Assembly (NCBI GenBank): GCA_030148485.1 | Contig: JASBTJ010000026.1 | Location: 1 to 64,000 of the forward strand | Length of the DNA stretch: 64,000 nucleotides | Direction of reading: 5' to 3' | From: Gammaproteobacteria bacterium | Lineage (GTDB): Bacteria; Pseudomonadota; Gammaproteobacteria; Chromatiales; Chromatiaceae | Translations under genes and position numbers: made by a program | The notes under the pieces: generated by a model | The model's input: only the letters and a program-made list of their open reading frames with translations | Databases searched by the model: none | What the model was told of the DNA's origin: nothing | Shown here: positions 1 to 64,000 of the stretch, in pieces | Layout: each line of letters starts with the position of its first letter | Numbering within the stretch: position 1 is the first letter of the stretch

Positions 1-1
1 C

Positions 2-760
2 AATCGGGTGGTTGCCGGCAATTGGTGGGGCGACGGAGATGCCCACAGGCCCGCCTGGTCGGTGGAACAGGAACTGGCACAGACCCTGGGCATCGGGCTT
101 GGCGACCGCTTGGACTTCGAGATCGCCGGCACCCGGGTCGACGCCCCGGTGACCAGTCTGCGCAGCGTGCGTTGGGATTCGTTCAATGCCAATTTCTTCG
201 TCATCGGCAGCCCCGGGGTGCTGGACCAGCAGCCAGCCACCTTCATCACCAGCTTCCACCTGGGCGAGCGGAAAGGATTGTTGCGGGTCCTGGCGGAACG
301 TTTTCCCGGTGTCTCGGTGCTGGACGCCGGTGCGCTGCTGGATCAGGTCCGTCAGGTGATTTCGCGCGGCGCTCAAGCCGTCCAGGCCGTGTTCGGCTTC
401 ACCCTGTTAGCCGCCCTGGTGCTGTTGTTGGCGGTAATCCAAACACAGACGGCACAGCGTGCTCGCGAAACCGGCCTGTTGCGTAGCCTGGGTGCCCACG
501 ACCGACAGCTGCTAGGCGCCAGCGCCGTGGAGTTCGGTGGACTGGGGCTGCTTGCTGGCACGCTCGGGGCACTGATGGCGGCGCTGGTCGGCTGGCTGTT
601 GGCGCGTCAGGTATTCGAGCTGACCTGGGTGCCCGGCACCCAACTGTGGCTAAGCGGCCTCGCCTTGGGCACGCTGGCCGTGGGACTGACCGGGCTGGCG
701 GTCAGTCGCAAGCTGCTGGACGCAGCACCTGCCCAGCTGCTGAACCAACGCCTGGACTGA
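2..760 (+). CDS. ABC transporter permease, FtsX/YbbP-like (C-terminal part)
   Basis: The reading frame is open from the window edge, so this is the C-terminal ~252 residues of a longer protein. It shows a periplasmic region followed by three hydrophobic segments: around FGFTLLAALVLLLAV, then LGLLAGTLGALMAALVGWLLA, then a last one near the end. The motif RARETGLLRSLGA between the first two is typical of the FtsX-like permease fold of MacB/LolE/YbbP-type exporters. These permeases work with a cytoplasmic ATPase, which would lie upstream outside the window. The substrate cannot be inferred. The family call is firm; the exact subfamily is a guess from the C-terminus only. Confidence 0.8.
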   Translation, partial: NRVVAGNWWGDGDAHRPAWSVEQELAQTLGIGLGDRLDFEIAGTRVDAPVTSLRSVRWDSFNANFFVIGSPGVLDQQPATFITSFHLGERKGLLRVLAERFPGVSVLDAGALLDQVRQVISRGAQAVQAVFGFTLLAALVLLLAVIQTQTAQRARETGLLRSLGAHDRQLLGASAVEFGGLGLLAGTLGALMAALVGWLLARQVFELTWVPGTQLWLSGLALGTLAVGLTGLAVSRKLLDAAPAQLLNQRLD

Positions 761-963
761 ACATGACTCGGCACCACCGACCCGCGTCCGCCGCTTCTCT
801 GCCGAGCGCGAACAAGTGCGGGCGACCCGGTAACATGTGCGAGTCCCGAATCACTGCGTCCTTGCCAGAGCCAGTCGCCAGCAGCGTCGCCGCCTGACGT
901 GTCGGCGATAAGCCGGACAGGCGGGACGTGTTTCTCAAACGCCCATTCCATGAGGAGCCAGCC

Positions 964-1461
964 ATGCGTCGTCATTTGTTTGTCCTGACCGCGTTCCTGG
1001 CGGGACTGATGCCCGCCGCGGCGCCGGCACAGGACGTGCTGACCACCCGCCAGATGAGCCTGGAACTGGCCAACGATATTGCACTCGCCGCAGTAAAGGC
1101 CTGCCGTGACGCCGGCTACCAGGTTTCCGTGGTGGTGGTGGATCGCAGCGCCGTACCCCAGGTGGTGTTGCGCGACGCGCTGGCGACGCGCTTCACCACC
1201 GAAATCGCGCTGAAGAAGGCCAACGCCACCGTGCTGAGCGGAGTTTCCACCCAGGCGTTCCTGCGCAACCGCGCCGACATCAGCACCGCAATGAACCATC
1301 TGGACGACGTGTTGGTGCTGCGCGGCGCACTGCCCATCGAGGCGGCGGGCAGTCTGCTCGGCGCGGTAGGGGTCAGCGGCGCCCTGGGTGGCGACAAGGA
1401 CGAGGCCTGTGCCAGGCGGGGCCTGGAAGCGGTCGCCGAGCGCTTGGCCTTTGTCGAGTAG
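964..1461 (+). CDS. Secreted GlcG/HbpS-family (DUF336) protein
   Basis: About 165 residues with an N-terminal signal peptide (MRRHLFVLTAFLAGLMPAAA then APAQD). The rest matches the GlcG/HbpS fold, with an AVKACRDAGYQVSVVVVDR segment and a glycine-rich VGVSGALGGDKDEACARRGL end. Members bind haem or small ligands, or are of unknown function; a periplasmic role is inferred from the signal peptide. The ATG at 964 is chosen over an upstream in-frame start at 928 because GAGGAG lies just upstream and the signal peptide begins there. It stands alone; a mobile repeat begins ~80 bases after its TAG stop. Confidence 0.8.
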   Translation: MRRHLFVLTAFLAGLMPAAAPAQDVLTTRQMSLELANDIALAAVKACRDAGYQVSVVVVDRSAVPQVVLRDALATRFTTEIALKKANATVLSGVSTQAFLRNRADISTAMNHLDDVLVLRGALPIEAAGSLLGAVGVSGALGGDKDEACARRGLEAVAERLAFVE

Positions 1462-1542
1462 CGTCCGGGGTAGTTCGAACGGCGTCGTGCGCGGCAACGC
1501 AATGGCCCCGTGCTCCTCGGACCGGATCTGCGCGACGATTTC

Positions 1543-1700
1543 TGAAGGAAGCGCAGAAAAATTCAGCGGTGCCGCGGTACCGGGAGGTGCCGCCAAAATC
1601 GGTCACAACAGGTGACTGATTTTGAAGCAAGCTACAAACCGTGTTTGCAGCGCGGCGTGCTGCTGAGAAGTCCAGGATGGACTTACTCAGAGGTTCCTTA
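1543..1700 (+). mobile_element. ~155 bp MITE-like element, copy 1
   Basis: First of four related copies in the window (others near 24417, 37427 and 54170). It has the shared order: an AAAAATTCAGC hairpin end, GGTGCCGCCAAAATCG, GTGACTGATTTTGAAGCAAG, GTCCAGGATGG, then the inverted end. The termini are inverted (GGAAGCGC against the complement of GAGGTTCCTTA). The right end abuts the wecA-like gene, whose TAA stop is formed at 1698-1700. The left boundary is less certain because the expected TA is degraded here. No coding capacity. Confidence 0.85.
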
Positions 1701-2837
1701 GCCCTGCCGGCGATCGTGGCCACTGCGTCGCTCTGGCCCCTGGTAGCGGGAATCCGCCCCCTGTCGCCGGTCGACCCTGGCGCGGCGCCGGCTGATGGAG
1801 CGCCGCAGAAAACGCATCACCCGCCAAGCCCGCAGGATCATGTAGAAGTAGCCAGCAAACACCGCCATGAAACCGTAGAACATCAGCCACTCGGACACCC
1901 CGGCCAACTGGCCGACGATACCCACCAGCGCCATCACTCCCGCGACTGCAACCATGATGACGAGGGTCGCCTCGTGGGAAAAACCGGCCAGCAACAGCAC
2001 GTGGTGGAAGTGCTCACGATCAGCGGCAAAGGGTGAGCGCCCCCGCAGCACACGACGCAGCATCATGGTGACCGTATCGATCAGCGGCAGCCCGAACAGC
2101 CACAATGCCGTGGCGGGCGAAAACACCCGGCCATCCCCCTGGGACAGTTGCACCAGGAACCACGCCAGGACGAAGCCGAGGAACATGCTGCCGGCATCGC
2201 CCATGAAGACACGGGCACGTGCATACCCGGGCAGACGCAGGTTGAACAACAGAAACACCACGATGGCGACGCCAAGCACCAACAGCACGTGCACCGCCAA
2301 TGCGGCGCCGGCGGCGGTCGCCAGCACCGCGATGGCCAGTACCGTCACCAGCGTGACCGAACCGGCCAGGCCGTCCACCCCATCCACCATGTTCAGCGCA
2401 TTGATCACGCCAACCACGGCGAAGGCCGTCAGCGGCACCGACCAGATACCCAGGGCAACCCGGTAATCCCCCACCAGATGCCCCAGATCGAGCAACACCA
2501 CGTCGCCCCACCAGATCATCAACAGCGCCGCCGCCACCTGGACGACGAAGCGGCTGGCCGACGACAGCTCCCGGATATCGTCCAACACGCCAACCAGCAC
2601 CAACAAGGCGGCGCCGGCGATCAATGGGCGCAAACTGGTCAGGCCATCGGGCAGCGCCAACAAGCCGAATACGAAGGCCAGGAACATCACCAGACCACCC
2701 ACCAGCGGTACCGCTCCCGCATGCGCCTTGCGTCCGCCCGGTTGGTCCAACAACCCCAAGCGCCAGGCGACACGGGTCAGCACCGGCATCAACACCAGCC
2801 CGACCATGATCGTCACCGCAAGGCTCAAGCCAATCAT
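1698..2837 (-). CDS. WecA/MraY-family undecaprenyl-phosphate glycosyl-1-phosphate transferase
   Basis: A 379-residue polytopic membrane protein with about ten hydrophobic segments. The family signatures are in order: KAHAGAVPLVGG near the N-terminus, VLDDIRELS (Asp pair for metal), NALNMVDGVDGLAG, FMGDAGSMFLG, and the basic REHFHHVLL loop. These enzymes transfer a sugar-1-phosphate to undecaprenyl phosphate at the cytoplasmic face, starting O-antigen, enterobacterial common antigen or exopolysaccharide synthesis. The C-terminal tail is basic (PERRSGHDRR) and ends at the edge of a mobile repeat, which completes its stop codon. Whether it is WecA itself or another initiating transferase is not decided. 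Confidence 0.9.
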   Translation of the reverse strand: MIGLSLAVTIMVGLVLMPVLTRVAWRLGLLDQPGGRKAHAGAVPLVGGLVMFLAFVFGLLALPDGLTSLRPLIAGAALLVLVGVLDDIRELSSASRFVVQVAAALLMIWWGDVVLLDLGHLVGDYRVALGIWSVPLTAFAVVGVINALNMVDGVDGLAGSVTLVTVLAIAVLATAAGAALAVHVLLVLGVAIVVFLLFNLRLPGYARARVFMGDAGSMFLGFVLAWFLVQLSQGDGRVFSPATALWLFGLPLIDTVTMMLRRVLRGRSPFAADREHFHHVLLLAGFSHEATLVIMVAVAGVMALVGIVGQLAGVSEWLMFYGFMAVFAGYFYMILRAWRVMRFLRRSISRRRARVDRRQGADSRYQGPERRSGHDRRQG

Positions 2838-2967
2838 CTAATTCCCAAGCCGCCTGTATAACCCGTAAATGCAAGGATCAGCGGCCCCTGACGCGCCCCC
2901 GAAACCCACCGCCCGGCGACCGCCCTCTGTGGGGCCTTGTTGTGGTTAGCGTCCGGACGATGCCATT

Positions 2968-3696
2968 ATGAGCGAAAGCGCATTGCTGAGCGACGCCGTG
3001 AGCAATCCCTTGATCATGCTGGTCCTGCAATTGATCGGCGCCGCCTTGATACTGGTCGCGTTGACCCTGTTGCTCGGTCGGACAGGCGAGCCTACCGCCC
3101 CCCGCCGCACCGTCATGCCCCTGCTGACACTGGCTGTCGGCACCGCCTTGAGTGCCTTGGCCTGGGGATTACGTCCTGCGCCCCCGGATGCCGTATTGGT
3201 GGGCAACGACCCGACAGCCCCCTTCGGACGCCTGCTGGCGAGCAACCCGACCGCCGCCGGCCCGGCACGATTCGGGGACGTGAGCGTGCTGGTGGACAGC
3301 ACGCCGAGCGACCGTGATACCGCCAGCCCCAGCGCCCGCCACGCCTACTCCACCCAGTTGGCCACCCTGTTGGCGAACGCCCTGGTCGCCGTGGGTCTGG
3401 CCGCCCGTGCGGACGCCCAGGCGATGCCGGTAGCCGACTGGCCATCGGCACAAGTCCCGGACTACTGCGCGGACAGGGATCTGCTGGTAACGGTACGCAT
3501 GCCCGCGCTGCGCCTGGTCGAGCGGGACGACTACGCCCTGTGGCGTGAACCGGAGATGGTATTGCGCTGGTGCCGAACCGGGCGGACGCAGACCCAGAAA
3601 TTCCGGGTGCTGGAGCGCCCCGGCGATCCCTTGCCTTACGCCCAGGCCCTGCGCAGCCGCCTGCTTGCGGCGCTACGCACGGCGCCGGCCGGCTGA
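2968..3696 (+). CDS. Uncharacterised protein with two N-terminal membrane helices
   Basis: 242 residues, not recognised. Two hydrophobic segments lie near residues 14-33 (LIMLVLQLIGAALILVAL) and 49-68, followed by a hydrophilic C-terminal domain of about 170 residues with Cys in PDYCADRDLL and LRWCRTG. This suggests a membrane-anchored protein with a soluble domain. It is transcribed divergently from the wecA-like gene and convergently with secF, whose stop lies only 5 bases downstream. No function is proposed. Coding is supported by unbroken length, sensible membrane topology and the absence of a better frame. Confidence 0.6.
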   Translation: MSESALLSDAVSNPLIMLVLQLIGAALILVALTLLLGRTGEPTAPRRTVMPLLTLAVGTALSALAWGLRPAPPDAVLVGNDPTAPFGRLLASNPTAAGPARFGDVSVLVDSTPSDRDTASPSARHAYSTQLATLLANALVAVGLAARADAQAMPVADWPSAQVPDYCADRDLLVTVRMPALRLVERDDYALWREPEMVLRWCRTGRTQTQKFRVLERPGDPLPYAQALRSRLLAALRTAPAG

Positions 3697-3701
3697 CCCG
3701 G

Positions 3702-4637
3702 CTACGGACGATCGTCCACGACTTCGCCCTTCTCCGCCGGCATCAGGTCCGCCTTGCTTACGCCCAGCATCAATGCCGCGGTGCTCGCGATGTAGATGGA
3801 CGAATAGGTACCGATGAAGATACCCACCAACAGGGCGAGCGCAAAGCCGTGGATGATCTCGCCGCCGAGGAAGAACAAGGCGAGCAACACCAATACCGTG
3901 GTGCCCGAGGTCATCAAGGTGCGCGACAGGGTCTGGTTGAGCGATGCATTGACGATGTCCACCGGCTCGCCCTTGCGCAGCTTGCGGAAGTTTTCCCGGA
4001 TGCGGTCATACACCACGATGGTATCGTTGAGCGAGTAACCGATCACCGCCAGCACCGCGGCCAGCACCGGCAGGTCGAACTCCACCTGCAGGAAAGCGAA
4101 CAGTCCGATGGTGAACAACACGTCGTGGGCCAGTGCGATGACCGAACCCACGGCAAAGCGCCACTCGAACCGCAATGCCACGTAGATCAGGATCGCCATC
4201 AGTGCCACCAGCACGGCCAGTGCACCATCCTCCGCCAATTCGTCGCCCACCTGAGGACCGACAAATTCCACGCGGCGCAACTCGACCAGACCCTTGGCAT
4301 CGGCATTGAGTGCGGCAAACACCTTGCCGCCCACTTGATTGCTGTCCGCGGTGTCCTGCGGCGGCATCCGGATCAACACGTCGCGGGGTGTGCCGAAGCG
4401 CTGCACCATGGCGTCGGGAAATCCGCCTTGGGCCAAGGCTTCGCGCACGCGCTCCAGTTTGATCGGCTCCTTGTAGCCCACCTCGATCAGGGTGCCGCCG
4501 GTGAAGTCGATACCGAGACTCAGGCCGCGCACACCGATGGCGACGGCGGCGGCGATCAACAGGATGGCGGAAAAAATCAGCGCCGGCATGCGCATCGCCA
4601 TGAAGTCGATACTAAAGCGTTGCTTGGTGATTGCCAT
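3702..4637 (-). CDS. secF: Protein translocase subunit SecF
   Basis: 311 residues. Six-helix RND-type protein with the conserved GIDFTGGTLIEVGY after the first helix, a YSLNDTIVVYDRIREN motif in the central helices, and NQTLSRTLMTSGTT. SecF pairs with SecD in the inner membrane and uses the proton gradient to pull proteins across during late Sec export. It lies 13 bases downstream of secD in the order tgt-yajC-secD-secF. Length and motifs are typical; nothing looks altered. Confidence 0.98.
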   Translation of the reverse strand: MAITKQRFSIDFMAMRMPALIFSAILLIAAAVAIGVRGLSLGIDFTGGTLIEVGYKEPIKLERVREALAQGGFPDAMVQRFGTPRDVLIRMPPQDTADSNQVGGKVFAALNADAKGLVELRRVEFVGPQVGDELAEDGALAVLVALMAILIYVALRFEWRFAVGSVIALAHDVLFTIGLFAFLQVEFDLPVLAAVLAVIGYSLNDTIVVYDRIRENFRKLRKGEPVDIVNASLNQTLSRTLMTSGTTVLVLLALFFLGGEIIHGFALALLVGIFIGTYSSIYIASTAALMLGVSKADLMPAEKGEVVDDRP

Positions 4638-4650
4638 GTGAGTCGACTCC

Positions 4651-6504
4651 TTAGATGGACAGGCGCTTGACCTGTCGGCCGCCGTAGATCAAGTTGATGA
4701 TGGCGCGGGTGCCCATGATCGCCGTGAACATGGAGGTGAGAATACCCACCGCCAGCGTGACGGCGAACCCGCGTACCGGGCCGGAACCGATGGAGAACAG
4801 CACGATCGCCGCAATCAAGGTGGTGACGTTGGCGTCGGTAATGGTCGCCACGGCACGTTCGTAACCGGCGTGGATGCTGGCCTGCGGCGTATTGCCGATA
4901 CGCAGTTCCTCACGGATACGCTCGAAGATCAGCACGTTGGCATCCACTGCCATACCCACCGTCAATACGATGCCGGCGATGCCCGGCAATGTCAGCGTCG
5001 CCTGCAACATCGACAACACCGCCACAATCAGCACCACGTTCATCACCAGCGCAATGTTGGCGACCAGGCCGAATATCCGGTAGTACAGCGCCATGAACAC
5101 CAATACGAGGGCCATGCCAACGACCACCGAGATCATGCCCTGGTCGATATTGTCCTGGCCGAGGCTGGGACCGATGGTACGTTCCTCGACGATCTCAATG
5201 GGTGCCGCCAGCGCGCCGGCCCGCAGCAGCAGCGCCAGATCGTGGGCCTCGGTAGGACTGTCCAGACCGGTGGTCTGGAAGCGCGCGCCAAAGGGCTCGC
5301 GGATGGTGGCGACGTTGATGACTTCCTCGACACGCTTCTTGATCGCCTTGCCATCGGCATCGCGGCCGAGAATGCGGGTCTCGATGAACACCACCGCCAT
5401 CGGCTTACCGACGTTTTCCGTGGTGACGGTACGCATGCGGCGCGCACCGGCGCTGTCCAGGCTGACATTGACCGACGGCTGACCACTGCGCGAATCGAAG
5501 CCGGAGGATGCGTCGGTGATCTGGTTACCGGTGACGATCACCCGTTTCTTCAACAGGATGGGCCGACCGTCTTCCCGCACCTTGTACAAGCGCGAGCCGG
5601 GCGGCACCCGACCGTTGATGGCATCGGCCAGATCGTGTTCGGTGTCCACCAGTCGGTATTCCAGGGTGGCCGTCGCGCCCAGCAGGTTCTTCACCCGTCC
5701 CGGGTCCTGCACCCCGGGCAGTTCCACCACGATGCGGCGTTCGCCCTGCTTTTGCACCAGCGGTTCGGCAACGCCCAGGGCGTTGACCCGGTTGCGGATG
5801 GTGGTGATGTTCTGTTCGATGGCGAACTTCTTGACCGCCCGGACCTCGTTCGGCTGCAGGGTCAGGCGGATACCGGGCGCCCCGCCATCGTCGATGTCGG
5901 CAAGATCGAGATTGCGGAAGGCGTTGCCCAGCACGTCCGTCGCCTTGTCCCGCAGGGCGGTGTCGCGGAAGGTCACGTTCACGCCCTGGTCGACAATCTT
6001 CACCGATAAATAGCGCAGTTTTTCGTCACGCAAGGCGCCACGAATGTCGCCGGCATAACGATCCACCGCCTGCGCCAACGCCGCGTCCATGTCCACGTCG
6101 ATCAACACATTGATACCGCCGCGCAGGTCCAACCCCAGGTTCATGGGCTCGGCACCCAGTCCGGTGAGCCAGCCCGGCACATCGGCGGACAAGGTCAGCG
6201 CATGGGTATAGCCTTGAGGCAACAGGGAACCGATCAGGTCCTGCGCCTTGAGTTGATCTTCGCCGGACTCGAAACGCACCAACAGACGGCCGTTGTGCGG
6301 CTCCACCGATTTGGGCGTCACACCCGCGTCGGTCAACGCCTTGGCGACCTTGTCGCCCATGTCGGCAGGCAGCTCGGCGCGCTTGGGCGCGGCGATATCC
6401 ATGGCGGGGTCCTGGCCGAACAGGTTCGGCAAGGCAAACAGGAAACCCACCAGCACCACGATCAGTACCAGCAGATTTTTCCACAGGGGATAACGGTTCA
6501 GCAT
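4651..6504 (-). CDS. secD: Protein translocase subunit SecD
   Basis: 617 residues. An N-terminal helix is followed by the large periplasmic P1 domain, then the RND membrane half. Signatures include LGLDLRGGINVLIDVD, the P1 segment VVELPGVQDPGRVKNLLG, and GMAVDANVLIFERIREELR in the helices. SecD with SecF completes preprotein translocation at the inner membrane. It sits between yajC (about 60 bases upstream) and secF, presumably in one transcript. Length is normal for gammaproteobacterial SecD. Confidence 0.98.
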   Translation of the reverse strand: MLNRYPLWKNLLVLIVVLVGFLFALPNLFGQDPAMDIAAPKRAELPADMGDKVAKALTDAGVTPKSVEPHNGRLLVRFESGEDQLKAQDLIGSLLPQGYTHALTLSADVPGWLTGLGAEPMNLGLDLRGGINVLIDVDMDAALAQAVDRYAGDIRGALRDEKLRYLSVKIVDQGVNVTFRDTALRDKATDVLGNAFRNLDLADIDDGGAPGIRLTLQPNEVRAVKKFAIEQNITTIRNRVNALGVAEPLVQKQGERRIVVELPGVQDPGRVKNLLGATATLEYRLVDTEHDLADAINGRVPPGSRLYKVREDGRPILLKKRVIVTGNQITDASSGFDSRSGQPSVNVSLDSAGARRMRTVTTENVGKPMAVVFIETRILGRDADGKAIKKRVEEVINVATIREPFGARFQTTGLDSPTEAHDLALLLRAGALAAPIEIVEERTIGPSLGQDNIDQGMISVVVGMALVLVFMALYYRIFGLVANIALVMNVVLIVAVLSMLQATLTLPGIAGIVLTVGMAVDANVLIFERIREELRIGNTPQASIHAGYERAVATITDANVTTLIAAIVLFSIGSGPVRGFAVTLAVGILTSMFTAIMGTRAIINLIYGGRQVKRLSI

Positions 6505-6565
6505 GACGGGGAGTCCCGGGCGACGGCTGCCCGGTGACCCGGGACACCCGGCGCGGTTGGCTTGA

Positions 6566-6904
6566 TTAGAGTTCTTTCAGGCTGCCCTTGGGCATGACGG
6601 CCTCGATACTGGTGCGACGCACGGTGACCACCGTGTTGTCCGCCACCTCGACCTTGACGAAGTTGTCGCCGATGTCGGTGATCTTGCCCATCAGGCCGCC
6701 CATGGTCTGCACTTCGTCGCCCTTGGCCAGGGCTTCGACCAGCTTACGGTGCTCCTTCTGACGCTTCACCTGAGGGCGAATCATGAAGAAGTACAGAATG
6801 ACGATCAGGCCGATGGGGAACAACAGCCCCATCAAGCCGCCTTCAGGTGCCGCCGCGGCGGCCGGTGCCGCCTGGGCGTAGGCGTCGGAAATCAGAAAAC
6901 TCAT
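6566..6904 (-). CDS. yajC: Sec translocon accessory protein YajC
   Basis: 112 residues with one transmembrane segment (GLMGLLFPIGLIVILYFFMI) followed by RPQVKRQKEHRKLVEALAKGDEV, the YajC hallmark, and a small beta-rich cytoplasmic domain ending in IEAVMPKGSLKEL. YajC associates with SecDF at the inner membrane. The N-terminus has an Ala-rich linker, common in this clade. It lies directly upstream of secD. Confidence 0.97.
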   Translation of the reverse strand: MSFLISDAYAQAAPAAAAAPEGGLMGLLFPIGLIVILYFFMIRPQVKRQKEHRKLVEALAKGDEVQTMGGLMGKITDIGDNFVKVEVADNTVVTVRRTSIEAVMPKGSLKEL

Positions 6905-7037
6905 TGAGATCGCTCCCCCGTAATCGGGTCTTACCGCTCGTCCGGACGTCCGGTGGCGGGTGTTTTTCTAAAGCGCTGCATTATGCCACAGCGCCGGGGT
7001 TTGTTGGGCGGCAAACCGTGCCTACCCGGTAGCAGAC

Positions 7038-8165
<1,128 letters not shown>

Positions 8166-8177
8166 TCACAAAAAGAC

Positions 8178-8205
8178 TTGACAGTTTTCATCAGAATATT
8201 AGAAT
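8178..8205 (+). promoter_or_regulatory. Sigma-70 type promoter for a small RNA
   Basis: TTGACA at 8178-8183 and TAGAAT at 8200-8205 with a 16-base spacer, on the strand opposite to tgt and queA. Transcription would start near 8212. The only thing downstream before a strong terminator at 8267-8295 is ~80 bases of non-coding sequence. Confidence 0.65.
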
Positions 8206-8211
8206 TTACTC

Positions 8212-8295
8212 ATGTGCTGACCAGTTCAGCGCACACTCCTCCATCCTCCTTTGGTGGATTTTTATGGCGCGACGTCCCCCGTCGCGCTTTTTTTT
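8212..8295 (+). ncRNA. Probable small RNA between tgt and queA
   Basis: A near-consensus promoter (TTGACA-16-TAGAAT) is followed by ~84 bases ending in a textbook intrinsic terminator. The body has a first hairpin (GTGCTGA / TCAGCGCAC) and then a pyrimidine-rich stretch with two CCTCC-type motifs (ACTCCTCCATCCTCC). A second short stem follows (ATCC.CC.TTT.GG.GGAT). CCUCC-rich unpaired stretches are the sort of seed by which trans-acting sRNAs pair with Shine-Dalgarno sequences. There is no sensible ORF. I do not recognise the family. Target binding is inference. Confidence 0.6.
8267..8295 (+). terminator. Intrinsic terminator of the small RNA
   Basis: Eight-pair GC stem (GCGCGACG at 8267-8274 with CGTCGCGC at 8280-8287), loop TCCCC, then eight T (8288-8295). 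It works only on the + strand, since the minus strand lacks a T tract after the stem. It therefore does not serve queA. Confidence 0.85.
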
Positions 8296-8304
8296 GCCTG
8301 CGAT

Positions 8305-9339
8305 TCACCCGGCGCCGTCACGCCGCGTGAGGAACATTGCGTCACCATAGCTGAAGAAGCGATAGCGCTGTGCCACCGCGTGGCGGTAGGCCGCCATCAC
8401 CGCGTCGTATCCGGCGAAGGCGCTCACCAGCATCAATAAGGTGGACTCGGGCAGATGGAAGTTGGTCAACAACCCGTCCACCACATTGAATCGATAACCC
8501 GGGGTGATGAACAATCGCGTGTCCCCGGCGAACGCCTGTAGCTCGCCGCTGGCCGCCGCCGCGGACTCCAGGCTGCGTACGCTGGTGGTGCCCACGGCAA
8601 TCACCCGCCCACCTCGGGCACGAGTGGCTTGAACCCGCTCCACCACATCCTGGTCCACCTGCAGCCATTCGGCATGCATCTTGTGCTGGGATATCTCCTG
8701 TACCCGCACCGGCTGAAAGGTGCCGGCACCCACATGCAGGGTGACGAAGGCCTGTTCCACACCTAGTAGCTTCAGCCGGTCCAACATGGCTTGATCAAAG
8801 TGCAGCCCCGCTGTGGGGGCAGCCACAGCACCGGGCCGACGGGCGTAGACGGTTTGGTAACGTTCCTGATCGTCACTTTCATCGTCACGCCGGATGTACG
8901 GCGGCAAGGGCATGTGGCCGTGCAGGTCCATCAGCTCGGTGAAGCTACCGTCCGCCAGGGTCAGTTGAAATAGCCCGTCACCCCGGCCGGTGACGGTCAG
9001 ACGAGCGCCCTCCACCAGCAGGTCGCTGCCGATGCCCGGCGACTTGCTGGCCTTGACGTGCGCCAATGCGTCGCGCTCGCCCAACAGTCGCTCGACCAGC
9101 AATTCCACCTTACCGCCAGTGGCCTTTCTGCCGAACAGGCGTGCAGCCATCACCCGGGTGTTGTTGAACACCAGCAAGTCGCCGGGCCTCAGCAGTTCGG
9201 TCAGGTCGGTAAACTGGCGATCGGCGATCTGCCCGGACGGACCGTCCAGGCACAAAAGCCGGCTGGCGCCACGCCGCTCGGGCGGGTACTGGGCGATCAG
9301 ATCGTCAGGCAGGTGGTAGTTGAAATCGGACAGGCGCAT
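8305..9339 (-). CDS. queA: S-adenosylmethionine:tRNA ribosyltransferase-isomerase QueA
   Basis: 344 residues. It transfers and isomerises the ribose of AdoMet onto preQ1-tRNA to give epoxyqueuosine. Signatures: [18 protein letters not shown] at the N-terminus, [24 protein letters not shown], the AAPTAGLHF motif, [13 protein letters not shown] and [18 protein letters not shown]. It precedes tgt in the queuosine block. A palindromic terminator upstream (9392-9420) closes the preceding gene. Confidence 0.98.
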
Positions 9340-9391
9340 GGCGCGCGGATGTTAGCACAGCCGCCTGGCGGCCTCTGCCGTCAACACAAAA

Positions 9392-9420
9392 GACACGACC
9401 GGCATACTGCCGGTCGTGTC
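9392..9420 (-). terminator. Intrinsic terminator of the Lys-rich protein gene
   Basis: Perfect 13-pair inverted repeat (GACACGACCGGCA at 9392-9404, TGCCGGTCGTGTC at 9408-9420) with a 3-base loop. On the minus strand it is followed by TTTT, matching the end of the gene that stops at 9450. Confidence 0.85.
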
Positions 9421-9449
9421 GGGTCCGTGGGCATCCTGCCGTTGCTGGG

Positions 9450-10034
9450 CTAGCGTTTGGACTTCTTGTCCTTTCCCTTCGATTTGGCTTTCTTTTCCTT
9501 GCTCGATGACTTGGACTTCTTGTCCTTTTTGGACTTCTTGTCCTTGCCGGACTTCTTGTCCTTTTTGGACTTCTTGTCCTTGCCGGACTTCTTGTCCTTG
9601 CCGGACTTCTTGTCCTTGTCGGACTTCTTGTCCTTGTCGGACTTCTTGTCCCTGTCGGACTTCTTGTCCCGGTTCCCGACGTCCTTGTCCTCCTTGGGCT
9701 TCTTGCCCGTACTGCCGTCCCGCTCCCTGCCCTTCGCTTGCGCGATGTTCGCTCCCTTGTCCTGTTGGCCCGAGCCCGTCCCATCGGCACCTGCGCGCAC
9801 CGCACCGGCCGACTTGTTACCACTGGTCACCCGGCAGTACGACGCCACCTGTCTGCCGCTTTTGGTGGTGTAGCCGCCGACCCATGCGCAGGATGCGTTG
9901 GCGCCGCATGCCGATTGGCCCAGCCCCTTGCATTGGCTGGTCTGGCTGCCGGCCTGGACCTGACCGGCGGTCAGGACACCGAACAAGGCGAACAGCCCGG
10001 CGGTAAGCGCTTGGCGCATAGACGGTAGGGTCAC
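9450..10034 (-). CDS. Secreted Lys-rich repeat protein with a small Cys domain
   Basis: 194 residues. A signal peptide (LTAGLFALFGVLTAGQVQA) is followed by a ~45-residue domain with four Cys and the pattern CKGL...CGANASCAWVGGY...YCR. After a Gly/Ala linker come about 85 residues built almost only of Lys, Asp, Ser and Gly in 5-7 residue units (DKKSDKDKKS, GKDKKS). The product should be extremely basic and probably binds acidic polymers, envelope or nucleic acid; this is inference. The DNA of the tail is a near-perfect tandem repeat (roughly 9456-9680) that could change length by slippage. It has its own terminator and is not in an operon. Confidence 0.75.
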   Translation of the reverse strand: MTLPSMRQALTAGLFALFGVLTAGQVQAGSQTSQCKGLGQSACGANASCAWVGGYTTKSGRQVASYCRVTSGNKSAGAVRAGADGTGSGQQDKGANIAQAKGRERDGSTGKKPKEDKDVGNRDKKSDRDKKSDKDKKSDKDKKSGKDKKSGKDKKSKKDKKSGKDKKSKKDKKSKSSSKEKKAKSKGKDKKSKR

Positions 10035-10198
10035 GGATAGCTCCTTGGTATGACTCGGTTGGTTGTCCGGTTTCGCCGCGACGCCTGATAGGCCGCAGCC
10101 GCCCCATGTTTAGAGCAAATGGCGGGCCAACTTTTAAATCGCAGTATTTTCAATTACTTAAAAAATACACCGGGAAAGTACCCTACGTGGATCTCGTC

Positions 10199-10224
10199 AT
10201 ACTGTCGGGCTGGCCCGACAGTAT
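10199..10224. repeat. Perfect 26 bp palindrome upstream of tRNA-Leu
   Basis: ATACTGTCGGGC and its exact complement separated by TG. It lies just upstream of the tRNA-Leu promoter and ~165 bases upstream of the divergent Lys-rich gene. There is no T tract, so an operator or recombination site is as likely as a terminator. Confidence 0.6.
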
Positions 10225-10237
10225 CCGACACCCCCTC

Positions 10238-10265
10238 TTGTCCCGGTGTGGAATCCCGCTATACT
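10238..10265 (+). promoter_or_regulatory. Promoter of tRNA-Leu
   Basis: TTGTCC at 10238-10243 and TATACT at 10260-10265 with a 16-base spacer, followed by a GC-rich discriminator (GCGCGCC). The start would fall ~4 bases before the mature tRNA 5' end. The GC-rich discriminator is typical of stringently controlled stable RNA genes. Confidence 0.65.
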
Positions 10266-10275
10266 GCGCGCCTTC

Positions 10276-10362
10276 GCCGGGGTGGTGGAATTGGTAGACA
10301 CAGGGGATTCAAAATCCCCCGGTAGCAATACCTTGTCGGTTCGAGTCCGACCCTCGGTACCA
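10276..10362 (+). tRNA. tRNA-Leu (anticodon CAA)
   Basis: 87 bases with encoded CCA. The acceptor GCCGGGG pairs with CCTCGGT (two G-T pairs). The anticodon stem GGGGA/TCCCC holds the loop TTCAAAA, giving anticodon CAA. There is a long variable arm typical of class II Leu tRNAs, and the T arm holds GGTTCGAGTCC. It reads leucine UUG. It is a single gene with its own promoter and terminator. Confidence 0.97.
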
Positions 10363-10371
10363 AACACAAAC

Positions 10372-10410
10372 AAAAAGGTCCATTGCCTGAGCAGGCAACG
10401 GACCTTTTTT
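10372..10410 (+). terminator. Terminator of tRNA-Leu
   Basis: Long stem: AAAAAGGTCC, a one-base bulge, TTGCCT, a GAGC-type loop, AGGCAA, a bulge, then GGACCTTTTTT. It has both a 5' A tract and a 3' T tract, so it could act in both directions. Confidence 0.85.
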
Positions 10411-10532
10411 GTTTTTCACGGCATACCAACCGACCGGAAATGCGAACTGCATCAGGTCGATCCGGGTAAAGCTCGCGTCATTCCGGCCGCAATCTAAGGA
10501 CACATACGCCAGCCACAAGGCAGACCGGATAC

Positions 10533-11183
10533 ATGACTGACAAGAAAGCACCCATGGTTCGCGTGGGCGACAACTGGGTGCCTGCACACCGCGTCTGGGG
10601 CATCGTCGAGGCGATGAACACCGCTGCGGACCTGGTGGAAAAGCACAACGGCAATCGCCCCGAACTGACCACGGAAATCACCCGCGACGTGGTCGGAACC
10701 GTGCGCGAGCGCATTCGCGGTATGGCCCTGGAAATGGGCGGGCCTGAGGCCCTGAAAGCAGCTGCGGTAGCCGCCGGGGTCGCGTCCCCGGACGCCCCGG
10801 TCCCTGGCGGTACAGGGATCGCCGACGACGAGGACGGCCACGGCAGCACCGAGATAACCGGGAAACCCGACGCCCCCGATGGCCATAAACTGCCGGACGA
10901 CGATTTCGCTGCCGCTGCCCGGCAATTGCTCGGTGCGATGTCGGTGGAAGAGGCCCTGCAGATGCTGCGCAACGACTACGACAGCGAGGTGGATATCGCC
11001 GGTCTGGTCGCGCTGGCCGGCGACGACCTCTATCTCGGCGCGCTCAGACGCGAGGCCCTGGAATTCAAAGCAAACATGATCGCACCGGGCCAAATCGCCG
11101 AGCTGTGGAACGACTCTCAGTACCCGCCGCCCAGCGGGAACCTGTGGACCGAAGAGGAAGTGAAACAACTCCTCGGCGAGTAA
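10533..11183 (+). CDS. Uncharacterised acidic protein
   Basis: 216 residues, not recognised. It is soluble with no signal or membrane segment. There is a predicted helical N-terminal part (residues ~1-90, VGDNWVPAHRVWGIVEAMNTAADL...), a Gly/Asp-rich linker (about 90-120), and a C-terminal helical part with DDFAAAARQLLGAMSVEEALQML and a final LWTEEEVKQLLGE. The linker suggests two small domains. It lies between tRNA-Leu and the convergent msrB gene. No function is proposed. Confidence 0.6.
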   Translation: MTDKKAPMVRVGDNWVPAHRVWGIVEAMNTAADLVEKHNGNRPELTTEITRDVVGTVRERIRGMALEMGGPEALKAAAVAAGVASPDAPVPGGTGIADDEDGHGSTEITGKPDAPDGHKLPDDDFAAAARQLLGAMSVEEALQMLRNDYDSEVDIAGLVALAGDDLYLGALRREALEFKANMIAPGQIAELWNDSQYPPPSGNLWTEEEVKQLLGE

Positions 11184-11186
11184 CGT

Positions 11187-11588
11187 TCAGCTCGCCTCAG
11201 AATCCAACTTCAGCGACACCGAGTTGATGCAGTAGCGCAACCTCGTCGGCTGAGGCCCGTCGGGGAAGACATGCCCCAAATGGGCGCCACAGTGGTGACA
11301 GGTCACCTCGGTGCGCACCATGCCATGGCTGGTGTCGGTGGATTCGTCAACCGCGGCATCGCTGACCGGCTGCCAGAAACTCGGCCAACCGGTGCCCGAA
11401 TCGAACTTGTGATCCGAGCTGAACAATGGCTCGCCACAGCATACGCAGCGAAAAACACCGTCTGTTTTACTATCCCAATACGCCCCGGTGAAAGGCCGTT
11501 CGGTCCCACCCTGACGGCAGACGTGGAACTGCTCGGGGCTGAGCTGCGCTCGCCACTGGTCGTCACTTTTCTTGCTGTCGTCGCTCAC
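11187..11588 (-). CDS. msrB: Peptide methionine-(R)-S-oxide reductase MsrB
   Basis: 133 residues from the GTG at 11588, which has GGGGAG six bases upstream; the frame extends further upstream but without family similarity. It reduces the R-epimer of methionine sulfoxide in oxidised proteins. Zinc-site pairs are present (CVCCG and [10 protein letters not shown]), as are [16 protein letters not shown] and the catalytic Cys in [10 protein letters not shown]. It is cytoplasmic, with no signal peptide. It converges with the preceding hypothetical gene with a 3-base gap. Confidence 0.95.
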
Positions 11589-11725
11589 GAGGCGCTCCCC
11601 TGCCCGGCGCCATTGCCGAGCGCATTTCAACCGTGGCCGTCGTCCGGGTATGCGACTTGATGGCCCCATCCCCGGTTCATATACTCCGGCCCCTTGCCTA
11701 TTACCTTATTTCAGGACCACGTCCC

Positions 11726-12910
11726 ATGGCTATCAGCTCCTTCAATCCGCCCGTCCGCACACTGATGGGCCCCGGCCCGTCCGACGTCCACCCACGCATC
11801 CTGGAAGCCATGTCCCGTCCGACCATCGGCCACCTGGATCCGGTGTTCGTGCACATGATGGAAGAGGTGAAGGAACTGCTGCAGTATGCCTTTCAGACCA
11901 GAAACCAGCTGACCCTGCCCGTATCCGCCCCCGGTTCCGCCGGCATGGAGACCTGCTTCGCCAACCTGGTGGAGCCGGGTGACAAGGTGATCGTCTGTCA
12001 GAACGGTGTGTTCGGCGGTCGCATGAAGGAGAACGTGGAGCGCTGCGGCGGCGAGGCGGTAATGGTGCAGGACCCTTGGGGTCGCGCCGTGGACCCGCAG
12101 AAGCTGGAAGACGCGCTGAAGGCCAACCCGGACGCCAAGCTGGTCGCCTTCGTGCATGCCGAGACCTCCACCGGCGCCCAGTCCGACGCCCGCGCCCTGG
12201 TGGAGCTTGCTCATCAACATGACTGCCTGACCATCGTCGACGCTGTCACCTCCCTGGGCGGCACCCCGGTGCGGGTGGACGATTGGGGTATCGACGCCAT
12301 CTATTCCGGCACCCAGAAATGTCTGTCCTGCACCCCTGGCCTGTCGCCGGTGAGCTTTTCCGACGCTGCCGCCGACAAGATCAAGAACCGCAGCCGCAAG
12401 GTGCAGAGCTGGTTCCTGGATATGAATCTGGTGATTGGTTACTGGGGCGGCGGCGCCAAGCGCACCTATCACCACACCGCGCCCATCAATGCCCTGTACG
12501 GCCTGCACGAATCCCTGGTGATGTTGCAGGAGGAAGGCATCGAGAACGCCTGGGCCCGCCACGCGCACAACCACAACGCCCTGAAGGCCGGCCTAGAGGC
12601 CCTGGGCCTGACCTTCGTGGTGCCCGAGACCGAGCGCCTGCCCCAGCTGAACGCCGTGACCATCCCCGAAGGCGTGGACGATGCCGCCGTGCGCACCCGC
12701 CTGCTCAAGGAATTCAACCTGGAGATCGGTGCCGGTCTGGGCGATCTGGCCGGCAAGGTATGGCGCATCGGCCTGATGGGCCACGCCAGCCGCGCCGAGA
12801 ACATCGTGCTGTGCATCGCCGCGCTGGAGGCCGTGCTGGCCGACATGGGCGCGTCCATCAACACCGGTGTCGCCCTGGGCGCCGCGCAGAAGGCACTGGC
12901 GGGTAAGTGA
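11726..12910 (+). CDS. Class V aminotransferase (alanine/serine-glyoxylate type)
   Basis: 394 residues from the ATG at 11726, chosen for AGGA upstream and the typical N-terminus ([21 protein letters not shown]). It has PLP-enzyme fold type I with [36 protein letters not shown] and the Schiff-base Lys in SGTQKCLSC. The family moves amino groups between serine, alanine or other donors and glyoxylate or pyruvate. The stop codon overlaps the ATG of the following sulfurtransferase by one base (ATGA), so the two are translationally coupled. The exact substrates cannot be read from sequence. Confidence 0.93.
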
Positions 12911-13728
12911 TGAGCAACGATCTCCCGCTTTTGTTGGAACCGGCCGAATTGGCCGGGCTGCTGGGTAACCGCGACGACCTGCTGCTGGTGGATCTGTCCA
13001 AGGCCGAGACCCATGCCCAGTACCATGTGCCGGGCTCGGTGCACCTGGAGTACGGTCGCGTCATCCGGATGGCCAAGCCGGTGATGGGCCTGCTGCCCGA
13101 CACCGCCGAGCTGGAGCAGGTGCTGGGCAGCATCGGCATCGGCCCCGACACCCACGTGGTGGCCTTCGACGACGAAGGCGGCGGCAAGGCCGGTCGATTG
13201 TTGTGGACCCTGGACACCCTGGGCCATAGCCGGTATTCGCTGCTCGACGGCGGCCTGGTGGCCTGGGTCAACGAAGGTCTGCCCACCGACAACCAGCCGA
13301 CGGTCCCCACCGCAGCGACCTTTGTCGTCAAGCCGAACCCGGCCGTGGTAGCCGACGCGGACCACATCCTCGGCCACCTGAACGATGACAAGGTGTGCCT
13401 GTTCGACAACCGCAGCCCAGCTGAATACACCGGCGAGAAGAAGTTTGCCAGCCGCGGCGGTCACATTCCCGGTGCCATCAACTGGGACTGGATGGAGGCG
13501 ATCGACCAGAACCATCACCTGCGTCTGAAGCCGCTGGATGCGCTCAGTGCTACGCTCGAAGGCATGGGCGTCACCCCGGACAAGGAGGTGATCTGCTACT
13601 GCCAGACCCACCATCGCTCGTCACTGGTGTACGTGCTACTGAAGATACTCGGCTATCCAAATATCAAGGGCTACCCCGGCGCCTGGTCCGACTGGGGCAA
13701 CCGCGACGACACCCCGGTCGAGGCCTGA
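12910..13728 (+). CDS. Two-domain sulfurtransferase (rhodanese family)
   Basis: 272 residues with two rhodanese domains. The N-terminal domain (about 1-130, LLVDLSKAETHAQYHVPGS) lacks the catalytic loop. The C-terminal domain has LFDNRSPAEYTG, RGGHIPGAINWDW and the active-site loop EVICYCQTHHRSS, where the second Cys follows the usual order of a C-x5-R type loop. It moves sulfane sulfur from thiosulfate or mercaptopyruvate to acceptors. The loop differs from both classic CRKGVT and CGSGVT forms, so the donor is unclear. It is coupled to the aminotransferase by a 1-base overlap; together they might process a sulfur amino acid (inference). Confidence 0.9.
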   Translation: MSNDLPLLLEPAELAGLLGNRDDLLLVDLSKAETHAQYHVPGSVHLEYGRVIRMAKPVMGLLPDTAELEQVLGSIGIGPDTHVVAFDDEGGGKAGRLLWTLDTLGHSRYSLLDGGLVAWVNEGLPTDNQPTVPTAATFVVKPNPAVVADADHILGHLNDDKVCLFDNRSPAEYTGEKKFASRGGHIPGAINWDWMEAIDQNHHLRLKPLDALSATLEGMGVTPDKEVICYCQTHHRSSLVYVLLKILGYPNIKGYPGAWSDWGNRDDTPVEA

Positions 13729-13735
13729 GCCCGTC

Positions 13736-14602
13736 ATGGCGGACAAACCCGGGCTCGGGGCCCGTCTGAACTATGCCGCCCTGTCGGTGCTGCCCCAGCA
13801 TGCCCTGTCCGGGTTGATGTATCGGGCGGCGCGCTGCCGGGTGCGTTGGTTCAAGAACGCCTTCATCCGCTTTATCGTGTCGCGCTTCAAGGTGGACCTG
13901 GACGAGGCAGCGGTCGCCGACCTCGATCACTACGAACACTTCAACGCCTTCTTCACCCGCGAACTGAAGCCCGGCGTGCATGTGATCGACCCGGATCCAA
14001 TGGCCATCGTCAGTCCTGCCGACGGCCGCATCAGCCAGACCGGTACCATCGACGGTGACCGCATCCTGCAGGCCAAGGGGCACGACTACACCACCCGCGC
14101 CCTGCTCGGCGGTGATCAGGAAGCCGCCGCCCGCTACCAGGACGGCCAGTTCTGCACCGTCTATCTGTCGCCCCGCGACTATCACCGCGTGCACATGCCG
14201 CTGGACGGCCGTCTGGTCGCCATGGACTTCGTCCCCGGCGAGCTGTTCAGCGTGTCCGACGCCACCGCCCAGCTGGTGCCCGGACTGTTCGCCCGAAACG
14301 AGCGCGTGGTCTGCCACTTCGAGGGCGAACACGGTCCCTTCGTGATGGTGCTCGTCGGGGCCATCTTCGTCGGCAGCATGCAGACCGTATGGCACGGTGA
14401 GGTCCGCGCCCCCGGCAAGCAGGTGACCCGCTGGACTTATGACGAAACCGACGCACCCAGGTTGAAGAAAGGTGAAGAAATGGGCCGCTTCAACATGGGC
14501 TCCACCGTCGTACTACTCACCCCACCGGGTACCCGGTTGGACCGCACCCAGGCCGGCCAGGCGGTGCGCTTGGGGCAGGCCTTGGGCACGGCGGACGTAT
14601 AG
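13736..14602 (+). CDS. psd: Phosphatidylserine decarboxylase
   Basis: 288 residues. The proenzyme self-cleaves to a pyruvoyl enzyme that makes phosphatidylethanolamine at the inner membrane. Motifs: FNAFFTRELK, VSPADGRIS, the YLSPRDYHRVHMP signature and the cleavage site in FNMGSTVVLL, where Ser becomes the pyruvoyl group (MGST in place of the common LGST). It lies 7 bases downstream of the sulfurtransferase. Full length. Confidence 0.97.
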   Translation: MADKPGLGARLNYAALSVLPQHALSGLMYRAARCRVRWFKNAFIRFIVSRFKVDLDEAAVADLDHYEHFNAFFTRELKPGVHVIDPDPMAIVSPADGRISQTGTIDGDRILQAKGHDYTTRALLGGDQEAAARYQDGQFCTVYLSPRDYHRVHMPLDGRLVAMDFVPGELFSVSDATAQLVPGLFARNERVVCHFEGEHGPFVMVLVGAIFVGSMQTVWHGEVRAPGKQVTRWTYDETDAPRLKKGEEMGRFNMGSTVVLLTPPGTRLDRTQAGQAVRLGQALGTADV

Positions 14603-14632
14603 CGTTTGACCCTGACCGCATCGTGCATGCCC

Positions 14633-14661
14633 GGTGCAATGCGGCTACGCCTTATTGCACC
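14633..14661. repeat. REP-like palindrome R1
   Basis: Imperfect palindrome beginning GGTGCAATGCGGC and ending TTATTGCACC, 31 bases after psd. A nearly identical unit in the same orientation is R3 at 14767-14795. Confidence 0.8.
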
Positions 14662-14688
14662 CTACGCAAGGTATGATCGACACCGTAG

Positions 14689-14715
14689 GGCGCAATAACC
14701 GAAGGGCATTGCGCC
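14689..14715. repeat. REP-like palindrome R2
   Basis: 27 bases, GGCGCAATAACC...GGCATTGCGCC. It is the exact reverse complement of R4 at 15720-15746, on the other side of the lamin-tail-domain gene. Confidence 0.85.
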
Positions 14716-14766
14716 GAACGAACAGGAAGTTCGCACATCGTGGGGGGGCAGACCTTGCCGGTGTGC

Positions 14767-14795
14767 GGTGCAATGCGGCTGCGCCTTATTGCACC
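14767..14795. repeat. REP-like palindrome R3
   Basis: Same unit and orientation as R1 (GGTGCAATGCGGC...TTATTGCACC), 134 bases further on, with one base different. With R1 and R2 it makes a BIME-like cluster between psd and the lamin-tail-domain gene. Confidence 0.8.
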
Positions 14796-14838
14796 GGATG
14801 AATCGAAACAATCCCGGCCAAGCGCCGAATCATTGCGC

Positions 14839-15546
14839 TCATGGGGTGGTGCCGCTGCGCGGCGGATCGGGTTCGGCGCTACGATGTTGGCTGCCACACC
14901 GGTGGCGGCGCCAGACCAGCGTCACCACGCCCAACACGATCAGGCTGATCGGCATGGGGGTGGCCAAAGGTGACGCACCAACGTGCAACCACTGCCCAAT
15001 GTTCTGCCGCCCCGGCGAGCCCGCAACGGATGCCTGCCAGACAAAATCAGCTGGCCCGTGGCCACCGCCGATACGTTGCAGCGAGGCACCCAACGGTGTG
15101 CTCGCTGACTCGGACACACCGATATCCACGCTCAGCAGACCCACCGCCGGACCGCCAAGCGCCGTTAGGACACCTTCGTAACTGAGAAACTCCCACACCA
15201 GTCCTCCGGAATCGACCAGGGCCAAGCCATCCGCCGCGCCGTTTTGCAAGCCATTGGTCGGCAAATCGAGTCGAGTCAGGCCGAAGCCGGTACCGGTATC
15301 GTCGGCCAGAATGCCGCTGAGCGTATACGTGCGATAAGCCAAGCCGTTGCCGCCGTTGTACAACCACAACGACCAACCGCTCAGGTCGAAACCGGCATGG
15401 CCAGCCAATTCGACGAATTCTCCTTGATCCGTGCCGGCATTGTCGTAATGCAGCTCATTGACGAACAGCGGGGCGGCCACGATGGCCTGACTGGTAGCAA
15501 CGAAAAGCAGCAACGCCCGCGAGGCGCGGGCCATCCATTTGCACAT
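14839..15546 (-). CDS. Secreted lamin-tail-domain protein with PEP-CTERM-like C-terminus
   Basis: 235 residues. Signal peptide (RALLLFVATSQAIVA), then a lamin-tail (LTD) beta domain starting LFVNELHYDNAGTDQGEFVEL. At the C-terminus is PMPISLIVLGVVTLVWRRHR: proline pair, one hydrophobic helix and an Arg cluster, as in PEP-CTERM/exosortase sorting tails. Unusually, another ~17 residues follow the Arg cluster; they are encoded by a direct repeat (14849-14879) also present upstream of the gene, so the original stop may have been displaced. The start at 15546 has GGAGGG upstream. The gene is isolated and bracketed by inverted REP units. Confidence 0.8.
   Translation of the reverse strand: MCKWMARASRALLLFVATSQAIVAAPLFVNELHYDNAGTDQGEFVELAGHAGFDLSGWSLWLYNGGNGLAYRTYTLSGILADDTGTGFGLTRLDLPTNGLQNGAADGLALVDSGGLVWEFLSYEGVLTALGGPAVGLLSVDIGVSESASTPLGASLQRIGGGHGPADFVWQASVAGSPGRQNIGQWLHVGASPLATPMPISLIVLGVVTLVWRRHRCGSQHRSAEPDPPRSGTTP
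14849..14879. repeat. Direct repeat flanking the lamin-tail gene, copy A
   Basis: 31 bases around GCCGCTGCGCGGCGGAT. They match copy B at 15694-15724 at about 25 of 31 positions, same orientation. Copy A overlaps the last codons of the lamin-tail gene. Confidence 0.6.
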
Positions 15547-15693
15547 TGCGGTCCCTCCGTGGACACGTCAAAGTCGATTGGCCCCGTTGATGGAGCCCTC
15601 GATATGGTCTCAGGCCCGGCGCCTGACCGGCACGGGGATTCGCTCAAAATGCCGTGGGAAAATCGCTCGGGCGCATGTCGGATCGGTGGCTTG

Positions 15694-15724
15694 TTGCCGC
15701 TGCACGGCGGATTGGTTGTGGCGC
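15694..15724. repeat. Direct repeat flanking the lamin-tail gene, copy B
   Basis: 31 bases around GCCGCTGCACGGCGGAT, directly joined to REP unit R4. It lies upstream of the lamin-tail gene, about 0.85 kb from copy A. Confidence 0.6.
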
Positions 15725-15746
15725 AATGCCCTTCGGTTATTGCGCC
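15720..15746. repeat. REP-like palindrome R4
   Basis: 27 bases, exact inverse of R2. It lies 11 bases from the stop of epmA, between epmA and the lamin-tail gene. Confidence 0.85.
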
Positions 15747-15757
15747 CTGCGATGCGC

Positions 15758-16732
15758 TCAGGCGCGATCCAGGGGGAACGCCTGGACGCGGCGGATATCG
15801 TCTTCACCCAACACGCACATCAGCAGCCGATCCAGCCCCAGTGCCACACCGCTGCAGTCGGGCATGCCTGACTGCAACGCTGCCAGAAAGGCCTCATCCG
15901 ACACGATATCCGGCTGGCCATTGGCCCGCCGGGCGGTGCGGTCCTGCTCGAAGCGGGAGCGCTGCTCGTCGGCATCGGTCAGTTCATGGAAGCCGTTGGC
16001 CAGCTCCAGGCCATTCAGGTACAGCTCGAAGCGGGCGGCGGTGCGCGGGTCGTCCGGGTTCAACCGCGCCAGTACCGCCTGGCTGGCGGGGTAGTCGGTG
16101 ACGAAGGTGAGTTCGCCCTGCCCCAGCTCCGGCTCGATACAACTGGTCAGCAGCAGGTCCAGCCAGCCGTCGCGCTCCAGTGTCAGGTCCGCGCCGACCC
16201 CGAGGCAGCGCTCGGCTGCTAGCGCGGCCAGCCGCTCGGTGGGTTCGGTCAACGGGTCGATGCCGAAGGTGGTGTCGAACAACTCATGATAGGCGCATTG
16301 ACGCACCGGCAGAACCTGCCCCAGCACGTGCTGCACCAGCGCGGCCACCTCATCCATCAAAGCATAATGACCGAAGCCCGGGCGGTACCATTCCAGGATG
16401 CTGAACTCGGGGTTGTGGCGGCGCCCCGCCTCGCCGTCGCGAAAGGCACGGGTGACCTGGTAGATCGGCCCACTGCCGGCGGCCAGTAGCCGCTTCATGT
16501 GGTATTCGGGGGAGGTTTGCAGGTACAGCGGCAGGCCGTGGGGATGGCCGGGGCCGGTGAAACGGGACTGCAGCGGCTCTATCGCCGGATCGGTACCGGC
16601 AGCGGGCGCCAGCAGCGGGGTTTCCACCGCCATGACGCCCGCCTCGGCAAAGAAGCCGTGAACGGCGGCCAGCATCCCGGCTCGGGCCTTGAGCGCCGAC
16701 AGATCGGCGCCGGGCCGCCAGTCCACGGTCAA
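15758..16732 (-). CDS. epmA: EF-P lysine (beta-lysyl) ligase EpmA
   Basis: 324 residues; a truncated class II lysyl-tRNA synthetase catalytic core without the anticodon domain (GenX/PoxA). Motifs: VETPLLAPAAGTDP, QTSPEYHMKRLLAAG, the class II motif 2 RAFRDGEAGRRHNPEFSILEWYR, and the motif 3 glycine-rich GVALGLDRLLM. It attaches beta-lysine, made by EpmB, to the conserved Lys of EF-P. It starts 3 bases after efp on the same strand. Confidence 0.97.
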   Translation of the reverse strand: MTVDWRPGADLSALKARAGMLAAVHGFFAEAGVMAVETPLLAPAAGTDPAIEPLQSRFTGPGHPHGLPLYLQTSPEYHMKRLLAAGSGPIYQVTRAFRDGEAGRRHNPEFSILEWYRPGFGHYALMDEVAALVQHVLGQVLPVRQCAYHELFDTTFGIDPLTEPTERLAALAAERCLGVGADLTLERDGWLDLLLTSCIEPELGQGELTFVTDYPASQAVLARLNPDDPRTAARFELYLNGLELANGFHELTDADEQRSRFEQDRTARRANGQPDIVSDEAFLAALQSGMPDCSGVALGLDRLLMCVLGEDDIRRVQAFPLDRA

Positions 16733-16735
16733 GGC

Positions 16736-17308
16736 CTACTCGTCCTTGGCGCGGGACACGTACTCGCCCGAGCGGGTATCCACCTTGATCTTCTCGCCGA
16801 TCTGTACGAACAACGGCACGCTGACCACGGCGCCGGTTTCCAGGGTGGCCGGCTTGCCGCCTCCACCGGAGGTGTCCCCTTTCACGCCGGGGTCGGTCTC
16901 GGTGATCTCAAGCACCACGAAGTTGGGCGGATCCACCAGGATAGGCTGGCCGTTGAACAGGGTGACGGTGCACTGATCCTGCTCCTTGATCCACTTGGCC
17001 GCCTCACCCACACCGGCCTCGTCGGCCTGGTATTGTTCAAAGGACTCGTTGTCCATGAAGTGCCAATATTCGCCGTCGCTGTACAGATACTGCAGCTCCC
17101 GCTCGACCACGTCGGCGGCCTCGACCGTCTCCCCGGAGCGGAAGGTTTTCTCCAGCACGCGGCCGGTCATCAGGTTGCGGATCTTCACCCGGTTGAAAGC
17201 TTGGCCTTTACCCGGCTTCACAAATTCGTTTTCAATGATGGAGCAGGGCTGACCGTCCAGCATAATCTTCAGGCCGCCCTTGAACTCGTTGGTGCTATAA
17301 GACGCCAT
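16736..17308 (-). CDS. efp: Elongation factor P
   Basis: 190 residues from the ATG at 17308, with AGAGGA upstream. It has three beta-barrel domains. The modified Lys lies in [11 protein letters not shown], and [19 protein letters not shown] is the domain II-III signature. It rescues ribosomes stalled at polyproline, and its activity depends on the beta-lysylation made by EpmB and EpmA encoded on either side. The start codon overlaps the start codon of epmB on the other strand (CATG). Confidence 0.98.
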
Positions 17309-18347
17309 GTCGTCCTCTTCAAATCCCGATCCGAAAGGCGCGATTTTAGCGCGAACCCCGCCACCCACGCATAGCAAATTATGGCAGCGGGAACTGGCGG
17401 ACGCATTCCACGATCCCGCCGAACTGCTCGACTTTCTCGGTCTGGACAGGGACCTACTGCCCGCGGCGCGCCAAGCGGCGGCCGGGTTCGCCATGCGCGT
17501 GCCGCGCTACTACGCGGCGCTGATGACCTACGGCGATGCCCAAGATCCCTTGCTACGCCAAGTGCTGCCGTTGGGCGACGAACTTGTCGCCGTTGCCGGT
17601 TTCAGCCGCGACCCGGTGGGGGATCTGGCGGCCCGTGCCGGCAGCGGGCTGCTGCACAAATATCACGGCCGGGCGCTGGTTATCACCACCGGCGCCTGCG
17701 CGGTGCACTGTCGTTACTGCTTTCGGCGTCACTACCCTTACGGCGACGATCACGCCGGGCGGGATCAATGGCAGCCACTGCTCGCCGAGCTGGCGGCTCG
17801 CCCCGATATCGAGGAAGCGATTCTCAGCGGCGGCGATCCGTTGAGTTTGTCCGACACCCGCCTGGCCGCGCTGATTGCCGGGCTGGACGCCATACCGCAC
17901 CTGAAACGCCTGCGACTCCACAGCCGTCAGCCGGTGGTGCTGCCGTCGCGACTGACCGAAGAACTGGTACGGCTACTGGCGCGCAGCCGGCTCACCACCA
18001 GCCTGGTGTTGCACGCCAACCACCCTCGGGAAATGACCGCCGCCCTGGGCCAGGCCCTGGGTCCTATGCGTTCGGCGGGAATCACCCTGCTCAATCAAGC
18101 GGTCCTGCTGGCGGGCGTCAACGACCAGCTGGAGATCCAGGTCCAGTTGGCCGAACACGGCTACGTCCTGGGTATCCTGCCCTACTACCTCCATCAACTC
18201 GACCCGGTGGCCGGCGCCGCCCATTTCAAAGTCCCGGACGAACAGGCCCGGGCCCTGCATCGGGCGATGCGCGATCGCCTGCCAGGCTATCTCCTGCCAA
18301 GGCTGGTCTGCGAACTACCCGGTAAAACTGCTAAATTACCGTTGTAA
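17307..18347 (+). CDS. epmB: EF-P beta-lysylation protein EpmB (lysine 2,3-aminomutase-like)
   Basis: 346 residues; radical SAM/PLP enzyme converting L-lysine to beta-lysine for EF-P. It has the [4Fe-4S] loop [46 protein letters not shown], and the PLP region VLLAGVNDQ with [15 protein letters not shown]. The only usable start is ATG 17307; the region to WQRELADAF has no other ATG/GTG/TTG codon. It therefore shares CATG with the efp start and has no clear Shine-Dalgarno. The N-terminal ~25 residues are longer than E. coli EpmB. Confidence 0.95.
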
Positions 18348-18463
18348 CAAGCCGTTAGCGTGTGTAGTAGCATCACTATACATATGCCGGGACGACAACC
18401 TCACACCTGGGGACACGCGTCAGCCGTGCGGTTTGGCCCGCCTTTACCAGACAACGACAACGC

Positions 18464-20332
18464 TTGAGCGAACATCGACAACCAACAGCGGATTCCCAGG
18501 ACGCGGGTGCGGCACGGCGGCGCCCGGCCCTTCGCCTGTTCGTGCCGCCTCAGGCGCCCCCTTCGCCGGACAGCTTCCTACTCGACCCCAAGCAGACCGA
18601 ACTCTGGTTCGAAGCACTGCCCAAGGCCAATGTGGGCGAGACGGCCCGTAGGATCTACAGCACGCTGGTGGATTTCAACCGCATGGAACTGCCACCGGTG
18701 TTACGGGCCCGCAACGCCGAGCAATTTCGGGAACCGGTTGAATACATCTGCAGCAATCTACGCCGCCACTTCATCGATACCGGATTTCCGCTGACCGAGA
18801 AAGGCCAGAAGGCCGCCGCCCTGGCACGGGCGCTGTACCAGGAACTGGCCATCAGCTACAAGGCCATCGTGCAGGACCTGCTCAGTGCCAGCGCAGACCG
18901 CTTCGACCGCAAGCTGCTGGTGATCTCCCTGCACCGCGCCGCCAGCGATATCAAGGCGGCCATGCTGCACGCCAGCCTGGTTTACGCCCCCTGCCCCAAC
19001 GGACTTTGGCGCGAGATCCACGGCATCTACGCGTATGCCTGGCAAAATCGCATCCACCCGATCCAAGTGCGCAACGGGCTGCGTCGCAGCGACGGCCAAA
19101 GCACGCTCGAGTCGGTCTATATCGGTGCCTTGTTGTTCGCGGCGGCCGAGCCCCAGCGGCTGCGCCAGGGCCAGCAGTTGGCCCTGGCCGAGGCGTTACC
19201 GGAGCTGACCCGCCATGTGCGACTGGGCCCAGCGGACGAAGCGCCTGCCGCTGCCGGTCAATTCCAGGTGGACCTGTTTTCCGACAGCCCGCCGGTACGC
19301 AACCCACCCCACGCGCCGGCGGCGAATCGCAGGCTGCGCAATCTCGATCTACAGGTCCTGCTCAAGCACATGCGCAAGCTGTTCGAGGCGACCCCATGGC
19401 AGGGCAGCGCGGGCTCCGATACTCGCGGCAACAAGTTGAGTCGTCAGCTGCTGCGCACCGTGATACATAGCTGGGGCAGCAGCCATGAGCGACGGTTCGT
19501 GCGTACTCGCCAGCATCTGGAACTGAACGTGATCGCCGGCTTGAACAGCCTACACAACCACCTGACGCAACTGGCGCAAACCGAGGACCGCAATGGCGAC
19601 ACGGAAGACCGATACGCCTCCAGTTTCATCAACCAACGCGACATGAAACCGGTCGACCCCTGGTCCGAACCCTTCAGTCACGGACTGGGACGCCCGCTTC
19701 GGGTCGGCGCCGACACGCTGTCAGACGGTCAGTTCGGCGATCCAGACTTCAGCTCCCTGCTACCCGATAGCGCTCCCGCTGCCTCCCCCTCAGAGACCGC
19801 GACCAAGTCCGGTTCCGCGGTACGCACGCTCAACGAGGGTGCCGGCGGCTATTGCATCCAATGGCGGGGAGACGCGCTTCCGCGTATCCGTATCGGTGAA
19901 CTGTTGGGCGTCCAGCGCGACGCCGAGGCCCAGGACTTCAGTTTGGCCGCCATTCGCTGGCTGAGCTACCAACCGGACCAAGCCCTGCTGTTCGGTGCTG
20001 AGATACTGGCCCCGCTCTGCCAGGCCGGCGAAGTGACCCCCGCCGGTGACGCCCGCCAGCACTACCCCACAACGCCGCAACGCTGCCTGGTGGTCCCGCC
20101 AGCCGGCGACCGGGACAACGGCTTTCTGGTGCTACCATCCGCCTTGTTCGCCGTGGGTACGATGCTCACCCTGAACAATGGTGACGAACGCCAGGCCATC
20201 CGCCTGTCGCAGGTGGTCGAAACCACCGGCGCCTACGCCCGTTATCGCTATGACGATACCGCCCCGCCGGGCAAGGATGCCGGCAGCAGCGGCGGCGAAA
20301 ACGACTTCGATGATCTGTGGGGTAACCTGTAG
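18464..20332 (+). CDS. Conserved protein paired with FimX (putative c-di-GMP/pilus regulator)
   Basis: 622 residues, cytoplasmic, no membrane segment. Typical stretches: FLLDPKQTELWFEALPKANVGETARRIY (split by me here for length only in function), helical repeats, and a beta-rich C-terminal ~160 residues with GYCIQWRGDALPRIRIGELLGV that resembles an atypical PilZ-like module. I know this family as the gene regularly found just upstream of a FimX-type GGDEF/EAL protein, as here (76 bases upstream). Its molecular role is unsettled. The start is a TTG without a clear ribosome site, so the first ~25 residues are uncertain. Confidence 0.65.
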   Translation: MSEHRQPTADSQDAGAARRRPALRLFVPPQAPPSPDSFLLDPKQTELWFEALPKANVGETARRIYSTLVDFNRMELPPVLRARNAEQFREPVEYICSNLRRHFIDTGFPLTEKGQKAAALARALYQELAISYKAIVQDLLSASADRFDRKLLVISLHRAASDIKAAMLHASLVYAPCPNGLWREIHGIYAYAWQNRIHPIQVRNGLRRSDGQSTLESVYIGALLFAAAEPQRLRQGQQLALAEALPELTRHVRLGPADEAPAAAGQFQVDLFSDSPPVRNPPHAPAANRRLRNLDLQVLLKHMRKLFEATPWQGSAGSDTRGNKLSRQLLRTVIHSWGSSHERRFVRTRQHLELNVIAGLNSLHNHLTQLAQTEDRNGDTEDRYASSFINQRDMKPVDPWSEPFSHGLGRPLRVGADTLSDGQFGDPDFSSLLPDSAPAASPSETATKSGSAVRTLNEGAGGYCIQWRGDALPRIRIGELLGVQRDAEAQDFSLAAIRWLSYQPDQALLFGAEILAPLCQAGEVTPAGDARQHYPTTPQRCLVVPPAGDRDNGFLVLPSALFAVGTMLTLNNGDERQAIRLSQVVETTGAYARYRYDDTAPPGKDAGSSGGENDFDDLWGNL

Positions 20333-20408
20333 CGCGCACCCGACCCTGTTCCAGAGCGCCCGAAACCGCTACGCTAGGGCGGCCACACTTGTAATTTGTA
20401 GGACATAA

Positions 20409-22511
20409 ATGGCAGTCAGCGCCGACACCATGCTCAAGGCGGTCGAGCACGGAGCGAACACCCTCAGTCTCCTCGTCTATGGATGCTCGCTCAGTGATAC
20501 CGACGCCTATGTGAAGACATTACGCAATCACGGTCTGGCGATCCATGCAGACCGCGCAGCCAACTTGGCGCAACTGGGCGAACGCCTGGATGCCGCGTAC
20601 GATTTTTACCTGGTGAACTGCGACTTGGCCGGCGACGACTGTCAGGTGGTCCTTGAAAACCTGCGCCAAGCCAGCGAATACACTCCCCTGCTGCTGCTGT
20701 CCGGCGATCCTGCCACGCACCTGCCGTTGGCCCAAGAGTTCAATGCCCGGGATCTGTTGCCGCCCAAGGACGAGCAGCGACTTCAGTTCGCCATGCACCG
20801 CGAGTTTCGCGACCTGCTCGCGCACCGTGAATTGCTCCGCCTGCAACAGCGGCTGCAGGAGGCCGAGCAACGCTGTTCCGCGCTGATCCACAGCTCCCGA
20901 GACGCAATCGCCTATGTACACGAAGGGATGCACGTGGGTGCCAACCCCGGGTATCTGGCCATGTTCGGCTTCGGCGACGAGAGCGAGCTGGAAGGCCTGC
21001 CGCTGATGGATCTGATCGCGCCGGAAGAGCGTGCCCGCTTCAAAACCGTCCTGCGCAAGATCAGTGGCAACGACAGCGCCGACAGACTGGAGGTCGCCTG
21101 TATTCGCGGCGACGGCAGGACCTTTCGCGCGCTGATGGAGTTCACGCCGTCACAAGTGGACGACGAGCCCTGTACGCAGATCATCATACGCGACCAATCC
21201 CAGTTCCAGGACCTGGAAAACCGCATCGAGGAACTGACCAGCCGCGACGCGCATACCGGCCTGTACAATCGCAGTTTCATGATGGAGCGGATCGAGGCGC
21301 AGGTCGCTCGCCTGGACGACAAGCGCCCCCCCATGCATCTGTTGTTGCTGACGGTAAGCAACTGCGCCGAGATCTGCCACAACCACGGCGTGGAACTGAG
21401 TGAATCCCTGTTGCAGATTTTTTCCCGCCGACTGTCGGAATTGACCGAGGAAATGGGTACCCTGGCGCGCTTTGGCGACCACGACTTCGCCTTGCTGTTG
21501 GGCCCAAACCAGGACCCGCGTGAAGCCGCGCAGCAGCTGTTGGATGGACTGGCAGCGTTGCCCGGCGATGCGCCGCCGGTGGACCCGATATTCAGCATCG
21601 GTATATCGCCTTCCAACGGACCCATGGTACTCAGCGCCGGCGATCTGGTGAACCGCGCCCTACGTGCCCGTCATCAGGCCGAAAGCCAGGGCGGCAACTG
21701 CTTCGTGTTGTACGAAAGCGTAGAAGAAGCGGTGGATGCCAGCTCCGGGTTCGACCCGGACGTCAGTCGGCTGATTGAACGCGCGGTCCCGGAAGAGCGC
21801 CTGCGCCTGGTCTACCAACCCATCGTCAGCCTGCAGGGCGACGCGCGGGAAAACTATTCGGTACTGCTGCGCCTGAGCAACGACCAAGGACAGGAGCTGC
21901 GCCCGGCGGAATTTCTTGAGACCGCCCGCGAGACCGGGCATATGATCGAGATCGACCGCTGGGTGATCCAGCACGCCCTGGCGGAACTCAGTCGCCAACG
22001 GGAGCACGGCCGCAAGGTCAATTTCGTGATCACCCTGTCCCGCGAGGCCTTGTCCGACGAAAGCGTCGTGCTGTGGCTTTGCGATTGCCTGCGCGAATAC
22101 CGCGCCAAAGGGGCCTGGGTCACCTTGCAGATCCGCAAGCGTGACATCCGCGCCGACCTGCAGGCGGCGCGCAGCACCATAGAAAGCCTGAAAAAGATCA
22201 ACTGCAAGGTCATGGTGGACGCCTTCGATGACGGCGCCTCATCCGATGCCCTGCTGCGGCACCTGCCGATCGACCTGGTCAAACTCAAACCGGAACTGCT
22301 GGACGACATCGCCACCAACCCGGCCAGTCAGGAAAGCCTGCAGGAGTTGAACGCCACTTTGCAAAGCCGTGGCGTCAAGACCATCGCCCTCGGTATCGAA
22401 GACGCCAATACCCTGGCGGCGCTGTGGAACGTGGGGGTGAACTTCGTCCAGGGCTACTTCGTCCAGCCACCCAGCGCCCAGCTCGACCACGACGACAACG
22501 CCGGCAGCTGA
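20409..22511 (+). CDS. FimX-like c-di-GMP receptor (receiver-PAS-degenerate GGDEF-degenerate EAL)
   Basis: 700 residues. An N-terminal receiver-like domain (about 18-125) lacks a clear phospho-acceptor, a PAS domain (about 155-275) follows, then a GGDEF domain (about 285-430) whose signature is FGDHDF, not GGDEF, and an EAL domain (about 450-690). In the EAL domain the motif is YSVLLRL instead of EALLR, and the catalytic acidic residues are largely replaced. It should therefore bind but neither make nor cleave c-di-GMP, as known for FimX, which steers type IV pilus assembly at the pole. The upstream gene is its usual companion. Confidence 0.88.
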   Translation: MAVSADTMLKAVEHGANTLSLLVYGCSLSDTDAYVKTLRNHGLAIHADRAANLAQLGERLDAAYDFYLVNCDLAGDDCQVVLENLRQASEYTPLLLLSGDPATHLPLAQEFNARDLLPPKDEQRLQFAMHREFRDLLAHRELLRLQQRLQEAEQRCSALIHSSRDAIAYVHEGMHVGANPGYLAMFGFGDESELEGLPLMDLIAPEERARFKTVLRKISGNDSADRLEVACIRGDGRTFRALMEFTPSQVDDEPCTQIIIRDQSQFQDLENRIEELTSRDAHTGLYNRSFMMERIEAQVARLDDKRPPMHLLLLTVSNCAEICHNHGVELSESLLQIFSRRLSELTEEMGTLARFGDHDFALLLGPNQDPREAAQQLLDGLAALPGDAPPVDPIFSIGISPSNGPMVLSAGDLVNRALRARHQAESQGGNCFVLYESVEEAVDASSGFDPDVSRLIERAVPEERLRLVYQPIVSLQGDARENYSVLLRLSNDQGQELRPAEFLETARETGHMIEIDRWVIQHALAELSRQREHGRKVNFVITLSREALSDESVVLWLCDCLREYRAKGAWVTLQIRKRDIRADLQAARSTIESLKKINCKVMVDAFDDGASSDALLRHLPIDLVKLKPELLDDIATNPASQESLQELNATLQSRGVKTIALGIEDANTLAALWNVGVNFVQGYFVQPPSAQLDHDDNAGS

Positions 22512-23423
22512 TCAGCCGTTGGCCACCCCGTGCGGCACATGACCGGTGGGCACGTGCTGGCTGGCCGATTCACAGTGACCGCGCTGATCGTCGAAGAAGA
22601 TATCCGCACCGAAGGCCTTGAGAAAAGCGGCCTTGTCCATGCCACCAAGAAACAGCGCCTCGTCGATACGGATGTTCCAGTCCCGCAGGGTGCGGATCAC
22701 GCGCTCGTGTGCCGGAGCGCCGCGGGCCGTGCACAGGGCGGTGCGAATAGGCATGGCGCCGGGCGGTGCCGCGACCTGCATCTGATGCATCACCTGCAGG
22801 AAGCGCTTGAACGGCCCACCCGGCAGAGGTTGCCGGGCCGCGGCCCGCTCGCTGTCCTCAAAGGCTGTCAGACCCTGCTCCCGGTACACTCGCTCGGCAT
22901 CGTCGGAGAACAACACCGCGTCACCATCGAAGGCAATGCGTAACTGACCACCGTCCGTTCCCGCGGCCTTGGGTCGCGCACTCGCCACGAGGGTTGCCGC
23001 AGCCATTCCGGCATGTAGCGCCTGGCGCACGTCGTCGGCATCGGCGGACAGGAACAGATGGGCGCCCAAGGCCGCCGCGTAGGTGAAGGGTGAACCACCG
23101 CCGGTGAACGCTGCCCGGGTGATATTGAGCTTGTGGTGCTGGATCGAGTTGAAGATGCGCAGTCCGGTGTCCGCGCTGTTACGGGACATGAGCACCACCT
23201 CGACCTTGACCCGACCGTCGAACTGATCATTTAGCCCGAGCAGCTTGCGCACCAGCGGATACGCCTCGCCGGTTTCGAGCACATCGTCTTCATGCTCGAT
23301 CTGATAATTGCAATACGCCTCGATCCCCTGCTCTTCGAATACCCGGTGGGATTCGCTCATGTCGAACAGTGCACGCGACGAGATCGCCACCACCAGTTTG
23401 AGTTGTTGCGCTTGCGGCTCCAT
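22512..23423 (-). CDS. 5'-nucleotidase, cytosolic NT5C1-like family
   Basis: 303 residues, cytoplasmic. HAD-like family: LVVAISSRALFDMSESHRVFEEQG at the N-terminus, VEVVLMSRNSADTGLRIF, TRAAFTGGGSPFTY, RIAFDGDAVLFSDDAERVY (split Asp-x-Asp catalytic motif) and IDEALFLGGMDKAAFLKAFGADIFFDDQ. The family dephosphorylates nucleoside monophosphates. It is transcribed alone, convergent with the FimX-like gene (stops adjoin with no gap) and divergent from the ROK kinase. Confidence 0.85.
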   Translation of the reverse strand: MEPQAQQLKLVVAISSRALFDMSESHRVFEEQGIEAYCNYQIEHEDDVLETGEAYPLVRKLLGLNDQFDGRVKVEVVLMSRNSADTGLRIFNSIQHHKLNITRAAFTGGGSPFTYAAALGAHLFLSADADDVRQALHAGMAAATLVASARPKAAGTDGGQLRIAFDGDAVLFSDDAERVYREQGLTAFEDSERAAARQPLPGGPFKRFLQVMHQMQVAAPPGAMPIRTALCTARGAPAHERVIRTLRDWNIRIDEALFLGGMDKAAFLKAFGADIFFDDQRGHCESASQHVPTGHVPHGVANG

Positions 23424-23491
23424 ACGCCGAGTCTAACGCAGTAGACTGCCCGGCATGTACAGGCCAGTGGGCGATGCCGGACAATGGCGCC

Positions 23492-24400
23492 ATGACCCTA
23501 CGTATCGGCATCGACCTCGGCGGTACCAAGATCGAAGGCCTGGCGCTGGCGCCGGACGGCACCGAGCTGGCCCGCTTGCGTGTTGCCACCCCACAGAGTG
23601 ACTACGCCGCCACGCTCGGTCGCATTGCCGATGTGGTGGACCGGCTGGAGCAAAAAGCAGGCGGCAGAAGCCGTGTGGGAATCGGCACGCCGGGCTCGAT
23701 TTCGCCTTACAACGGACGGATGCGCAATGCCAACTCCACCTGCCTGAACGGCCAGGCCCTGGATCACGACTTGTCGGCACTACTGGAGCGCCCGCTACGC
23801 ATCGCCAATGACGCCGACTGCTTCACCCTGTCCGAGGCCAGTGACGGCGCAGGCGCCGGTGCCCTGAGCGTGTTCGGGGTGATCATCGGCACCGGCACCG
23901 GAGGCGGTCTGGTGATCGGCGGCCGCCTGCTGGACGGACCCAACCGCATCGCCGGCGAGTGGGGGCACAACCCCCTGCCCTGGCCGACCGATGACGAGCG
24001 TCCCGGGGCAGCGTGCTATTGCGGCAAACGCGGTTGCATCGAAACCTTTCTGTCGGGCCCGGGCCTGAGCGCCAGCTATCGACGTGCCGGCGGCGCGGAA
24101 CTGGATGCCCAAACGATCTGCGACAAGGCCGACGCGGGCGAACGCCTGTCTATGGACGTCGTCGACACCTATGTCGACCGCTTGGCCAGGTCGCTGGCGA
24201 GTGTCATCAATCTGCTCGACCCCGAGGTGATCGTACTGGGCGGCGGCCTGTCCAAGCTGACCCGCCTGTACCGGGAGGTACCCGACCGTTGGGCAAGATA
24301 TGTGTTCTCGGAGCAGGTCCGCACCCGGCTCAGTCCGCCGCTTCACGGCGATGCCAGCGGCGTTCGCGGTGCCGCCCGATTGTGGCCGTGCGGCGACTGA
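23492..24400 (+). CDS. ROK-family sugar kinase (fructokinase / N-acetylhexosamine kinase-like)
   Basis: 302 residues from the ATG at 23492; a start at 23474 adds six residues without similarity. It has ATP-binding IGIDLGGTKIEGLAL, IGTPGSI, ANDADCFTLSEA with the catalytic Asp, GTGTGGG, and the zinc site ACYCGKRGCIETFLSGPGL with the conserved Cys-rich pattern. ROK kinases phosphorylate fructose, mannose, N-acetylglucosamine or N-acetylmannosamine; the substrate is not decidable here. It is followed directly by a mobile repeat. Confidence 0.92.
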   Translation: MTLRIGIDLGGTKIEGLALAPDGTELARLRVATPQSDYAATLGRIADVVDRLEQKAGGRSRVGIGTPGSISPYNGRMRNANSTCLNGQALDHDLSALLERPLRIANDADCFTLSEASDGAGAGALSVFGVIIGTGTGGGLVIGGRLLDGPNRIAGEWGHNPLPWPTDDERPGAACYCGKRGCIETFLSGPGLSASYRRAGGAELDAQTICDKADAGERLSMDVVDTYVDRLARSLASVINLLDPEVIVLGGGLSKLTRLYREVPDRWARYVFSEQVRTRLSPPLHGDASGVRGAARLWPCGD

Positions 24401-24416
24401 AGCACTCAACCGGTCG

Positions 24417-24574
24417 CTAGGGAAGCGCTGAATAAATCCATCCTGGACTTCTCAGCACACGCTGCGCTGCAAACGCGGTTTACGGCTTGCTTCAAAATCA
24501 GTCACTTGCAGTGACCGATTTTGGCGGCACCCCCCTGTGCCGCGGAACCTCTGAATTTTTCAGAGCTTCCCTAG
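24417..24574 (-). mobile_element. ~155 bp MITE-like element, copy 2
   Basis: Inverted relative to the other copies. Both ends read CTAGGGAAGC, so the termini and the TA flanks are best preserved here. The right end supplies the TAG stop of the HDOD gene (24571-24573). Internal sequence includes GTCCATCCT-like and CGATTTTGGCGGCACC blocks shared with copies 1, 3 and 4. No ORF of its own. Confidence 0.9.
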
Positions 24575-25419
24575 TCGATCATGCGTGCCGCAAGCTGCTT
24601 GAGCTCATCCAGCCGGCCGTGGAATTCATGCACGATACGCTGGAACTGCGCCGCCGCCGCATCCGGTGCCGGTACATCCGGCAGTTCGTCCGCCAGACTG
24701 GCCGACACCCAGGCGCGGGCCGCAGCCACCACTTGAACCAGCGCCAGATTCGACCCGCTGTGCTGCGCCCGTGCCAGAAAACCGATGGTGTGCTGCACCA
24801 CCTCGGGCAATTGCCAGCGGAACGCCAACCATTCCCCGGCCTGCCAACGGTCGACACCCAGATGCACCCGTTCCAGCTCGACGATGTCCAGCTCCGGAGC
24901 GTCCTGATGCGCGTGGATCGCGTCGCACGCCAGATCGGCACGCAGATGCACCAGTGCCAACTGGCCTAACGAATGCAACAGACCGCAAAGATAGGCGGCA
25001 TCGGGATGCACCACCTCGGGGTTCCCAACCGCGCGGGCAAGATCGCGGCTCAGGGCCGCGGTACCCAATGACACCACCCAATAGTGCTGCACGTCGAACG
25101 CGGGACAACGCCTGGTATCGAAACTTCCGGCCAGGGCCATGCTAAGTGCCAGGCTACGCACCATGTCCAAACCCAGCACGCGGATGATCGCCTCTTCCAT
25201 CCCCAGCACAGGCCGGCTCTGACCGAAGAACGCCGAATTGGCCAAGCCGACGATGCGTGCCGTGATGGGCGCATCCTTCTCCAGGATGGCGGCCAACCCA
25301 CGTGCGTCCAGGTCAGGCGCGGACGCCACACGCAGCAATTCGTTCGCCGTCGTCGATAGCGGTGGAATCTGCTCCAAACGCAGAATATCGTCCTTAACCG
25401 CACCCGATACCACCGTCAT
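24571..25419 (-). CDS. HDOD-domain signalling protein
   Basis: 282 residues with a single HDOD domain (about 12-205): LRLEQIPPLSTTANELLRVA, ITARIVGLANSAFFGQ, IRVLGLDMVRSLALS, AYLCGLLHSLGQLALVHL. HDOD proteins are HD-like but usually lack the metal-binding pair and act as scaffolds or sensors in c-di-GMP, motility or surface regulation; the partner is unknown. It starts at the ATG at 25419 with a GCGAGG just before. Its stop codon lies within the border of MITE copy 2, but the protein ends naturally (LKQLAARMID). Confidence 0.9.
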   Translation of the reverse strand: MTVVSGAVKDDILRLEQIPPLSTTANELLRVASAPDLDARGLAAILEKDAPITARIVGLANSAFFGQSRPVLGMEEAIIRVLGLDMVRSLALSMALAGSFDTRRCPAFDVQHYWVVSLGTAALSRDLARAVGNPEVVHPDAAYLCGLLHSLGQLALVHLRADLACDAIHAHQDAPELDIVELERVHLGVDRWQAGEWLAFRWQLPEVVQHTIGFLARAQHSGSNLALVQVVAAARAWVSASLADELPDVPAPDAAAAQFQRIVHEFHGRLDELKQLAARMID

Positions 25420-25515
25420 CCTCGCAAAACCTCACAGATCATTAGTGTTCATCAGGCGTAGCGGCCGGATAATGGGAAGCTTGATACCTTCCACGGTCCG
25501 AACAGGCGCCCGATC

Positions 25516-25872
25516 ATGAGTCACATCCCTACTGACATCACTCTCTGCAAGGGCAGCCGTACACTGCGCCTAAGCTACCCGGACGGCCAACACGTCGAGC
25601 TGCCTTGCGAGTACCTGCGCGTCTACGCACCCTCGGCCGACGTGAGCGGACTCAACGGCAAGCTGGTCACCCACAAGGAGCAGGTGAACATCGCGGAACT
25701 CGAGCCGGTCGGTGCCTATGCGCTGCGTATCCGCTTTGACGATGGCCACAAATCCGGGGTGTACTCCTGGCAATATCTGCGTGAACTTGGTGACAACCAG
25801 GATGAATATTGGCAAGACTATCTCGACCGCCTGGACAGCCAGGGAATCCAACGTCGTGATTCGTCGCGCTAG
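25516..25872 (+). CDS. DUF971 / gamma-butyrobetaine hydroxylase-like N-domain protein
   Basis: 118 residues. It is the stand-alone version of the small zinc-finger-like domain at the N-terminus of gamma-butyrobetaine hydroxylases: LRLSYPDGQHVELPCEYLRVYAPSA, then EPVGAYALRIRFDDGHKSGVYSWQYLREL. Some homologues sit with Fe-S carrier genes, and an Fe-S link has been proposed for the family. It is divergent from the HDOD gene and followed by ~200 bases before nrtR. Function here unknown. Confidence 0.88.
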   Translation: MSHIPTDITLCKGSRTLRLSYPDGQHVELPCEYLRVYAPSADVSGLNGKLVTHKEQVNIAELEPVGAYALRIRFDDGHKSGVYSWQYLRELGDNQDEYWQDYLDRLDSQGIQRRDSSR

Positions 25873-26051
25873 CAACGGGCAAGGAACCGCCGCGCCGCAG
25901 GGGCAAGCAACCGGCGACCGTGGAGCCCGGGCGCGCATTGCACCGGGTGGCGCGCTACCGCCCGAGTCCGCGTCCACACGCGGCGGGCACCGCGCACAGC
26001 AACCCGGCAACCGACGTGGCCAGTGGCTCCCTGGCGCCGGCGCATCGGTGT

Positions 26052-26063
26052 AAACTGTAGTTT
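26052..26063. promoter_or_regulatory. Candidate NrtR operator
   Basis: Inverted repeat AAACT-GT-AGTTT ending 12 bases before the nrtR start codon. NrtR proteins autoregulate and control NAD genes through short AT-rich palindromes in such positions. The assignment is by position and symmetry only. Confidence 0.45.
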
Positions 26064-26075
26064 TTTGCCAAGCCC

Positions 26076-26753
26076 ATGCCGTACTGCTACGACTACCCGC
26101 GCCCCGCCGTCACCACGGATGTCGTGTTGATCACGCTGCGCGAAAGACGTCTGCAAGTGTTGCTGATCCGGCGTGCCAATGCGCCTTTTGCGGGAAACTG
26201 GGCACTGCCCGGCGGCTTTCTGGACATGGATGAAACACTCTCGAACTGCGCACGCCGGGAACTGGCCGAAGAGACCGGCATCACCACCGAGACGGTGCAC
26301 ATGGAGCAACTGCATGCGTTCGGCGCCCCGCAACGGGATCCGCGCGGCCGGGTCGTCAGCGTGGCCTACCTGGCGCTGGCGTGCGGCGCCACCCTGCCGG
26401 CCGTGGTCGCCGCTTCCGACGCGGCCGAGGCCGCTTGGTTCGAATTGGATGAACTGCCTACCCTGGCCTTCGATCACGCCCGGATCGTGCAATGCGGGCA
26501 AGACCGGCTGCAGACCCACCTGCATGATGGCTCCGCGGCCAGACATCTGCTGCCGAGGTATTTCACGCTGAGCGAACTTCAACACCTGTACGAGCAGTTG
26601 CAGGGCCACGCTCTGGATAAGCGCAACTTTCGCAAGCGGGTGCTGACACGCGGTCTGGTGGAAAGCACCGGCCGACTGCGCAGGACCGGAAAATCCCGGC
26701 CCGCCCGCGAGTATCGTATGACGCCCCTAGCCGGGGTGGAGATGTCCCCATGA
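26076..26753 (+). CDS. nrtR: NrtR-type Nudix transcriptional regulator of NAD metabolism
   Basis: 225 residues: a Nudix domain (about 10-145) joined to a winged-helix domain (about 150-220, [21 protein letters not shown]). NrtR represses NAD-synthesis genes and is released by ADP-ribose. Unlike many NrtR proteins the Nudix box looks intact (GGFLDMDE, then [10 protein letters not shown]), so hydrolase activity may be retained. Its stop overlaps the nadA start (ATGA), which fits control of NAD biosynthesis in one operon. A Nudix NAD-precursor hydrolase without regulatory role is the alternative. Confidence 0.88.
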
Positions 26754-27808
26754 CCAACAACGACAGCCGGATGCACCTCGATCGCTCGGCCCCACACACG
26801 ATCCAGGTACCCGCCCACCCGATCTGGCCGGCCCTTAACGATGCCGACAAGGCCGCCTTGCGCGACCGCGTCAAACAGTTGCTGCGCGAACAGAATGCGG
26901 TACTGGTGGCGCATTACTATGTCGATGGTGACCTGCAGGAACTGGCCGAAGAAACCGGCGGTTGTGTCGCGGACTCGTTGGAGATGGCCCGCTTCGGCAC
27001 CACCACGGACGCGGACACGCTGGTGGTCTGCGGCGTCCGCTTCATGGGCGAGACAGCCAAGATACTCAACCCGGAAAAGCGGGTGATCATGCCTGATCTG
27101 GACGCCACCTGCTCCTTGGACGAGGCCTGCCCGGCCGATCAGTTCAGTGCCTTTTGCGACCAACACCGGGACCGCACCGTGGTGGTGTATGCCAATACCA
27201 GTGCGGCGGTCAAGGCCAGGGCCGACTGGGTGGTCACCTCCGGCATTGCACTGGATATCGTGCGGCACCTGCACGAACGCGGCGAAAAAATCCTCTGGGC
27301 GCCGGATCGCCACCTGGGCCACTACGTGCAACGCACCACCGGTGCCGACATGCTGCTCTGGAACGGCGCCTGCGTCGTGCACGAGGAATTCAAATCCTTC
27401 GGCTTGCAGCGCCTGCGCAAACTGCATCCCGACGCCGCGGTCCTGGTACACCCCGAATCGCCGGATGAAGTGGTCGATCAGGCGGACGTGGTCGGGTCAA
27501 CCACGGCCTTGATCAAGGCTGTGCAAAATCTGCCGAACAAGGAATTCATCGTTGCCACCGATGACGGGATCTTCTGGAAGATGCACCAGTTGGCGCCGGA
27601 CAAGAAGTTGATTGCCGCCCCGACGGCCGGTGAAGGCGCGACCTGCGAGTCCTGCGCCCACTGCCCCTGGATGGCGATGAACGCGCTGCAAAATCTTGAG
27701 ACGGTCCTACGCTCAGGTGCCAATGCCATCGAGATCGATCCCGACACCCGTGAACGTGCCGTGACGTCGATCCGCCGCATGCTGGATTTCGCGGCACAGC
27801 GTCAGTAA
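26750..27808 (+). CDS. nadA: Quinolinate synthase NadA
   Basis: 352 residues. It condenses iminoaspartate with dihydroxyacetone phosphate to quinolinate, first dedicated steps of de novo NAD. Signatures: [20 protein letters not shown], the first Fe-S Cys in [44 protein letters not shown] and the C-terminal [13 protein letters not shown] region with the [4Fe-4S] Cys. Translationally coupled to nrtR by a 4-base overlap. Confidence 0.98.
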
Positions 27809-27886
27809 CCGAACCTCGGTCACGGCGGCAGCAAAACAGGATGTTTACGCCCCCTGGGGTCACCCGGGTCAATGTCAGGAGAACAT

Positions 27887-30334
27887 GTGCCCATCTTGCT
27901 ACCGCGGAGTGTGAACCGGCAATTCCTGGTTCTGGTAGGACTGACCTGTGCTTGGCTGATCGCCGGCACCGGCTTGGGATTGGTACTGCTGATCGACAGC
28001 AATCGTCAAATCGTGGCCGTCACGGAACAGAAGGCGGACATCCGCGCCACGGTGGACGAACTCCAGCGTCTCTCACAGCAGTTGGCGCTCTACCGCGAGC
28101 AGACCGATCCGCGCACCCGAAACGCACTGATTGCCAGACTGGTCCCGGCGTTCGAGGCGGCCCTGGACCGGCTCGACACCACTGAACAGCACCGCGTATC
28201 GCTTCACCACAGCTGGGACATCCTGCGTGACAGTGTGAATTCCCATGGCGATATCCGTGCGCCGACCCAGCAACTGTTGGCGGAAACGCAGGCCATCGGC
28301 CGCCTGGCACAGGATCGTCTGTCCGACACCCGCGTGGAAGCCTACAACGCCCGGCAACGCAGCTTGCTGGTCACCAGCATTGCGGTACTGCTGGGTGTGA
28401 TCAGCGGCGCCTGGCTGGTACTCCGACAGGCCCGCCGCCTCTCTTACGAGCTTCGCGTGCTCGGGCGCGGCATGGCCGTCGCCGCCATCGGCGACCTGGG
28501 CAAGCGCGTCGAGCTGAACTGCTGCAGCGAGCTGGAAGCCCTGGCAGGCGGCTTCAACTACATGGCGGCGGAACTGGAACATCAGGGCAAGGCGCTACGC
28601 ATGCGTGAGCAGGGTCTGCTCACCGTGATGAACAGCGCCCCGGACGCGATCATCACCACGGATCTGGCCGGCCGGGTGGTGAGTTGGAACGCGGCAGCCG
28701 AAAGGCTCACCGCATACACCGCGGACGAAATGCGCGACGTTTCGCTGCAGACGGTATTCGACCCGGGGCAACACGCGGAAGTCGCACGCATCCTTGACCA
28801 GTGTCGGCATTTTCGCGCCAGTGCGTCCGACCAGGCTGCCGGCCCATGGGAACTGACAGTGCGGCGTAAGGACGGCCTCCATCGGCCGGTGGAACTGAGC
28901 GTGCGCGATATGCACACCAACGGTGAGCGCGGCTTGGTTGCGGTGGCCAGGGATATCACCGAACGCAAAGCCGCGGCCGAAAAGCTTGCCTTCCTGACCC
29001 AACACGACAGCCTGACCCAGTTGCCAAACCGTTCACTTATCCGGGACCTATTGGTCCGCGCCATGGGCAGGGCCGAAAGCCGCGAAGAATTGGTCGGGGT
29101 GATGAGCGTTGGCGTAAAACGCTTCTCCGATATCAACGACAACCTCGGCCATGCGCTGGGCGATGCACTACTGATCGCCATCGCGGAACGCCTTAACGAA
29201 CACTTGTCCCGGCGCGATTACATCGGCCGCATCGGCGGCGATGAATTCTGCATCATCGTCGGTGGCATGCGACATGTGGATGAGGCATCCAAGCTGGCGG
29301 ATCGGCTGACCATGGCGCTGGCAGAACCCTTCCGGATCGGCGCACAGGAGGTGTTCGTGTCGCTGGGCATGGGCGTGGCGATCTACCCCTTCGACGATGC
29401 GAGCCCCGAGCTGCTGCTGAAGAATGCCAGCGCGGCGATGTACCGCTGCAAGCGCCAAGACGACTGCGGCTGTATGTTCTACACCGAGGAGATGAACCGG
29501 ATCAGCGCCGACCGGGTGCGCCTGACCGCCGAACTGAAACGGGCAGCGGAGTGCGATCAATTCACCGTCTACTACCAACCACTGCTCGATGCACGCAGCG
29601 GGGTCGTGCTCGGTGCCGAGGCACTGCTACGCTGGCATCATCCGACACGCGGCATCCTGCCGCCGGGCGAATTTTTGGAAGTGCTGCAGGACACCGGCCT
29701 GATCATCCCGGTCGGCAGCCGACTGCTGGAACAGGCCTGCCGGCAATGCGCACAGTGGATCGGCAAGGGGCTGAGCCCCTTCCGCATCAGCGTCAATCTG
29801 TCGGCCCGACAATTCGCCCAACCGGGGCTCGCAAAGCAAATCAGCGAGCTGACAGCCACCTTGCGCGCGGAGTTCGCCGCCAGCTTACCGGCCAGCCCCG
29901 AGGTTCTGCCGTTGGACTGCCTGGAGTTCGAGCTGACCGAGGATGCGCTCATGGAGCACACCGACGACAGCCTGAACGTACTGTTAGCACTCAAGGAACA
30001 AGGTATCCGGCTGTCGATCGACGACTTCGGCACCGGCTACTCGTCGCTGAGTTATCTCAAGCAGTTCCCGATCGACGCGCTGAAAATCGACCAATCCTTT
30101 GTCCGCGACATCGGTCGCAGCCAGGATGCCGAGTTGATTGTGCAGGCGATCATCGATCTGGCACACAATCTACGCATGAAGGTGGTGGGCGAAGGCGTCG
30201 AAACCGAGCAGCAACTCGCCTTCCTGAAGGACAAGGGATGTGACGTCATCCAGGGTCACCTGCACGGCCCGGCAATGCCTGCCGATGCGTTTGAAGCCTT
30301 CCTGACGACACACCGCCAGCGACAGGGGCGTTGA
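27887..30334 (+). CDS. Membrane GGDEF-EAL protein with HAMP and PAS domains
   Basis: 815 residues from GTG 27887, preferred over ATG 27872 because AGGAGA lies six bases before it. Two membrane helices (about 13-33 and 155-178) enclose a ~120-residue helical periplasmic sensor of the four-helix type. A HAMP linker, a PAS domain (about 250-370), GGDEF (RIGGDEF, intact) and EAL (GAEALLRW, with ELTEDALMEH and DDFGTGYSSLSYLKQFPID) follow. Both catalytic sites look complete, so it could synthesise and hydrolyse c-di-GMP. The late QGY motif reads QGHLHG. Single gene, convergent with the globin operon. Confidence 0.93.
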   Translation: MPILLPRSVNRQFLVLVGLTCAWLIAGTGLGLVLLIDSNRQIVAVTEQKADIRATVDELQRLSQQLALYREQTDPRTRNALIARLVPAFEAALDRLDTTEQHRVSLHHSWDILRDSVNSHGDIRAPTQQLLAETQAIGRLAQDRLSDTRVEAYNARQRSLLVTSIAVLLGVISGAWLVLRQARRLSYELRVLGRGMAVAAIGDLGKRVELNCCSELEALAGGFNYMAAELEHQGKALRMREQGLLTVMNSAPDAIITTDLAGRVVSWNAAAERLTAYTADEMRDVSLQTVFDPGQHAEVARILDQCRHFRASASDQAAGPWELTVRRKDGLHRPVELSVRDMHTNGERGLVAVARDITERKAAAEKLAFLTQHDSLTQLPNRSLIRDLLVRAMGRAESREELVGVMSVGVKRFSDINDNLGHALGDALLIAIAERLNEHLSRRDYIGRIGGDEFCIIVGGMRHVDEASKLADRLTMALAEPFRIGAQEVFVSLGMGVAIYPFDDASPELLLKNASAAMYRCKRQDDCGCMFYTEEMNRISADRVRLTAELKRAAECDQFTVYYQPLLDARSGVVLGAEALLRWHHPTRGILPPGEFLEVLQDTGLIIPVGSRLLEQACRQCAQWIGKGLSPFRISVNLSARQFAQPGLAKQISELTATLRAEFAASLPASPEVLPLDCLEFELTEDALMEHTDDSLNVLLALKEQGIRLSIDDFGTGYSSLSYLKQFPIDALKIDQSFVRDIGRSQDAELIVQAIIDLAHNLRMKVVGEGVETEQQLAFLKDKGCDVIQGHLHGPAMPADAFEAFLTTHRQRQGR

Positions 30335-30335
30335 C

Positions 30336-30353
30336 GGGCGCCGATCGGCGCCC
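30336..30353. repeat. Palindrome between convergent genes
   Basis: GGGCGCCGATCGGCGCCC, a perfect 18-base palindrome in the 27-base gap between the GGDEF-EAL gene and the globin gene. There is no T tract, but it may act as a transcription barrier. Confidence 0.5.
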
Positions 30354-30361
30354 ACCCCCTG

Positions 30362-30787
30362 TCATGCGGATACCGCGCCGCTCTCGTTGGCGGCCGCCTT
30401 CATCACGTCGGCTACCGTGGTGTACATGATGGTCCAGGCCTCCTTGGTGTCCGGCGTGAATGCATCGCCCAAGCCCTGTTCCAGGGTCCACAGCAGACAA
30501 TCCGCGACCTTGTCGTAGTCCTCGTCCTTGACGCCGTAATCCACATGGCGCTTGCCCATAGCCTGCACAGCGGGCAGCAGCGGTTCCAGGTTCTCCAGGC
30601 CATTCACCGCGGTATTGATCATGGCCATGAGCTTGCGACCCTGGTCGGTCATATCGCTTTTGAAGTACGGCTGGACCTCGGGATAGGTTTCGAACAACCG
30701 GCCGTAGAACAGCTCGGCCGCCTTCTCGCTGATGGGCACGACCTTGGCCCAGGAATCTTTCACCAGTGCGATTTGTGCAGGGGTCAT
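30362..30787 (-). CDS. Single-domain haemoglobin (Vitreoscilla type)
   Basis: 141 residues, 3-on-3 globin fold: MTPAQIALVKDSW start, FYGRLFETYPEVQPYFKSD, proximal His in MGKRHVDYGV. No reductase domain and no signal, so cytoplasmic. Such globins bind O2 and NO and, with a reductase, turn NO into nitrate. It is the last gene of a leftward operon starting at the sigma-54 promoter at 35409-35424: oxidoreductase, undecahaem cytochrome, two small cytochromes, globin (gaps 7, 49, 3 and 32 bases). Nitrogen control of the operon suggests protection from nitrite-derived NO (inference). Confidence 0.92.
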   Translation of the reverse strand: MTPAQIALVKDSWAKVVPISEKAAELFYGRLFETYPEVQPYFKSDMTDQGRKLMAMINTAVNGLENLEPLLPAVQAMGKRHVDYGVKDEDYDKVADCLLWTLEQGLGDAFTPDTKEAWTIMYTTVADVMKAAANESGAVSA

Positions 30788-30819
30788 CGTTTCAATCCTC
30801 GTTGGAAAACATGCGCAGC

Positions 30820-31194
30820 TTAGCGCGTGACGTTAATGTGGTGGCGTGCCAACGCCACCATGTAATCGACGGCGGCACGGACCTGTGAATCCGACAACTC
30901 CGGGTTGCCGCCCCGTGGCGGCATATAGGTGTCGTCGGGGCCGAAGAAGCCTTCGATGGCATGGCGGTACAACAGCGGCAGCGGCTTTCGCAGGCGCGGT
31001 GCCCATTCAGTCGGTTGCATGGGGATCGGTGCGCCGGCGATACCGTAGCCATGGCAACCTTCACAGGTGTCGAGCCACAAGGCCCGACCCTGCACCAGAT
31101 GCGGATCCGTAAACTCGGTGTAAGGAGACGACGGCGCGGCAGGCACGGCGGCCGTGGCCACAACCATCATTGTTCCACCAAGCAGGCCGCGCAT
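30820..31194 (-). CDS. Monohaem cytochrome c
   Basis: 124 residues with a short signal peptide (LLGGTMMVVATAAVPAAP), one haem site CEGCHGYG and a likely axial Met in DTYMPPRGG. Cytochrome c5/class I size and layout (PELSDSQVRAAVDYMVALA C-terminal helix). Periplasmic electron carrier. It lies 3 bases after the Tll0287-like gene and 32 bases before the globin gene in the same operon; probably takes electrons from, or gives them to, the multihaem protein. Confidence 0.9.
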   Translation of the reverse strand: MRGLLGGTMMVVATAAVPAAPSSPYTEFTDPHLVQGRALWLDTCEGCHGYGIAGAPIPMQPTEWAPRLRKPLPLLYRHAIEGFFGPDDTYMPPRGGNPELSDSQVRAAVDYMVALARHHINVTR

Positions 31195-31197
31195 CGG

Positions 31198-31788
31198 TCA
31201 ACTCTCGACCGGGATGCGGATGACCACGCCACCCATCACATCACCCAGTTTGAAGTCCTTTTTCGGGGTATCGGGGTGGGCGTTGTGGCACGCCACACAG
31301 ACCGGCGCTACACCAGTGTCCGCATACACGGCGGTGAAGTATTTCTGTCCACCCAGCTCTTCGGTGGTGTAGTAGTTCTTGCCCTTGTTTTCGGCAACGT
31401 ATTTCAGGCCGGTCTTCTCGGCTTCGGTTTTCGGCGCATTCTGTTTGTTGATCGGCCAAAGCGACTGCAGGGAGTAGCTGAAATTCACGTCCGGCAGTTT
31501 CTCGGCCCGCTTCTGCACCAGCTCGGCACCAAAGCGGAACATCTGCGCCGGCAGAACCAGCGCCTTGTCGTCTTCGAAGTGTTCCGACGCCTTGATCACC
31601 TTTTCCTTCTTTACCAGGCGATTGACGATCTTGCGAGTGTAGATGGTGCGATCCGAGTCCATCACCAGGTGCAAGGCGTCCGCCATCGCCTTGACGGATA
31701 CCTGGGCATCGCTCGCCGCCGTGGCTACGGTGCCGGCGCTCGCCAACAAGGCGGCACCGGTGATCAGCAGGGGTTTACGCAGTTTCAT
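31198..31788 (-). CDS. Tll0287-like (DUF3365) haem protein
   Basis: 196 residues from the ATG at 31788 (AGGAG upstream); the frame runs further upstream without sense. Signal peptide (KPLLITGAALLASAGTVATA), a PAS-like Tll0287 domain (about 30-190) with one haem motif VCVACHNAHPDTPKKDF followed by KLGDVMGGVVIRIPV. The domain is known from cyanobacterial Tll0287 and from sensor proteins; here it stands alone in the periplasm. It may be an electron carrier or gas sensor. In operon with two other cytochromes. Confidence 0.88.
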   Translation of the reverse strand: MKLRKPLLITGAALLASAGTVATAASDAQVSVKAMADALHLVMDSDRTIYTRKIVNRLVKKEKVIKASEHFEDDKALVLPAQMFRFGAELVQKRAEKLPDVNFSYSLQSLWPINKQNAPKTEAEKTGLKYVAENKGKNYYTTEELGGQKYFTAVYADTGVAPVCVACHNAHPDTPKKDFKLGDVMGGVVIRIPVES

Positions 31789-31837
31789 AACGAGTCTCCT
31801 CATCTTTGTGATGTCGTGATGCATGTTCGCTACCGGG

Positions 31838-33256
31838 TTAAAAACCGAACATGCCGGCGTCATCGCCACCTGCGTTGGCTCGGCGACGTTTCTGGTCCTG
31901 CTCGGCCAGGTCCATGGTGTCCACATGCACCTTGGGCTGACCGTTGAAATTACGATCGATCAATGCCTGATCCGCCAAGGCATCGAGACTGAACCCGAGA
32001 CCATGGCAATGCAGACAGGCCGGCCGGATCATTTTCGAGTTCGGCGACAGACTGGCGCTCTGGTTGTGGTCCACCATGACGCGGGACATCCAGTCGTTGA
32101 CGTCGAAGTCGACGCGCGGCATATGGCAGGTGGCGCAAGACACCCCCGCGTCGCCGTCGATCTCCCCGGCCTGGGCCTTGCGCCACAGCGCGCCATGGGG
32201 CGAGTTTTCGAAGGCCAACGTGTGCTGATCGTCATGGCAACCGGTGCAGGCCTCGACAGCGGCCTTGACCACGTCGAAGCGATGGGCGCCATGACAGCTC
32301 AGGCAGGTCAACTGTGCATGGGCCACGTCCGGCTTCATCGGCAGACGCGCCTGATCCGGCGTCATGGGCGACAGACCGGCTGCGATCCGCATGCCGTGCT
32401 TGCCCTGACCGAAGCGTTTCACTTCCAGGTCGTGACATTGCGCGCAACCGGCGGTACCCGGCTTGTCGGTCCAGGCCATCGGGGTACCGGACGCATCCGG
32501 TGGCATATGACAAGCCGTGCAGTTGACGCCCGCCTGGGCGTGACGGGTTTCCAGCCAGTCGCGGCGAATCCCGGGCGTGACCGCAGCGCCGGTGGGGGCG
32601 TCCATGTCGCCGGCGGTCAACGCCTGCACCGGAAAGCGATCGTGGGGGTAGGTCATGATCTCCCCGACGACACCGGCGAACTCCCGCGCGGGCACCGTAC
32701 CATCCGCCTTGATCGGGTCTTCGTGCAGATGCTTGACCAGGAAGTTGGTATACAAGGCACGATTGTCGTGAAAGTTGTGACAGCCTGAACTGGTGCAGGT
32801 GGCGAACTCCATCCCGACGTGGGATGGACGGTCGTCGGCCACATCGGCATGGCAATGCACGCAAAGATCCTTCGGTTGGCTCAGGCCATTCTTGGCAATG
32901 ATCTCCGGCTTGTGTTCGGTGTGGCAGGTCACGCAATGCAGTGCATCGATCTTGGCCAGCTGCGGTGCGTTCCGGGGATCCTTGAATTTGGCTGCCGGGT
33001 GGGAGTCGAACGGTTTTTTGCGCACATCGCCATGACAGTCCACACAGGCCTGCTGCAGCACCTCGCCACCCCCCAACGGATTGACATGGCAGGCCGCGCA
33101 GTCGTCCGCCAATTGATGATGACCATCGCTGAGGGGGCCGGGCATCATCAGGGCCGGATCCGCCTTGCCGTACAGCATGGACAGCAGATACCCAGCGAAC
33201 GCCAGGCTGCCGACCAGCCATACGCCCCACAGGATGATTTTCGTGCGTTTACGCAT
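31838..33256 (-). CDS. Membrane-anchored undecahaem cytochrome c
   Basis: 472 residues. One N-terminal helix (IILWGVWLVGSLAFAGYLL) then a periplasmic part with ten CxxCH sites (CAACH, CVDCH, CVTCH, CVHCH, CTACH, CAQCH, CLSCH, CTGCH, CATCH, CLHCH) plus one wide C-x4-CH site, CTSSGCHNFHD. That is eleven likely haems. The family is usually labelled 'cytochrome c3 family'; its reaction is not known to me. It lies 7 bases downstream of the FAD/haem-b membrane oxidoreductase, so the simplest reading is a periplasmic electron sink for NAD(P)H-derived electrons. A catalytic role on nitrite or hydroxylamine is possible but unsupported. Confidence 0.9.
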   Translation of the reverse strand: MRKRTKIILWGVWLVGSLAFAGYLLSMLYGKADPALMMPGPLSDGHHQLADDCAACHVNPLGGGEVLQQACVDCHGDVRKKPFDSHPAAKFKDPRNAPQLAKIDALHCVTCHTEHKPEIIAKNGLSQPKDLCVHCHADVADDRPSHVGMEFATCTSSGCHNFHDNRALYTNFLVKHLHEDPIKADGTVPAREFAGVVGEIMTYPHDRFPVQALTAGDMDAPTGAAVTPGIRRDWLETRHAQAGVNCTACHMPPDASGTPMAWTDKPGTAGCAQCHDLEVKRFGQGKHGMRIAAGLSPMTPDQARLPMKPDVAHAQLTCLSCHGAHRFDVVKAAVEACTGCHDDQHTLAFENSPHGALWRKAQAGEIDGDAGVSCATCHMPRVDFDVNDWMSRVMVDHNQSASLSPNSKMIRPACLHCHGLGFSLDALADQALIDRNFNGQPKVHVDTMDLAEQDQKRRRANAGGDDAGMFGF

Positions 33257-33263
33257 GCAGTGC

Positions 33264-35261
33264 TCAGTACCAATAGGTCTTCAGGACATGAAAGCCGAGT
33301 GCCACCGGTACCGGCCAGAACCAGAGGATGTGCCACCACACCGACTGGCGGCGTAGCCGCGACGCCAGGGCGCCGCCGACACGGTGCTCCAGCGAGATCA
33401 CGCCGCTGGACAGCGCGCCCAACAGCAACATCACCGTGAAGCTGATCATCAGGATGGCGTTCAGCCCGTCGCCCAGGCGCAGGCCGGTATGCGCCACCAA
33501 GGCGACGATGACCAGCAGGCCCAGGGCGATGTGTGCCAGGCGCCAGCCGTCGAAACGGCCAAGCGCCTGCAGCCTTTTCAATCGTTTACGCGGTGACAAC
33601 AGCAGTCCCAGCGCGAACAGCCCCAGCACGGTGAAGCCGCTGATCTGCTTGAGCAGCCCGTCACGCCACAGCAAATCCCACTGCCATGTCGCCTGGACCG
33701 TCTGGGCGTAGGGAATGACCGGCGCGAACAACATCGCCAGCGCGGCCAACAGGGACAGCATGGCAGTCACGAACAGGGTCTTGTGCCAAGGGACGGGGTC
33801 GGGAGACTTGCTACCCAGCAGTTGTTCCAGCAACGGCTTGCAGGAACCGCAAACACTGGACGCGCCGGTGCACTCGCGCAGCGCCTGCACACTACATGCG
33901 CCGCCGGTCATCGCGTCGCTGAGTGCGCCGCGATTGACCGATTTGCACTGGCATACCAAGGCGCTTGCCGGCCAGGCATTGACGTCCTGCGCCTCACCGT
34001 CGGGCCAAAGGTTTCCGGTGCGGGCGAAACGCCATAATTGCCAGGGCCAGATCAAGGCCTTGTCGGTGATGGCGGACTGCACCCGTGCCGCGTCGTCCCA
34101 TTGTCCGATCGCGACCACACCTTCCAGACGGTGACGGCGCACCAGCAGCACCCGATAACGCCCGGTTTCCGGGTCCCGCCAGACATGACGGTCGCCCCGG
34201 TGCAGTTCGTCCCGCGCCCCCATCGGGCCCATGCTCAACACGTGGCTACCGGCTACCTTGAGTCGGGTGCTGGCCAGGGAACCCTGATAACTGCCGGCAT
34301 CGCCCAGCAGATGACTGACCGCCACACTGGCCTGCTCAAGCCCGGGCGCGACCAGGCCATAGACGCGACCGCGATGCTCGGCGCACTCGCCCACCGCGTA
34401 CACATCCGCCACGGACGTCCGCATGTTGTCATCGACACGGATGCCGTCGCCCCACGCGATGCGTGCATCCTTGGCAAGCTGGACGTTGGGCCGGATACCG
34501 GTGGAGACGATCACGGTGTCGCAAGCCAGCTCGCGCCCAGACATCAGACGCAGGCCCTCGACCCGCTCCCTACCGCATACCTGGCGCACCCCGTCGCCGA
34601 TGATCAGCTAGATGCCCAGCTCGGCCAGGTGCGACGCCAAGGTCTGGGAGGCGCCCAGATCGAGTTGGCTGCTCATCAGCCGGTCGGCATGCTCCACCAC
34701 GGTCACCCGGGTGCCGTTGCGCTGCATGCCCCGCGCCGCCTCCAGGCCCAACAGACCGCCGCCGAGCACCACGGTGTGGTGGCTGCGCACACGCCGGGCC
34801 GCCAACGCCTCGGCATCGTCACGATTACGAAAGGTGTAGACCCCCGGCAGATCGATACCGCTGATACCCGGCACATGGGGATGGGAACCGGTGGCCAGGA
34901 TCAGCTTGCTGTATCGCTGGCTGTTGCCGGCGGCGTCGATTACGCGATGCTGCTGATGGTCGACGGCCACCACGCTATAACCCAGTCGCTGCTCCACCCG
35001 CGCTTCGCTCGGAACGATCAGATGATCCGTCAGCCCGTCCCAAGCCACGTCGCCGGCCAACACCGACGACAACCGGACCCGGTTGTAGGGCCGATGGGGT
35101 TCGGCACCGTAGATCACCACATGCGCGGCCGGCCGCCGCGCCAGCAATGCCCGCGCTGCCGCCATGCCCGCCGGACCGTTGCCCACGATCACCACGGGCG
35201 CTTGCGGGTCGGCCGCTGCCGACGTGTTCGGCGTATCCGTCACGGGCATCGGCTGATTCAT
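33264..35261 (-). pseudogene. NAD(P)H-FAD / BFD [2Fe-2S] / haem-b membrane oxidoreductase, interrupted by TAG
   Basis: The gene reads in one frame from ATG 35261 to 33264 (665 codons) except for a TAG at 34608-34610 (codon 218). Part 1 (residues ~25-217) is a NirB-like FAD domain: VVIVGNGPAGMAAARALL, PYNRVRLSSVLAG, VVLGGGLLGLEAARG. Part 2 continues the same fold (VIVSTGIRPNVQLAKDA, ADVYAVGECAEHRGRVYGL), then a BFD [2Fe-2S] site (LVCQCKSVNRG...CGSCKPL), then five membrane helices with paired His (WRLAHIALG...VAHTG; WWHIL...LGFHV) fit for b haems. At the TAG homologues would carry a charged residue after ELGI. Nonsense mutation, sequence error or readthrough remain open. Confidence 0.85.
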
Positions 35262-35279
35262 CGTTGGCGTGCTCCCCCG

Positions 35280-35343
35280 AAAAAAAAAGACGTCCACCAC
35301 CGTCGGGCGGTGCAACCGCCTGGGGTGATGGACGCCGTTGTCC
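35280..35343 (-). promoter_or_regulatory. Leader terminator with overlapping ANTAR-type P2 hairpin
   Basis: On the minus strand, P2 is GGAC-AACGGC-GTCC (35343-35330): a hexaloop with A at position 1 and G at position 4, the known ANTAR recognition pattern. Its 3' arm GTCC is also the start of the terminator arm GTCCATCACC (35333-35324), which pairs with GGTGGTGGAC (35301-35292), encloses an inner GGCGGT/ACCGCC hairpin, and is followed by nine T (35288-35280). P2 and terminator cannot form together. It lies 19 bases before the oxidoreductase start. Confidence 0.75.
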
Positions 35344-35367
35344 AAAAGCGACCGACACTGATCGCCA

Positions 35368-35398
35368 GCGGGCGGGAGTCCCTGTAGACACCGCCCGC
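35368..35398 (-). promoter_or_regulatory. Candidate ANTAR P1 hairpin of the oxidoreductase leader
   Basis: Eight-pair stem GCGGGCGG/CCGCCCGC with an inner GTC/GAC stem and six-base loop TACAGG, beginning at the predicted transcript start. Position fits P1 of an ANTAR element, but the loop lacks A1/G4, so the match is partial. Confidence 0.4.
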
Positions 35399-35408
35399 AA
35401 TGGGGTAG

Positions 35409-35424
35409 AGCAAGACCTATGCCA
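35409..35424 (-). promoter_or_regulatory. Sigma-54 (-24/-12) promoter of the oxidoreductase-cytochrome-globin operon
   Basis: Minus strand TGGCATAGGTCTTGCT against the RpoN consensus TGGCAC-N5-TTGCT, with GG and GC 10 bases apart. Start predicted near 35398, giving a ~137-base leader with a terminator. Upstream at 35478-35493 is an NtrC-like half site (TGCACC-AAAAG-TGTCA on the minus strand). Confidence 0.8.
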
Positions 35425-35551
35425 TTCGTCAGAATGCCGACCGGTCAGGGGTTTACAGACGCGCCCGCCCGTTAAAGTGACACTTTTGGTGCAACTAATA
35501 CCGGCGTTGGGCCGAAGCGGTGCTCGCACACCACCAGCGGCGGCCCGGGCG

Positions 35552-36394
35552 TCAGCGCCGGCCGTGCAGATCTTGTAGCATTTGCTCCATTCGGGTCATT
35601 TTCGCCTCCATGGCCGCGACATGTTCACGTAGCCAGTGCACCTCGCCGGCCTCGCCTTCGCCGCTTTCGCGGTCGTGGCGCTCGTGCTCTCTTTGTAGGG
35701 TTTCCAACACGATGCCGATCATCATGTTCAAAAACACGAACGCGACGATGAAGATGAAGCTCAAATAGAAGATCCAGCTGAGCGGGTAAACCGCCATGGT
35801 CTCGTACATCACATCGGTCCAATCCTCGAAGGTGGCGATGCGGAACAAGGTCAGCATGCTGATGGTAATGTTGCCCCACAGCTCGCTGTTGATCTGATGG
35901 AAGAACATCGCCCCCATCGCCGCATAGATGTAGAAGATGATGAACATCAGCAGCGACACATAGCCCATGCGCGGGATGGCGCGCACGAAGGCGTTGAGCA
36001 GCACCCGCAGCTCGGGAATGATCGATACCAGCCGCAGCACCCGAAAGATCCGCAGCAGTCGGCCCAGCAAGGCGGTTTCACTGTCCTCGAGGGGAACCAG
36101 GCTGGCGACGACGATGACAAAGTCGAACACGTTCCAACCCTTGCGGAAAAACGCCTTCAGACTGCCTTCGGCCACCAGCCGGATCAGTACCTCGACCAGA
36201 AAGAACAGGGTGATACCGAGGTCCAGCACCTTCATCGCTTGGACAACTGGCTCGGGGATTGCATAGGTCTTGGCGCCGATCATGATCGCCGACAACACGA
36301 TCACGACGATGACAAAGGTCTCGAAGACCTTGTTTTCACGAATGGACAGGAAACGCTGCTGGAGCGCAGGAGCAGATAACATCTTGGATACCAC
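35552..36394 (-). CDS. BacNav-like voltage-gated cation channel with EDWTD filter
   Basis: 280 residues, one six-helix channel subunit expected to form a tetramer. S1-S3 lie at about residues 24-110, S4 carries spaced Arg (RLLRIFRVLRLVSIIPELR), the pore loop is TLFRIATFEDWTDVMYE, and S6 ends in FIFIVAFVFLNMMIGIVLETL. A C-terminal heptad helix (WLREHVAAMEAKMTRMEQML) should form the coiled-coil bundle seen in BacNav channels. The filter reads TFEDWTD, not the sodium-type TLESWS; the extra acidic residues resemble calcium-selective designs. The gene stands alone, divergent from nsrR. Confidence 0.92.
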   Translation of the reverse strand: MVSKMLSAPALQQRFLSIRENKVFETFVIVVIVLSAIMIGAKTYAIPEPVVQAMKVLDLGITLFFLVEVLIRLVAEGSLKAFFRKGWNVFDFVIVVASLVPLEDSETALLGRLLRIFRVLRLVSIIPELRVLLNAFVRAIPRMGYVSLLMFIIFYIYAAMGAMFFHQINSELWGNITISMLTLFRIATFEDWTDVMYETMAVYPLSWIFYLSFIFIVAFVFLNMMIGIVLETLQREHERHDRESGEGEAGEVHWLREHVAAMEAKMTRMEQMLQDLHGRR

Positions 36395-36517
36395 GACTGA
36401 CAGGCAGGGTGAACGGAAAGGACGCCACGGGGCGGGGGGCGATTATACCCGTCCGAGCGCCACGTTGGCCCGACCCGGCACACTCGATTCCCCCCTCCTC
36501 TATCCCCGGTGCACGCC

Positions 36518-36949
36518 ATGCAGCTGACCCGCTACACCGACTATGCGTTGCGCGTGCTGCTGTACATGGGCAGCATCGGAACCGAGCAACGCGCCACCGT
36601 GGCCGACATCGCCGACCGCTACGGGATCGCACGCAATCATTTGCTCAAAGTGGTGCACAAGCTCGGACAGCTGGGATATGTGCGCACCATCCGCGGCAAA
36701 GGCGGCGGTATCGAGCTGGCCCGTCACCCCACCGAGATCAGTGTCGGGCGGGTGGTACGGGACATGGAGGCACGGCTGCACATCATCGACTGCCAGGAAC
36801 CTCCCTGTCCGTTGCACGGCGCCTGTCGGCTCAAGGGTCTGCTGGACGAGGCGGCGGAGGCCTTTCTGGCGGTGCTGGACCAGCACACCCTCGCTGACGT
36901 CAACCACGCTCCGGAACAAACCCTGCGCCTGCTGCGCCTGCCGGTCTGA
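36518..36949 (+). CDS. nsrR: Rrf2-family NO-sensing repressor NsrR (first copy)
   Basis: 143 residues from the ATG at 36518. Winged helix (MQLTRYTDYALRVLLYMG, RNHLLKVVHKLGQLGYVRTIRGKGGG) and the Fe-S ligand cluster DCQEPPCPLHGAC, i.e. C-x4-C-x5-C as in E. coli NsrR. Nitrosylation of the cluster lifts repression. The next gene downstream is a truncated haemoglobin whose promoter has a double NsrR-like operator at 36992-37044. A second paralogue ends the same module at 38615. Strong call for family; high for NsrR because of the Cys spacing and context. Confidence 0.92.
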   Translation: MQLTRYTDYALRVLLYMGSIGTEQRATVADIADRYGIARNHLLKVVHKLGQLGYVRTIRGKGGGIELARHPTEISVGRVVRDMEARLHIIDCQEPPCPLHGACRLKGLLDEAAEAFLAVLDQHTLADVNHAPEQTLRLLRLPV

Positions 36950-36991
36950 CCAGCCGTTCCGACCCACCATCGGCCGCGCCTCGAATTAATT

Positions 36992-37044
36992 GTTGCATTT
37001 TCAATGAATGTTTATGTATCCTAAACATTCATTCGTAATGCAAC
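36992..37044. promoter_or_regulatory. Double NsrR-like operator over the truncated haemoglobin promoter
   Basis: A 53 bp mirror structure: GTTGCATT, 3 bases, AATGAATGTTTA, 7-base centre, TAAACATTCATT, 3 bases, AATGCAAC. All arms are exact complements. Each outer half (TTGCATT-N3-AATG and CATT-N3-AATGCAA) resembles an NsrR site (TGCATT...AATGCA). TTGCAT at 36994 and TATCCT at 37017 (17-base spacer) could be -35 and -10 and are fully covered. Confidence 0.75.
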
Positions 37045-37063
37045 TTATTGGGGTACCTCACTC

Positions 37064-37429
37064 ATGACTTCCTTGTACGAGCGCATCGGCGGAGCCCAGG
37101 CAGTCGACCTGGCGGTGGAGAATTTTTATCGCAAGGTGCTGACCGACGACCGCATCAGCCATTTTTTCGATGGCGTCGACATGGACGCCCAGATCGCCAA
37201 GCAGAAGGGTTTCCTCACCATGGTGTTCGGCGGGCCACACAGCTACACCGGTCAAAACATGCGCGACGGACACAAACACCTGGTGGCCCGCGGGCTGAAT
37301 GACAGCCATGTGGACGCGGTGATCGAGCTGCTGGGCCAGACACTTGCGGAGCTGGGTGTCGCCGACAGCGACATTGCCGAGATCGCCGCCATTGCCAACA
37401 GCGTGCGCGACGACGTGCTCGATCGCTAG
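37064..37429 (+). CDS. glbN: Group I truncated haemoglobin
   Basis: 121 residues, 2-on-2 globin: MTSLYERIGGAQAVDLAVENFY, FFDGVDMDAQIAKQKGFLTMVFGG, proximal His in GHKHLVARGL. Cytoplasmic. These proteins bind O2/NO and can oxidise NO to nitrate when re-reduced. The operator upstream and the NsrR gene before it point to NO defence; the ferredoxin-type reductase gene downstream is the likely electron donor. A MITE now separates the two and starts on this gene's TAG stop. Confidence 0.95.
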   Translation: MTSLYERIGGAQAVDLAVENFYRKVLTDDRISHFFDGVDMDAQIAKQKGFLTMVFGGPHSYTGQNMRDGHKHLVARGLNDSHVDAVIELLGQTLAELGVADSDIAEIAAIANSVRDDVLDR

Positions 37430-37582
37430 GCCACCGCTGAAAAATTCAGCGGTTCCGCGGCACAGGGAGGTGCCGCCAAAATCGCTCACGGCAAGTGACC
37501 GGTTTTGCAGCAAGCTGCAAACCGCGTTTGCAGCGCAGCGTGCACGAGCAGTCCAGGATGGACTTGTTCAGCACTTCCCTAA
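37427..37582 (+). mobile_element. ~155 bp MITE-like element, copy 3
   Basis: It runs from the TA of the haemoglobin stop codon (37427-37428) to TA at 37580-37581. Same blocks as the other copies (AAAAATTCAGCGG, GGTGCCGCCAAAATCG, GCAAACCGCGTTTGCAGCGC, GTCCAGGATGG). It splits what would otherwise be a compact haemoglobin-reductase operon by ~170 bases and may affect co-transcription. Confidence 0.92.
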
Positions 37583-37602
37583 CCCACCCCAGGAGCCACC
37601 AC

Positions 37603-38589
37603 ATGCCCCAGTTGCATTTCAACGGTACCGCGATCGAGCTGCCACCCGGCCAGTCGGTGTTGGACGGTCTGCTCGAACACGGTCACGCCATCGCCAACAG
37701 TTGTCGCGCCGGGGCGTGTCAGGCCTGCCTGATGCAGGCCACCGAAGGCGACCTGCCGCCCCAGGCGCAGATCGGCCTGAAGCCGACCCAGGCGAGCCAG
37801 GGTTATTTCCTTGCCTGCCAATGTCGACCGGAAAAGCCGCTGTCGGTGCGGCTGCCCGACATGGCCGAACACCGCCACGCGGCTGTGGTGACCGAGCTGC
37901 AGCCCTTGTCCGAACAGGTGATGGCCGTCAGTGTACGACCCGAGGGCGACTACCCCTACCGGCCCGGCCAATATACCACCCTGTGGCGCGACGACGGACT
38001 GGGTCGCAGTTACTCGCTGGCCAGTGTGCCCGGCGTGGATGCCGAACTGCGGTTTCACGTGCGGCGCGTCCCCAATGGACGCTTCAGTGGCTGGGTGTTC
38101 GATCAGTTACGCCCCGGGCAACGCATAGACCTGCAATGCGCCACCGGCGATTGCGTGTATCTTCCCGAGTACGGAGATGACGATCTGCTGCTGGTTGGCA
38201 CCGCGACCGGACTGGCCCCACTGTATGGCATTCTCCGCGAGGCCCTTCGCCAAGGACACCGTGGCGCAATCCATCTGCTACATGGCGCCTACGACCCGCA
38301 GGGCTTGTACCTACGTGACGAACTGGGGGATTTGGCCGACAGGCATCCGCATATCCACTATCATGCCGCTGTGTTGGAAGCCGGCGATAGCGATGTCACC
38401 GTGGCCCAGGTCGATGGCTTGGCGCTGGAACAATTATCAGGACTGAACAACCCCGTGGCCTATCTGTGCGGCGCCCCGGACTTTGTGCAAGGCTTGCGCA
38501 AACGGCTGTTTCTGGCCGGCATGGCGATGAACCGCATCCACGCCGACGCCTTTCTGCCGGCCGCGGCCAACACGGCGTCCACCAGCTGA
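37603..38589 (+). CDS. [2Fe-2S] ferredoxin-FAD-NAD(P)H reductase, probable haemoglobin reductase
   Basis: 328 residues. Plant-type ferredoxin domain (about 1-85) with CRAGACQACLM...ACQC cluster ligands, FAD domain (about 95-190) with RPGQYTTL and GRSYSLASVPG, and NAD(P) domain with VGTATGLAPLYGILREAL and YLCGAPDFVQ. Layout as in MmoC/phenol hydroxylase reductases. Start ATG 37603 with AGGAG upstream. Between a truncated haemoglobin and an NsrR paralogue, its best-fitting role is to re-reduce the haemoglobin in NO dioxygenation (inference). A ring-hydroxylating monooxygenase partner is not present in the window. Confidence 0.9.
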   Translation: MPQLHFNGTAIELPPGQSVLDGLLEHGHAIANSCRAGACQACLMQATEGDLPPQAQIGLKPTQASQGYFLACQCRPEKPLSVRLPDMAEHRHAAVVTELQPLSEQVMAVSVRPEGDYPYRPGQYTTLWRDDGLGRSYSLASVPGVDAELRFHVRRVPNGRFSGWVFDQLRPGQRIDLQCATGDCVYLPEYGDDDLLLVGTATGLAPLYGILREALRQGHRGAIHLLHGAYDPQGLYLRDELGDLADRHPHIHYHAAVLEAGDSDVTVAQVDGLALEQLSGLNNPVAYLCGAPDFVQGLRKRLFLAGMAMNRIHADAFLPAAANTASTS

Positions 38590-38614
38590 CCGAACCCGAC
38601 GAAAGAGAACGGCG

Positions 38615-39064
38615 ATGCAACTGACCCACTACACGGACTATGGCTTGCGCGTGCTGATGTTCCTGGCACTGCAGCCCGACCGTGCACTCGTGACCATCAG
38701 TGAAATTGCCGAACACTTCGAGATTCCCCGCAACCATCTGATCAAGGTGGTACAACGCCTTGGCCAGCTCGGCTATGTGGCGACGGTGCGCGGCAAGGGT
38801 GGCGGGTTGCGGCTGGGCATGGAACCGCAGGACGTTGTCATCGGCCAGGTGGTGCGGGACATGGAGTCGACCCTGGACATCGTCGACTGCGGCAAACCGC
38901 CCTGCCCGCTGCAAGGCGATTGCACGCTCAAATCGATACTCAATCAAGCGAAGGCGGCCTTCCTGCAGGCCCTGGACCAACACACCCTGGCCGAACTGAC
39001 CCCGCAGCCGGACGCCCTACGCATGCTCCTGCACTGGCCCGTCGTCGATATCGGGCGGCATTGA
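38615..39064 (+). CDS. Rrf2-family NsrR-like regulator (second copy)
   Basis: 149 residues, ~50-60% alike by eye to the first copy: MQLTHYTDYGLRVLMFLAL, PRNHLIKVVQRLGQLGYVATVRGKGGG and cluster ligands DCGKPPCPLQGDC with the same C-x4-C-x5-C spacing. It starts 25 bases after the reductase gene with AAAGAG upstream. Two NsrR paralogues bracketing one NO module is unusual. They may form mixed operator control or differ in the signal sensed. Confidence 0.9.
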   Translation: MQLTHYTDYGLRVLMFLALQPDRALVTISEIAEHFEIPRNHLIKVVQRLGQLGYVATVRGKGGGLRLGMEPQDVVIGQVVRDMESTLDIVDCGKPPCPLQGDCTLKSILNQAKAAFLQALDQHTLAELTPQPDALRMLLHWPVVDIGRH

Positions 39065-39072
39065 GCGACGCG

Positions 39073-39603
39073 CTACTGCTGCGTCAGCCAGGCGCTGACA
39101 AACTCCGCCACGGCGGGCGCATCGTTCAACGGCAGCAAGGGAAGCTCAACCGCCGGATTTGGCGGCACGTCGCACGCCAGCGCGATGATGCCACCATCGG
39201 TGGCGCACAACAGCGGGGTGCCGAGCGACGGCCGATGCACCTCGATCTTGGCGATGGGCTCGCTACGAAAACCCTCCACCAATACCAGGTCGATGGCCGA
39301 GCGATCGAGCCGCGCCACCAGATCCGCCAACCGCGGTTCGCGCTGCCCGTCCCCCTCACGCACCCAGAAGACGCGATGCGGCGACGCCAATATCACCTGG
39401 TCGGCGCCGGCCTGGCGCAAGCGGTGACTGTCCTTGCCGGGCTTGTCGATCTCAAAATCATGGTGGGAATGCTTGATCACGGCACAGCGCACGCCGCGCG
39501 CGCGCAAGGCCGGGATCAGTTGACTGAGCAGGGTGGTCTTACCTGTGCCCGAAAAGGCGACAAAGCCGAGCACCGGCAAGGGAAAGGTCTGGGCCAAGAA
39601 CAC
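39073..39603 (-). CDS. mobB: Molybdopterin-guanine dinucleotide biosynthesis adaptor MobB
   Basis: 176 residues. P-loop GTPase: VLGFVAFSGTGKTTLLSQLIP, then CAVIKHSHHDFEIDKPGKDSHR, the MobB hallmark, and LVLVEGFRSEPIAKIEVHR. MobB helps MobA attach GMP to molybdopterin. It ends the leftward nitrate assimilation operon and would support the bis-MGD cofactor of NarB/NasA encoded upstream. It starts 4 bases after the small membrane protein gene. Confidence 0.96.
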   Translation of the reverse strand: MFLAQTFPLPVLGFVAFSGTGKTTLLSQLIPALRARGVRCAVIKHSHHDFEIDKPGKDSHRLRQAGADQVILASPHRVFWVREGDGQREPRLADLVARLDRSAIDLVLVEGFRSEPIAKIEVHRPSLGTPLLCATDGGIIALACDVPPNPAVELPLLPLNDAPAVAEFVSAWLTQQ

Positions 39604-39607
39604 AACC

Positions 39608-39994
39608 TCAATCGGAGGGGAACAGGATATGGCGCGCGGCGCCGGGCTTGAGCAGTATACGGTGTAGGAAACGGCAATAGTCGTCCCGCACCCCGCGATG
39701 CAGGATCACGAACGACACCCACACCCCGGGGAGCAGGAACAACGCCAGCCACTGGGCGCCTGCCTGGGGCAACGTGAAGGCCGCCAACCCCAACACATAA
39801 AGGGGCCAGCTGAACAACAACCCGCGCAGACCGTGCTTGATGCCCAACAGCACCGCGATGCCGCGCCGTCGCCATGTCTGTGCCGGCGACCGATACACGG
39901 CTTCACAGATCGCCCGCTCCAACTCGCCGTCCACCTGGTCCAAGCGACGCCCAACCCGCGCCAGCTGCGGGTCCCAGGGCAGCCGGTCAGTCAT
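39608..39994 (-). CDS. Small two-helix membrane protein in the nitrate operon
   Basis: 128 residues, not recognised. Hydrophilic N-terminal ~45 residues (RRLDQVDGELERAICEAVYRS), then two close membrane helices (GLRGLLFSWPLYVLGLAAFTL and WLALFLLPGVWVSFVIL), then a basic tail. Its ATG overlaps the nasA stop by 8 bases, and mobB follows in 4 bases, so it is part of the operon. Possibly a membrane partner of the reductase; no direct evidence. Confidence 0.7.
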   Translation of the reverse strand: MTDRLPWDPQLARVGRRLDQVDGELERAICEAVYRSPAQTWRRRGIAVLLGIKHGLRGLLFSWPLYVLGLAAFTLPQAGAQWLALFLLPGVWVSFVILHRGVRDDYCRFLHRILLKPGAARHILFPSD

Positions 39995-42653
39995 AAGCGC
40001 CGGCAGCGAATTCGGCCAGAATCCGTTTCAGCTCCGGCACGCAGGAGCCGCAGTTGGTACCGGCGTTGAGCGCTTGACCGATCGCTTCAGCCGAGCCGAG
40101 CCGCTGCTCGCGGATCCCCTTGACGATGGTGTTCAGGCCGACGCTGAAACAGGCACACACCACCCGACCGGCATCGTCCTGCCCCTTCGGCGGGGTGCCA
40201 CGCAACAGACGACTGCGCGCCTTTTCGTCCACCTTGTCCAGCTTGAACAGTTCCACCAGCCAGTCGCGCGGCGGCAATTCCGGCGTCGGGCCGATGATGA
40301 TCACCGCGTCCAGGCGACCATTGACCAGCCGCGCCGCGCGGTAGTTCGACTGTGTGGAGTCATACAGCTCGCGCCATTCCGCGCCCGGCTCGTCGGAACA
40401 CAACAGCTGACGCGCCCGTGCGGCCCAGTTGTCCGGGCGCTGCTCACCGGCCACCTCGTAGTGCCACAGCCCTTCGCGCCGTGCCTTGCTCCAGTAGCTG
40501 GCGCGGCGTGGTTTGATGTCGCGCCGGGTGAGCATGAAGCCGTACCAGGCCGCACGGTAGGGGATCACCCGCACGGGGGTGTGTTTGAACTCCGGCTGGC
40601 CGGAGATCAGGTCCACCTTGTCGTTGACCAGGCTGTCGACCCGCGCCGCGCTGGCGTACTGGTCGCTCCAATGGATGGGCGCGAACACGTCGCCGGGCAA
40701 CACACTGTCGCACACCCGAGTACGCAGAATTGCCTCGCCCCAGTGACTGGAGACCGCCGCCAGCGCACCTGCCTCCAGCGACAAGGCTTCGGCGTCGTAG
40801 GGATTGACCACGATGAAGGGCTCGGTGTCATGGGCCGATAAGCGTGGCGACTTGGCGGTACGGGTCATGGTGTGCCAGTGGTCCCGCACCCGACCGGTGT
40901 TGAGCACCAAGGGATAGGCCTCATCGGTGTGGATGGCCGGCGGCCTGGGGGTGACCGGGAGGAAGTTGGCGCGCTGACTGCGCGTGTAGAAGCGACCGTT
41001 GCCGAACAAGCGGGCCTTGGACTGGCCGTTCGCGGCAATGGGCCACTGCACGGGAGCCAGTCCGTCATAAGCCGGTTGGTCGAGACCGATCAGACCGCTG
41101 ATATCGAAGTCCCGATCACCGTGGTTTTCAAAACCGGACAACCGGGCGTGCTCGTCGAAGATCTGCGCCGGGGAGTCGTAGTCCATCCCCGGGAAGCCAA
41201 GCCGCGCGCCCACCTGGGACAATATCCACCAATCGGGCTTGGCCATGCCGGGGCTGGGCAGGAAGCACCGCTGGCGGGAGATGCGCCGCTCCGAGTTGGT
41301 GACGGTGCCGTCCTTCTCGCCCCAGGCCTGGGCGGGCAGCTTGATGTGGGCGTAACGCAAGGTGTCGTTCTCGGCCACACAGTCGGACACCACCAGACAC
41401 TCGCAGCGCGCCAACGCCCGTTTGACCTGGTTGGCGTCGGGCATGCTGACCGCCGGGTTGGTACCCATGACCCACAGCGCCTTGATCCGCCCCTGCTCGA
41501 CGGCACGGAACATGTCCACCGCCTTCAAGCCGGGCTTGTCGGCCAGCTTGGCGGTCTGCCAGAAACGGCTGACCAGCTCATGATGCAGCGGGTCGTCCAG
41601 CTCCATGTGAGACGCCAGTTGGTTGGCCAAGCCGCCTACTTCCCGCCCGCCCATGGCGTTGGGCTGCCCGGTGATGGAAAACGGTCCCATGCCCGGTCGG
41701 CCGATGCGACCGGTAAACAGGTGGCAGTTGATGATGGCATTGCCCTTGTCGACACCGCTGGTGGACTGGTTGATACCTTGGGAAAAAACCGTCACCACCT
41801 GCTCGGTATCGGCAAACCAATTGAAGTAGGTCAACAGGTCCTGTTCGTCCACGCCACAGTGCTCGGCCACCGCGCGCGGCGACGGCGAATACCATTCGGC
41901 AATGCGCAGGGTCTCCTCGACACCCTGGGTCTGATGCCGCACAAACAGTTCGTCCATCCGGTGCTGGTCACGCAGCCACACCAACAAGCCGTTGAACAAC
42001 ACGCTGTCGGTACCGCTCTGTACCTGCAGATGCAGATCGGCGGCGTCGCAGGTGGCGGTCTTGCGTGGGTCGATGACCACCACACGCATCTGGGGCCGTG
42101 CCTTCTTGGCCGCCAGGACCCGCTGGTACAACACCGGATGGCACCACGCCAGGTTCGAGCCGGTCAGTACCAACAGATCGGCCTGTTCCAGATCCTCGTA
42201 ACAGGTGGGCACGGTATCGCTACCGAAGGCACGCTTGTGGGCCGCCACGGCCGACTACATGCACAGGCGTGAATTGGTATCGATGTTCGCCGAGCCGATG
42301 CAGCCCTTCATCAGCTTGTTGGCGACATAATAGTCCTCGGTCAGCAACTGACCCGAGACGTAAAAGGCCACGGCATCCGGGCCATGTTGCTCGATGACGG
42401 CGCGAAAGCGCTGGCTCACCGCATCCAGGGCATGATCCCAATCGGTCTGGATGCCGTCGACCTCGGGCGCCAGCAGGCGCCCCTCAAGGTCGATGGTCTC
42501 ACCCAGGGCGGCACCTTTGGAGCATAGACGCCCCAGGTTGGCCGGATGCGCATTGTCCCCCCGCACCTTGACCTGTCCATTCGACTCCGGCGTGACAATC
42601 ACCCCGCAGCCGACACCGCAGTAAGGACAGGTTGTGCGAACTTCAGTGCTCAT
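39987..42653 (-). pseudogene. nasA: Assimilatory nitrate reductase NasA with BFD domain, interrupted by TAG
   Basis: 888 codons in one frame from ATG 42653 (CAGGAG upstream) to 39987, except a TAG at 42255-42257 (codon 133). N-terminal [4Fe-4S] ligands CPYCGVGCGVIV...GRLCSKG, Mo-ligand Cys 131 in SRLCM, then the TAG exactly where the paralogous NarB has the first Ser of CMSSAV, and normal sequence again (SAVAAHKRAFGSD). The rest is complete (GINQSTSGVDKGNAIINCHLFTG; SITGQPNAMGGREVG) with a C-terminal BFD [2Fe-2S] site (VCACFSVG...CGSCVPEL). Terminated product would have no active site. An intact relative lies at 44666-46870. Confidence 0.88.
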
Positions 42654-42701
42654 GACGCTCCTGGTCGGTCTACTCGCCGCCGCGCCCTGTGCACGGCGGT
42701 A

Positions 42702-44543
42702 TCAATGGGTATCTGCTAACACGCCGACTTGCGGCATCTTGGCCAGCCCGGTGCTCCGGGCGTGTTCGGCAAAACCGGCGTTCTTCCAGAAGAAGGCGCC
42801 CGGCATGGTGGTCGGTACCACGACGGCGTAGAACAGCGCTCGGCCGGCCACGGCAGCCGCAACCACCAACACACTGACAGCGGCCCACAACACCAGGCCA
42901 ATCACGCCATCCGCCCCGGCCGCCGCCAGGGCCGCAATGACCAAGGCCGACACGACCAACAAGCCGTTGCGCAACCAGTAGACCTTACCGAAGTCGGTAC
43001 GTTGCAGATAATGACCCGCAGCGCCCTCGCCGCCTTTGGCGTTCAGATCGTGGGCATGCCGCCACAGGCCGAAGGCTTCCGCCATCAGCCCCAGCACCGC
43101 GGGCACTGCCAGCACGGCCATCAGTTGGGCATAATGCTCGCCCGCAGACAGCGCCAGCGCCATGCTCACCAGGCCCACCGCCAAGGCGCCCAGCGTGAGC
43201 ATATTACCGTAGAAACTGGTCAGGACCTGCCAGTGGTGCCAGTACGGACGCGCCGGAATGCGATAGATGCGGTGCATGAAATACAGCGCCGCCAGACCCG
43301 CCAAGGCGGCCCCCCAACCGACCGCCAGGGACAATCCGTCGACCACCCCGGCGGGCAGCCATCCGGTGAGCACCGGCAAGCCCTTGAGCACCGCATACAG
43401 CCCCAATAGGTTGTAGAACACGGCGACCCCGGCGACCTCGCGGCTGACCGGTGAGTACTTGAGGTTGTTGAACGCCCGGTAGAAGCGGTGCGGCCGCCCC
43501 AGGTGCAGAGTCGACAGCACCAGCCCCAGGGTCTCGATGCCGATCAGCCCGAACACCAGCAGCGGCCAAGCCACCGGGTGGGATGCCGGCGTCGGTACCG
43601 GCAGACCGGCCATGGGGCCGAGGAACAAGGCCAGGAAGGCGCCGACCACCAGCTGGGTAACCAGGGTGAAGACCACCAGTGGATTCTCGCGGGTGGACAG
43701 CCTCCCGAGACCCCAGCGCATGGGACGGCCGTCGTCGTCCACCTTGGGGACATAAGGTCCGCCTTCGCCCTGTTCGTCACGCTCGTAGCGCAACGGCATG
43801 GCATCGGTGCGTTTCATCTCCCGCGGTAGGCTGTTGACCTGCTGGAAGCGGATGTTCGGGTGGGTGATCTCCGGCGTCGGGAAGCCGGGGATCTGCGTCT
43901 CCAACTGATGGCGGTCTTCCGGCGTGGTTTCGATGATGCCGAAGTCCAGGGCCCCCGCCAGACAGGCGGACGAACAAGCCGGCTTAAGCCCGACTTCCAG
44001 CCGGTCCACGCACATATTGCACTTGGACACATGCCCCGCCTGGGTATCCAACTGCGGCGCGTTGTACGGACACACCCAGGTGCAGTACCCGCAACCGAAG
44101 CAGATGTCCGGGTCTTGCAACACCGCGCCGTATTCCGCGAACTTGGTATAGGCACGGGTCGGACAACCCTTGAGACATACCGGGTCGTCGCAATGGTTGC
44201 ACGCCATGGAGATATTCAGTCGCGTGTAGGCCGGATAGGTACCGCCTTCCACATAACCCACAGAGCGGAACGCGATATGGGCCGGCAGGTCGTTCTTTTC
44301 CGAGCAGGCGGCCTCGCAGGCATGGCAGGAGATACAACGATCGGCGTTGAAATAGAAGCCGTGCTGCTTGTACCGATTGGGATTGTCGGAGACCGCATTG
44401 TCGCCGTTGATGTTCAGCGACTTGCCGCGCAACTCATGGCCCGCCGGCACGGTCTCGATGGACTGACCGTAACGGTTCTTTTGCGGGTGATCGGCGCGCG
44501 GCACCCATGCGTAGTTCTGTTCTTTGGGTCGGGGTTCGAACAT
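42702..44543 (-). CDS. DmsB-DmsC-type fusion: four-cluster ferredoxin plus membrane anchor
   Basis: 613 residues from ATG 44543 (GAGAGA upstream). N-terminal part (about 1-270) is a DmsB/NrfC-like [4Fe-4S] subunit: CISCHACEAACSEKN, CNHCDDPVCLKGCPT, CFGCGYCTWVCPYNAP, CNMCVDRL...CSSAC. The C-terminal part (about 300-600) is a DmsC-like quinol-oxidising anchor with eight or so helices. Normally these are two proteins. Lying between narB and nasA, it could feed electrons from the quinol pool to the cytoplasmic NarB. No Tat signal on NarB or here, so the complex would face the cytoplasm. Confidence 0.9.
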   Translation of the reverse strand: MFEPRPKEQNYAWVPRADHPQKNRYGQSIETVPAGHELRGKSLNINGDNAVSDNPNRYKQHGFYFNADRCISCHACEAACSEKNDLPAHIAFRSVGYVEGGTYPAYTRLNISMACNHCDDPVCLKGCPTRAYTKFAEYGAVLQDPDICFGCGYCTWVCPYNAPQLDTQAGHVSKCNMCVDRLEVGLKPACSSACLAGALDFGIIETTPEDRHQLETQIPGFPTPEITHPNIRFQQVNSLPREMKRTDAMPLRYERDEQGEGGPYVPKVDDDGRPMRWGLGRLSTRENPLVVFTLVTQLVVGAFLALFLGPMAGLPVPTPASHPVAWPLLVFGLIGIETLGLVLSTLHLGRPHRFYRAFNNLKYSPVSREVAGVAVFYNLLGLYAVLKGLPVLTGWLPAGVVDGLSLAVGWGAALAGLAALYFMHRIYRIPARPYWHHWQVLTSFYGNMLTLGALAVGLVSMALALSAGEHYAQLMAVLAVPAVLGLMAEAFGLWRHAHDLNAKGGEGAAGHYLQRTDFGKVYWLRNGLLVVSALVIAALAAAGADGVIGLVLWAAVSVLVVAAAVAGRALFYAVVVPTTMPGAFFWKNAGFAEHARSTGLAKMPQVGVLADTH

Positions 44544-44665
44544 CGTTGTCTCTCTTAATGACCTAGCCGGCAGTGGGGCATGATCGCCCTCACCGCCGGC
44601 CCATCTCCCGGGGGACGAGGGTGGCAAGTCGGATACAGCAGACAGGCCACAGCACTGACGGCTGG

Positions 44666-46870
44666 TCAGAACGCACGGGCGGCCCTGTTGCGCACCGCCG
44701 CCGCCTGCTGATCGGCAACCGGCTCGATGCGCGCGGCACACTGCTTGAACGCCGGCTGACGGGAATGCGGGTCCAGCAGGCCCAAGCTGATCCGGTTGAC
44801 GCAATCATGGAAATGGAAGGGGACAAACACCATATTTGGCGGTACGCGCTGGGTGGTCTGCACCATCACCACCGCGTCGCCACGGCGCGACACCACGCGC
44901 GCGTACTCGCCGTGCTTGATGCCCAGCTCCTTCGCCGCGTCGGGATTCATCTCCATGTACGGCGTGGGCGAAAACTTGTTCTGGTTGCCGATCTTGCCGG
45001 TGCGGGTGCGGGTGTGGAAATGCTCCACCACGCGGCCCGAGTTGAACCAGAACGGGTACTCGTCGTCCGGGCGCTCGTTGTTGTCGACGAAGGGCAGCGG
45101 GATCAGCTTCGCCTTGCCCGAGGGATAGGCGAATCGACCGTCGGTGTACAGTCGCTGGGTGCCGCCGCTGGAGTCCTCACCGGCCCACTCGCTGGGCGCA
45201 TCGGAACACGGCCACTGCACACCGCGCTCCTTTTCCAGCTTTTCATAGGTGATCCCCGAATAGTCCAACATCCGGCCACGGGACAGTTCACGCAGTTCCT
45301 CGAACACCTGTTCCGTGGATTCGGGGAATTCCATCTTCTGGCCTTGCTCGAAACGCTTCGCCATCTGGTTGAAGATCCACAGGTCCGGCTTGGCCACGCC
45401 CGGCGGCTCGCTGACGTTGCGGGTCAGGTTCACGCGCCGCTCGGTGTTCGTGAAACAGCCTTCCTTCTCGGCCCACAGCGCAGCCGGCAGGTAGATATGG
45501 GCGTACTCGGTCGTTTCCACGTCACGGTAGGCGTCCTGCACCACCAGGAATTCCAGCTTTTCCAGGATGCGACGGATACGCGGCGTATTGGGCATGGAGG
45601 TCATGGGGTTGGTGGCGATCAACCACAGCCCCTTGATCTGTCCGGTCTCGATGGCCGGCAGGATATCGGTCATGAACAGGCAGCGCTTTTCGGGGAAGAA
45701 GTCCGGATCGACACCCCAGAATTTCGCGATCTCCTGGCGATCTTCGTCCTTTTCCAAGGCGCGGTAGCCGGGCAAGCCAGAGCAGGACGACCACTCGCGT
45801 GTGCCCATGGCATTGGACTGGCCGGTGATGGACAGGCTGGTCCCGCCCTGCTTACCGATATTGCCGGTGATCAGGTTCAGGTTGTTGATGCCCACCACGC
45901 CGTCGGAGCCGTGGGTGGACTGGTTGATGCCCATGGTCCAGATGGACATGGCCTGCTTGGCCTTGCCATACACCCGGGCGACGTTGCGGATGGTGTCCTC
46001 GTCAATGCCGCAGATGCGCGAGGCGGTGACCGGGTCGTACTGCTCGACCAGCGCCTTGAACTCTTCAAAACCTTCTGTGTGGGCCTGGATATAACTCAGG
46101 TCCGCCAGGCCTTCCTTGAGGATGACGTGGGCCAGGGCGTTCAGCAGCACCACGTCAGTACCGGGCTGGATCGGCAAATGGATGTCCGCCATCTGGGCGA
46201 ACATGGTCACCCGGGGGTCCACCACGATGATGGGGAACTTGCGCTTTTCCAAGGTATCGCGCAGGCGCCAGAAGATCACCGGGTGCTGCTCGGGCAGGTT
46301 GGAACCGAAGGCCATCAGGCAGTCGGTGTGCTCGAAATCCTCGTAGCAACCGGGGGGGCCGTCGGACCCGAACGAGCGCTTGTAACCGGACACCGCCGAC
46401 GACATGCACAGGGTGGTGTTGCCATCGTAGTTGTTCGTGCCGATCACGCCCCGAGCCAGTTTGCCCAGGGTGTAGAACTCCTCGGTCATGATCTGACCGG
46501 TGGAGACGATGGAAAAGGCATCGCGGCCGTACTGCTGCTGGATGCGCTTGATCTCGTCCGCGGTGCGGTCCAACGCCGTGTCCCAGGACACTGCCTTGAA
46601 CTCATCCCAACGGTTTTCACGCAACAGCGGTTTCAGACCCCGCCCTGCCGTAGTAAACAGCTCGTGCTCAAAGATCCCTTTGATGCACAGCTTGCCGCGG
46701 TTGACGTCCGCATCGGCCACGCCGCGCGATGCCACCGCCTTGCCTTTGCCATCGATGCCCACCTCGATGGAACAACCCGTCGAGCAATAGCCGCAGGTGG
46801 TGTACTTCCATTCCACCACACCTTTGTCGGCGATCTTGATGGGATTCTTCTTGCCCCGTCCAAACAGCAT
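44666..46870 (-). CDS. narB: Assimilatory-type molybdopterin nitrate reductase (NarB/NasA family), intact
   Basis: 734 residues. N-terminal [4Fe-4S] ligands CGYCSTGCSIEVG and GKLCIKGIF, Mo-ligand Cys in TTLCMSSAVSGYKRSFGSD, MGINQSTHGSDGVVGINNLNL, SITGQSNAMGTRE, and the C-terminal bis-MGD domain (FWFNSGRVVEHFHTRTRTG). No twin-Arg signal, so cytoplasmic; no C-terminal BFD domain, unlike the paralogue downstream. Electron supply is therefore probably the adjacent DmsBC fusion. In operon with nirD (30 bases upstream). Function as nitrate reductase is inferred from family and operon. Confidence 0.92.
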   Translation of the reverse strand: MLFGRGKKNPIKIADKGVVEWKYTTCGYCSTGCSIEVGIDGKGKAVASRGVADADVNRGKLCIKGIFEHELFTTAGRGLKPLLRENRWDEFKAVSWDTALDRTADEIKRIQQQYGRDAFSIVSTGQIMTEEFYTLGKLARGVIGTNNYDGNTTLCMSSAVSGYKRSFGSDGPPGCYEDFEHTDCLMAFGSNLPEQHPVIFWRLRDTLEKRKFPIIVVDPRVTMFAQMADIHLPIQPGTDVVLLNALAHVILKEGLADLSYIQAHTEGFEEFKALVEQYDPVTASRICGIDEDTIRNVARVYGKAKQAMSIWTMGINQSTHGSDGVVGINNLNLITGNIGKQGGTSLSITGQSNAMGTREWSSCSGLPGYRALEKDEDRQEIAKFWGVDPDFFPEKRCLFMTDILPAIETGQIKGLWLIATNPMTSMPNTPRIRRILEKLEFLVVQDAYRDVETTEYAHIYLPAALWAEKEGCFTNTERRVNLTRNVSEPPGVAKPDLWIFNQMAKRFEQGQKMEFPESTEQVFEELRELSRGRMLDYSGITYEKLEKERGVQWPCSDAPSEWAGEDSSGGTQRLYTDGRFAYPSGKAKLIPLPFVDNNERPDDEYPFWFNSGRVVEHFHTRTRTGKIGNQNKFSPTPYMEMNPDAAKELGIKHGEYARVVSRRGDAVVMVQTTQRVPPNMVFVPFHFHDCVNRISLGLLDPHSRQPAFKQCAARIEPVADQQAAAVRNRAARAF

Positions 46871-46900
46871 GGCTGCCTGCCCTCCTCCTGCTCGTCCCTA

Positions 46901-47230
46901 TCAGGCCGCGACTTCGCCGGCTTTCAACGCCAGGAACACCTTGCCGTTCTCCACCTTGGTGGCGAATACATTGGTGCAGCCCTCGTCCGGGCCCAACGCC
47001 TCGCCGGTGGTCAGGTCGATCTTCCAGTTGTGCAGCGGGCAGGTCACAGAGGTACCGTGCACGATACCTTGGGAAAGGGGGCCACCCTTATGGGGGCAGG
47101 CGTCCTTGACCGCAAATACCTGGTCGTGTGCGTTGCGGAACACCGCGATATCCATGGTGTCGGTCTTGATGACCCGGGAACCCAGCTTGGGGATGTCTGC
47201 CAAGGCGACGATTTCAATCCAGTTGCTCAT
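46901..47230 (-). CDS. nirD: Nitrite reductase small subunit NirD, Rieske type
   Basis: 109 residues from ATG 47230 (GAGG upstream). Rieske fold with full cluster ligands CPHKGGPLSQG and CPLHNWKIDL (C-x-H and C-x2-H), which E. coli NirD lacks. Works with NirB in NADH-dependent nitrite reduction to ammonium. It lies ~165 bases after nirB and 30 before narB in the same operon. Confidence 0.95.
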   Translation of the reverse strand: MSNWIEIVALADIPKLGSRVIKTDTMDIAVFRNAHDQVFAVKDACPHKGGPLSQGIVHGTSVTCPLHNWKIDLTTGEALGPDEGCTNVFATKVENGKVFLALKAGEVAA

Positions 47231-47394
47231 TTGTCCGACCTCTTCATTCGGAACGCGAACCCCGCGACGGCGCGAGGCGCGCAAAATTGTTGTTGCCGGG
47301 GAGACATCCGCTCAACCACGCCGCTCGCATCAAACAGGACGCTCAACCCGCCCTTTGCGTGTTTGCAGCCGTTACGCATGCCTCCCGAACCCAC

Positions 47395-49833
47395 TCAGGC
47401 GCTGATGACCACGGGCGTAAACTCGTGGGCTTCGCCGCCCTCTGCGCGCGCCTTCCAGGGGTCGATCTGGGCGTACTTCTGACTGACCTTGAAGCGTTCA
47501 TAGAGCGCCTTGCGGTTGTCGGCATCGTCCAGGATCTGGGTCTTGATGTGGTTCAGGCCGACACGCTCCACCCAGGGAGCGGTGCGCTCCAGGTAGTGGG
47601 CATCCTCGCGATAGAGCTGGATGAAGGCACCGGAAAATTCCAACACTTCTTCCTCGGTCTCGACCTTGGTCAGCAGGTCGGTGACCCGCACCTTGATGCC
47701 GCCGTTGCCGCCGACGTGCAGCTCGTACCCCGAATCCACGCAGACCACGCCGAAGTCCTTGATGGTCGCTTCGGCGCAGTTGCGCGGGCAGCCGGACACG
47801 GCCATCTTGAACTTGTGCGGCATCCACGAGCCCCAGGTGAGCTCTTCCAGCTTCACGCCCAGCCCAGTGGAGTTCTGGGTGCCGAAGCGGCACCAGGTCT
47901 TGCCCGCGCAGGTCTTCACGGTACGCAGCGCCTTGCCATAGGCGTGGCCGGACACCATCCCGGCGGCGTTCAGGTCAGCCCACATGTGCGGCAGATCCTC
48001 TTTTTTGACGCCGAACAGGTCGATACGCTGACCGCCGGTGACCTTCATCTCGGGCACCTCGTATTTGTCGCACACGTCCGCGATGGCACGCAGTTCGTTG
48101 GGGGTGCACAGACCGCCGAACATGCGCGGCACCACCGAGTAGGTGCCGTCCTTCTGGATGTTGCCGTGGGCACGTTCGTTGATGAAACGCGACTGGGCAT
48201 CGTCCTGGTACTCGCCGGGCCAACGGGCGAGCAGGTAATAGTTCAGCGCCGGGCGGCAGCTGGCGCAGCCGTCCTCGGTCTTCCAATCCAGCGCCTTGCG
48301 CACCGCTTCCTGGCTCTTGAGCCCCTGATCGCGGATCGCGGCAATGACGTCGTCGTGGCTGTGCTCGGTGCAAGCGCAGATGCCCTTCTTGCTGGGTGCT
48401 TGGTCGTAGCCTTCGCCGACGGTGCTGGCCAGAATGGCCTCCACCAGCCCGGTGCAGGAGCCGCAGGAGCTGGACGCCTTGGTGTGTGCCTGCACCTCTG
48501 CCAGGGTGAACAGCCCCTTGGTGGTGATGGCATTGACGATGTCGCCCTTGCACACGCCATTGCAGCCGCAGATCTCCGCGCTGTCCGGCAACGCCATGAC
48601 ACTGGCGCTACTGTCACCGTGACCGGCATCGCCCAGATCGTGTTGACCGAACAGGATGCTGTTGCGGAACGCCGAGATGTCGGTGCCTTCCCGCAGCAGG
48701 GTGAAGTACCAGGTGCCGTCCATGGTGTCGCCGTACAACACGGCACCCTTGACCTGATTGTCGCGGATGACCAGTTTCTTGTAGACCCCTTGCGCCGGGT
48801 CCTGCAGCACCAGGGTCTCATCGCCCTCGGCTTCGTTGAATTCACCGGCGGAAAACAGGTCGATACCGGTGACCTTCAGCTTGGTCGAGGTCACCGAGCC
48901 CTCGTAACGGGCGATGCCCATTTCCACCAGATGGTTGGCGACCACCTTGGCCTGTTCAAACAACGGCGCCACCAGACCGTAGCAGTTGCCGCGGTGCTGC
49001 ACGCACTCGCCCACCGCGTAGATCTTGGGGTCGTAGGTCTGCATGGTGTCGTTGACCACCACGCCGCGCTCGCAGTGCAGGCCCGCGGACTGGGCCAGCG
49101 CCATGTTGGGGCGGATGCCGACGGCCATCACCACCAGGTCGGCGTCGATCTGGGAGCCGTCCTTGAACTTGACCCCGCTCACCCGGTCGTCACCCAGAAT
49201 TTCACTGGTCTGCGCTTCCATCAGGAAGGTCATGCCACGAGCTTCCAGCGAGGCCTTCAGCATGGCTGAGGCGGGCTTATCCAGCTGACGCTCCATCAGG
49301 GAGTCGAGCAGGTGCACGACGGTGACGTCCATGCCCTGCTTCATCAGGCCATTGGCCGCCTCCAACCCCAGCAGACCGCCGCCGATGACCACCGCCTTCT
49401 TATGGGACTTGGCGGCCGCCAGCATGGCGTCCACGTCGGCGATATCGCGAAAGCCGATGACGCCTTCCTTGTCATGCCCAGGCACCGGGATGATGAATGG
49501 CATGGAGCCGGTGGCCAACAGCAACCGGTCGTAGCCGGCCTCGACACCGGACGCGGTCACCACCTTGCGGGCGACCCGATCGATGGCCGTGACCTCATCA
49601 CCGGTGACCAGATTGATCCCGTTCTCGGCATACCACTCACGGCTATTCAGAATGATGTCGTCGATGGTCTTCTCACCTGCCAACACCTGCGACAACATGA
49701 TGCGGTTGTAGTTGGGGTGAGGCTCACTGCCGAACACCGTGATCTCGTATTTGTCGGCATCCAGCTTCAGCAGCTCTTCGACAGCACGCATGCCTGCCAT
49801 TCCGTTGCCTACGACGACCAGCTTCTCTTTCAT
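47395..49833 (-). CDS. nirB: Assimilatory NAD(P)H nitrite reductase large subunit NirB
   Basis: 812 residues from ATG 49833. FAD/NAD(P)H domain (VVVGNGMAGMRAVEELL, VVIGGGLLGLEAANGLM, KIYAVGECVQHRGNCYGL), BFD [2Fe-2S] site (CGCNGVCKGD...CGSCTGLVE), and sirohaem-[4Fe-4S] domain with ligands TCAGKTWCRFG and SGCPRNCAEA. Reduces nitrite to ammonium in the cytoplasm. First gene of the leftward operon, under the sigma-54 promoter at 49895-49910. The frame continues upstream to 49899 but that part lies over the promoter. Confidence 0.97.
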   Translation of the reverse strand: MKEKLVVVGNGMAGMRAVEELLKLDADKYEITVFGSEPHPNYNRIMLSQVLAGEKTIDDIILNSREWYAENGINLVTGDEVTAIDRVARKVVTASGVEAGYDRLLLATGSMPFIIPVPGHDKEGVIGFRDIADVDAMLAAAKSHKKAVVIGGGLLGLEAANGLMKQGMDVTVVHLLDSLMERQLDKPASAMLKASLEARGMTFLMEAQTSEILGDDRVSGVKFKDGSQIDADLVVMAVGIRPNMALAQSAGLHCERGVVVNDTMQTYDPKIYAVGECVQHRGNCYGLVAPLFEQAKVVANHLVEMGIARYEGSVTSTKLKVTGIDLFSAGEFNEAEGDETLVLQDPAQGVYKKLVIRDNQVKGAVLYGDTMDGTWYFTLLREGTDISAFRNSILFGQHDLGDAGHGDSSASVMALPDSAEICGCNGVCKGDIVNAITTKGLFTLAEVQAHTKASSSCGSCTGLVEAILASTVGEGYDQAPSKKGICACTEHSHDDVIAAIRDQGLKSQEAVRKALDWKTEDGCASCRPALNYYLLARWPGEYQDDAQSRFINERAHGNIQKDGTYSVVPRMFGGLCTPNELRAIADVCDKYEVPEMKVTGGQRIDLFGVKKEDLPHMWADLNAAGMVSGHAYGKALRTVKTCAGKTWCRFGTQNSTGLGVKLEELTWGSWMPHKFKMAVSGCPRNCAEATIKDFGVVCVDSGYELHVGGNGGIKVRVTDLLTKVETEEEVLEFSGAFIQLYREDAHYLERTAPWVERVGLNHIKTQILDDADNRKALYERFKVSQKYAQIDPWKARAEGGEAHEFTPVVISA

Positions 49834-49894
49834 CTTCTTAAGGACCTCTGAACTTGCCGAGGCTGGGGGTTCGGCCTCGCTTGACCCTCCTCGT

Positions 49895-49910
49895 AGCAAA
49901 ACTTTTGCCA
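49895..49910 (-). promoter_or_regulatory. Sigma-54 promoter of nirB operon
   Basis: Minus strand TGGCAAAAGTTTTGCT, GG and GC 10 bases apart. Start near 49884, leaving a ~50-base leader with a GAGGC/GCCTC hairpin but no terminator and no ANTAR hexaloop. Confidence 0.75.
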
Positions 49911-49995
49911 GTTCCCGAAAAAATCCTTAAGTCACTGATCAAATGGTACTTTTAATAAGCACGCACCATGGTGCATCACCCATCCCCAGGGAAAT

Positions 49996-50012
49996 CGCAC
50001 CCATGCTGTGCA
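49996..50012. promoter_or_regulatory. NtrC-like enhancer site
   Basis: CGCACC-CATGC-TGTGCA matches the NtrC pattern TGCACC-N5-GGTGCA at ten of twelve positions. About 85 bases upstream of the nirB promoter and 200 upstream of the narK promoter. Confidence 0.5.
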
Positions 50013-50211
50013 TCAGCGCGTGCTAATGAACCAAATCAGGGAGCACGGAATGACTCGCAAAAGTGCAGCAGCGATACAAACAGCGCGCAAACGTACCAAC
50101 AATAGCCCTTACGTATGCGTGGAAATAACATATAACCTAATGATTTAATTAAATATGTCTATCTTGACGCAGCGACACGCACCAATACGACGCAGACGCA
50201 CCGGGTAAAAG

Positions 50212-50227
50212 TGGTATGCCACTTGCT
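50212..50227 (+). promoter_or_regulatory. Sigma-54 promoter of narK
   Basis: TGGTATGCCACTTGCT, with GG-N10-GC spacing exact. Start near 50238, about 29 bases before the narK ATG. This also shows that the longer reading frame beginning at 50216 is not the true protein start. Confidence 0.75.
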
Positions 50228-50266
50228 AAATACGGGCTTCAGTGGCAATGGCGCACGGAGACAAAG

Positions 50267-51733
50267 ATGTCCGACAGTAAGCTCAACCTGTTTTCCTTTA
50301 CCGGGAAGGCCCGCACCCTCCATCTCACCTGGGTGGCGTTCTTCATCACCTTCGCGGTGTGGTTCAACCACGCCCCGCTGCTGTCGGTCATCGGCGAAAC
50401 CTTCGGGTTATCCAACCAGGAGCTGAAGGCCCTGCTGATCATCAATGTCGCGCTGACCATACCGGCGCGCATCATTGTGGGCATGCTGGTGGACAAGTAC
50501 GGCCCGCGCATCATGTATTCGGCGCTGTTGTTCATCTCCAGCTGGTTGTGCTTCATCTTCGCCCTGGCCGACTCCTATCAGATGCTGGCGCTGTCCCGCT
50601 TCCTGCTGGGCTTTGTCGGTGCCGGCTTCGTCATCGGTATCCGCATGATCGGCGAATGGTTCCCGGCCAAGCAGGTGGGCGTCGCCGAAGGCATCTACGG
50701 CGGTTGGGGCAACTTCGGTTCCGCCGCCGCTGCCATGACCCTGCCCACCCTGGCGTTGCTGTACGGCGGGGACGAGGCATGGCGTTACGCCATCGGCACC
50801 ACCGGCGCCATCGCCCTGGTGTATTCCTTCGTCTATTACAAGATGGCGCGTAACACCCCCAAGGGTTCCACCTATTTCAAGCCCAAACAGACCGGCGCCA
50901 TGGAGATCACCAGCAAGGGGGACTTCTTCTTCTACCTGCTGATGAACATCCCCATGTACGCCGCGCTGGCGGTGCTGACCTGGAAGCTGGGCCCGGACAA
51001 TCTCGGTATGCTCAGCACCTTTGCCGCCGATGCCATCTACCTGATCCTGATCGGTGTGTACGCCTACCAGACCGCCCAGGTATGGCGCATCAACAAGCAT
51101 GTGTTCAGCGAAACCGTGCCCGAGATACACCGCTACAAATTCAAGCAGGTGGCAGTGCTGGACCTGGCCTATTTCGTCACCTTCGGGTCCGAACTTGCCG
51201 TGGTATCCATGCTACCGCTGTTCTTCAAAGAGACCTTTGGCCTGAGCTTGGTGGAAGCCGGCCTGCTGGCATCCGGTTTTGCCTTCATGAACCTGGTGGC
51301 GCGCCCCACCGGCGGCTGGTTCTCGGACCGTTTCGGTCGTAAGAAGAGTCTGACCTTCCTCATTGCCGGCCTGGCCGCGGGCTATTTCCTGCTGTCCAAT
51401 ATCGACAGCAGCTGGCCGCTGGCGCTGGCGGTTATCGCCACCATGGCCTGCTCCTTTTTTGTGCAGTCGGGTGAAGGCGCGGTGTTCGCCGTGGTGCCGC
51501 TGGTCAAGCGACGCATGACCGGCCAGATCGCCGGCATGGCTGGCGCCTACGGTAACGTCGGCGCGGTCACCTTCCTGACCGCCTACTCTTTCATGGATGC
51601 ATCCCAGTTCTTCCTGGTGATCGCCGCAGCCGCCGTCGTCGCCTTGGTGGCCGTGCAGTTCCTCGACGAACCCGAGGGCCAGACGGCTGAAATCGGTGAA
51701 GACGGTACCGTGCAGATGATCGACGTCAGCTGA
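50267..51733 (+). CDS. narK: NarK/NasA-family MFS nitrate/nitrite transporter
   Basis: 488 residues from ATG 50267 (GGAG upstream), twelve helices. Nitrate signature motifs are present: [13 protein letters not shown] in the N-half and [11 protein letters not shown] in the C-half, with conserved Arg near [10 protein letters not shown]. Imports nitrate (possibly exchanging nitrite) for the assimilation enzymes encoded divergently. First gene of narK - DsrC-like - PP2C/kinase. A second uptake route, NrtABD, is encoded 5 kb away. Confidence 0.95.
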
Positions 51734-51800
51734 CCCCATGGTGGGCCTTCATCGGCCCACCGCCGGCGGTACGCGTACCAGACAACCGAGGAACGAATCG

Positions 51801-52442
51801 ATGGCGAGCATCACGGTCATCATGAAAACAACGCGCGAGCCCGTTAAACGCATCCCCGTGACCATTCAGCAGGGCAACGCGGACCGTGTCAGCGTGGTCG
51901 ACACGGACCGCAACGGGGTCGCCGCCTTTCCCGGCATCACCGGCAGCGGGCGGGTATTCGTAGACGGACGTCCCCACTACCAGGGCCCACTCGATCGGGA
52001 TATCGTGGTCGAGCTATGGACCCTGGGCGCCGGCAACACCGATGCCGGTGATGGCGCCCCCCAGGGCATCGGCGGCGGCAGCATCGCCTACCCCAGCATG
52101 CAAACCCGCCCGCTGATGGTAAACGGGAAGGAGGTCCTCACCGACAGTGAGGGTTATATCGTGCACCCGGCGGAATGGTCGGAGGATTTTGTTCGCGCAC
52201 TCGCGGTCGACGAAGGCCTTTCCCTGGGCGAAGACCAATGGGAAGTGATCCACCACCTGCGCGACTTCTACAATCGCAAGCACGTTCAGTGTACGGTCAG
52301 GGACATGATCAAGCACTTTCGCGGTGTCTGGGGGAAGGAGAAGGGCAGCAACAAGTACCTTCACGAACTCTTCCCCAAAGGAGGCCCGCAAAAACAGGGC
52401 AACCGCCTGGCCGGGCTGCTTCGCACCAAGGGTGAGCATTGA
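51801..52442 (+). CDS. Fusion of a beta-sandwich domain with a Cys-less DsrC/TusE domain
   Basis: 213 residues from ATG 51801 (GAGGAA upstream). Residues ~1-75 look like a carboxypeptidase-regulatory/Cna-B type beta sandwich (REPVKRIPVTIQQG, VVDTDRNGVAAFPGI). Residues ~105-213 match DsrC/TusE: LMVNGKEVLTDSEGYIVHP, WSEDFVRALAVDEGLSLGEDQWEV, LRDFYNRK, KYLHELFPKGG. The sulfur-carrying C-terminal Cys of the family is missing: the tail reads LLRTKGEH, and the second Cys of DsrC (KQAC) reads KQGN. It thus cannot carry persulfide like DsrC. It overlaps the kinase start by 4 bases. Regulatory or scaffold role inferred. Confidence 0.85.
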   Translation: MASITVIMKTTREPVKRIPVTIQQGNADRVSVVDTDRNGVAAFPGITGSGRVFVDGRPHYQGPLDRDIVVELWTLGAGNTDAGDGAPQGIGGGSIAYPSMQTRPLMVNGKEVLTDSEGYIVHPAEWSEDFVRALAVDEGLSLGEDQWEVIHHLRDFYNRKHVQCTVRDMIKHFRGVWGKEKGSNKYLHELFPKGGPQKQGNRLAGLLRTKGEH

Positions 52443-54172
52443 GCGGCCAACCCGGCGTTCAGGCCAGCCGCCGCCTGGAAATCGACTTCGCCTGGCGCAC
52501 CGAGGCGGGCGACAAACCGGAAAACGCCGACGCCTGCGACGCCATTGTCCCCAAGGGCGAGACCTTGCGCGCCAAAGGGGTGGCGGCCGCCATTGCCGAC
52601 GGCATGAGCTCCAGCGAAGGCGGACGCGAGGCGGCTGAGGTCTGCGTCAAGACCTTTCTGACCGACTACCTGAGCACCCCCGATTCCTGGACGGTGCGCA
52701 CCGCCACCAGCCGGGTGCTCGGCGCCATCAACCGCTGGCTGTGGGGCCAGGGACAAACCCAATACGATTCGCCGCGGGGCATGGTGACCACCTTCACCGG
52801 CCTGGTGATCAAATCTGCCACCGCGCATATCGTGCACGTGGGCGACAGCCGGCTGTATCGCTACCGTGACGGCGACCTGGAACAACTGACCCGCGATCAC
52901 CGCGTGTGGGTATCCGAGGACCGCGAATTCCTGTCCCGCGCCATGGGTGCCGATCCCCATGTGGACATCGACTACAAATCCCTGCCGGTGCAGGTCGGGG
53001 ACTTGTTCATGTTCTCCACCGACGGCATCCATGAATATCTGACCCGGAAAGACATGGTCGACACCCTGCAGGCGGAACCGCACCTGCAGGCCTGCGTGAA
53101 TCAGCTGGTGGAAAAGGCGCTGCACAACGGCAGCCACGACAATGTCACCTGCCAGTTGCTGCGGGTGGTGGGCCTGCCACCGGCCGACGAGGAAGACCTC
53201 TACCAACAGATCAACGAACTGCCCTTTCCACCCAGCCTGTCGCCCGGCGTGACCATCGACGGCTACCGGATCCTGCGCGAACTGCACGCCAGCAAGCGTA
53301 GCGAGGTATTTCTGGCACTGGATACCGAAACCGACACCCAGGTGGTGCTCAAGACGCCGTCGGAGAACTTCCGCGACGACCCCGAATTCCTGAACGGCTT
53401 TCTGCACGAGGAATGGGTCGGCAAGCGGGTCAACAACACCCATCTGCTGAAGATGCTGGAGCCGCGTCAACGGCGCTTCCTGTACAACATCAGCGAATAC
53501 GTCGCCGGCCGCAGCCTGGCCCAGTGGATGCAGGACAACGGTCCCGCCAGCCTCGACCAGATGCGTGATTTCGCGCGCCAGATCATCGACGGGCTACGCG
53601 CCCTGCACCGGTTGGAGATGTACCACCAGGATCTGAAGCCCGATAACGTGCTGGTGGGCACCGACGGCGTGCTCAAGCTGATCGACTTCGGCGCCGTGCG
53701 CATCGCCGGCGAGGCCGAGATAGACAGCGACATCGATTGCGACCTGCCCCAGGGCACCCTCAACTATGCCGCGCCCGAATGTCTGCGCGGCGAGCCCAGC
53801 ACCAAGGCGTCGGACCTGTTCTCGCTGGGAGTGATGCTCTACGAACTGCTCACCGGCAAGCTTCCCTACGGCGAGTCGGACACCCCCAGGCCGAAATGCA
53901 AGCTCAACTACACCCCGGCCCGGCGGCATAACCCGGCCATCCCGCCCTGGGTGGATGCGGCACTGGAAAAGGCCGTCAGCCCGCTGCCGCAACGTCGCTA
54001 TCACATGCTGTCGGAGCTTGAACAGGATCTGTCCCACCCCAATAAGGCACTACTGGAAAACCACCACGAACCCCTGGTGAAGCGCTACCCGGTGGGGTTC
54101 TGGCAAGGCGTTGCACTGCTCTCGGTGCTGGCCAACATCCTGTTGCTGTTCCTGTTGGCCCGCCCCGGTTAG
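52439..54172 (+). CDS. Bifunctional PP2C phosphatase / Ser-Thr kinase with C-terminal anchor
   Basis: 577 residues from TTG 52439, overlapping the previous stop. PP2C-type phosphatase (about 10-245): AAIADGMSSSEGG, IVHVGDSRLYRY, LFMFSTDGIHEYL, SHDNVTCQL. Ser-Thr kinase (about 265-535): VVLKTPSENF with the ATP Lys, YHQDLKPDNVLV (HQD for HRD), LIDFGAVRI, GTLNYAAPECL. One helix at the very end anchors it to the membrane. A homologous kinase sits by the nitrate transporter and nirBD in Pseudomonas, so it likely tunes nitrate uptake or reduction. Its stop lies in MITE copy 4. Confidence 0.93.
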   Translation: MSGQPGVQASRRLEIDFAWRTEAGDKPENADACDAIVPKGETLRAKGVAAAIADGMSSSEGGREAAEVCVKTFLTDYLSTPDSWTVRTATSRVLGAINRWLWGQGQTQYDSPRGMVTTFTGLVIKSATAHIVHVGDSRLYRYRDGDLEQLTRDHRVWVSEDREFLSRAMGADPHVDIDYKSLPVQVGDLFMFSTDGIHEYLTRKDMVDTLQAEPHLQACVNQLVEKALHNGSHDNVTCQLLRVVGLPPADEEDLYQQINELPFPPSLSPGVTIDGYRILRELHASKRSEVFLALDTETDTQVVLKTPSENFRDDPEFLNGFLHEEWVGKRVNNTHLLKMLEPRQRRFLYNISEYVAGRSLAQWMQDNGPASLDQMRDFARQIIDGLRALHRLEMYHQDLKPDNVLVGTDGVLKLIDFGAVRIAGEAEIDSDIDCDLPQGTLNYAAPECLRGEPSTKASDLFSLGVMLYELLTGKLPYGESDTPRPKCKLNYTPARRHNPAIPPWVDAALEKAVSPLPQRRYHMLSELEQDLSHPNKALLENHHEPLVKRYPVGFWQGVALLSVLANILLLFLLARPG

Positions 54173-54324
54173 GAGCCGCTGAAAAATTCAGCGGTTCCGC
54201 GGCACAAGGAGGTGCCGCCAAAATCGGTCACGGAAAGTGACTGATTTTGAAGCAAGCAGCAAACCCCGTTTGCAGCGCAGCGTGCGCTGAGAAGTCCAGG
54301 ATGGGCTTATTCAGCGCTTCCTTA
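54170..54324 (+). mobile_element. ~155 bp MITE-like element, copy 4
   Basis: From the TA of the kinase stop codon (54170-54171) to TA at 54323-54324. Ends AGGAGCCGCTGAA and (inverted) AAGGAAGCGCTGAA. Internal blocks as in copies 1-3 (GGTGCCGCCAAAATCGG, GTGACTGATTTTGAAGCAAG, GTCCAGGATGGG). Confidence 0.92.
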
Positions 54325-54409
54325 ACCCTGCCAACCTTGCCAAACCGGCACGGCGCACTATGTTTTTCTTCAAGGGACGAGTATTCGTCCCGTCTGTGGA
54401 GGAATGTAG

Positions 54410-55189
54410 ATGGCAACAACCCAACAAGCACCGAAGATCTCCTACGAACCCATGCGGTTGCCGGCCCGCAACCGCCTGCCGGCCAATGCGCCGGTGAAAT
54501 GGCTGGGCGAAGGCTGGCGTTATTGGCGCACCAACCCCCTGCCCTCGGCGGTCTACGGCCTGGTATTCGCCGCCATCGGCCTGGGCATCAGCTGGCTCGG
54601 CCTGCAACAACCCCAATTCATCTTCACCTTCTGGAGCGGCTTTCTGCTGGTGGGACCGTTCTTTGCCATGGGCCTGTACCGTATCGCCCAGCAGGCGGAC
54701 AAGGGCGAGTCGGTACGGGCCAGTCGCTGCATGCGACTACTGGGCGAAAAGCGCGCGCTGGTGGCGATGTTCAGTGTGGTGCTGGCACTGATCATGATCG
54801 CCTGGATCCGCGTGTCCACCCTGGCGGTGGCCCTGTACGTGGGCAACACCGGCGGATCCCTTGACCTGGCATCCTTGACCAGTCCCACCGCGCTGGGCTT
54901 TCTGCTGACGCTGTTTGGCATCGGCGCCGTGTTCGCCTTCGGTATGTTCCTGGTGACCGCCTGGTCACTGCCGATGGTGATCGACGGCAAGGCCGACGTC
55001 ATCACGGCCATCGCGGCCAGCGCCAAGGCCGTGGTCGAACAGCCACTGCCGATGTTGCTGTGGGGCGCACTGGTAGCCGGCTTGACCCTGGTGGGCATGC
55101 TGACCGCCTTTGTCGGCTTCGTGGTGATATTCCCGCTACTGGGTTACGCCACCTGGGCCGGCTACAAGGCGCTGTTCCACAAGACCTGA
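54410..55189 (+). CDS. DUF2189 family membrane protein
   Basis: 259 residues, about six helices, start ATG 54410 with GGAGG upstream. Typical DUF2189 pattern: LGEGWRYWRTNPLPSAVYGL, FFAMGLYRIAQQADKGESV, WSLPMVIDGKADVITAI, FPLLGYATWAGYKAL. Family of unknown function, often near cytochrome oxidase or nitrogen genes. It follows the kinase gene after a MITE and ends at a two-way terminator shared with nrtD. Confidence 0.9.
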   Translation: MATTQQAPKISYEPMRLPARNRLPANAPVKWLGEGWRYWRTNPLPSAVYGLVFAAIGLGISWLGLQQPQFIFTFWSGFLLVGPFFAMGLYRIAQQADKGESVRASRCMRLLGEKRALVAMFSVVLALIMIAWIRVSTLAVALYVGNTGGSLDLASLTSPTALGFLLTLFGIGAVFAFGMFLVTAWSLPMVIDGKADVITAIAASAKAVVEQPLPMLLWGALVAGLTLVGMLTAFVGFVVIFPLLGYATWAGYKALFHKT

Positions 55190-55208
55190 GCCACCAACGT
55201 TGTGACAT

Positions 55209-55237
55209 AAAAAGGCCCCGCTACGCGGGGCCTTTTT
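55209..55237. terminator. Two-way terminator between DUF2189 gene and nrtD
   Basis: AAAAAGGCCCCG (55209-55220), loop CTACG, CGGGGCCTTTTT (55226-55237): perfect 12-pair stem with T tracts on both strands, between convergent genes. Confidence 0.92.
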
Positions 55238-55294
55238 GTTGCCGGCTGCCACGATCCACCGCATCCTCCGAAGCGTACGGGGATTGCAGTCGGG

Positions 55295-56158
55295 TCAGCT
55301 CACCAGACGGATGCCGTCTTGCTCGCCTTCCGACTCGTCATCATCCGCATCGGCCTTGGCGCTGGCGGGCGCGTCCGGCTGGACGTGGCGCTCGTGCAGG
55401 AACTTCACCACCTCGGCCCGGTAATGGTTGTAGGCCGGGTCTTCGGCCAATGCCAGGCGATCACGGGGCCGCTCCAGGTCCACGTGCAGGATCTCGCCCA
55501 CCTTGGCCGAAGGACCATTGGTCATCATCACGATGCGGTCGGACAACAACACCGCCTCATCCACATCGTGGGTGATCATGATCACGGTGTTGTTCAGGCG
55601 CGCCTGGATCTCCATCAGCGAGTCCTGCATATGGGTGCGGGTCAACGAATCCAGCGCGCCGAAGGGTTCGTCCATCAACAGCACCTTGGGCTCCATCGCC
55701 AAGGCACGGGCGATGCCCACCCGCTGTTTCATGCCGCCAGAGATCTCATCCGGCTTGCGGTCCAACGCATGGGACATATGCACCAGCTCCAGGTTGTGCC
55801 GCGTCCACGCATCGCGTTCGGCCCGGGTCTTGGTCTTCTTGAACACCTGGTCCACCGCCAGCCGCACGTTGTCGTACACCGTCAGCCAGGGCATCAGCGA
55901 ATGGTTCTGGAACACCACCGCCCGGTCCGGACCCGGCTCGTTGACCTCTTTCTCCTGCAGCAACACACCGCCCTCGGTGGCCTGCAACAGGCCGGCGACG
56001 ATATTCAGCACCGTGGACTTGCCGCAGCCCGAGTGCCCGATCAGCGAGATGAACTCACCCTGCTCGACCTTGATGTCCACGCCGTCCAGCACGTTCAGCG
56101 GCCCCTTGTCGGTGGGGAAGGTGATGCTGACATGATCAATGTTCAGATAGCTGCTCAT
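55295..56158 (-). CDS. nrtD: Nitrate ABC transporter ATP-binding protein NrtD
   Basis: 287 residues. Walker A IGHSGCGKSTVLN, signature SGGMKQRVGIARAL, Walker B LLMDEPFGALDSLTR, H-loop MITHDVDEA. Best matched to NrtD/SsuB-type ATPases that drive nitrate uptake with NrtA and NrtB. Acidic C-terminal tail (KADADDDESEGEQDG). Last gene of nasT/nrtA-nrtB-nrtD group; 124 bases separate it from nrtB. Confidence 0.95.
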   Translation of the reverse strand: MSSYLNIDHVSITFPTDKGPLNVLDGVDIKVEQGEFISLIGHSGCGKSTVLNIVAGLLQATEGGVLLQEKEVNEPGPDRAVVFQNHSLMPWLTVYDNVRLAVDQVFKKTKTRAERDAWTRHNLELVHMSHALDRKPDEISGGMKQRVGIARALAMEPKVLLMDEPFGALDSLTRTHMQDSLMEIQARLNNTVIMITHDVDEAVLLSDRIVMMTNGPSAKVGEILHVDLERPRDRLALAEDPAYNHYRAEVVKFLHERHVQPDAPASAKADADDDESEGEQDGIRLVS

Positions 56159-56282
56159 GAGTCATTCCTCATTTGAATTCTTTTGGACACAGAGGTCGCG
56201 AAGGTCCGCAGAGGTGGCAAGGATCTGTTATTCAAATCGCTGCTTCTCTGTGTGCTTTGCGCTACTCCGCATCCCGCTGTCA

Positions 56283-57314
56283 TCAACGCACGACGGCGTT
56301 GCGGTCCCAGCTCACGGCGCGCTGCAGCATCAGCATGCCGCGGTCCAGCAGGAAGCCGAGGAAGCCGATCACCAGCACGGCCACCATGATGCGGGCCAGC
56401 GAGTTGGAGCTACCGTTCTGGAACTCGTCCCAAACGAACTTGCCCAGGCCAGGATTCTGCGACAGCATCTCCGCCGCGATCAGCACCATCCAACCGATAC
56501 CCAGCGATAGACGCAGGCCAGTGAAGATCATCGGCACTGCGGACGGCAGCACGATCTTCACGGTCTTGGTGAGGAACGGCAGACGCAGCACACGGCTGAC
56601 GTTGAGCAGATCCTTACTCACACCCGCCACGCCAACCGTGGTGTTGATGATGGTCGGCCACAGGCAGCACAGGGTCACGGTGATGGCCGAGTTGAGAAAC
56701 GACTTGTCGAACATCGGGTCGTCGCTCACGTACATGGCCGACACCACCATGGTCACCAGCGGCAACCAGGCCAATGGTGACACCGGTTTGAAGAGCTGGA
56801 TGATCGGATTCATCGCCTGGTAGAAGGTGGCATTCATGCCGCAGACGATGCCGATGGGGATGGCGATCAACGACGCGACGAGAAAACCGGCCCCCACGGT
56901 GTAGAGACTGGTGAATATCTGGTCGATGAAGGTTGCCGGCCCCGTGTACTGGCGGCTCTGAATCTTCTCGATACGCTCAGGCGACTTGCCGGCCGCAATC
57001 GCCTTCTCGACCCGCTTGTCCAGGCGCTCATAGAACGCCGCTTCCTTGGCACGTGCGGCCTCGTGTTCGCCCCACAGGGCCTTGGTCTGGTCCCACACGG
57101 CCGCGGGGCCGGGGAACTGGCCCAGGGAGGTCTGCACTTGCTTGGCGCCGACACTCCACAGGCCGAGGAAAATCAGGATGGCGACCACCGGTACCACGGC
57201 GGCCTTCACGCTGGCTTGCAGCTTGGGACCGAACTCGAAGCTCGACAGACCGTTCAGCAGACGGTCGACCCACGGAAGATTGAATGTCTTTCGACTAGCC
57301 AGTGAACTGCTCAT
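56283..57314 (-). CDS. nrtB: Nitrate ABC transporter permease NrtB
   Basis: 343 residues from ATG 57314 (AGAGGA upstream). One N-terminal helix (VVPVVAILIFLGLWSVGAKQV), a charged periplasmic insert (about 85-130, RAKEAAFYERLDKRVEKAIAAGK), then the five-helix core with the EAA loop VSRVLRLPFLTKTVKIVLPSAVP. The insert makes it longer than the ~280-residue classic NrtB. Partner of NrtA and NrtD. Confidence 0.94.
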   Translation of the reverse strand: MSSSLASRKTFNLPWVDRLLNGLSSFEFGPKLQASVKAAVVPVVAILIFLGLWSVGAKQVQTSLGQFPGPAAVWDQTKALWGEHEAARAKEAAFYERLDKRVEKAIAAGKSPERIEKIQSRQYTGPATFIDQIFTSLYTVGAGFLVASLIAIPIGIVCGMNATFYQAMNPIIQLFKPVSPLAWLPLVTMVVSAMYVSDDPMFDKSFLNSAITVTLCCLWPTIINTTVGVAGVSKDLLNVSRVLRLPFLTKTVKIVLPSAVPMIFTGLRLSLGIGWMVLIAAEMLSQNPGLGKFVWDEFQNGSSNSLARIMVAVLVIGFLGFLLDRGMLMLQRAVSWDRNAVVR

Positions 57315-57422
57315 GGCAAATCCTCTTGGTATGGGCATCTGAAACATTCACATGCCCGGGGCGTCTTTGCCCGGTGGGCAGCGGCAACTTTGCCACCACC
57401 CACCGGTCCGGGTGTGCAGGGA

Positions 57423-58832
57423 TCAGAGCTTGTCGTCGCCCTTCAAGCCGATCGGGAACTGCTTGAGGTAATCGTTCGGCTTGGTGCCGTCAAAAGTGAT
57501 GCCGTCGATGAACTCGGTCTGCGGCGGCTTGAAGCCGGTCTCGGTGGCAAAGTCCGGGAATTCCGAGGCCTTGAGCTTGCCTTCGGCAATCAGCTCTTTA
57601 GCGGCGATGGCGTAGATGTCCGGGCGATAGACCTTCTTGGCCATGTCCATGTACCAGCTGTCCGGCTTGGCATCGCTGATCTGACCCCAGCGGCGCATCT
57701 GGCTCAGGTACCAGACCGCGTCCGAGTAGTACGGATAGGTCGCGTTGTAGCGGAAGAACACGTTGAAGTCGGGCACTTCACGCTTGTCGCCCTTCTCGTA
57801 TTCAAAGGTCCCGGTCATGGAGTTGGCGATGACCTTGTAGTCCGCGCCTACATAGTTCGGCTGGGACAGGATCTTCACCGCTTCGGGGCGGTTGGCGTTG
57901 TTGTTCTCGTCCAGCCACTTGGCTGCCCGGATCATGGCCTTGACGATACGTACCGTGGTGTTCGGATACTTCTCGGTGAATTCCTTGGTCATTCCGAACA
58001 CTTTTTCCGGATTGTCCTTCCAGATCTCGTAGTCGGTGATCACCGGCACGCCGATACCCTTGAACACGGCCTGCTGGTTCCACGGCTCACCCACGCAGTA
58101 ACCGTAGATGGTGCCGGCCTCCAGGGTGGAGGGCATCTGCGGCGGCGGGGTCACGGACAGCAGGGCGTCGGCCTGCAGGGTGCCGGCGATGTCGCCCTTG
58201 TGCGGTGCGTAGTAACCGGGGTGGATGCCGCCGGCCGCCAGCCAGTAGCGCAATTCATAGTTGTGGGTGGACACCGGGAACACCATGCCCATCTTGAAGG
58301 GCTTGCCCTCGGCCTTGTACTTGTCGACCACCGGCTTGAGGTAGTCGGCCTTGATCGGGTGGACGGGCTTGCCGTCGGCCTGCTTGGGGATGTTCTTCTT
58401 CATCTCCGCCCAGACCTCGTTGGAAACGGTGATGCCGTTGCCGTTCAGATCCATGGAGAAGGGGGTCACAATGTGCGCCTTGGTACCGAAACCGATGGTG
58501 GCAGCCAGCGGCTGACCGGCCAGCATGTGCGCGCCATCCAGCTGGCCATCGATGACGCCATCGAGCAGTACCTTCCAGTTGGCTTGAGCCTCCAGGGTGA
58601 CATACAGGCCTTCGTCCTCGAAGTAGCCCTTCTCATAGGCGATGGCCAGCGGGGCCATGTCGGTGAGCTTGATGAAACCGAACTTCAGGTCTTCCTTTTC
58701 CGGCTCGCCCACAGCGGCGGTGGCCGTGCCGAAACCCAGCAGGGTGGCGCCCAGGCTCAGTGCGACGGCAGCTGCCGTTTTCTTCAGAAAACCACGGCGC
58801 TTGGTATTGGTCGGTTGTTGGTGCTTTTTCAT
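57423..58832 (-). CDS. nrtA: Nitrate-binding protein NrtA (Tat-exported)
   Basis: 469 residues from ATG 58832. N-terminal twin-Arg signal [22 protein letters not shown], then the NrtA/NasF substrate-binding fold: [72 protein letters not shown]. Captures nitrate (or nitrite) in the periplasm for NrtBD. Leader (58833-58983) carries two ANTAR-type hexaloops; promoter is sigma-54. The same fold is used by the NasS sensor, but export signal and permease context favour transport. Confidence 0.95.
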
Positions 58833-58885
58833 CTCGGCAATGGCCCTTTTCACGATCAATAGGTCGAGCGTCTTTCCCTGTTGCG

Positions 58886-58970
58886 GGTTGTCAGACACCC
58901 TCGTCTGTCGATGCAACCGCCGTTGGTCGCAGCCACCTGATGCCACTACGGGCGGGCCCCACGTTGGGCC
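58886..58970 (-). promoter_or_regulatory. ANTAR (NasT)-responsive leader RNA of nrtA
   Basis: Minus strand, in order from the predicted start: P1 GGCCC-AACGTG-GGGCC (58970-58955) and P2 GCGACC-AACGGC-GGTTGC (58930-58913). Both six-base loops have A at 1 and G at 4, as required for ANTAR binding. An alternative hairpin (58918-58886) uses GGTT of the P2 3' arm with AACC, around CAGAC/GTCTG; so P2 and this hairpin exclude each other. No T tract follows the latter, so it is not a canonical terminator. Confidence 0.75.
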
Positions 58971-58993
58971 TTCAGGTTATTGCCGCTTGACGA

Positions 58994-59009
58994 TGCATGG
59001 CGCATGCCA
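58994..59009 (-). promoter_or_regulatory. Sigma-54 promoter of nrtABD
   Basis: Minus strand TGGCATGCGCCATGCA; GG-N10-GC spacing exact, -12 element weaker (ATGCA for TTGCA). Start near 58983, ~150 bases before nrtA. The ~420 bases between nasT and nrtA (58833-59253) hold this promoter, the ANTAR leader, an NtrC site and the nasT terminator, and no gene. Confidence 0.7.
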
Positions 59010-59083
59010 ATCAAATAAAACGCCTTAAAAACATAAAGTTGAGTAAATTTTGACACTTTTATCCGGCGTAGTACCGACGCGGA

Positions 59084-59100
59084 TGCACTACCCCGGTGCA
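59084..59100. promoter_or_regulatory. NtrC binding site
   Basis: TGCACTACCCCGGTGCA, full match to the NtrC consensus (TGCACY-N5-GGTGCA), about 80 bases upstream of the nrtA -24 element. A further TGCAC half site follows at 59104. Confidence 0.75.
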
Positions 59101-59131
59101 GCCTGCACGGCGACGAGCCCAGCGGTCAGGC

Positions 59132-59161
59132 AAAAAAAAGCCCGTCCGGTGAAGGACGGGC
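59132..59161 (-). terminator. Terminator of nasT
   Basis: GCCCGTCC/GGACGGGC stem (59161-59154 with 59147-59140 on the minus strand), six-base loop, eight T. ~92 bases after the nasT stop. Confidence 0.92.
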
Positions 59162-59253
59162 ATAACCCGAGGAGGATGTTAAGGCTAAACGTGCCGGCTG
59201 GACCCCAACCCACGCGGCGCAACCGGCGCCACCGCGCGGGGTAATGCCTGGTA

Positions 59254-59880
59254 TCAGGCAGCGCCGACCGGGATGGCCTGCGGCGTACTGCCCTGTCCGC
59301 TGCCGAGCAGATCGGAGGCGGCTATGATGCTGTCGGCGATTTCTACCATGCGTTTGTTACGATCCATCGCGGTCTTGCGCATCAACTTATAAGCCTCGTC
59401 TTCCGCAAGGCCGCGCTGGCTCATGACGATTCCCTTGGCCCGCTCGATGACCTTGCGCTCGGTCAACTGGCAGCGGGTCTTGTGCAGTTCCTCGGCCAAG
59501 GCCTTGAACTGGCGGAACCTGGCGATGGCCGCTTCCAGGATCGAGCGCATGCGCGCCGGATTGACGCCGTCCACCACATAGGCGCTGACGCCCACCTGCA
59601 CCGCGCGCTGGATGGTGTGCGCCTGCTGATCCGGCGCAAACATCACCAACGGTGACGGGGCGGCGCTCTGGATGGCCACCATGTCGTTCAGGATGGCACT
59701 GTCCAGCACGTCCGCGGCGATGGCCACGAACTCGGCAGCCGGACGTGCGCTCTGCGCCAGCAGCTCGGCCACGTCGCTGTACCGGGCCACCACCTCGCAG
59801 TCGGCGACGTTCAGCAGTTGCTCCACCGTCGAACCCCGCGTCGGGTCGATCTCTATCAGGATGGCGCGCAGTTTGTTCAC
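59254..59880 (-). CDS. nasT: ANTAR-domain antiterminator NasT
   Basis: 208 residues from GTG 59880 (AGAGGG upstream). Receiver-like N-domain (about 1-125, LRAILIEIDPTRGSTVEQLL), whose beta-3 end reads EFVAIAADVL without a clear phospho-Asp site, and a C-terminal ANTAR RNA-binding domain (CQLTERKVIERAKGIVMSQRGLAEDEAYKLMRKTAMDRN). NasT proteins free nitrate genes from leader termination by binding twin hexaloops. Its usual sensor NasS is not in the window. It has its own near-perfect sigma-54 promoter. Confidence 0.92.
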   Translation of the reverse strand: MNKLRAILIEIDPTRGSTVEQLLNVADCEVVARYSDVAELLAQSARPAAEFVAIAADVLDSAILNDMVAIQSAAPSPLVMFAPDQQAHTIQRAVQVGVSAYVVDGVNPARMRSILEAAIARFRQFKALAEELHKTRCQLTERKVIERAKGIVMSQRGLAEDEAYKLMRKTAMDRNKRMVEIADSIIAASDLLGSGQGSTPQAIPVGAA

Positions 59881-59929
59881 CGTTGAACCCTCTTGAGTTG
59901 CTCTTGCCTGTGCTCTTGGGTGGATACAC

Positions 59930-59945
59930 AGCAACAGCCGTGCCA
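59930..59945 (-). promoter_or_regulatory. Sigma-54 promoter of nasT
   Basis: Minus strand TGGCACGGCTGTTGCT, a perfect match to the RpoN consensus (TGGCAC-N5-TTGCT). Start near 59919, ~39 bases before the nasT GTG. Confidence 0.85.
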
Positions 59946-60043
59946 AAACATAAACCCCTGTTTGTATGAATGTTTTTATCGGGGTCACGGCCAGCGCCAC
60001 TGTTCACGCACCGCGTCCGGGCAACGGCAAGCGGAGCACGCAC

Positions 60044-60074
60044 AAAAAAGCGGCACCTGTTTCCAGGTACCGCT
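60044..60074 (-). terminator. Terminator of the Arg/His-rich protein gene
   Basis: Minus strand AGCGG-T-ACCTG, loop GAAA, CAGGT-G-CCGC then six T. Lies 47-77 bases after the stop at 60121. Confidence 0.85.
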
Positions 60075-60120
60075 AGCCCGGACCATCCGGGCCGACCGGC
60101 AAATCGTTTACCCGCGTCTG

Positions 60121-60633
60121 TCAGTGGCGAAACACCCAACGCCCCAGCTCGATGGCGAGCCCCACCCGGGCGTCGTCACGATCCCGTTGGTAGTAATACG
60201 GGCGGTAGCCGGAATGCTCATAGGAATAGGCATAGCGATGGTCGTGATGACCGGGGCGGTGGTCGCGCAACGCATCGGCCTTACGGTCCAACCTGCGCTT
60301 GATGCGCTCGCCCTTGCGATCCAGTCTGCGGTCGATGCGCACCGCCTTGCGGTCCAGGCGATGGGCCTCGGCGTAACGGCCCTGCTCGCGCAGGCGGTCG
60401 GCGCGATCATGCAGTCGGGCGGCAATGCGATCACCTTTACGATCCAAGCGACGGGCGATGCGCTCGCCGCGCCGGTCCAATTCCCAGGCCTGCTGGTTGC
60501 GCTCGTAGCGGTCACCGTCATGGAAACGACCGTGATGATCGTCGTGGGCGACCGCCGTGCCGCCCCACAACATCAGGCCGCCCAGGGCTGAGGCCATCGC
60601 ATATCGGATCTTGTTGCTGTTGTTTCGGCTCAT
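60121..60633 (-). CDS. Secreted basic repeat protein (Arg/Asp/His-rich)
   Basis: 170 residues from ATG 60633 (GAGGAA upstream). Signal peptide (YAMASALGGLMLWGGTAVA), then His/Asp-rich HDDHHGRFHDGDRYER, then helical units LDRKGDRIAARL, LDRKAVRIDRRL, LDRKGERIKRRL with 7-11 residue periodicity, and a Tyr/His-rich end. Reminiscent of small secreted proteins with repeated RLDRKGxRI units in other proteobacteria, function unknown to me; a periplasmic metal or stress role is a guess. Confidence 0.8.
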   Translation of the reverse strand: MSRNNSNKIRYAMASALGGLMLWGGTAVAHDDHHGRFHDGDRYERNQQAWELDRRGERIARRLDRKGDRIAARLHDRADRLREQGRYAEAHRLDRKAVRIDRRLDRKGERIKRRLDRKADALRDHRPGHHDHRYAYSYEHSGYRPYYYQRDRDDARVGLAIELGRWVFRH

Positions 60634-60768
60634 CGGCAAATTCCTCATCGCGGGATCCGCGTTTGTTGGCGCTGGGGTTTATGCCCCGGCTTACCCACAA
60701 CAACGCCCGCTGGGGGAATCGGTTGACCTCGGATAAACTGCGGTCCAGTCCTGCCGCTATCCACGATC

Positions 60769-61281
60769 ATGAAGACCATGCCAACCGTTCGTACCGCCCT
60801 GGCCGCTACCGTCCTTTGGCTGGGGCTGGGCATGCCGCCGGCCCAGGCCGCCAAGCCGCCCTCCTTCACCATGCAGGACCTGACCGGCGCCGAGCACAAG
60901 TTGTCCGATTACCGCGGCAAATGGGTGATCCTGAACTTCTGGGCCACCTGGTGCCCGCCCTGCCTGGAAGAGCTGCCCCAGCTGAACAGCTACCACGACG
61001 CCAATCCGGACGACGTGCTGCTGGGGATCAACTACGAAGAGATCAAGCCCGAGTACCTGCGCGCCTTCGTCGCGCAGGAGCAGATCAATTTTCCCGTGCT
61101 GCCCATCGGCGATCACGTGCTGCCCGGGCTGGAGCCCATCAACGGGCTACCCACCACCATCATCATCGCCCCCGACGGCGAGTTGATCGCCAAGCACACC
61201 GGGCCGTTGACCCGAGGCATGCTGGAGCATTTCCTGGCGGGCGAGCGACGCGCTGCGCAAACGCGACAGGCGTTGAAATAA
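60769..61281 (+). CDS. TlpA-like periplasmic thioredoxin
   Basis: 170 residues, start ATG 60769 (or 60778). Signal peptide (LAATVLWLGLGMPPAQA), thioredoxin fold with LNFWATWCPPCLEELPQL active site and cis-Pro in INGLPTTIIIAPDG. Probably a membrane-side reductase for cytochrome c maturation or other periplasmic disulfides. The many c-type cytochromes of this genome fit such a need (inference). It stands between the basic repeat protein gene (divergent) and nrdA. Confidence 0.93.
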   Translation: MKTMPTVRTALAATVLWLGLGMPPAQAAKPPSFTMQDLTGAEHKLSDYRGKWVILNFWATWCPPCLEELPQLNSYHDANPDDVLLGINYEEIKPEYLRAFVAQEQINFPVLPIGDHVLPGLEPINGLPTTIIIAPDGELIAKHTGPLTRGMLEHFLAGERRAAQTRQALK

Positions 61282-61300
61282 ATTTTTTGCCACGCCGCCG

Positions 61301-61326
61301 CCTGACCCCAACATCTTGGGGTCAGG
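61301..61326. repeat. Perfect hairpin after the TlpA-like gene
   Basis: CCTGACCCCAA and its complement with a four-base loop. No T tract follows on the + strand. May be a Rho-assisted terminator or a REP-type unit. The remaining ~250 bases up to nrdA hold its control signals and no gene. Confidence 0.5.
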
Positions 61327-61390
61327 CCATCCACAGCCCCCAAGCCTGTAAGTACCTGAATCGCGGTTAAAAGCCCTGCACGGGCGGCAT

Positions 61391-61444
61391 TTATCCACAG
61401 GCTACGCACAGGCTGTGCACCGTTTTCCACCCGGCTTATACACA
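61391..61444 (+). promoter_or_regulatory. Two DnaA boxes upstream of nrdA
   Basis: TTATCCACA at 61391-61399 and TTATACACA at 61436-61444, both perfect TTATNCACA boxes, same orientation. DnaA is known to act on nrdAB in E. coli. Confidence 0.75.
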
Positions 61445-61487
61445 ACATATGGTGGTTGACATGCCTCGATCTGCGTATATATTGGGT
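61440..61487 (+). promoter_or_regulatory. nrdA promoter with paired NrdR boxes
   Basis: Sigma-70 promoter TTGACA (61456-61461), 16 bases, TATATT (61478-61483). NrdR-like boxes at 61440-61455 (ACACAACATATGGTGG, 13 of 16 to ACACAATATATTGTGT) and 61472-61487 (core ATATATTG). Starts are 32 bases apart, i.e. three helix turns, one box on each side of the -35 and one over the -10. Confidence 0.8.
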
Positions 61488-61584
61488 TGATACCCAGGCA
61501 GCTCCCGTCCCATCGAAGGGACCCCCCGTGCAATACGGGGACGCCGAGGGAAGTCACCACACCAAAATAACGCTGGAGGACCGC

Positions 61585-64000
61585 ATGGCCACCGAATCCA
61601 CCACTGCCGGCACCGTCGAAGACATCGCCGTGCCGCCTGTCGCGGCGCACAAGACCGAATCCAAGCCTGCCGCCGGCGTCGACGCCGGCGGTCTGCGCGT
61701 GATCCGCCGCAACGGCAAGGTCACCAACTTCGACCCCAACAAGATCGCCGTGGCCATGACCAAGGCGTTCCTGGCCGTGGAAGGCGGCAATGCCGCGGCC
61801 TCCAGCCGCATCCACAACACGGTGGCCAAGCTCACCAAGGACATCACCGAGACCCTCAAGCGCCGCAATACCGAAACGGTGCACATCGAGGACATCCAGG
61901 ACCAGGTGGAGCTGTCGCTGATGCGCGCCGGCGAGCACAAGGTGGCCCGCGACTACGTGCTGTACCGCGAGCGTCAGGCGCAAAAGCGCGCCGAAGAGGC
62001 AGCCGCCAGCGGTGAAGTCGCCGAGGAACACATCGTCAACGTGACCGCCACCGACGGCAGCGTGCGGCCGCTGGACACCGCCCGGCTGCGCGCCCTGATC
62101 GCCGAGGCCTGCCAAGGCCTGGAAGGCACCGATCCCGAAGCGATCATGAAGGACACCTGCCGCAACCTGTTCGACGGCGTGAAGGAGAAGGACGTCTCCC
62201 AGACCCTGGTGATGACCGCCCGCACCCTGATCGAAAAGGAGCCCAACTACTCCAACGCCTCGGCCCGCCTGCTGCTGGACGTGCTGCGCCGCGAGGCACT
62301 GGGCTTTCTCGGTCTATCCACCGCCGTGCAGACCCAGGAGGAAATGGGCAGCCACTACCCGGACTACCTCAAGGCGTATCTGAAAAAGGCCGCCGAACTC
62401 GAATTGGTCGACCCGCGCCTGTGCCAGTACGACCTGGAGCGCCTGGGCGCCGCGCTCAAGCCCGAGCGCGACCTGCAGTTCACGTACCTGGGGCTGCAAA
62501 CCCTGTACGACCGCTACTTCATCCACAGCAACGACACCCGCTTTGAACTGCCGCAGGCGTTCTTTATGCGCGTTGCCATGGGTCTGGCGATCAACGAGAT
62601 CGACCGCGAAACCCGTGCCATCGAGTTCTACAACCTGCTGTCCAGCTTCGACTTCATGAGCAGCACCCCGACCCTGTTCAACTCCGGCACCCTGCGCCCG
62701 CAGTTATCCAGCTGCTACCTGACCACCGTGCCCGACGACCTGGACGGCATCTACGGCGCCATCAAGGACAACGCCCTGCTGTCCAAGTTTGCCGGCGGCC
62801 TGGGCAACGACTGGACCCGCGTGCGCGGCATGGGCGCCCACATCAAGGGCACCAACGGCAAGTCCCAGGGCGTGGTGCCCTTCATGAAGGTGGCCAACGA
62901 CACCGCCGTGGCGGTCAACCAGGGCGGCAAGCGCAAGGGCGCGGTGTGCGGCTATCTGGAAACCTGGCACATCGACGTCGAGGACTTCATCGAGCTGCGC
63001 AAGAACACCGGTGACGAGCGCCGTCGTACCCACGACATGAACACCGCCAACTGGATCCCCGACCTGTTCATGAAGCGGGTCGCCGAAGACCAGCAATGGA
63101 CCCTGTTCAGCCCCAACGAAACGCCTGACCTGCACGACCTGACCGGCAAGGCCTTCGAGGCGGCCTACACCAAATATGAAGAGATGGCCGACCAAGGCCG
63201 GATCAAGGTGTTCCGCCGCATGAAAGCGGTCGACCTGTGGCGCAAGATGCTCGGCATGCTGTTCGAGACCGGCCACCCCTGGGTGACCTTCAAGGACCCG
63301 TGCAACATCCGCTACACCAACCAGCACATGGGCGTGGTGCACAGCTCCAACCTGTGTACCGAGATCACGCTGCACACCAACGACGCCGAGATCGCCGTGT
63401 GCAACCTGGGTTCGGTCAACCTGCCCGCCCACGTGGACGAAAACGGCCTGAACCTGGAAAAGCTGGAAAAGACCATCAGCACCGCCATGCGCATGCTGGA
63501 CAACGTCATCGAGTACAACTACTACTCGGTGCCCCAGGCGCGTAATTCCAACCTGCGCCACCGCCCGGTAGGCCTGGGCATCATGGGCTTCCAGGACGCG
63601 CTGTATAAGCAGCGTCTGGCCTACACCACGCCCAAGGCGCTGGAATTCGCCGACCGCTCCATGGAGGCGGTGTCCTACTACGCCATCAAGGCCTCCACCG
63701 ACCTGGCCGAAGAGCGCGGCAAGTACTCCACCTTCGACGGCTCGCTGTGGAGCCAGGGCATCCTGCCCATCGACTCGCTGAAAAAACTGGGCGAAGAGCG
63801 CGGCGGCTACCTGCAGGTGGACGACAGCCAGACCCTCGCCTGGGACGAGCTGCGCGAGCGCGTCAAGACCGTGGGCATGCGCAACTCCAACACCATGGCC
63901 ATCGCACCCACCGCCACCATCTCCAACATCTGCGGCGTCAGCCAGTCCATCGAGCCGACCTACCAGAACCTGTTCGTCAAATCGAACCTGTCCGGCGAGT
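61585..64000 (+). CDS. nrdA: Ribonucleoside-diphosphate reductase alpha subunit (5' part)
   Basis: 805 codons up to the window edge, open at the end. Start ATG 61585 with TGGAGGA upstream. Two tandem ATP-cone domains: one around RRNGKVTNFDPNKIAVAMTKAF and a second around ATDGSVRPLDTARLRALI, as in Pseudomonas-type class Ia NrdA. Then the catalytic barrel: STPTLFNSGT, the substrate Cys in LSSCYLTTV, NQGGKRKGAVCGYLETWH, NLCTEITLHT, and GIMGFQDALY. Makes deoxyribonucleotides; radical partner NrdB would lie downstream. A ~90-base leader with small CCCCGT/ACGGGG hairpin precedes it. Confidence 0.97.
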   Translation, partial: MATESTTAGTVEDIAVPPVAAHKTESKPAAGVDAGGLRVIRRNGKVTNFDPNKIAVAMTKAFLAVEGGNAAASSRIHNTVAKLTKDITETLKRRNTETVHIEDIQDQVELSLMRAGEHKVARDYVLYRERQAQKRAEEAAASGEVAEEHIVNVTATDGSVRPLDTARLRALIAEACQGLEGTDPEAIMKDTCRNLFDGVKEKDVSQTLVMTARTLIEKEPNYSNASARLLLDVLRREALGFLGLSTAVQTQEEMGSHYPDYLKAYLKKAAELELVDPRLCQYDLERLGAALKPERDLQFTYLGLQTLYDRYFIHSNDTRFELPQAFFMRVAMGLAINEIDRETRAIEFYNLLSSFDFMSSTPTLFNSGTLRPQLSSCYLTTVPDDLDGIYGAIKDNALLSKFAGGLGNDWTRVRGMGAHIKGTNGKSQGVVPFMKVANDTAVAVNQGGKRKGAVCGYLETWHIDVEDFIELRKNTGDERRRTHDMNTANWIPDLFMKRVAEDQQWTLFSPNETPDLHDLTGKAFEAAYTKYEEMADQGRIKVFRRMKAVDLWRKMLGMLFETGHPWVTFKDPCNIRYTNQHMGVVHSSNLCTEITLHTNDAEIAVCNLGSVNLPAHVDENGLNLEKLEKTISTAMRMLDNVIEYNYYSVPQARNSNLRHRPVGLGIMGFQDALYKQRLAYTTPKALEFADRSMEAVSYYAIKASTDLAEERGKYSTFDGSLWSQGILPIDSLKKLGEERGGYLQVDDSQTLAWDELRERVKTVGMRNSNTMAIAPTATISNICGVSQSIEPTYQNLFVKSNLSGE

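Follow-up and report, generated by a model that had tools for sequence, protein, structure and literature searches.

In Bradyrhizobium japonicum, the narK-bjgb-flp-nasC genes form a nitrate-assimilation unit controlled by NasS and NasT, and two of its products, Bjgb and Flp, protect against NO (PMC4724949). Flp has been described as an FAD/NAD(P)H oxidoreductase of the cytoplasmic type (PMC4724949). ANTAR leaders conform to a rule: they carry two short hairpins with six-base loops whose first base is A and whose fourth is G, the second hairpin overlapping the 5' arm of an intrinsic terminator (PMC3369931). Stand-alone sCache_heme (Tll0287/DUF3365) proteins have been proposed to act as redox proteins (PMC12889525), and the Uet system of the Tenderiales is a porin-linked, extracellular undecahaem system with triheme and tetraheme partners (PMC10734462). 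A search of the open (non-subscription) literature for a description of the five-gene set presented below returned only the B. japonicum precedent, in keeping with the initial annotation of this DNA, which knew of no described pathway with such a set.

The window analyzed here is a 64-kb stretch of contig JASBTJ010000026.1 from a Gammaproteobacteria bacterium (GCA_030148485.1). Five genes run leftward on its minus strand from 35261 to 30362, with intergenic gaps of 7, 49, 3 and 32 bases, and the coordinates of the leftward operon proposed initially, with gaps of 3 to 49 bases, are right. The features of this run are as follows.

33264 to 35261, minus strand: gene 1, NirB-type FAD/NAD(P)H, Rubredoxin_C and BFD [2Fe-2S] domains followed by a five-helix membrane domain (domain profiles, alignment, model)
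34610 to 34608, minus strand: in-frame TAG at residue 218 of gene 1 (ORF check, alignment with relatives)
31838 to 33256, minus strand: gene 2, membrane-anchored undecahaem cytochrome c (motif count, alignment, profile, fold)
31198 to 31788, minus strand: gene 3, stand-alone Tll0287-like (DUF3365, sCache_heme) c-haem protein (Pfam, alignment, PMC12889525)
30820 to 31194, minus strand: gene 4, small class-I-type cytochrome c (Pfam, alignment)
30362 to 30787, minus strand: gene 5, single-domain haemoglobin (Pfam, alignment, solved-structure search)

The families assigned to all five genes by the initial annotation are borne out by eleven haem motifs in gene 2 and by Pfam, which reports, from gene 1 to gene 5, Pyr_redox_2 with Rubredoxin_C and Fer2_BFD, several multihaem families, Tll0287-like, cytochrome c and globin. 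At the level of sequence, the gene set, its conserved ligands, the promoter and leader elements and the linkage of the genes can all be read directly.

The reductase part of gene 1 is nearest to NirB (NCBIfam TIGR02374), with 158.8 and 205.6 bits for its two parts. These scores are far below the cut-off of 578 and Pfam detects no NIR_SIR siroheme domain in gene 1, which places the protein outside the NirB family. The four cysteines of the BFD [2Fe-2S] site are present in 100% of 79 aligned fusion proteins. The same is true of each of His 577, 591, 644 and 658 in the membrane domain, which make up the pairs H577-X13-H591 and H644-X13-H658. In the predicted five-helix model of this domain (mean pLDDT 94.5) each pair sits on helical segments, and the membrane histidines do line up as two invariant pairs of candidate haem ligands. 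With a cytosolic FAD domain, the model would put the Arg/Lys-rich loops on the cytosolic side and one histidine of each pair near each face, an arrangement that would stack the two haems, one close to each membrane surface. No Pfam model matches the membrane domain above its cut-off; weak matches were obtained to Ferric_reduct (PF01794; 8 of 74 members, best E 7e-4), Ni_hydr_CYTB and DUF4405. Comparison with solved structures by sequence gave no significant match, Foldseek returned only non-specific helical bundles for the model, and the VIA rows (among them b561, b6f, hydrogenase cytochrome b, STEAP1 and DUOX1) had Z values within the helical-bundle background. The fold comparison therefore favours no one family.

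The domain content first reported for gene 1 stands, but its single uninterrupted reading frame does not, since in the assembly it is split by the TAG at residue 218. The region of the stop is open in relatives L006, L008 and L009, and the TAG column is variable among the relatives. Identity to relatives is as high downstream of the TAG as upstream and no further lesion is seen, on which grounds old pseudogene decay was rejected. A nearby nasA-like gene also carries an in-frame TAG (42257-42255), at a position occupied by Ser or Ala in four relatives. Amber suppression is made less likely by two observations: no tRNA with a CUA anticodon was found among the typed ones of 32 tRNA matches in the organism's own genome (a 91.6% complete draft), and TAG serves as an ordinary terminal stop for genes in the window. 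A recent nonsense mutation or an assembly base error is the likeliest source of the TAG in both genes. Because of this stop, function in the window's own genome is uncertain.

Gene 2 contains ten CXXCH motifs and one CX4CH motif. All eleven are invariant in an alignment of 81 cytochromes, in which twelve further histidines are conserved at 99-100%. Profile comparison relates the C-terminal half of the protein to NrfA (E 2e-10) and to octahaem nitrite reductase (9e-10), and HAO is matched weakly by fold (VIA Z 6.1-6.6, Foldseek E 0.004), over no more than residues about 216-440. No CXXCK catalytic haem site is present in gene 2, all eleven motifs ending in His, so that by this mark the protein falls outside NrfA/ONR.

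Gene 3 scores 74.3 bits against PF11845 (cut-off 24.1) and is accordingly a member of the Tll0287-like/sCache_heme family. Its haem motif, CVACH, occupies residues 164-168, with C164, C167 and H168 invariant; the clade keeps the CXXCH and does not conserve an axial Cys, unlike Tll0287 itself, which has one (PMC12889525). A search of the Tll0287-like set against solved structures by sequence found nothing. Gene 4 has the attributes of a class I cytochrome c, with C44-X2-C47-H48 and M91 each present in 100% of 47 sequences. The closest solved structure to gene 5 is Hell's Gate globin I (PDB 3S1I, E 6e-30), and no N-terminal hydrophobic signal was found on the protein. Its pocket residues Y28, Q49, H81 and Y91 are each present in 100% of 66 sequences, and F42 is present as well. 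In terms of bacterial globins we take these positions to be B10, E7, F8, G5 and CD1. By sequence, the set TyrB10, GlnE7, HisF8 and TyrG5 matches a pocket of the NO-dioxygenase type.

Upstream of gene 1, the initial annotation had placed a sigma-54 promoter and an ANTAR-type switch. Both were recovered as predicted elements, together with a possible partner elsewhere in the window.

35409 to 35424, minus strand: predicted sigma-54 promoter, TGGCATAGGTCTTGCT (pattern match, leader comparison)
about 35365 to 35285, minus strand: predicted ANTAR antitermination element (hexaloop rule of PMC3369931, shuffled controls)
59254 to 59880, minus strand: nasT-like ANTAR-domain regulator (PF03861), the putative trans-acting partner of the leader (domain profile)

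A strict sigma-54 pattern matches five times in the 64 kb, compared with 0.87 expected, and none of 100 shuffles reached five. Four of the five matches lie directly upstream of the operon (35424-35409), nirB, narK and nasT, so that the GG-N10-GC element before the operon is one held in common with nitrogen genes; the site of the nasT-like gene is at 59945-59930. Of 72 leaders compared, 49 have a sigma-54-like site ahead of the gene, as against 20% of shuffled controls. Rfam reports no ANTAR family match in the leader and the element was therefore judged by the published rule. The first hairpin, P1, reads GCGATC-AGTGTC-GGTCGC and the second, P2, TGGAC-AACGGC-GTCCA; both hexaloops, AGTGTC and AACGGC, have the required A1 and G4, and the 5' arm of an intrinsic terminator (GGCGTCCATCACC...GGTGGTGGACGTC-T9) shares bases with P2. 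An element of this kind with a T-run occurs in 0.09% of shuffled leaders. The strict element was found in seven relatives. Most relatives fail under these criteria; the mechanical placement of start codons and, at some loci, a nasT directly upstream account for part of this. An ANTAR protein that could act on such a leader is encoded in the genome, as the PF03861 match at 59254-59880 attests.

A genome scan found relatives of the undecahaem cytochrome in 488 stretches of GTDB genomes. The best 80 of these 488 loci belong to groups that include Gamma-, Beta- and Alphaproteobacteria and Verrucomicrobiota, and contain the fusion gene in 78 cases, the Tll0287-like gene in 78, a globin in 69 and the small cytochrome c in 46; some of the 11 loci that show no globin are ended by contig edges. 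As the initial annotation would require, the genes are linked in almost all of the nearest 80 relatives, across several phyla. Some carriers of the module are iron or sulfur oxidisers and many are ordinary marine heterotrophs. In an even draw of 369 gammaproteobacterial genomes, 27 of which encode the undecahaem cytochrome, NrtA was found in 23 of these 27 and in 52 of the 342 others (Fisher p 5e-14), and the C-terminal half of NirB in 22 of the 27 and 147 of the 342; kinship is ignored in both comparisons, which are supportive only. Among 50 loci of at least 17 kb, nas genes were found within about 10 kb in 28 and none was detected in 22. In answer to the initial query whether the module always accompanies nas genes, the association is strong but not constant. 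In Verrucomicrobiota, a truncated haemoglobin takes the place of the single-domain globin and the cluster is led by an NsrR/RirA-like Rrf2 gene with three conserved cysteines, which scores below NCBI's NsrR cut-off; one such cluster includes cytochrome c maturation genes. No nas genes were detected near the Verrucomicrobial clusters.

Tentatively, and with somewhat less than even confidence, we favour the view that the operon encodes a redox module that draws on NAD(P)H and belongs to the nitrate-assimilation regulon. It would dispose of reactive nitrogen intermediates through two arms, the globin in the cytosol and a transmembrane arm that reaches into the periplasm. We infer the direction of electron flow, the contacts between partners, the regulation in vivo and the substrate as follows. 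The sigma-54 promoter would drive transcription under nitrogen limitation, and in the presence of nitrate or nitrite NasT, an ANTAR protein, would release the leader terminator. The FAD domain, in the cytosol, would accept hydride from NAD(P)H and pass electrons to the BFD [2Fe-2S] cluster, from which two paths may lead. Along one, electrons would cross the membrane by a pair of bis-His b haems and enter a periplasmic series formed by the anchored undecahaem cytochrome, the Tll0287-like protein and the small cytochrome c. Along the other they would reach the cytosolic globin, as Flp is thought to serve Bjgb. On the cytosolic side the globin, and on the periplasmic side the haem chain, would deal with NO in the first place, and possibly with nitrite or hydroxylamine, escaping from the reduction of nitrate and nitrite.

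Several lines of evidence argue for this redox module: the synteny of the five genes across phyla; the invariance of the [2Fe-2S] cysteines, membrane histidine pairs, haem motifs and globin pocket; the predicted five-helix model, with each pair on helices; the ANTAR element and the sigma-54 site, the latter recurring ahead of nirB, narK and nasT; the co-occurrence with NrtA, subject to the neglect of kinship; the likeness of the C-terminal half of gene 2 to NrfA and octahaem nitrite reductase and, weakly, to HAO; and the precedent of NO protection by Bjgb and Flp in B. japonicum (PMC4724949). A role in nitrogen-oxide chemistry gains weight from the truncated haemoglobin, Rrf2 gene and cytochrome c maturation genes of the Verrucomicrobial clusters. 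The overall interpretation given initially is likewise supported, the genes being linked in relatives and the membrane histidines lining up. Against the module stand the loci without a globin (11 of 80), the long loci without a nas gene within about 10 kb (22 of 50), the Rrf2 scores under the NsrR cut-off and the interruption of gene 1 in the window's genome. In addition, the invariant histidines of gene 2 are numerous enough for all of its haems to be bis-His and there is no CXXCK, so that a wire suits this protein better than an enzyme.

A more ambitious form of the argument, which we regard as possible but on the whole unlikely, would have the operon represent a widespread but as yet undescribed class of transmembrane reductases that run on NAD(P)H. 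Here the NirB-type flavoprotein would drive an undecahaem enzyme of the HAO/ONR type that reduces NO, nitrite or hydroxylamine in the periplasm, and the system, coupled to the cytosolic globin, would provide a standard safety arm of nitrate assimilation. It is also unlikely, and slightly more doubtful, that the fusion protein mainly powers assimilation itself, as an Flp-like donor to the assimilatory nitrate reductase and the globin, with the haems of the membrane and periplasm supplying it with electrons from the respiratory chain or a cytochrome c pool, or draining them in that direction. The NirB/Flp-like FAD and BFD domains of gene 1 and the strong co-occurrence with NrtA would fit such a donor, an Flp-type reductase standing on its own was not noticed among the nas genes of the window, and in B. 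japonicum flp is required for growth on nitrate (PMC4724949). However, alongside a complete NirB the window encodes a further nitrate-reductase-like enzyme, with a DmsB/membrane partner, and in Verrucomicrobial clusters the module occurs although no nas gene was detected close by.

The properties of gene 2 bear on another explanation, to which we give slightly less credence again, in which the undecahaem cytochrome is itself a periplasmic enzyme of the HAO/ONR type, drawing on cytosolic NAD(P)H for the electrons to reduce NO, nitrite or hydroxylamine. Its C-terminal half is akin to the NrfA/ONR/HAO superfamily, and twelve near-invariant extra histidines for eleven haems leave room for a catalytic one; yet these same histidines are enough to ligate every haem, a CXXCK is lacking, and the structural match is weak and limited to part of the protein. 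Very unlikely is a conduit that dumps excess NADH on an acceptor outside the cell or in the periplasm (extracellular electron transfer), which would account for the multihaem wire and the b-haem-type transmembrane domain and suit those carriers that oxidise iron or sulfur, but for which no porin partner was noticed and which leaves the nitrogen regulation and the globin unexplained; many of the carriers, moreover, are ordinary marine heterotrophs.

If the redox module exists as proposed, nitrate assimilation in hundreds of bacterial species would connect NAD(P)H in the cytosol with haems in the periplasm by a link so far unrecognised, and nitrogen assimilation would be joined with multihaem electron transport and NO defence. 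Testable roles would follow for a membrane domain that no Pfam model matches above its cut-off, for an HAO-related undecahaem cytochrome and for stand-alone DUF3365 proteins.

Comparison with known systems, part by part, places the module among them. NirB aligns with gene 1 in its FAD, Rubredoxin_C and BFD domains (TIGR02374) and has its siroheme half where gene 1 has the five-helix membrane domain. This domain has two helices each with H-X13-H, a possible likeness to the dihaem domains of the ferric reductase/NOX/b561 type, and differs from them in riding on a NirB-type reductase. NrfA, ONR and HAO match the C-terminal half of gene 2 by profile and, weakly, by fold, but gene 2 has eleven haems, an N-terminal membrane anchor, a candidate distal His for each haem and no CXXCK. 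Uet, compared by description only, shares an undecahaem cytochrome with it (PMC10734462). Gene 3 has the Pfam match and CXXCH of the stand-alone sCache_heme proteins and belongs to a fixed operon, and gene 5 is like Hell's Gate globin I in sequence. Finally, narK-bjgb-flp-nasC shares with the operon a single-domain haemoglobin, an NAD(P)H-FAD protein and, as predicted here, control of the NasT type, but its description mentions neither a multihaem cytochrome nor a Tll0287-like protein nor a cytochrome c (PMC4724949). Among described systems the Bjgb/Flp operon is the nearest, and the module can be seen as the same pair with its flavoprotein extended through the membrane and a periplasmic haem chain added.

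The Rrf2/truncated haemoglobin/reductase group that lies directly upstream of the operon (window 36509-39064) is apparently an NO-response cluster: two NsrR-like Rrf2 genes enclose one gene for a truncated haemoglobin and another for a 2Fe-2S/FAD reductase.

The nasA-like gene, on the minus strand at window 39987-42653, contains an in-frame TAG (window 42257-42255), and comparison with relatives revealed that this position is occupied by Ser or Ala in four of them. Window 42702-46870 encodes another molybdo-oxidoreductase, one of the nitrate-reductase/FDH type, and after it a DmsB-like ferredoxin that has a membrane region; this arrangement suggests the presence of a quinol-linked enzyme beside NasA. 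Adjoining narK, at window 52439-54172, is a gene for a putative fusion of a PP2C-type phosphatase with a Ser/Thr kinase, judged by the look of its translation.

In L106, a relative locus that carries a verrucomicrobial version of the operon's gene cluster (L106 positions 4502-8026), the gene for its truncated haemoglobin is separated by ResB and cytochrome c assembly genes from the fusion gene, which encodes the FAD/[2Fe-2S]/five-helix membrane protein.

Follow-up and report, generated by a model that had tools for sequence, protein, structure and literature searches.

A cysteine-free branch of the DsrC family, found in sulfur-oxidising Gammaproteobacteria and associated with genes of nitrate, nitrite and NO metabolism, is represented by the gene at positions 51801-52442 (+) of the window, i.e. 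the whole stretch of 64,000 nucleotides that was analysed. The branch is monophyletic and well conserved, has the DsrC fold without its two functional cysteines, carries upstream regulatory boxes in a subset of loci and co-occurs with dsrA. With a probability of about one half, we propose that it constitutes a docking regulator or adaptor for N-oxide metabolism in sulfur oxidisers; co-expression with these genes, docking, the regulatory or adaptor role and the identity of the partner are what we infer from the observations set out below. Its members probably act between the sulfur and nitrogen cycles as regulators or adaptors and not as sulfur carriers, and the branch is apparently undescribed so far.

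The open reading frame encodes 213 residues, in which an N-terminal beta-sandwich precedes a Cys-less DsrC domain, an architecture derived from profiles, alignments and an AlphaFold model (mean pLDDT 85.5, with a 59-sequence alignment as input). The model shows a seven-stranded sandwich of the transthyretin/CarboxypepD_reg-like type (residues 1-74; 51801-52022), a flexible linker of low pLDDT which ends in a conserved AYPxMxTR motif (residues 75-100; 52023-52100), and the DsrC domain (residues 101-213; 52101-52439). In VIA-align comparisons the sandwich reached Z 8-9 against transthyretin-, CnaB- and carboxypeptidase-regulatory-like domains, a level that can mean a common arrangement only; its match to Pfam PF13620 was weak (E 0.11), and the fold search with this half returned such generic matches and nothing else. 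No fold unrelated to DsrC was returned for the C-terminal half. Residues 107-208 correspond to Pfam PF04358 (DsrC; E 6.8e-31, 107 bits against a cut-off of 24.9), and TIGR03342 (88 bits against 53.5) likewise places the domain in the DsrC/TusE fold family. The best solved relative by phmmer is A. vinosum DsrC (1yx3, E 3.7e-18), to which the domain aligns in VIA-align with Z 15.7 and 36% identity over 112 residues. An earlier sequence-only reading had predicted both the DsrC fold of the C-terminal half and the additional beta-sandwich; both assignments hold, and the structure prediction, run as a check, agrees with the DsrC alignment.

The loss of both functional cysteines, also claimed at that stage, is confirmed. 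Within the C-terminal arm GGPQKQGNRLAGLLRTKGEH (52380-52439), the CysA position is occupied by Asn201 (52401-52403) and the CysB position by Glu212 (52434-52436), both invariant across the clade. These replacements and that of Val by His are clade-specific, each at a frequency of 1.00, and the fixed changes relative to canonical DsrC include A163Q, Y188H, A200G, C201N, C212E and V213H; at N151R, A163Q and Y188H the clade departs from otherwise fixed residues. Many DsrC-core residues and the KQxxRxAG arm are common to the clade and DsrC, and constraint within the clade is highest in this arm, not in the helical core. The only cysteine of the window protein is C164, at a position where 81% of the clade has Ala, and 51 of the 80 clade proteins (the best 80 of 362 relatives) contain no cysteine at all. 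Lacking the penultimate CysB and the upstream CysA of sulfur-carrier DsrC, the window protein, judged by its residues, cannot carry a persulfide on its tail.

A whole-protein search retrieved homologues of full length (51-58% identity) and others that lack the N-terminal domain (55-63%), and the tail GGPQKQGNRLAG-xx-TKGEH is common to all 14 of the sequences aligned from it. Across the branch, the near-invariant Cys-free tail reads GGPQKQGNRLAG-xxx-KGEH. A scan across genomes that used the tail as its seed yielded 362 relatives, the best 80 of which were kept (set A) and belong mostly to Chromatiales and other Gammaproteobacteria; the seed itself accounts for part of the tail conservation in this set, which does not apply to the 14-sequence whole-protein alignment. 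The Cys-free tail is also conserved in the 59-sequence alignment. Chance is discounted because this alignment has 27 invariant columns and the DsrC-type domain is intact in dozens of genomes. In a maximum-likelihood tree the branch is monophyletic (support 100/98) and separate from both canonical DsrC and the Cys-less paralogues with a KGGY tail; since the window gene belongs to such a branch and shares its near-invariant tail, it is not a decayed gene. Of 368 other genomes sampled from the class, 18 had the tail motif; a phylum-wide sample added two further genomes of the class and gave no match among the sampled genomes of other classes. Two fused members (L088, L094) lie on contigs labelled Desulfobulbaceae (isolate Ww282), reflecting either transfer to another phylum or mis-binning. 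A viral origin was considered and rejected, the motif having 0 matches in IMG/VR.

Cys-less DsrC paralogues as such are already known, which limits the novelty initially claimed for the gene; the branch itself and its N-oxide context look new. Venceslau et al. in 2014 reportedly defined RspA as non-sulfur-carrying DsrC-like proteins which lack one or both cysteines, and proposed regulatory roles for them; by this definition the window protein, a DsrC fold without either cysteine, resembles RspA. Some of the proteins Alvin_0028, Alvin_0345, Alvin_0732 and Alvin_1508 (locus names as in PMC11267869) are possibly of the RspA type. The KGGY-tail paralogues also combine a DsrC fold with the absence of cysteines, but they form a separate clade (99/95), end in another tail and are represented in the same genome about 3 kb from dsrA. 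A literature search, whose reach did not extend to Venceslau et al. 2014, found no account of DsrC-like genes in nar/nas operons.

The genomic surroundings of the relatives associate the branch with nar, nas, nir, NnrS, HPP and NsrR-like genes, so that the nitrate link suggested by the sequence-only reading stands and is much broader than that reading could show. In seven loci (L139, L145, L146, L148, L155, L158, L178) the gene for the form without the extra domain comes after the narI of narGHJI, in operons of the narK-narGHJI type; in L155 one small cytochrome-like gene intervenes, and in L139, where NarG, H, J and I all exceed curated cut-offs, a gene for an FKBP-type isomerase (PPIase) lies downstream. 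In six further loci it is preceded by nasC/nasB-like genes (L140, L141, L142, L152, L153, L156), with nirBD upstream in all except the truncated L141. Among 15 loci of this form drawn evenly by motif alone, 12 lie after narGHJI or in a nirBD-nas operon, and for two (L151 and L157, the latter with an uncertain gene start and hence form) the region contains no N-oxide enzyme family of those scanned. The fused form most often neighbours an HdfR-like LysR gene, usually divergent and adjacent (35 of 72); other neighbours are HPP (18), CBS (18), NnrS (14) and NsrR-like Rrf2 (8) genes, with MoaA/MoeA near a few members. Nitrite transporters are known among HPP proteins (PMC4137279). Beside or near some fused genes there is a second DsrC paralogue which keeps only CysA (QACKIAGM...; L088:2428-2760, L090:4388-4741).

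At least one N-oxide family was found near the gene in 38 of 80 loci of set A (p 1e-10) and 21 of 28 of set B (p 4e-13), against 2 of 67 random control regions taken from carrier or related genomes; these p-values are optimistic because set A itself guided part of the choice of families, several loci of set B are also in set A, and the genomes include relatives of one another. Within 8 kb of roughly half of the fused loci, that of the closest relative (L038) among them, no N-oxide gene was recognised; many of the contigs are truncated. With such varied contexts, the function may be a general one in anaerobiosis or stress and not specific to nitrate.

An FNR/DNR-type box (TTGATN4ATCAA, at most one mismatch) precedes 14 of 70 fused genes compared to 11 of 647 other genes (p 4e-9), mostly where no LysR gene is adjacent; some genera contribute more than one of the 14. 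Such a box was not seen before the narK operon of the window, where the best candidate has 3 mismatches, and no enrichment of NsrR boxes was seen upstream of the fused genes. Before fused genes with an adjacent LysR gene (e.g. L046, L049, L051, L072), the 7-mers ATCTGGT, TATCGAA and TTCGTTT recur at similar spacing and are possibly LysR or other operator sites.

The same arrangement could be read in terms of transcription, with the branch as a DNA-binding or co-regulatory protein for nitrate and NO genes. Part of the DsrC fold resembles a helix-turn-helix, divergent LysR genes adjoin many fused loci and NsrR/Rrf2-like genes others, and genes of the branch occur within operons for several unrelated N-oxide enzymes, which is what a trans-acting factor would show; where PMC7787665 cites Venceslau 2014, DsrC is credited with a putative transcription-regulatory function. 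However, the most constrained part of the protein is the arm and not the helical core, and a location 3' of narI or nasB within enzyme operons suits a subunit or accessory protein equally, which leaves a transcriptional role possible, if doubtful.

That location could instead indicate an accessory or maturation factor, or a loosely bound subunit, of the cytoplasmic molybdenum nitrate reductases NarG and NasC. The seven narGHJI and six nas loci would fit, as would MoaA/MoeA near some fused members and, in L139, a position comparable to that of NarJ and the isomerase encoded after the DsrC-like gene. Fused members, however, are mostly not beside a nitrate reductase, the regions of L151 and L157 lack the scanned enzymes, and a gene of the branch is missing from many nar/nas operons, among them nearly all NarK-kinase loci. 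We regard a role as reductase accessory factor as rather doubtful.

The connection with sulfur oxidation is evident from the distribution of dsrA, which is present in 18 of 19 motif-carrying genomes and in 99 of 350 without the motif (Fisher, p 6e-9). The genome of the window has dsrA and a canonical DsrC on another contig, C53, and seven DsrC-family genes in total, while the window gene lies in a nitrate operon and outside any dsr operon. Four further DsrC-family genes of this genome lack cysteines at the tail positions: L002 (C53:42330-42638), which is the KGGY-tail paralogue close to dsrA, L005 on C76, and L006 and L007 on C55. Homologues placed beside dsr or tus genes with the cysteines kept were not found among the relatives of the branch. 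Like A. vinosum DsrC, the window protein has the DsrC fold with an extended C-terminal KQxxRxAG arm and belongs to a clade with carriers that nearly all possess dsrA; unlike it, it has Asn and Glu for the two cysteines, His for the terminal Val, an additional domain and a location away from the dsr genes. With its nearly exclusive occurrence in dsrA-bearing genomes and its shared core and arm residues, the protein might compete as a decoy with true DsrC at DsrAB, DsrEFH or DsrMKJOP and slow sulfur oxidation under nitrate or NO. At DsrEFH this is disfavoured because the interaction is reported to depend strictly on CysB of DsrC (PMC3397948), which is absent here, and otherwise fixed residues differ (A163Q, N151R, Y188H); we consider a decoy unlikely.

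In the window, the gene is placed between a narK-type nitrate/nitrite transporter (50273-51733, +; TIGR00886, 336 bits, over cut-off) and a PP2C phosphatase-Ser/Thr kinase fusion with a C-terminal TM segment (52439-54172, +; ORF list and profiles). The order is as the sequence-only reading gave it. The kinase frame shares 4 bp (TTGA, 52439-52442) with the stop of the DsrC-domain gene if its TTG start is correct; narK ends 67 bp upstream and does not overlap. On the minus strand, divergent from narK, lie nirB, for the large subunit of assimilatory nitrite reductase (47395-49899; ORF and homologous loci), nirD (46901-47284 as listed, the true start may be internal; TIGR02378 over cut-off), a nasC-like assimilatory nitrate reductase gene (44666-46870; Pfam/TIGR profiles) and a gene for a DmsB/DmsC-like Fe-S/membrane subunit of the nas operon (42702-44804; Pfam of the homologue L116). 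A second NasA-like molybdoenzyme gene of this operon (39987-42701, -) has an in-frame TAG (42255-42257) within a conserved motif, either a nonsense mutation, a pseudogene or an assembly error. No RNA element was found in the window region.

It had been suggested from this position that the protein is a substrate of the kinase or a partner of NarK. The overlapping frames, an identical order of neighbours in L041, and genome G322, where the form lacking the extra domain stands ahead of the kinase, would agree with a kinase substrate or an adaptor for kinase and NarK. Of 229 genomes sampled, 76 have PP2C/kinase homologues, and across the nitrate assimilation loci of Gammaproteobacteria the narK-PP2C/kinase pair shows strong conservation; we know of no mechanism for the pair, and a literature search for one found none. 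In 28 of 29 of the best non-self kinase loci (L199-L227), however, the kinase adjoins NarK with no DsrC-like gene between them. The branch precedes the kinase in three genomes only (the window, CTD079 with L041, and G322 with L112/L150), and neither narK nor the kinase lies near L038, the closest relative of the window protein (76% identity). The NarK-kinase module flanking the window gene is old and widespread without any DsrC-like gene, and the window gene is therefore a guest there. The distribution gives no support to a role specific to the kinase or to one as NarK partner; tested on the 29 loci, the kinase-substrate reading is not a general one, and we regard it as quite unlikely.

A sulfur carrier acting through some other residue, in effect the genuine TusE/DsrC that an annotation pipeline would name, is highly improbable given the Cys-free tail, the unconserved C164, the many members without any cysteine and, although the Pfam/TIGR family is that of TusE, a score of 84.7 bits against the cut-off of 191 for the TusE equivalog NF008562.

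The docking regulator or adaptor is the reading we prefer. An arm conserved so rigidly without Cys points to a fixed binding partner, and co-location with nitrate, nitrite and NO enzymes and regulators in rDsr sulfur oxidisers suggests that the two pathways are linked. A distinct branch would have arisen in sulfur-oxidising Gammaproteobacteria, and its genes are probably expressed together with those for nitrate, nitrite or NO metabolism. The globular DsrC domain and its conserved tail (GGPQKQGNRLAG...KGEH) would most likely form a docking module, the arm binding one fixed partner by analogy with the DsrC arm, which reaches the active-site pocket of its partner; the bound partner would thereby be regulated or coupled to sulfur metabolism. 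The transthyretin-like domain is probably a second protein-binding surface, and the window gene would have joined an already old narK-PP2C/kinase operon. More tentatively, the Cys-free fold may in rDsr sulfur oxidisers have been co-opted to serve cytoplasmic nitrate, nitrite and NO metabolism in general, as docking partner or regulator, and so to form a dedicated link between sulfur oxidation and N-oxide reduction, with the bare form in nar/nas operons and the two-domain form under FNR/DNR or LysR control.

If the branch does couple nitrate and NO metabolism to sulfur oxidation, it would offer a direct handle on how nitrate-dependent sulfur oxidisers coordinate electron donor and acceptor, an idea open to testing in the culturable purple sulfur bacteria that carry it.
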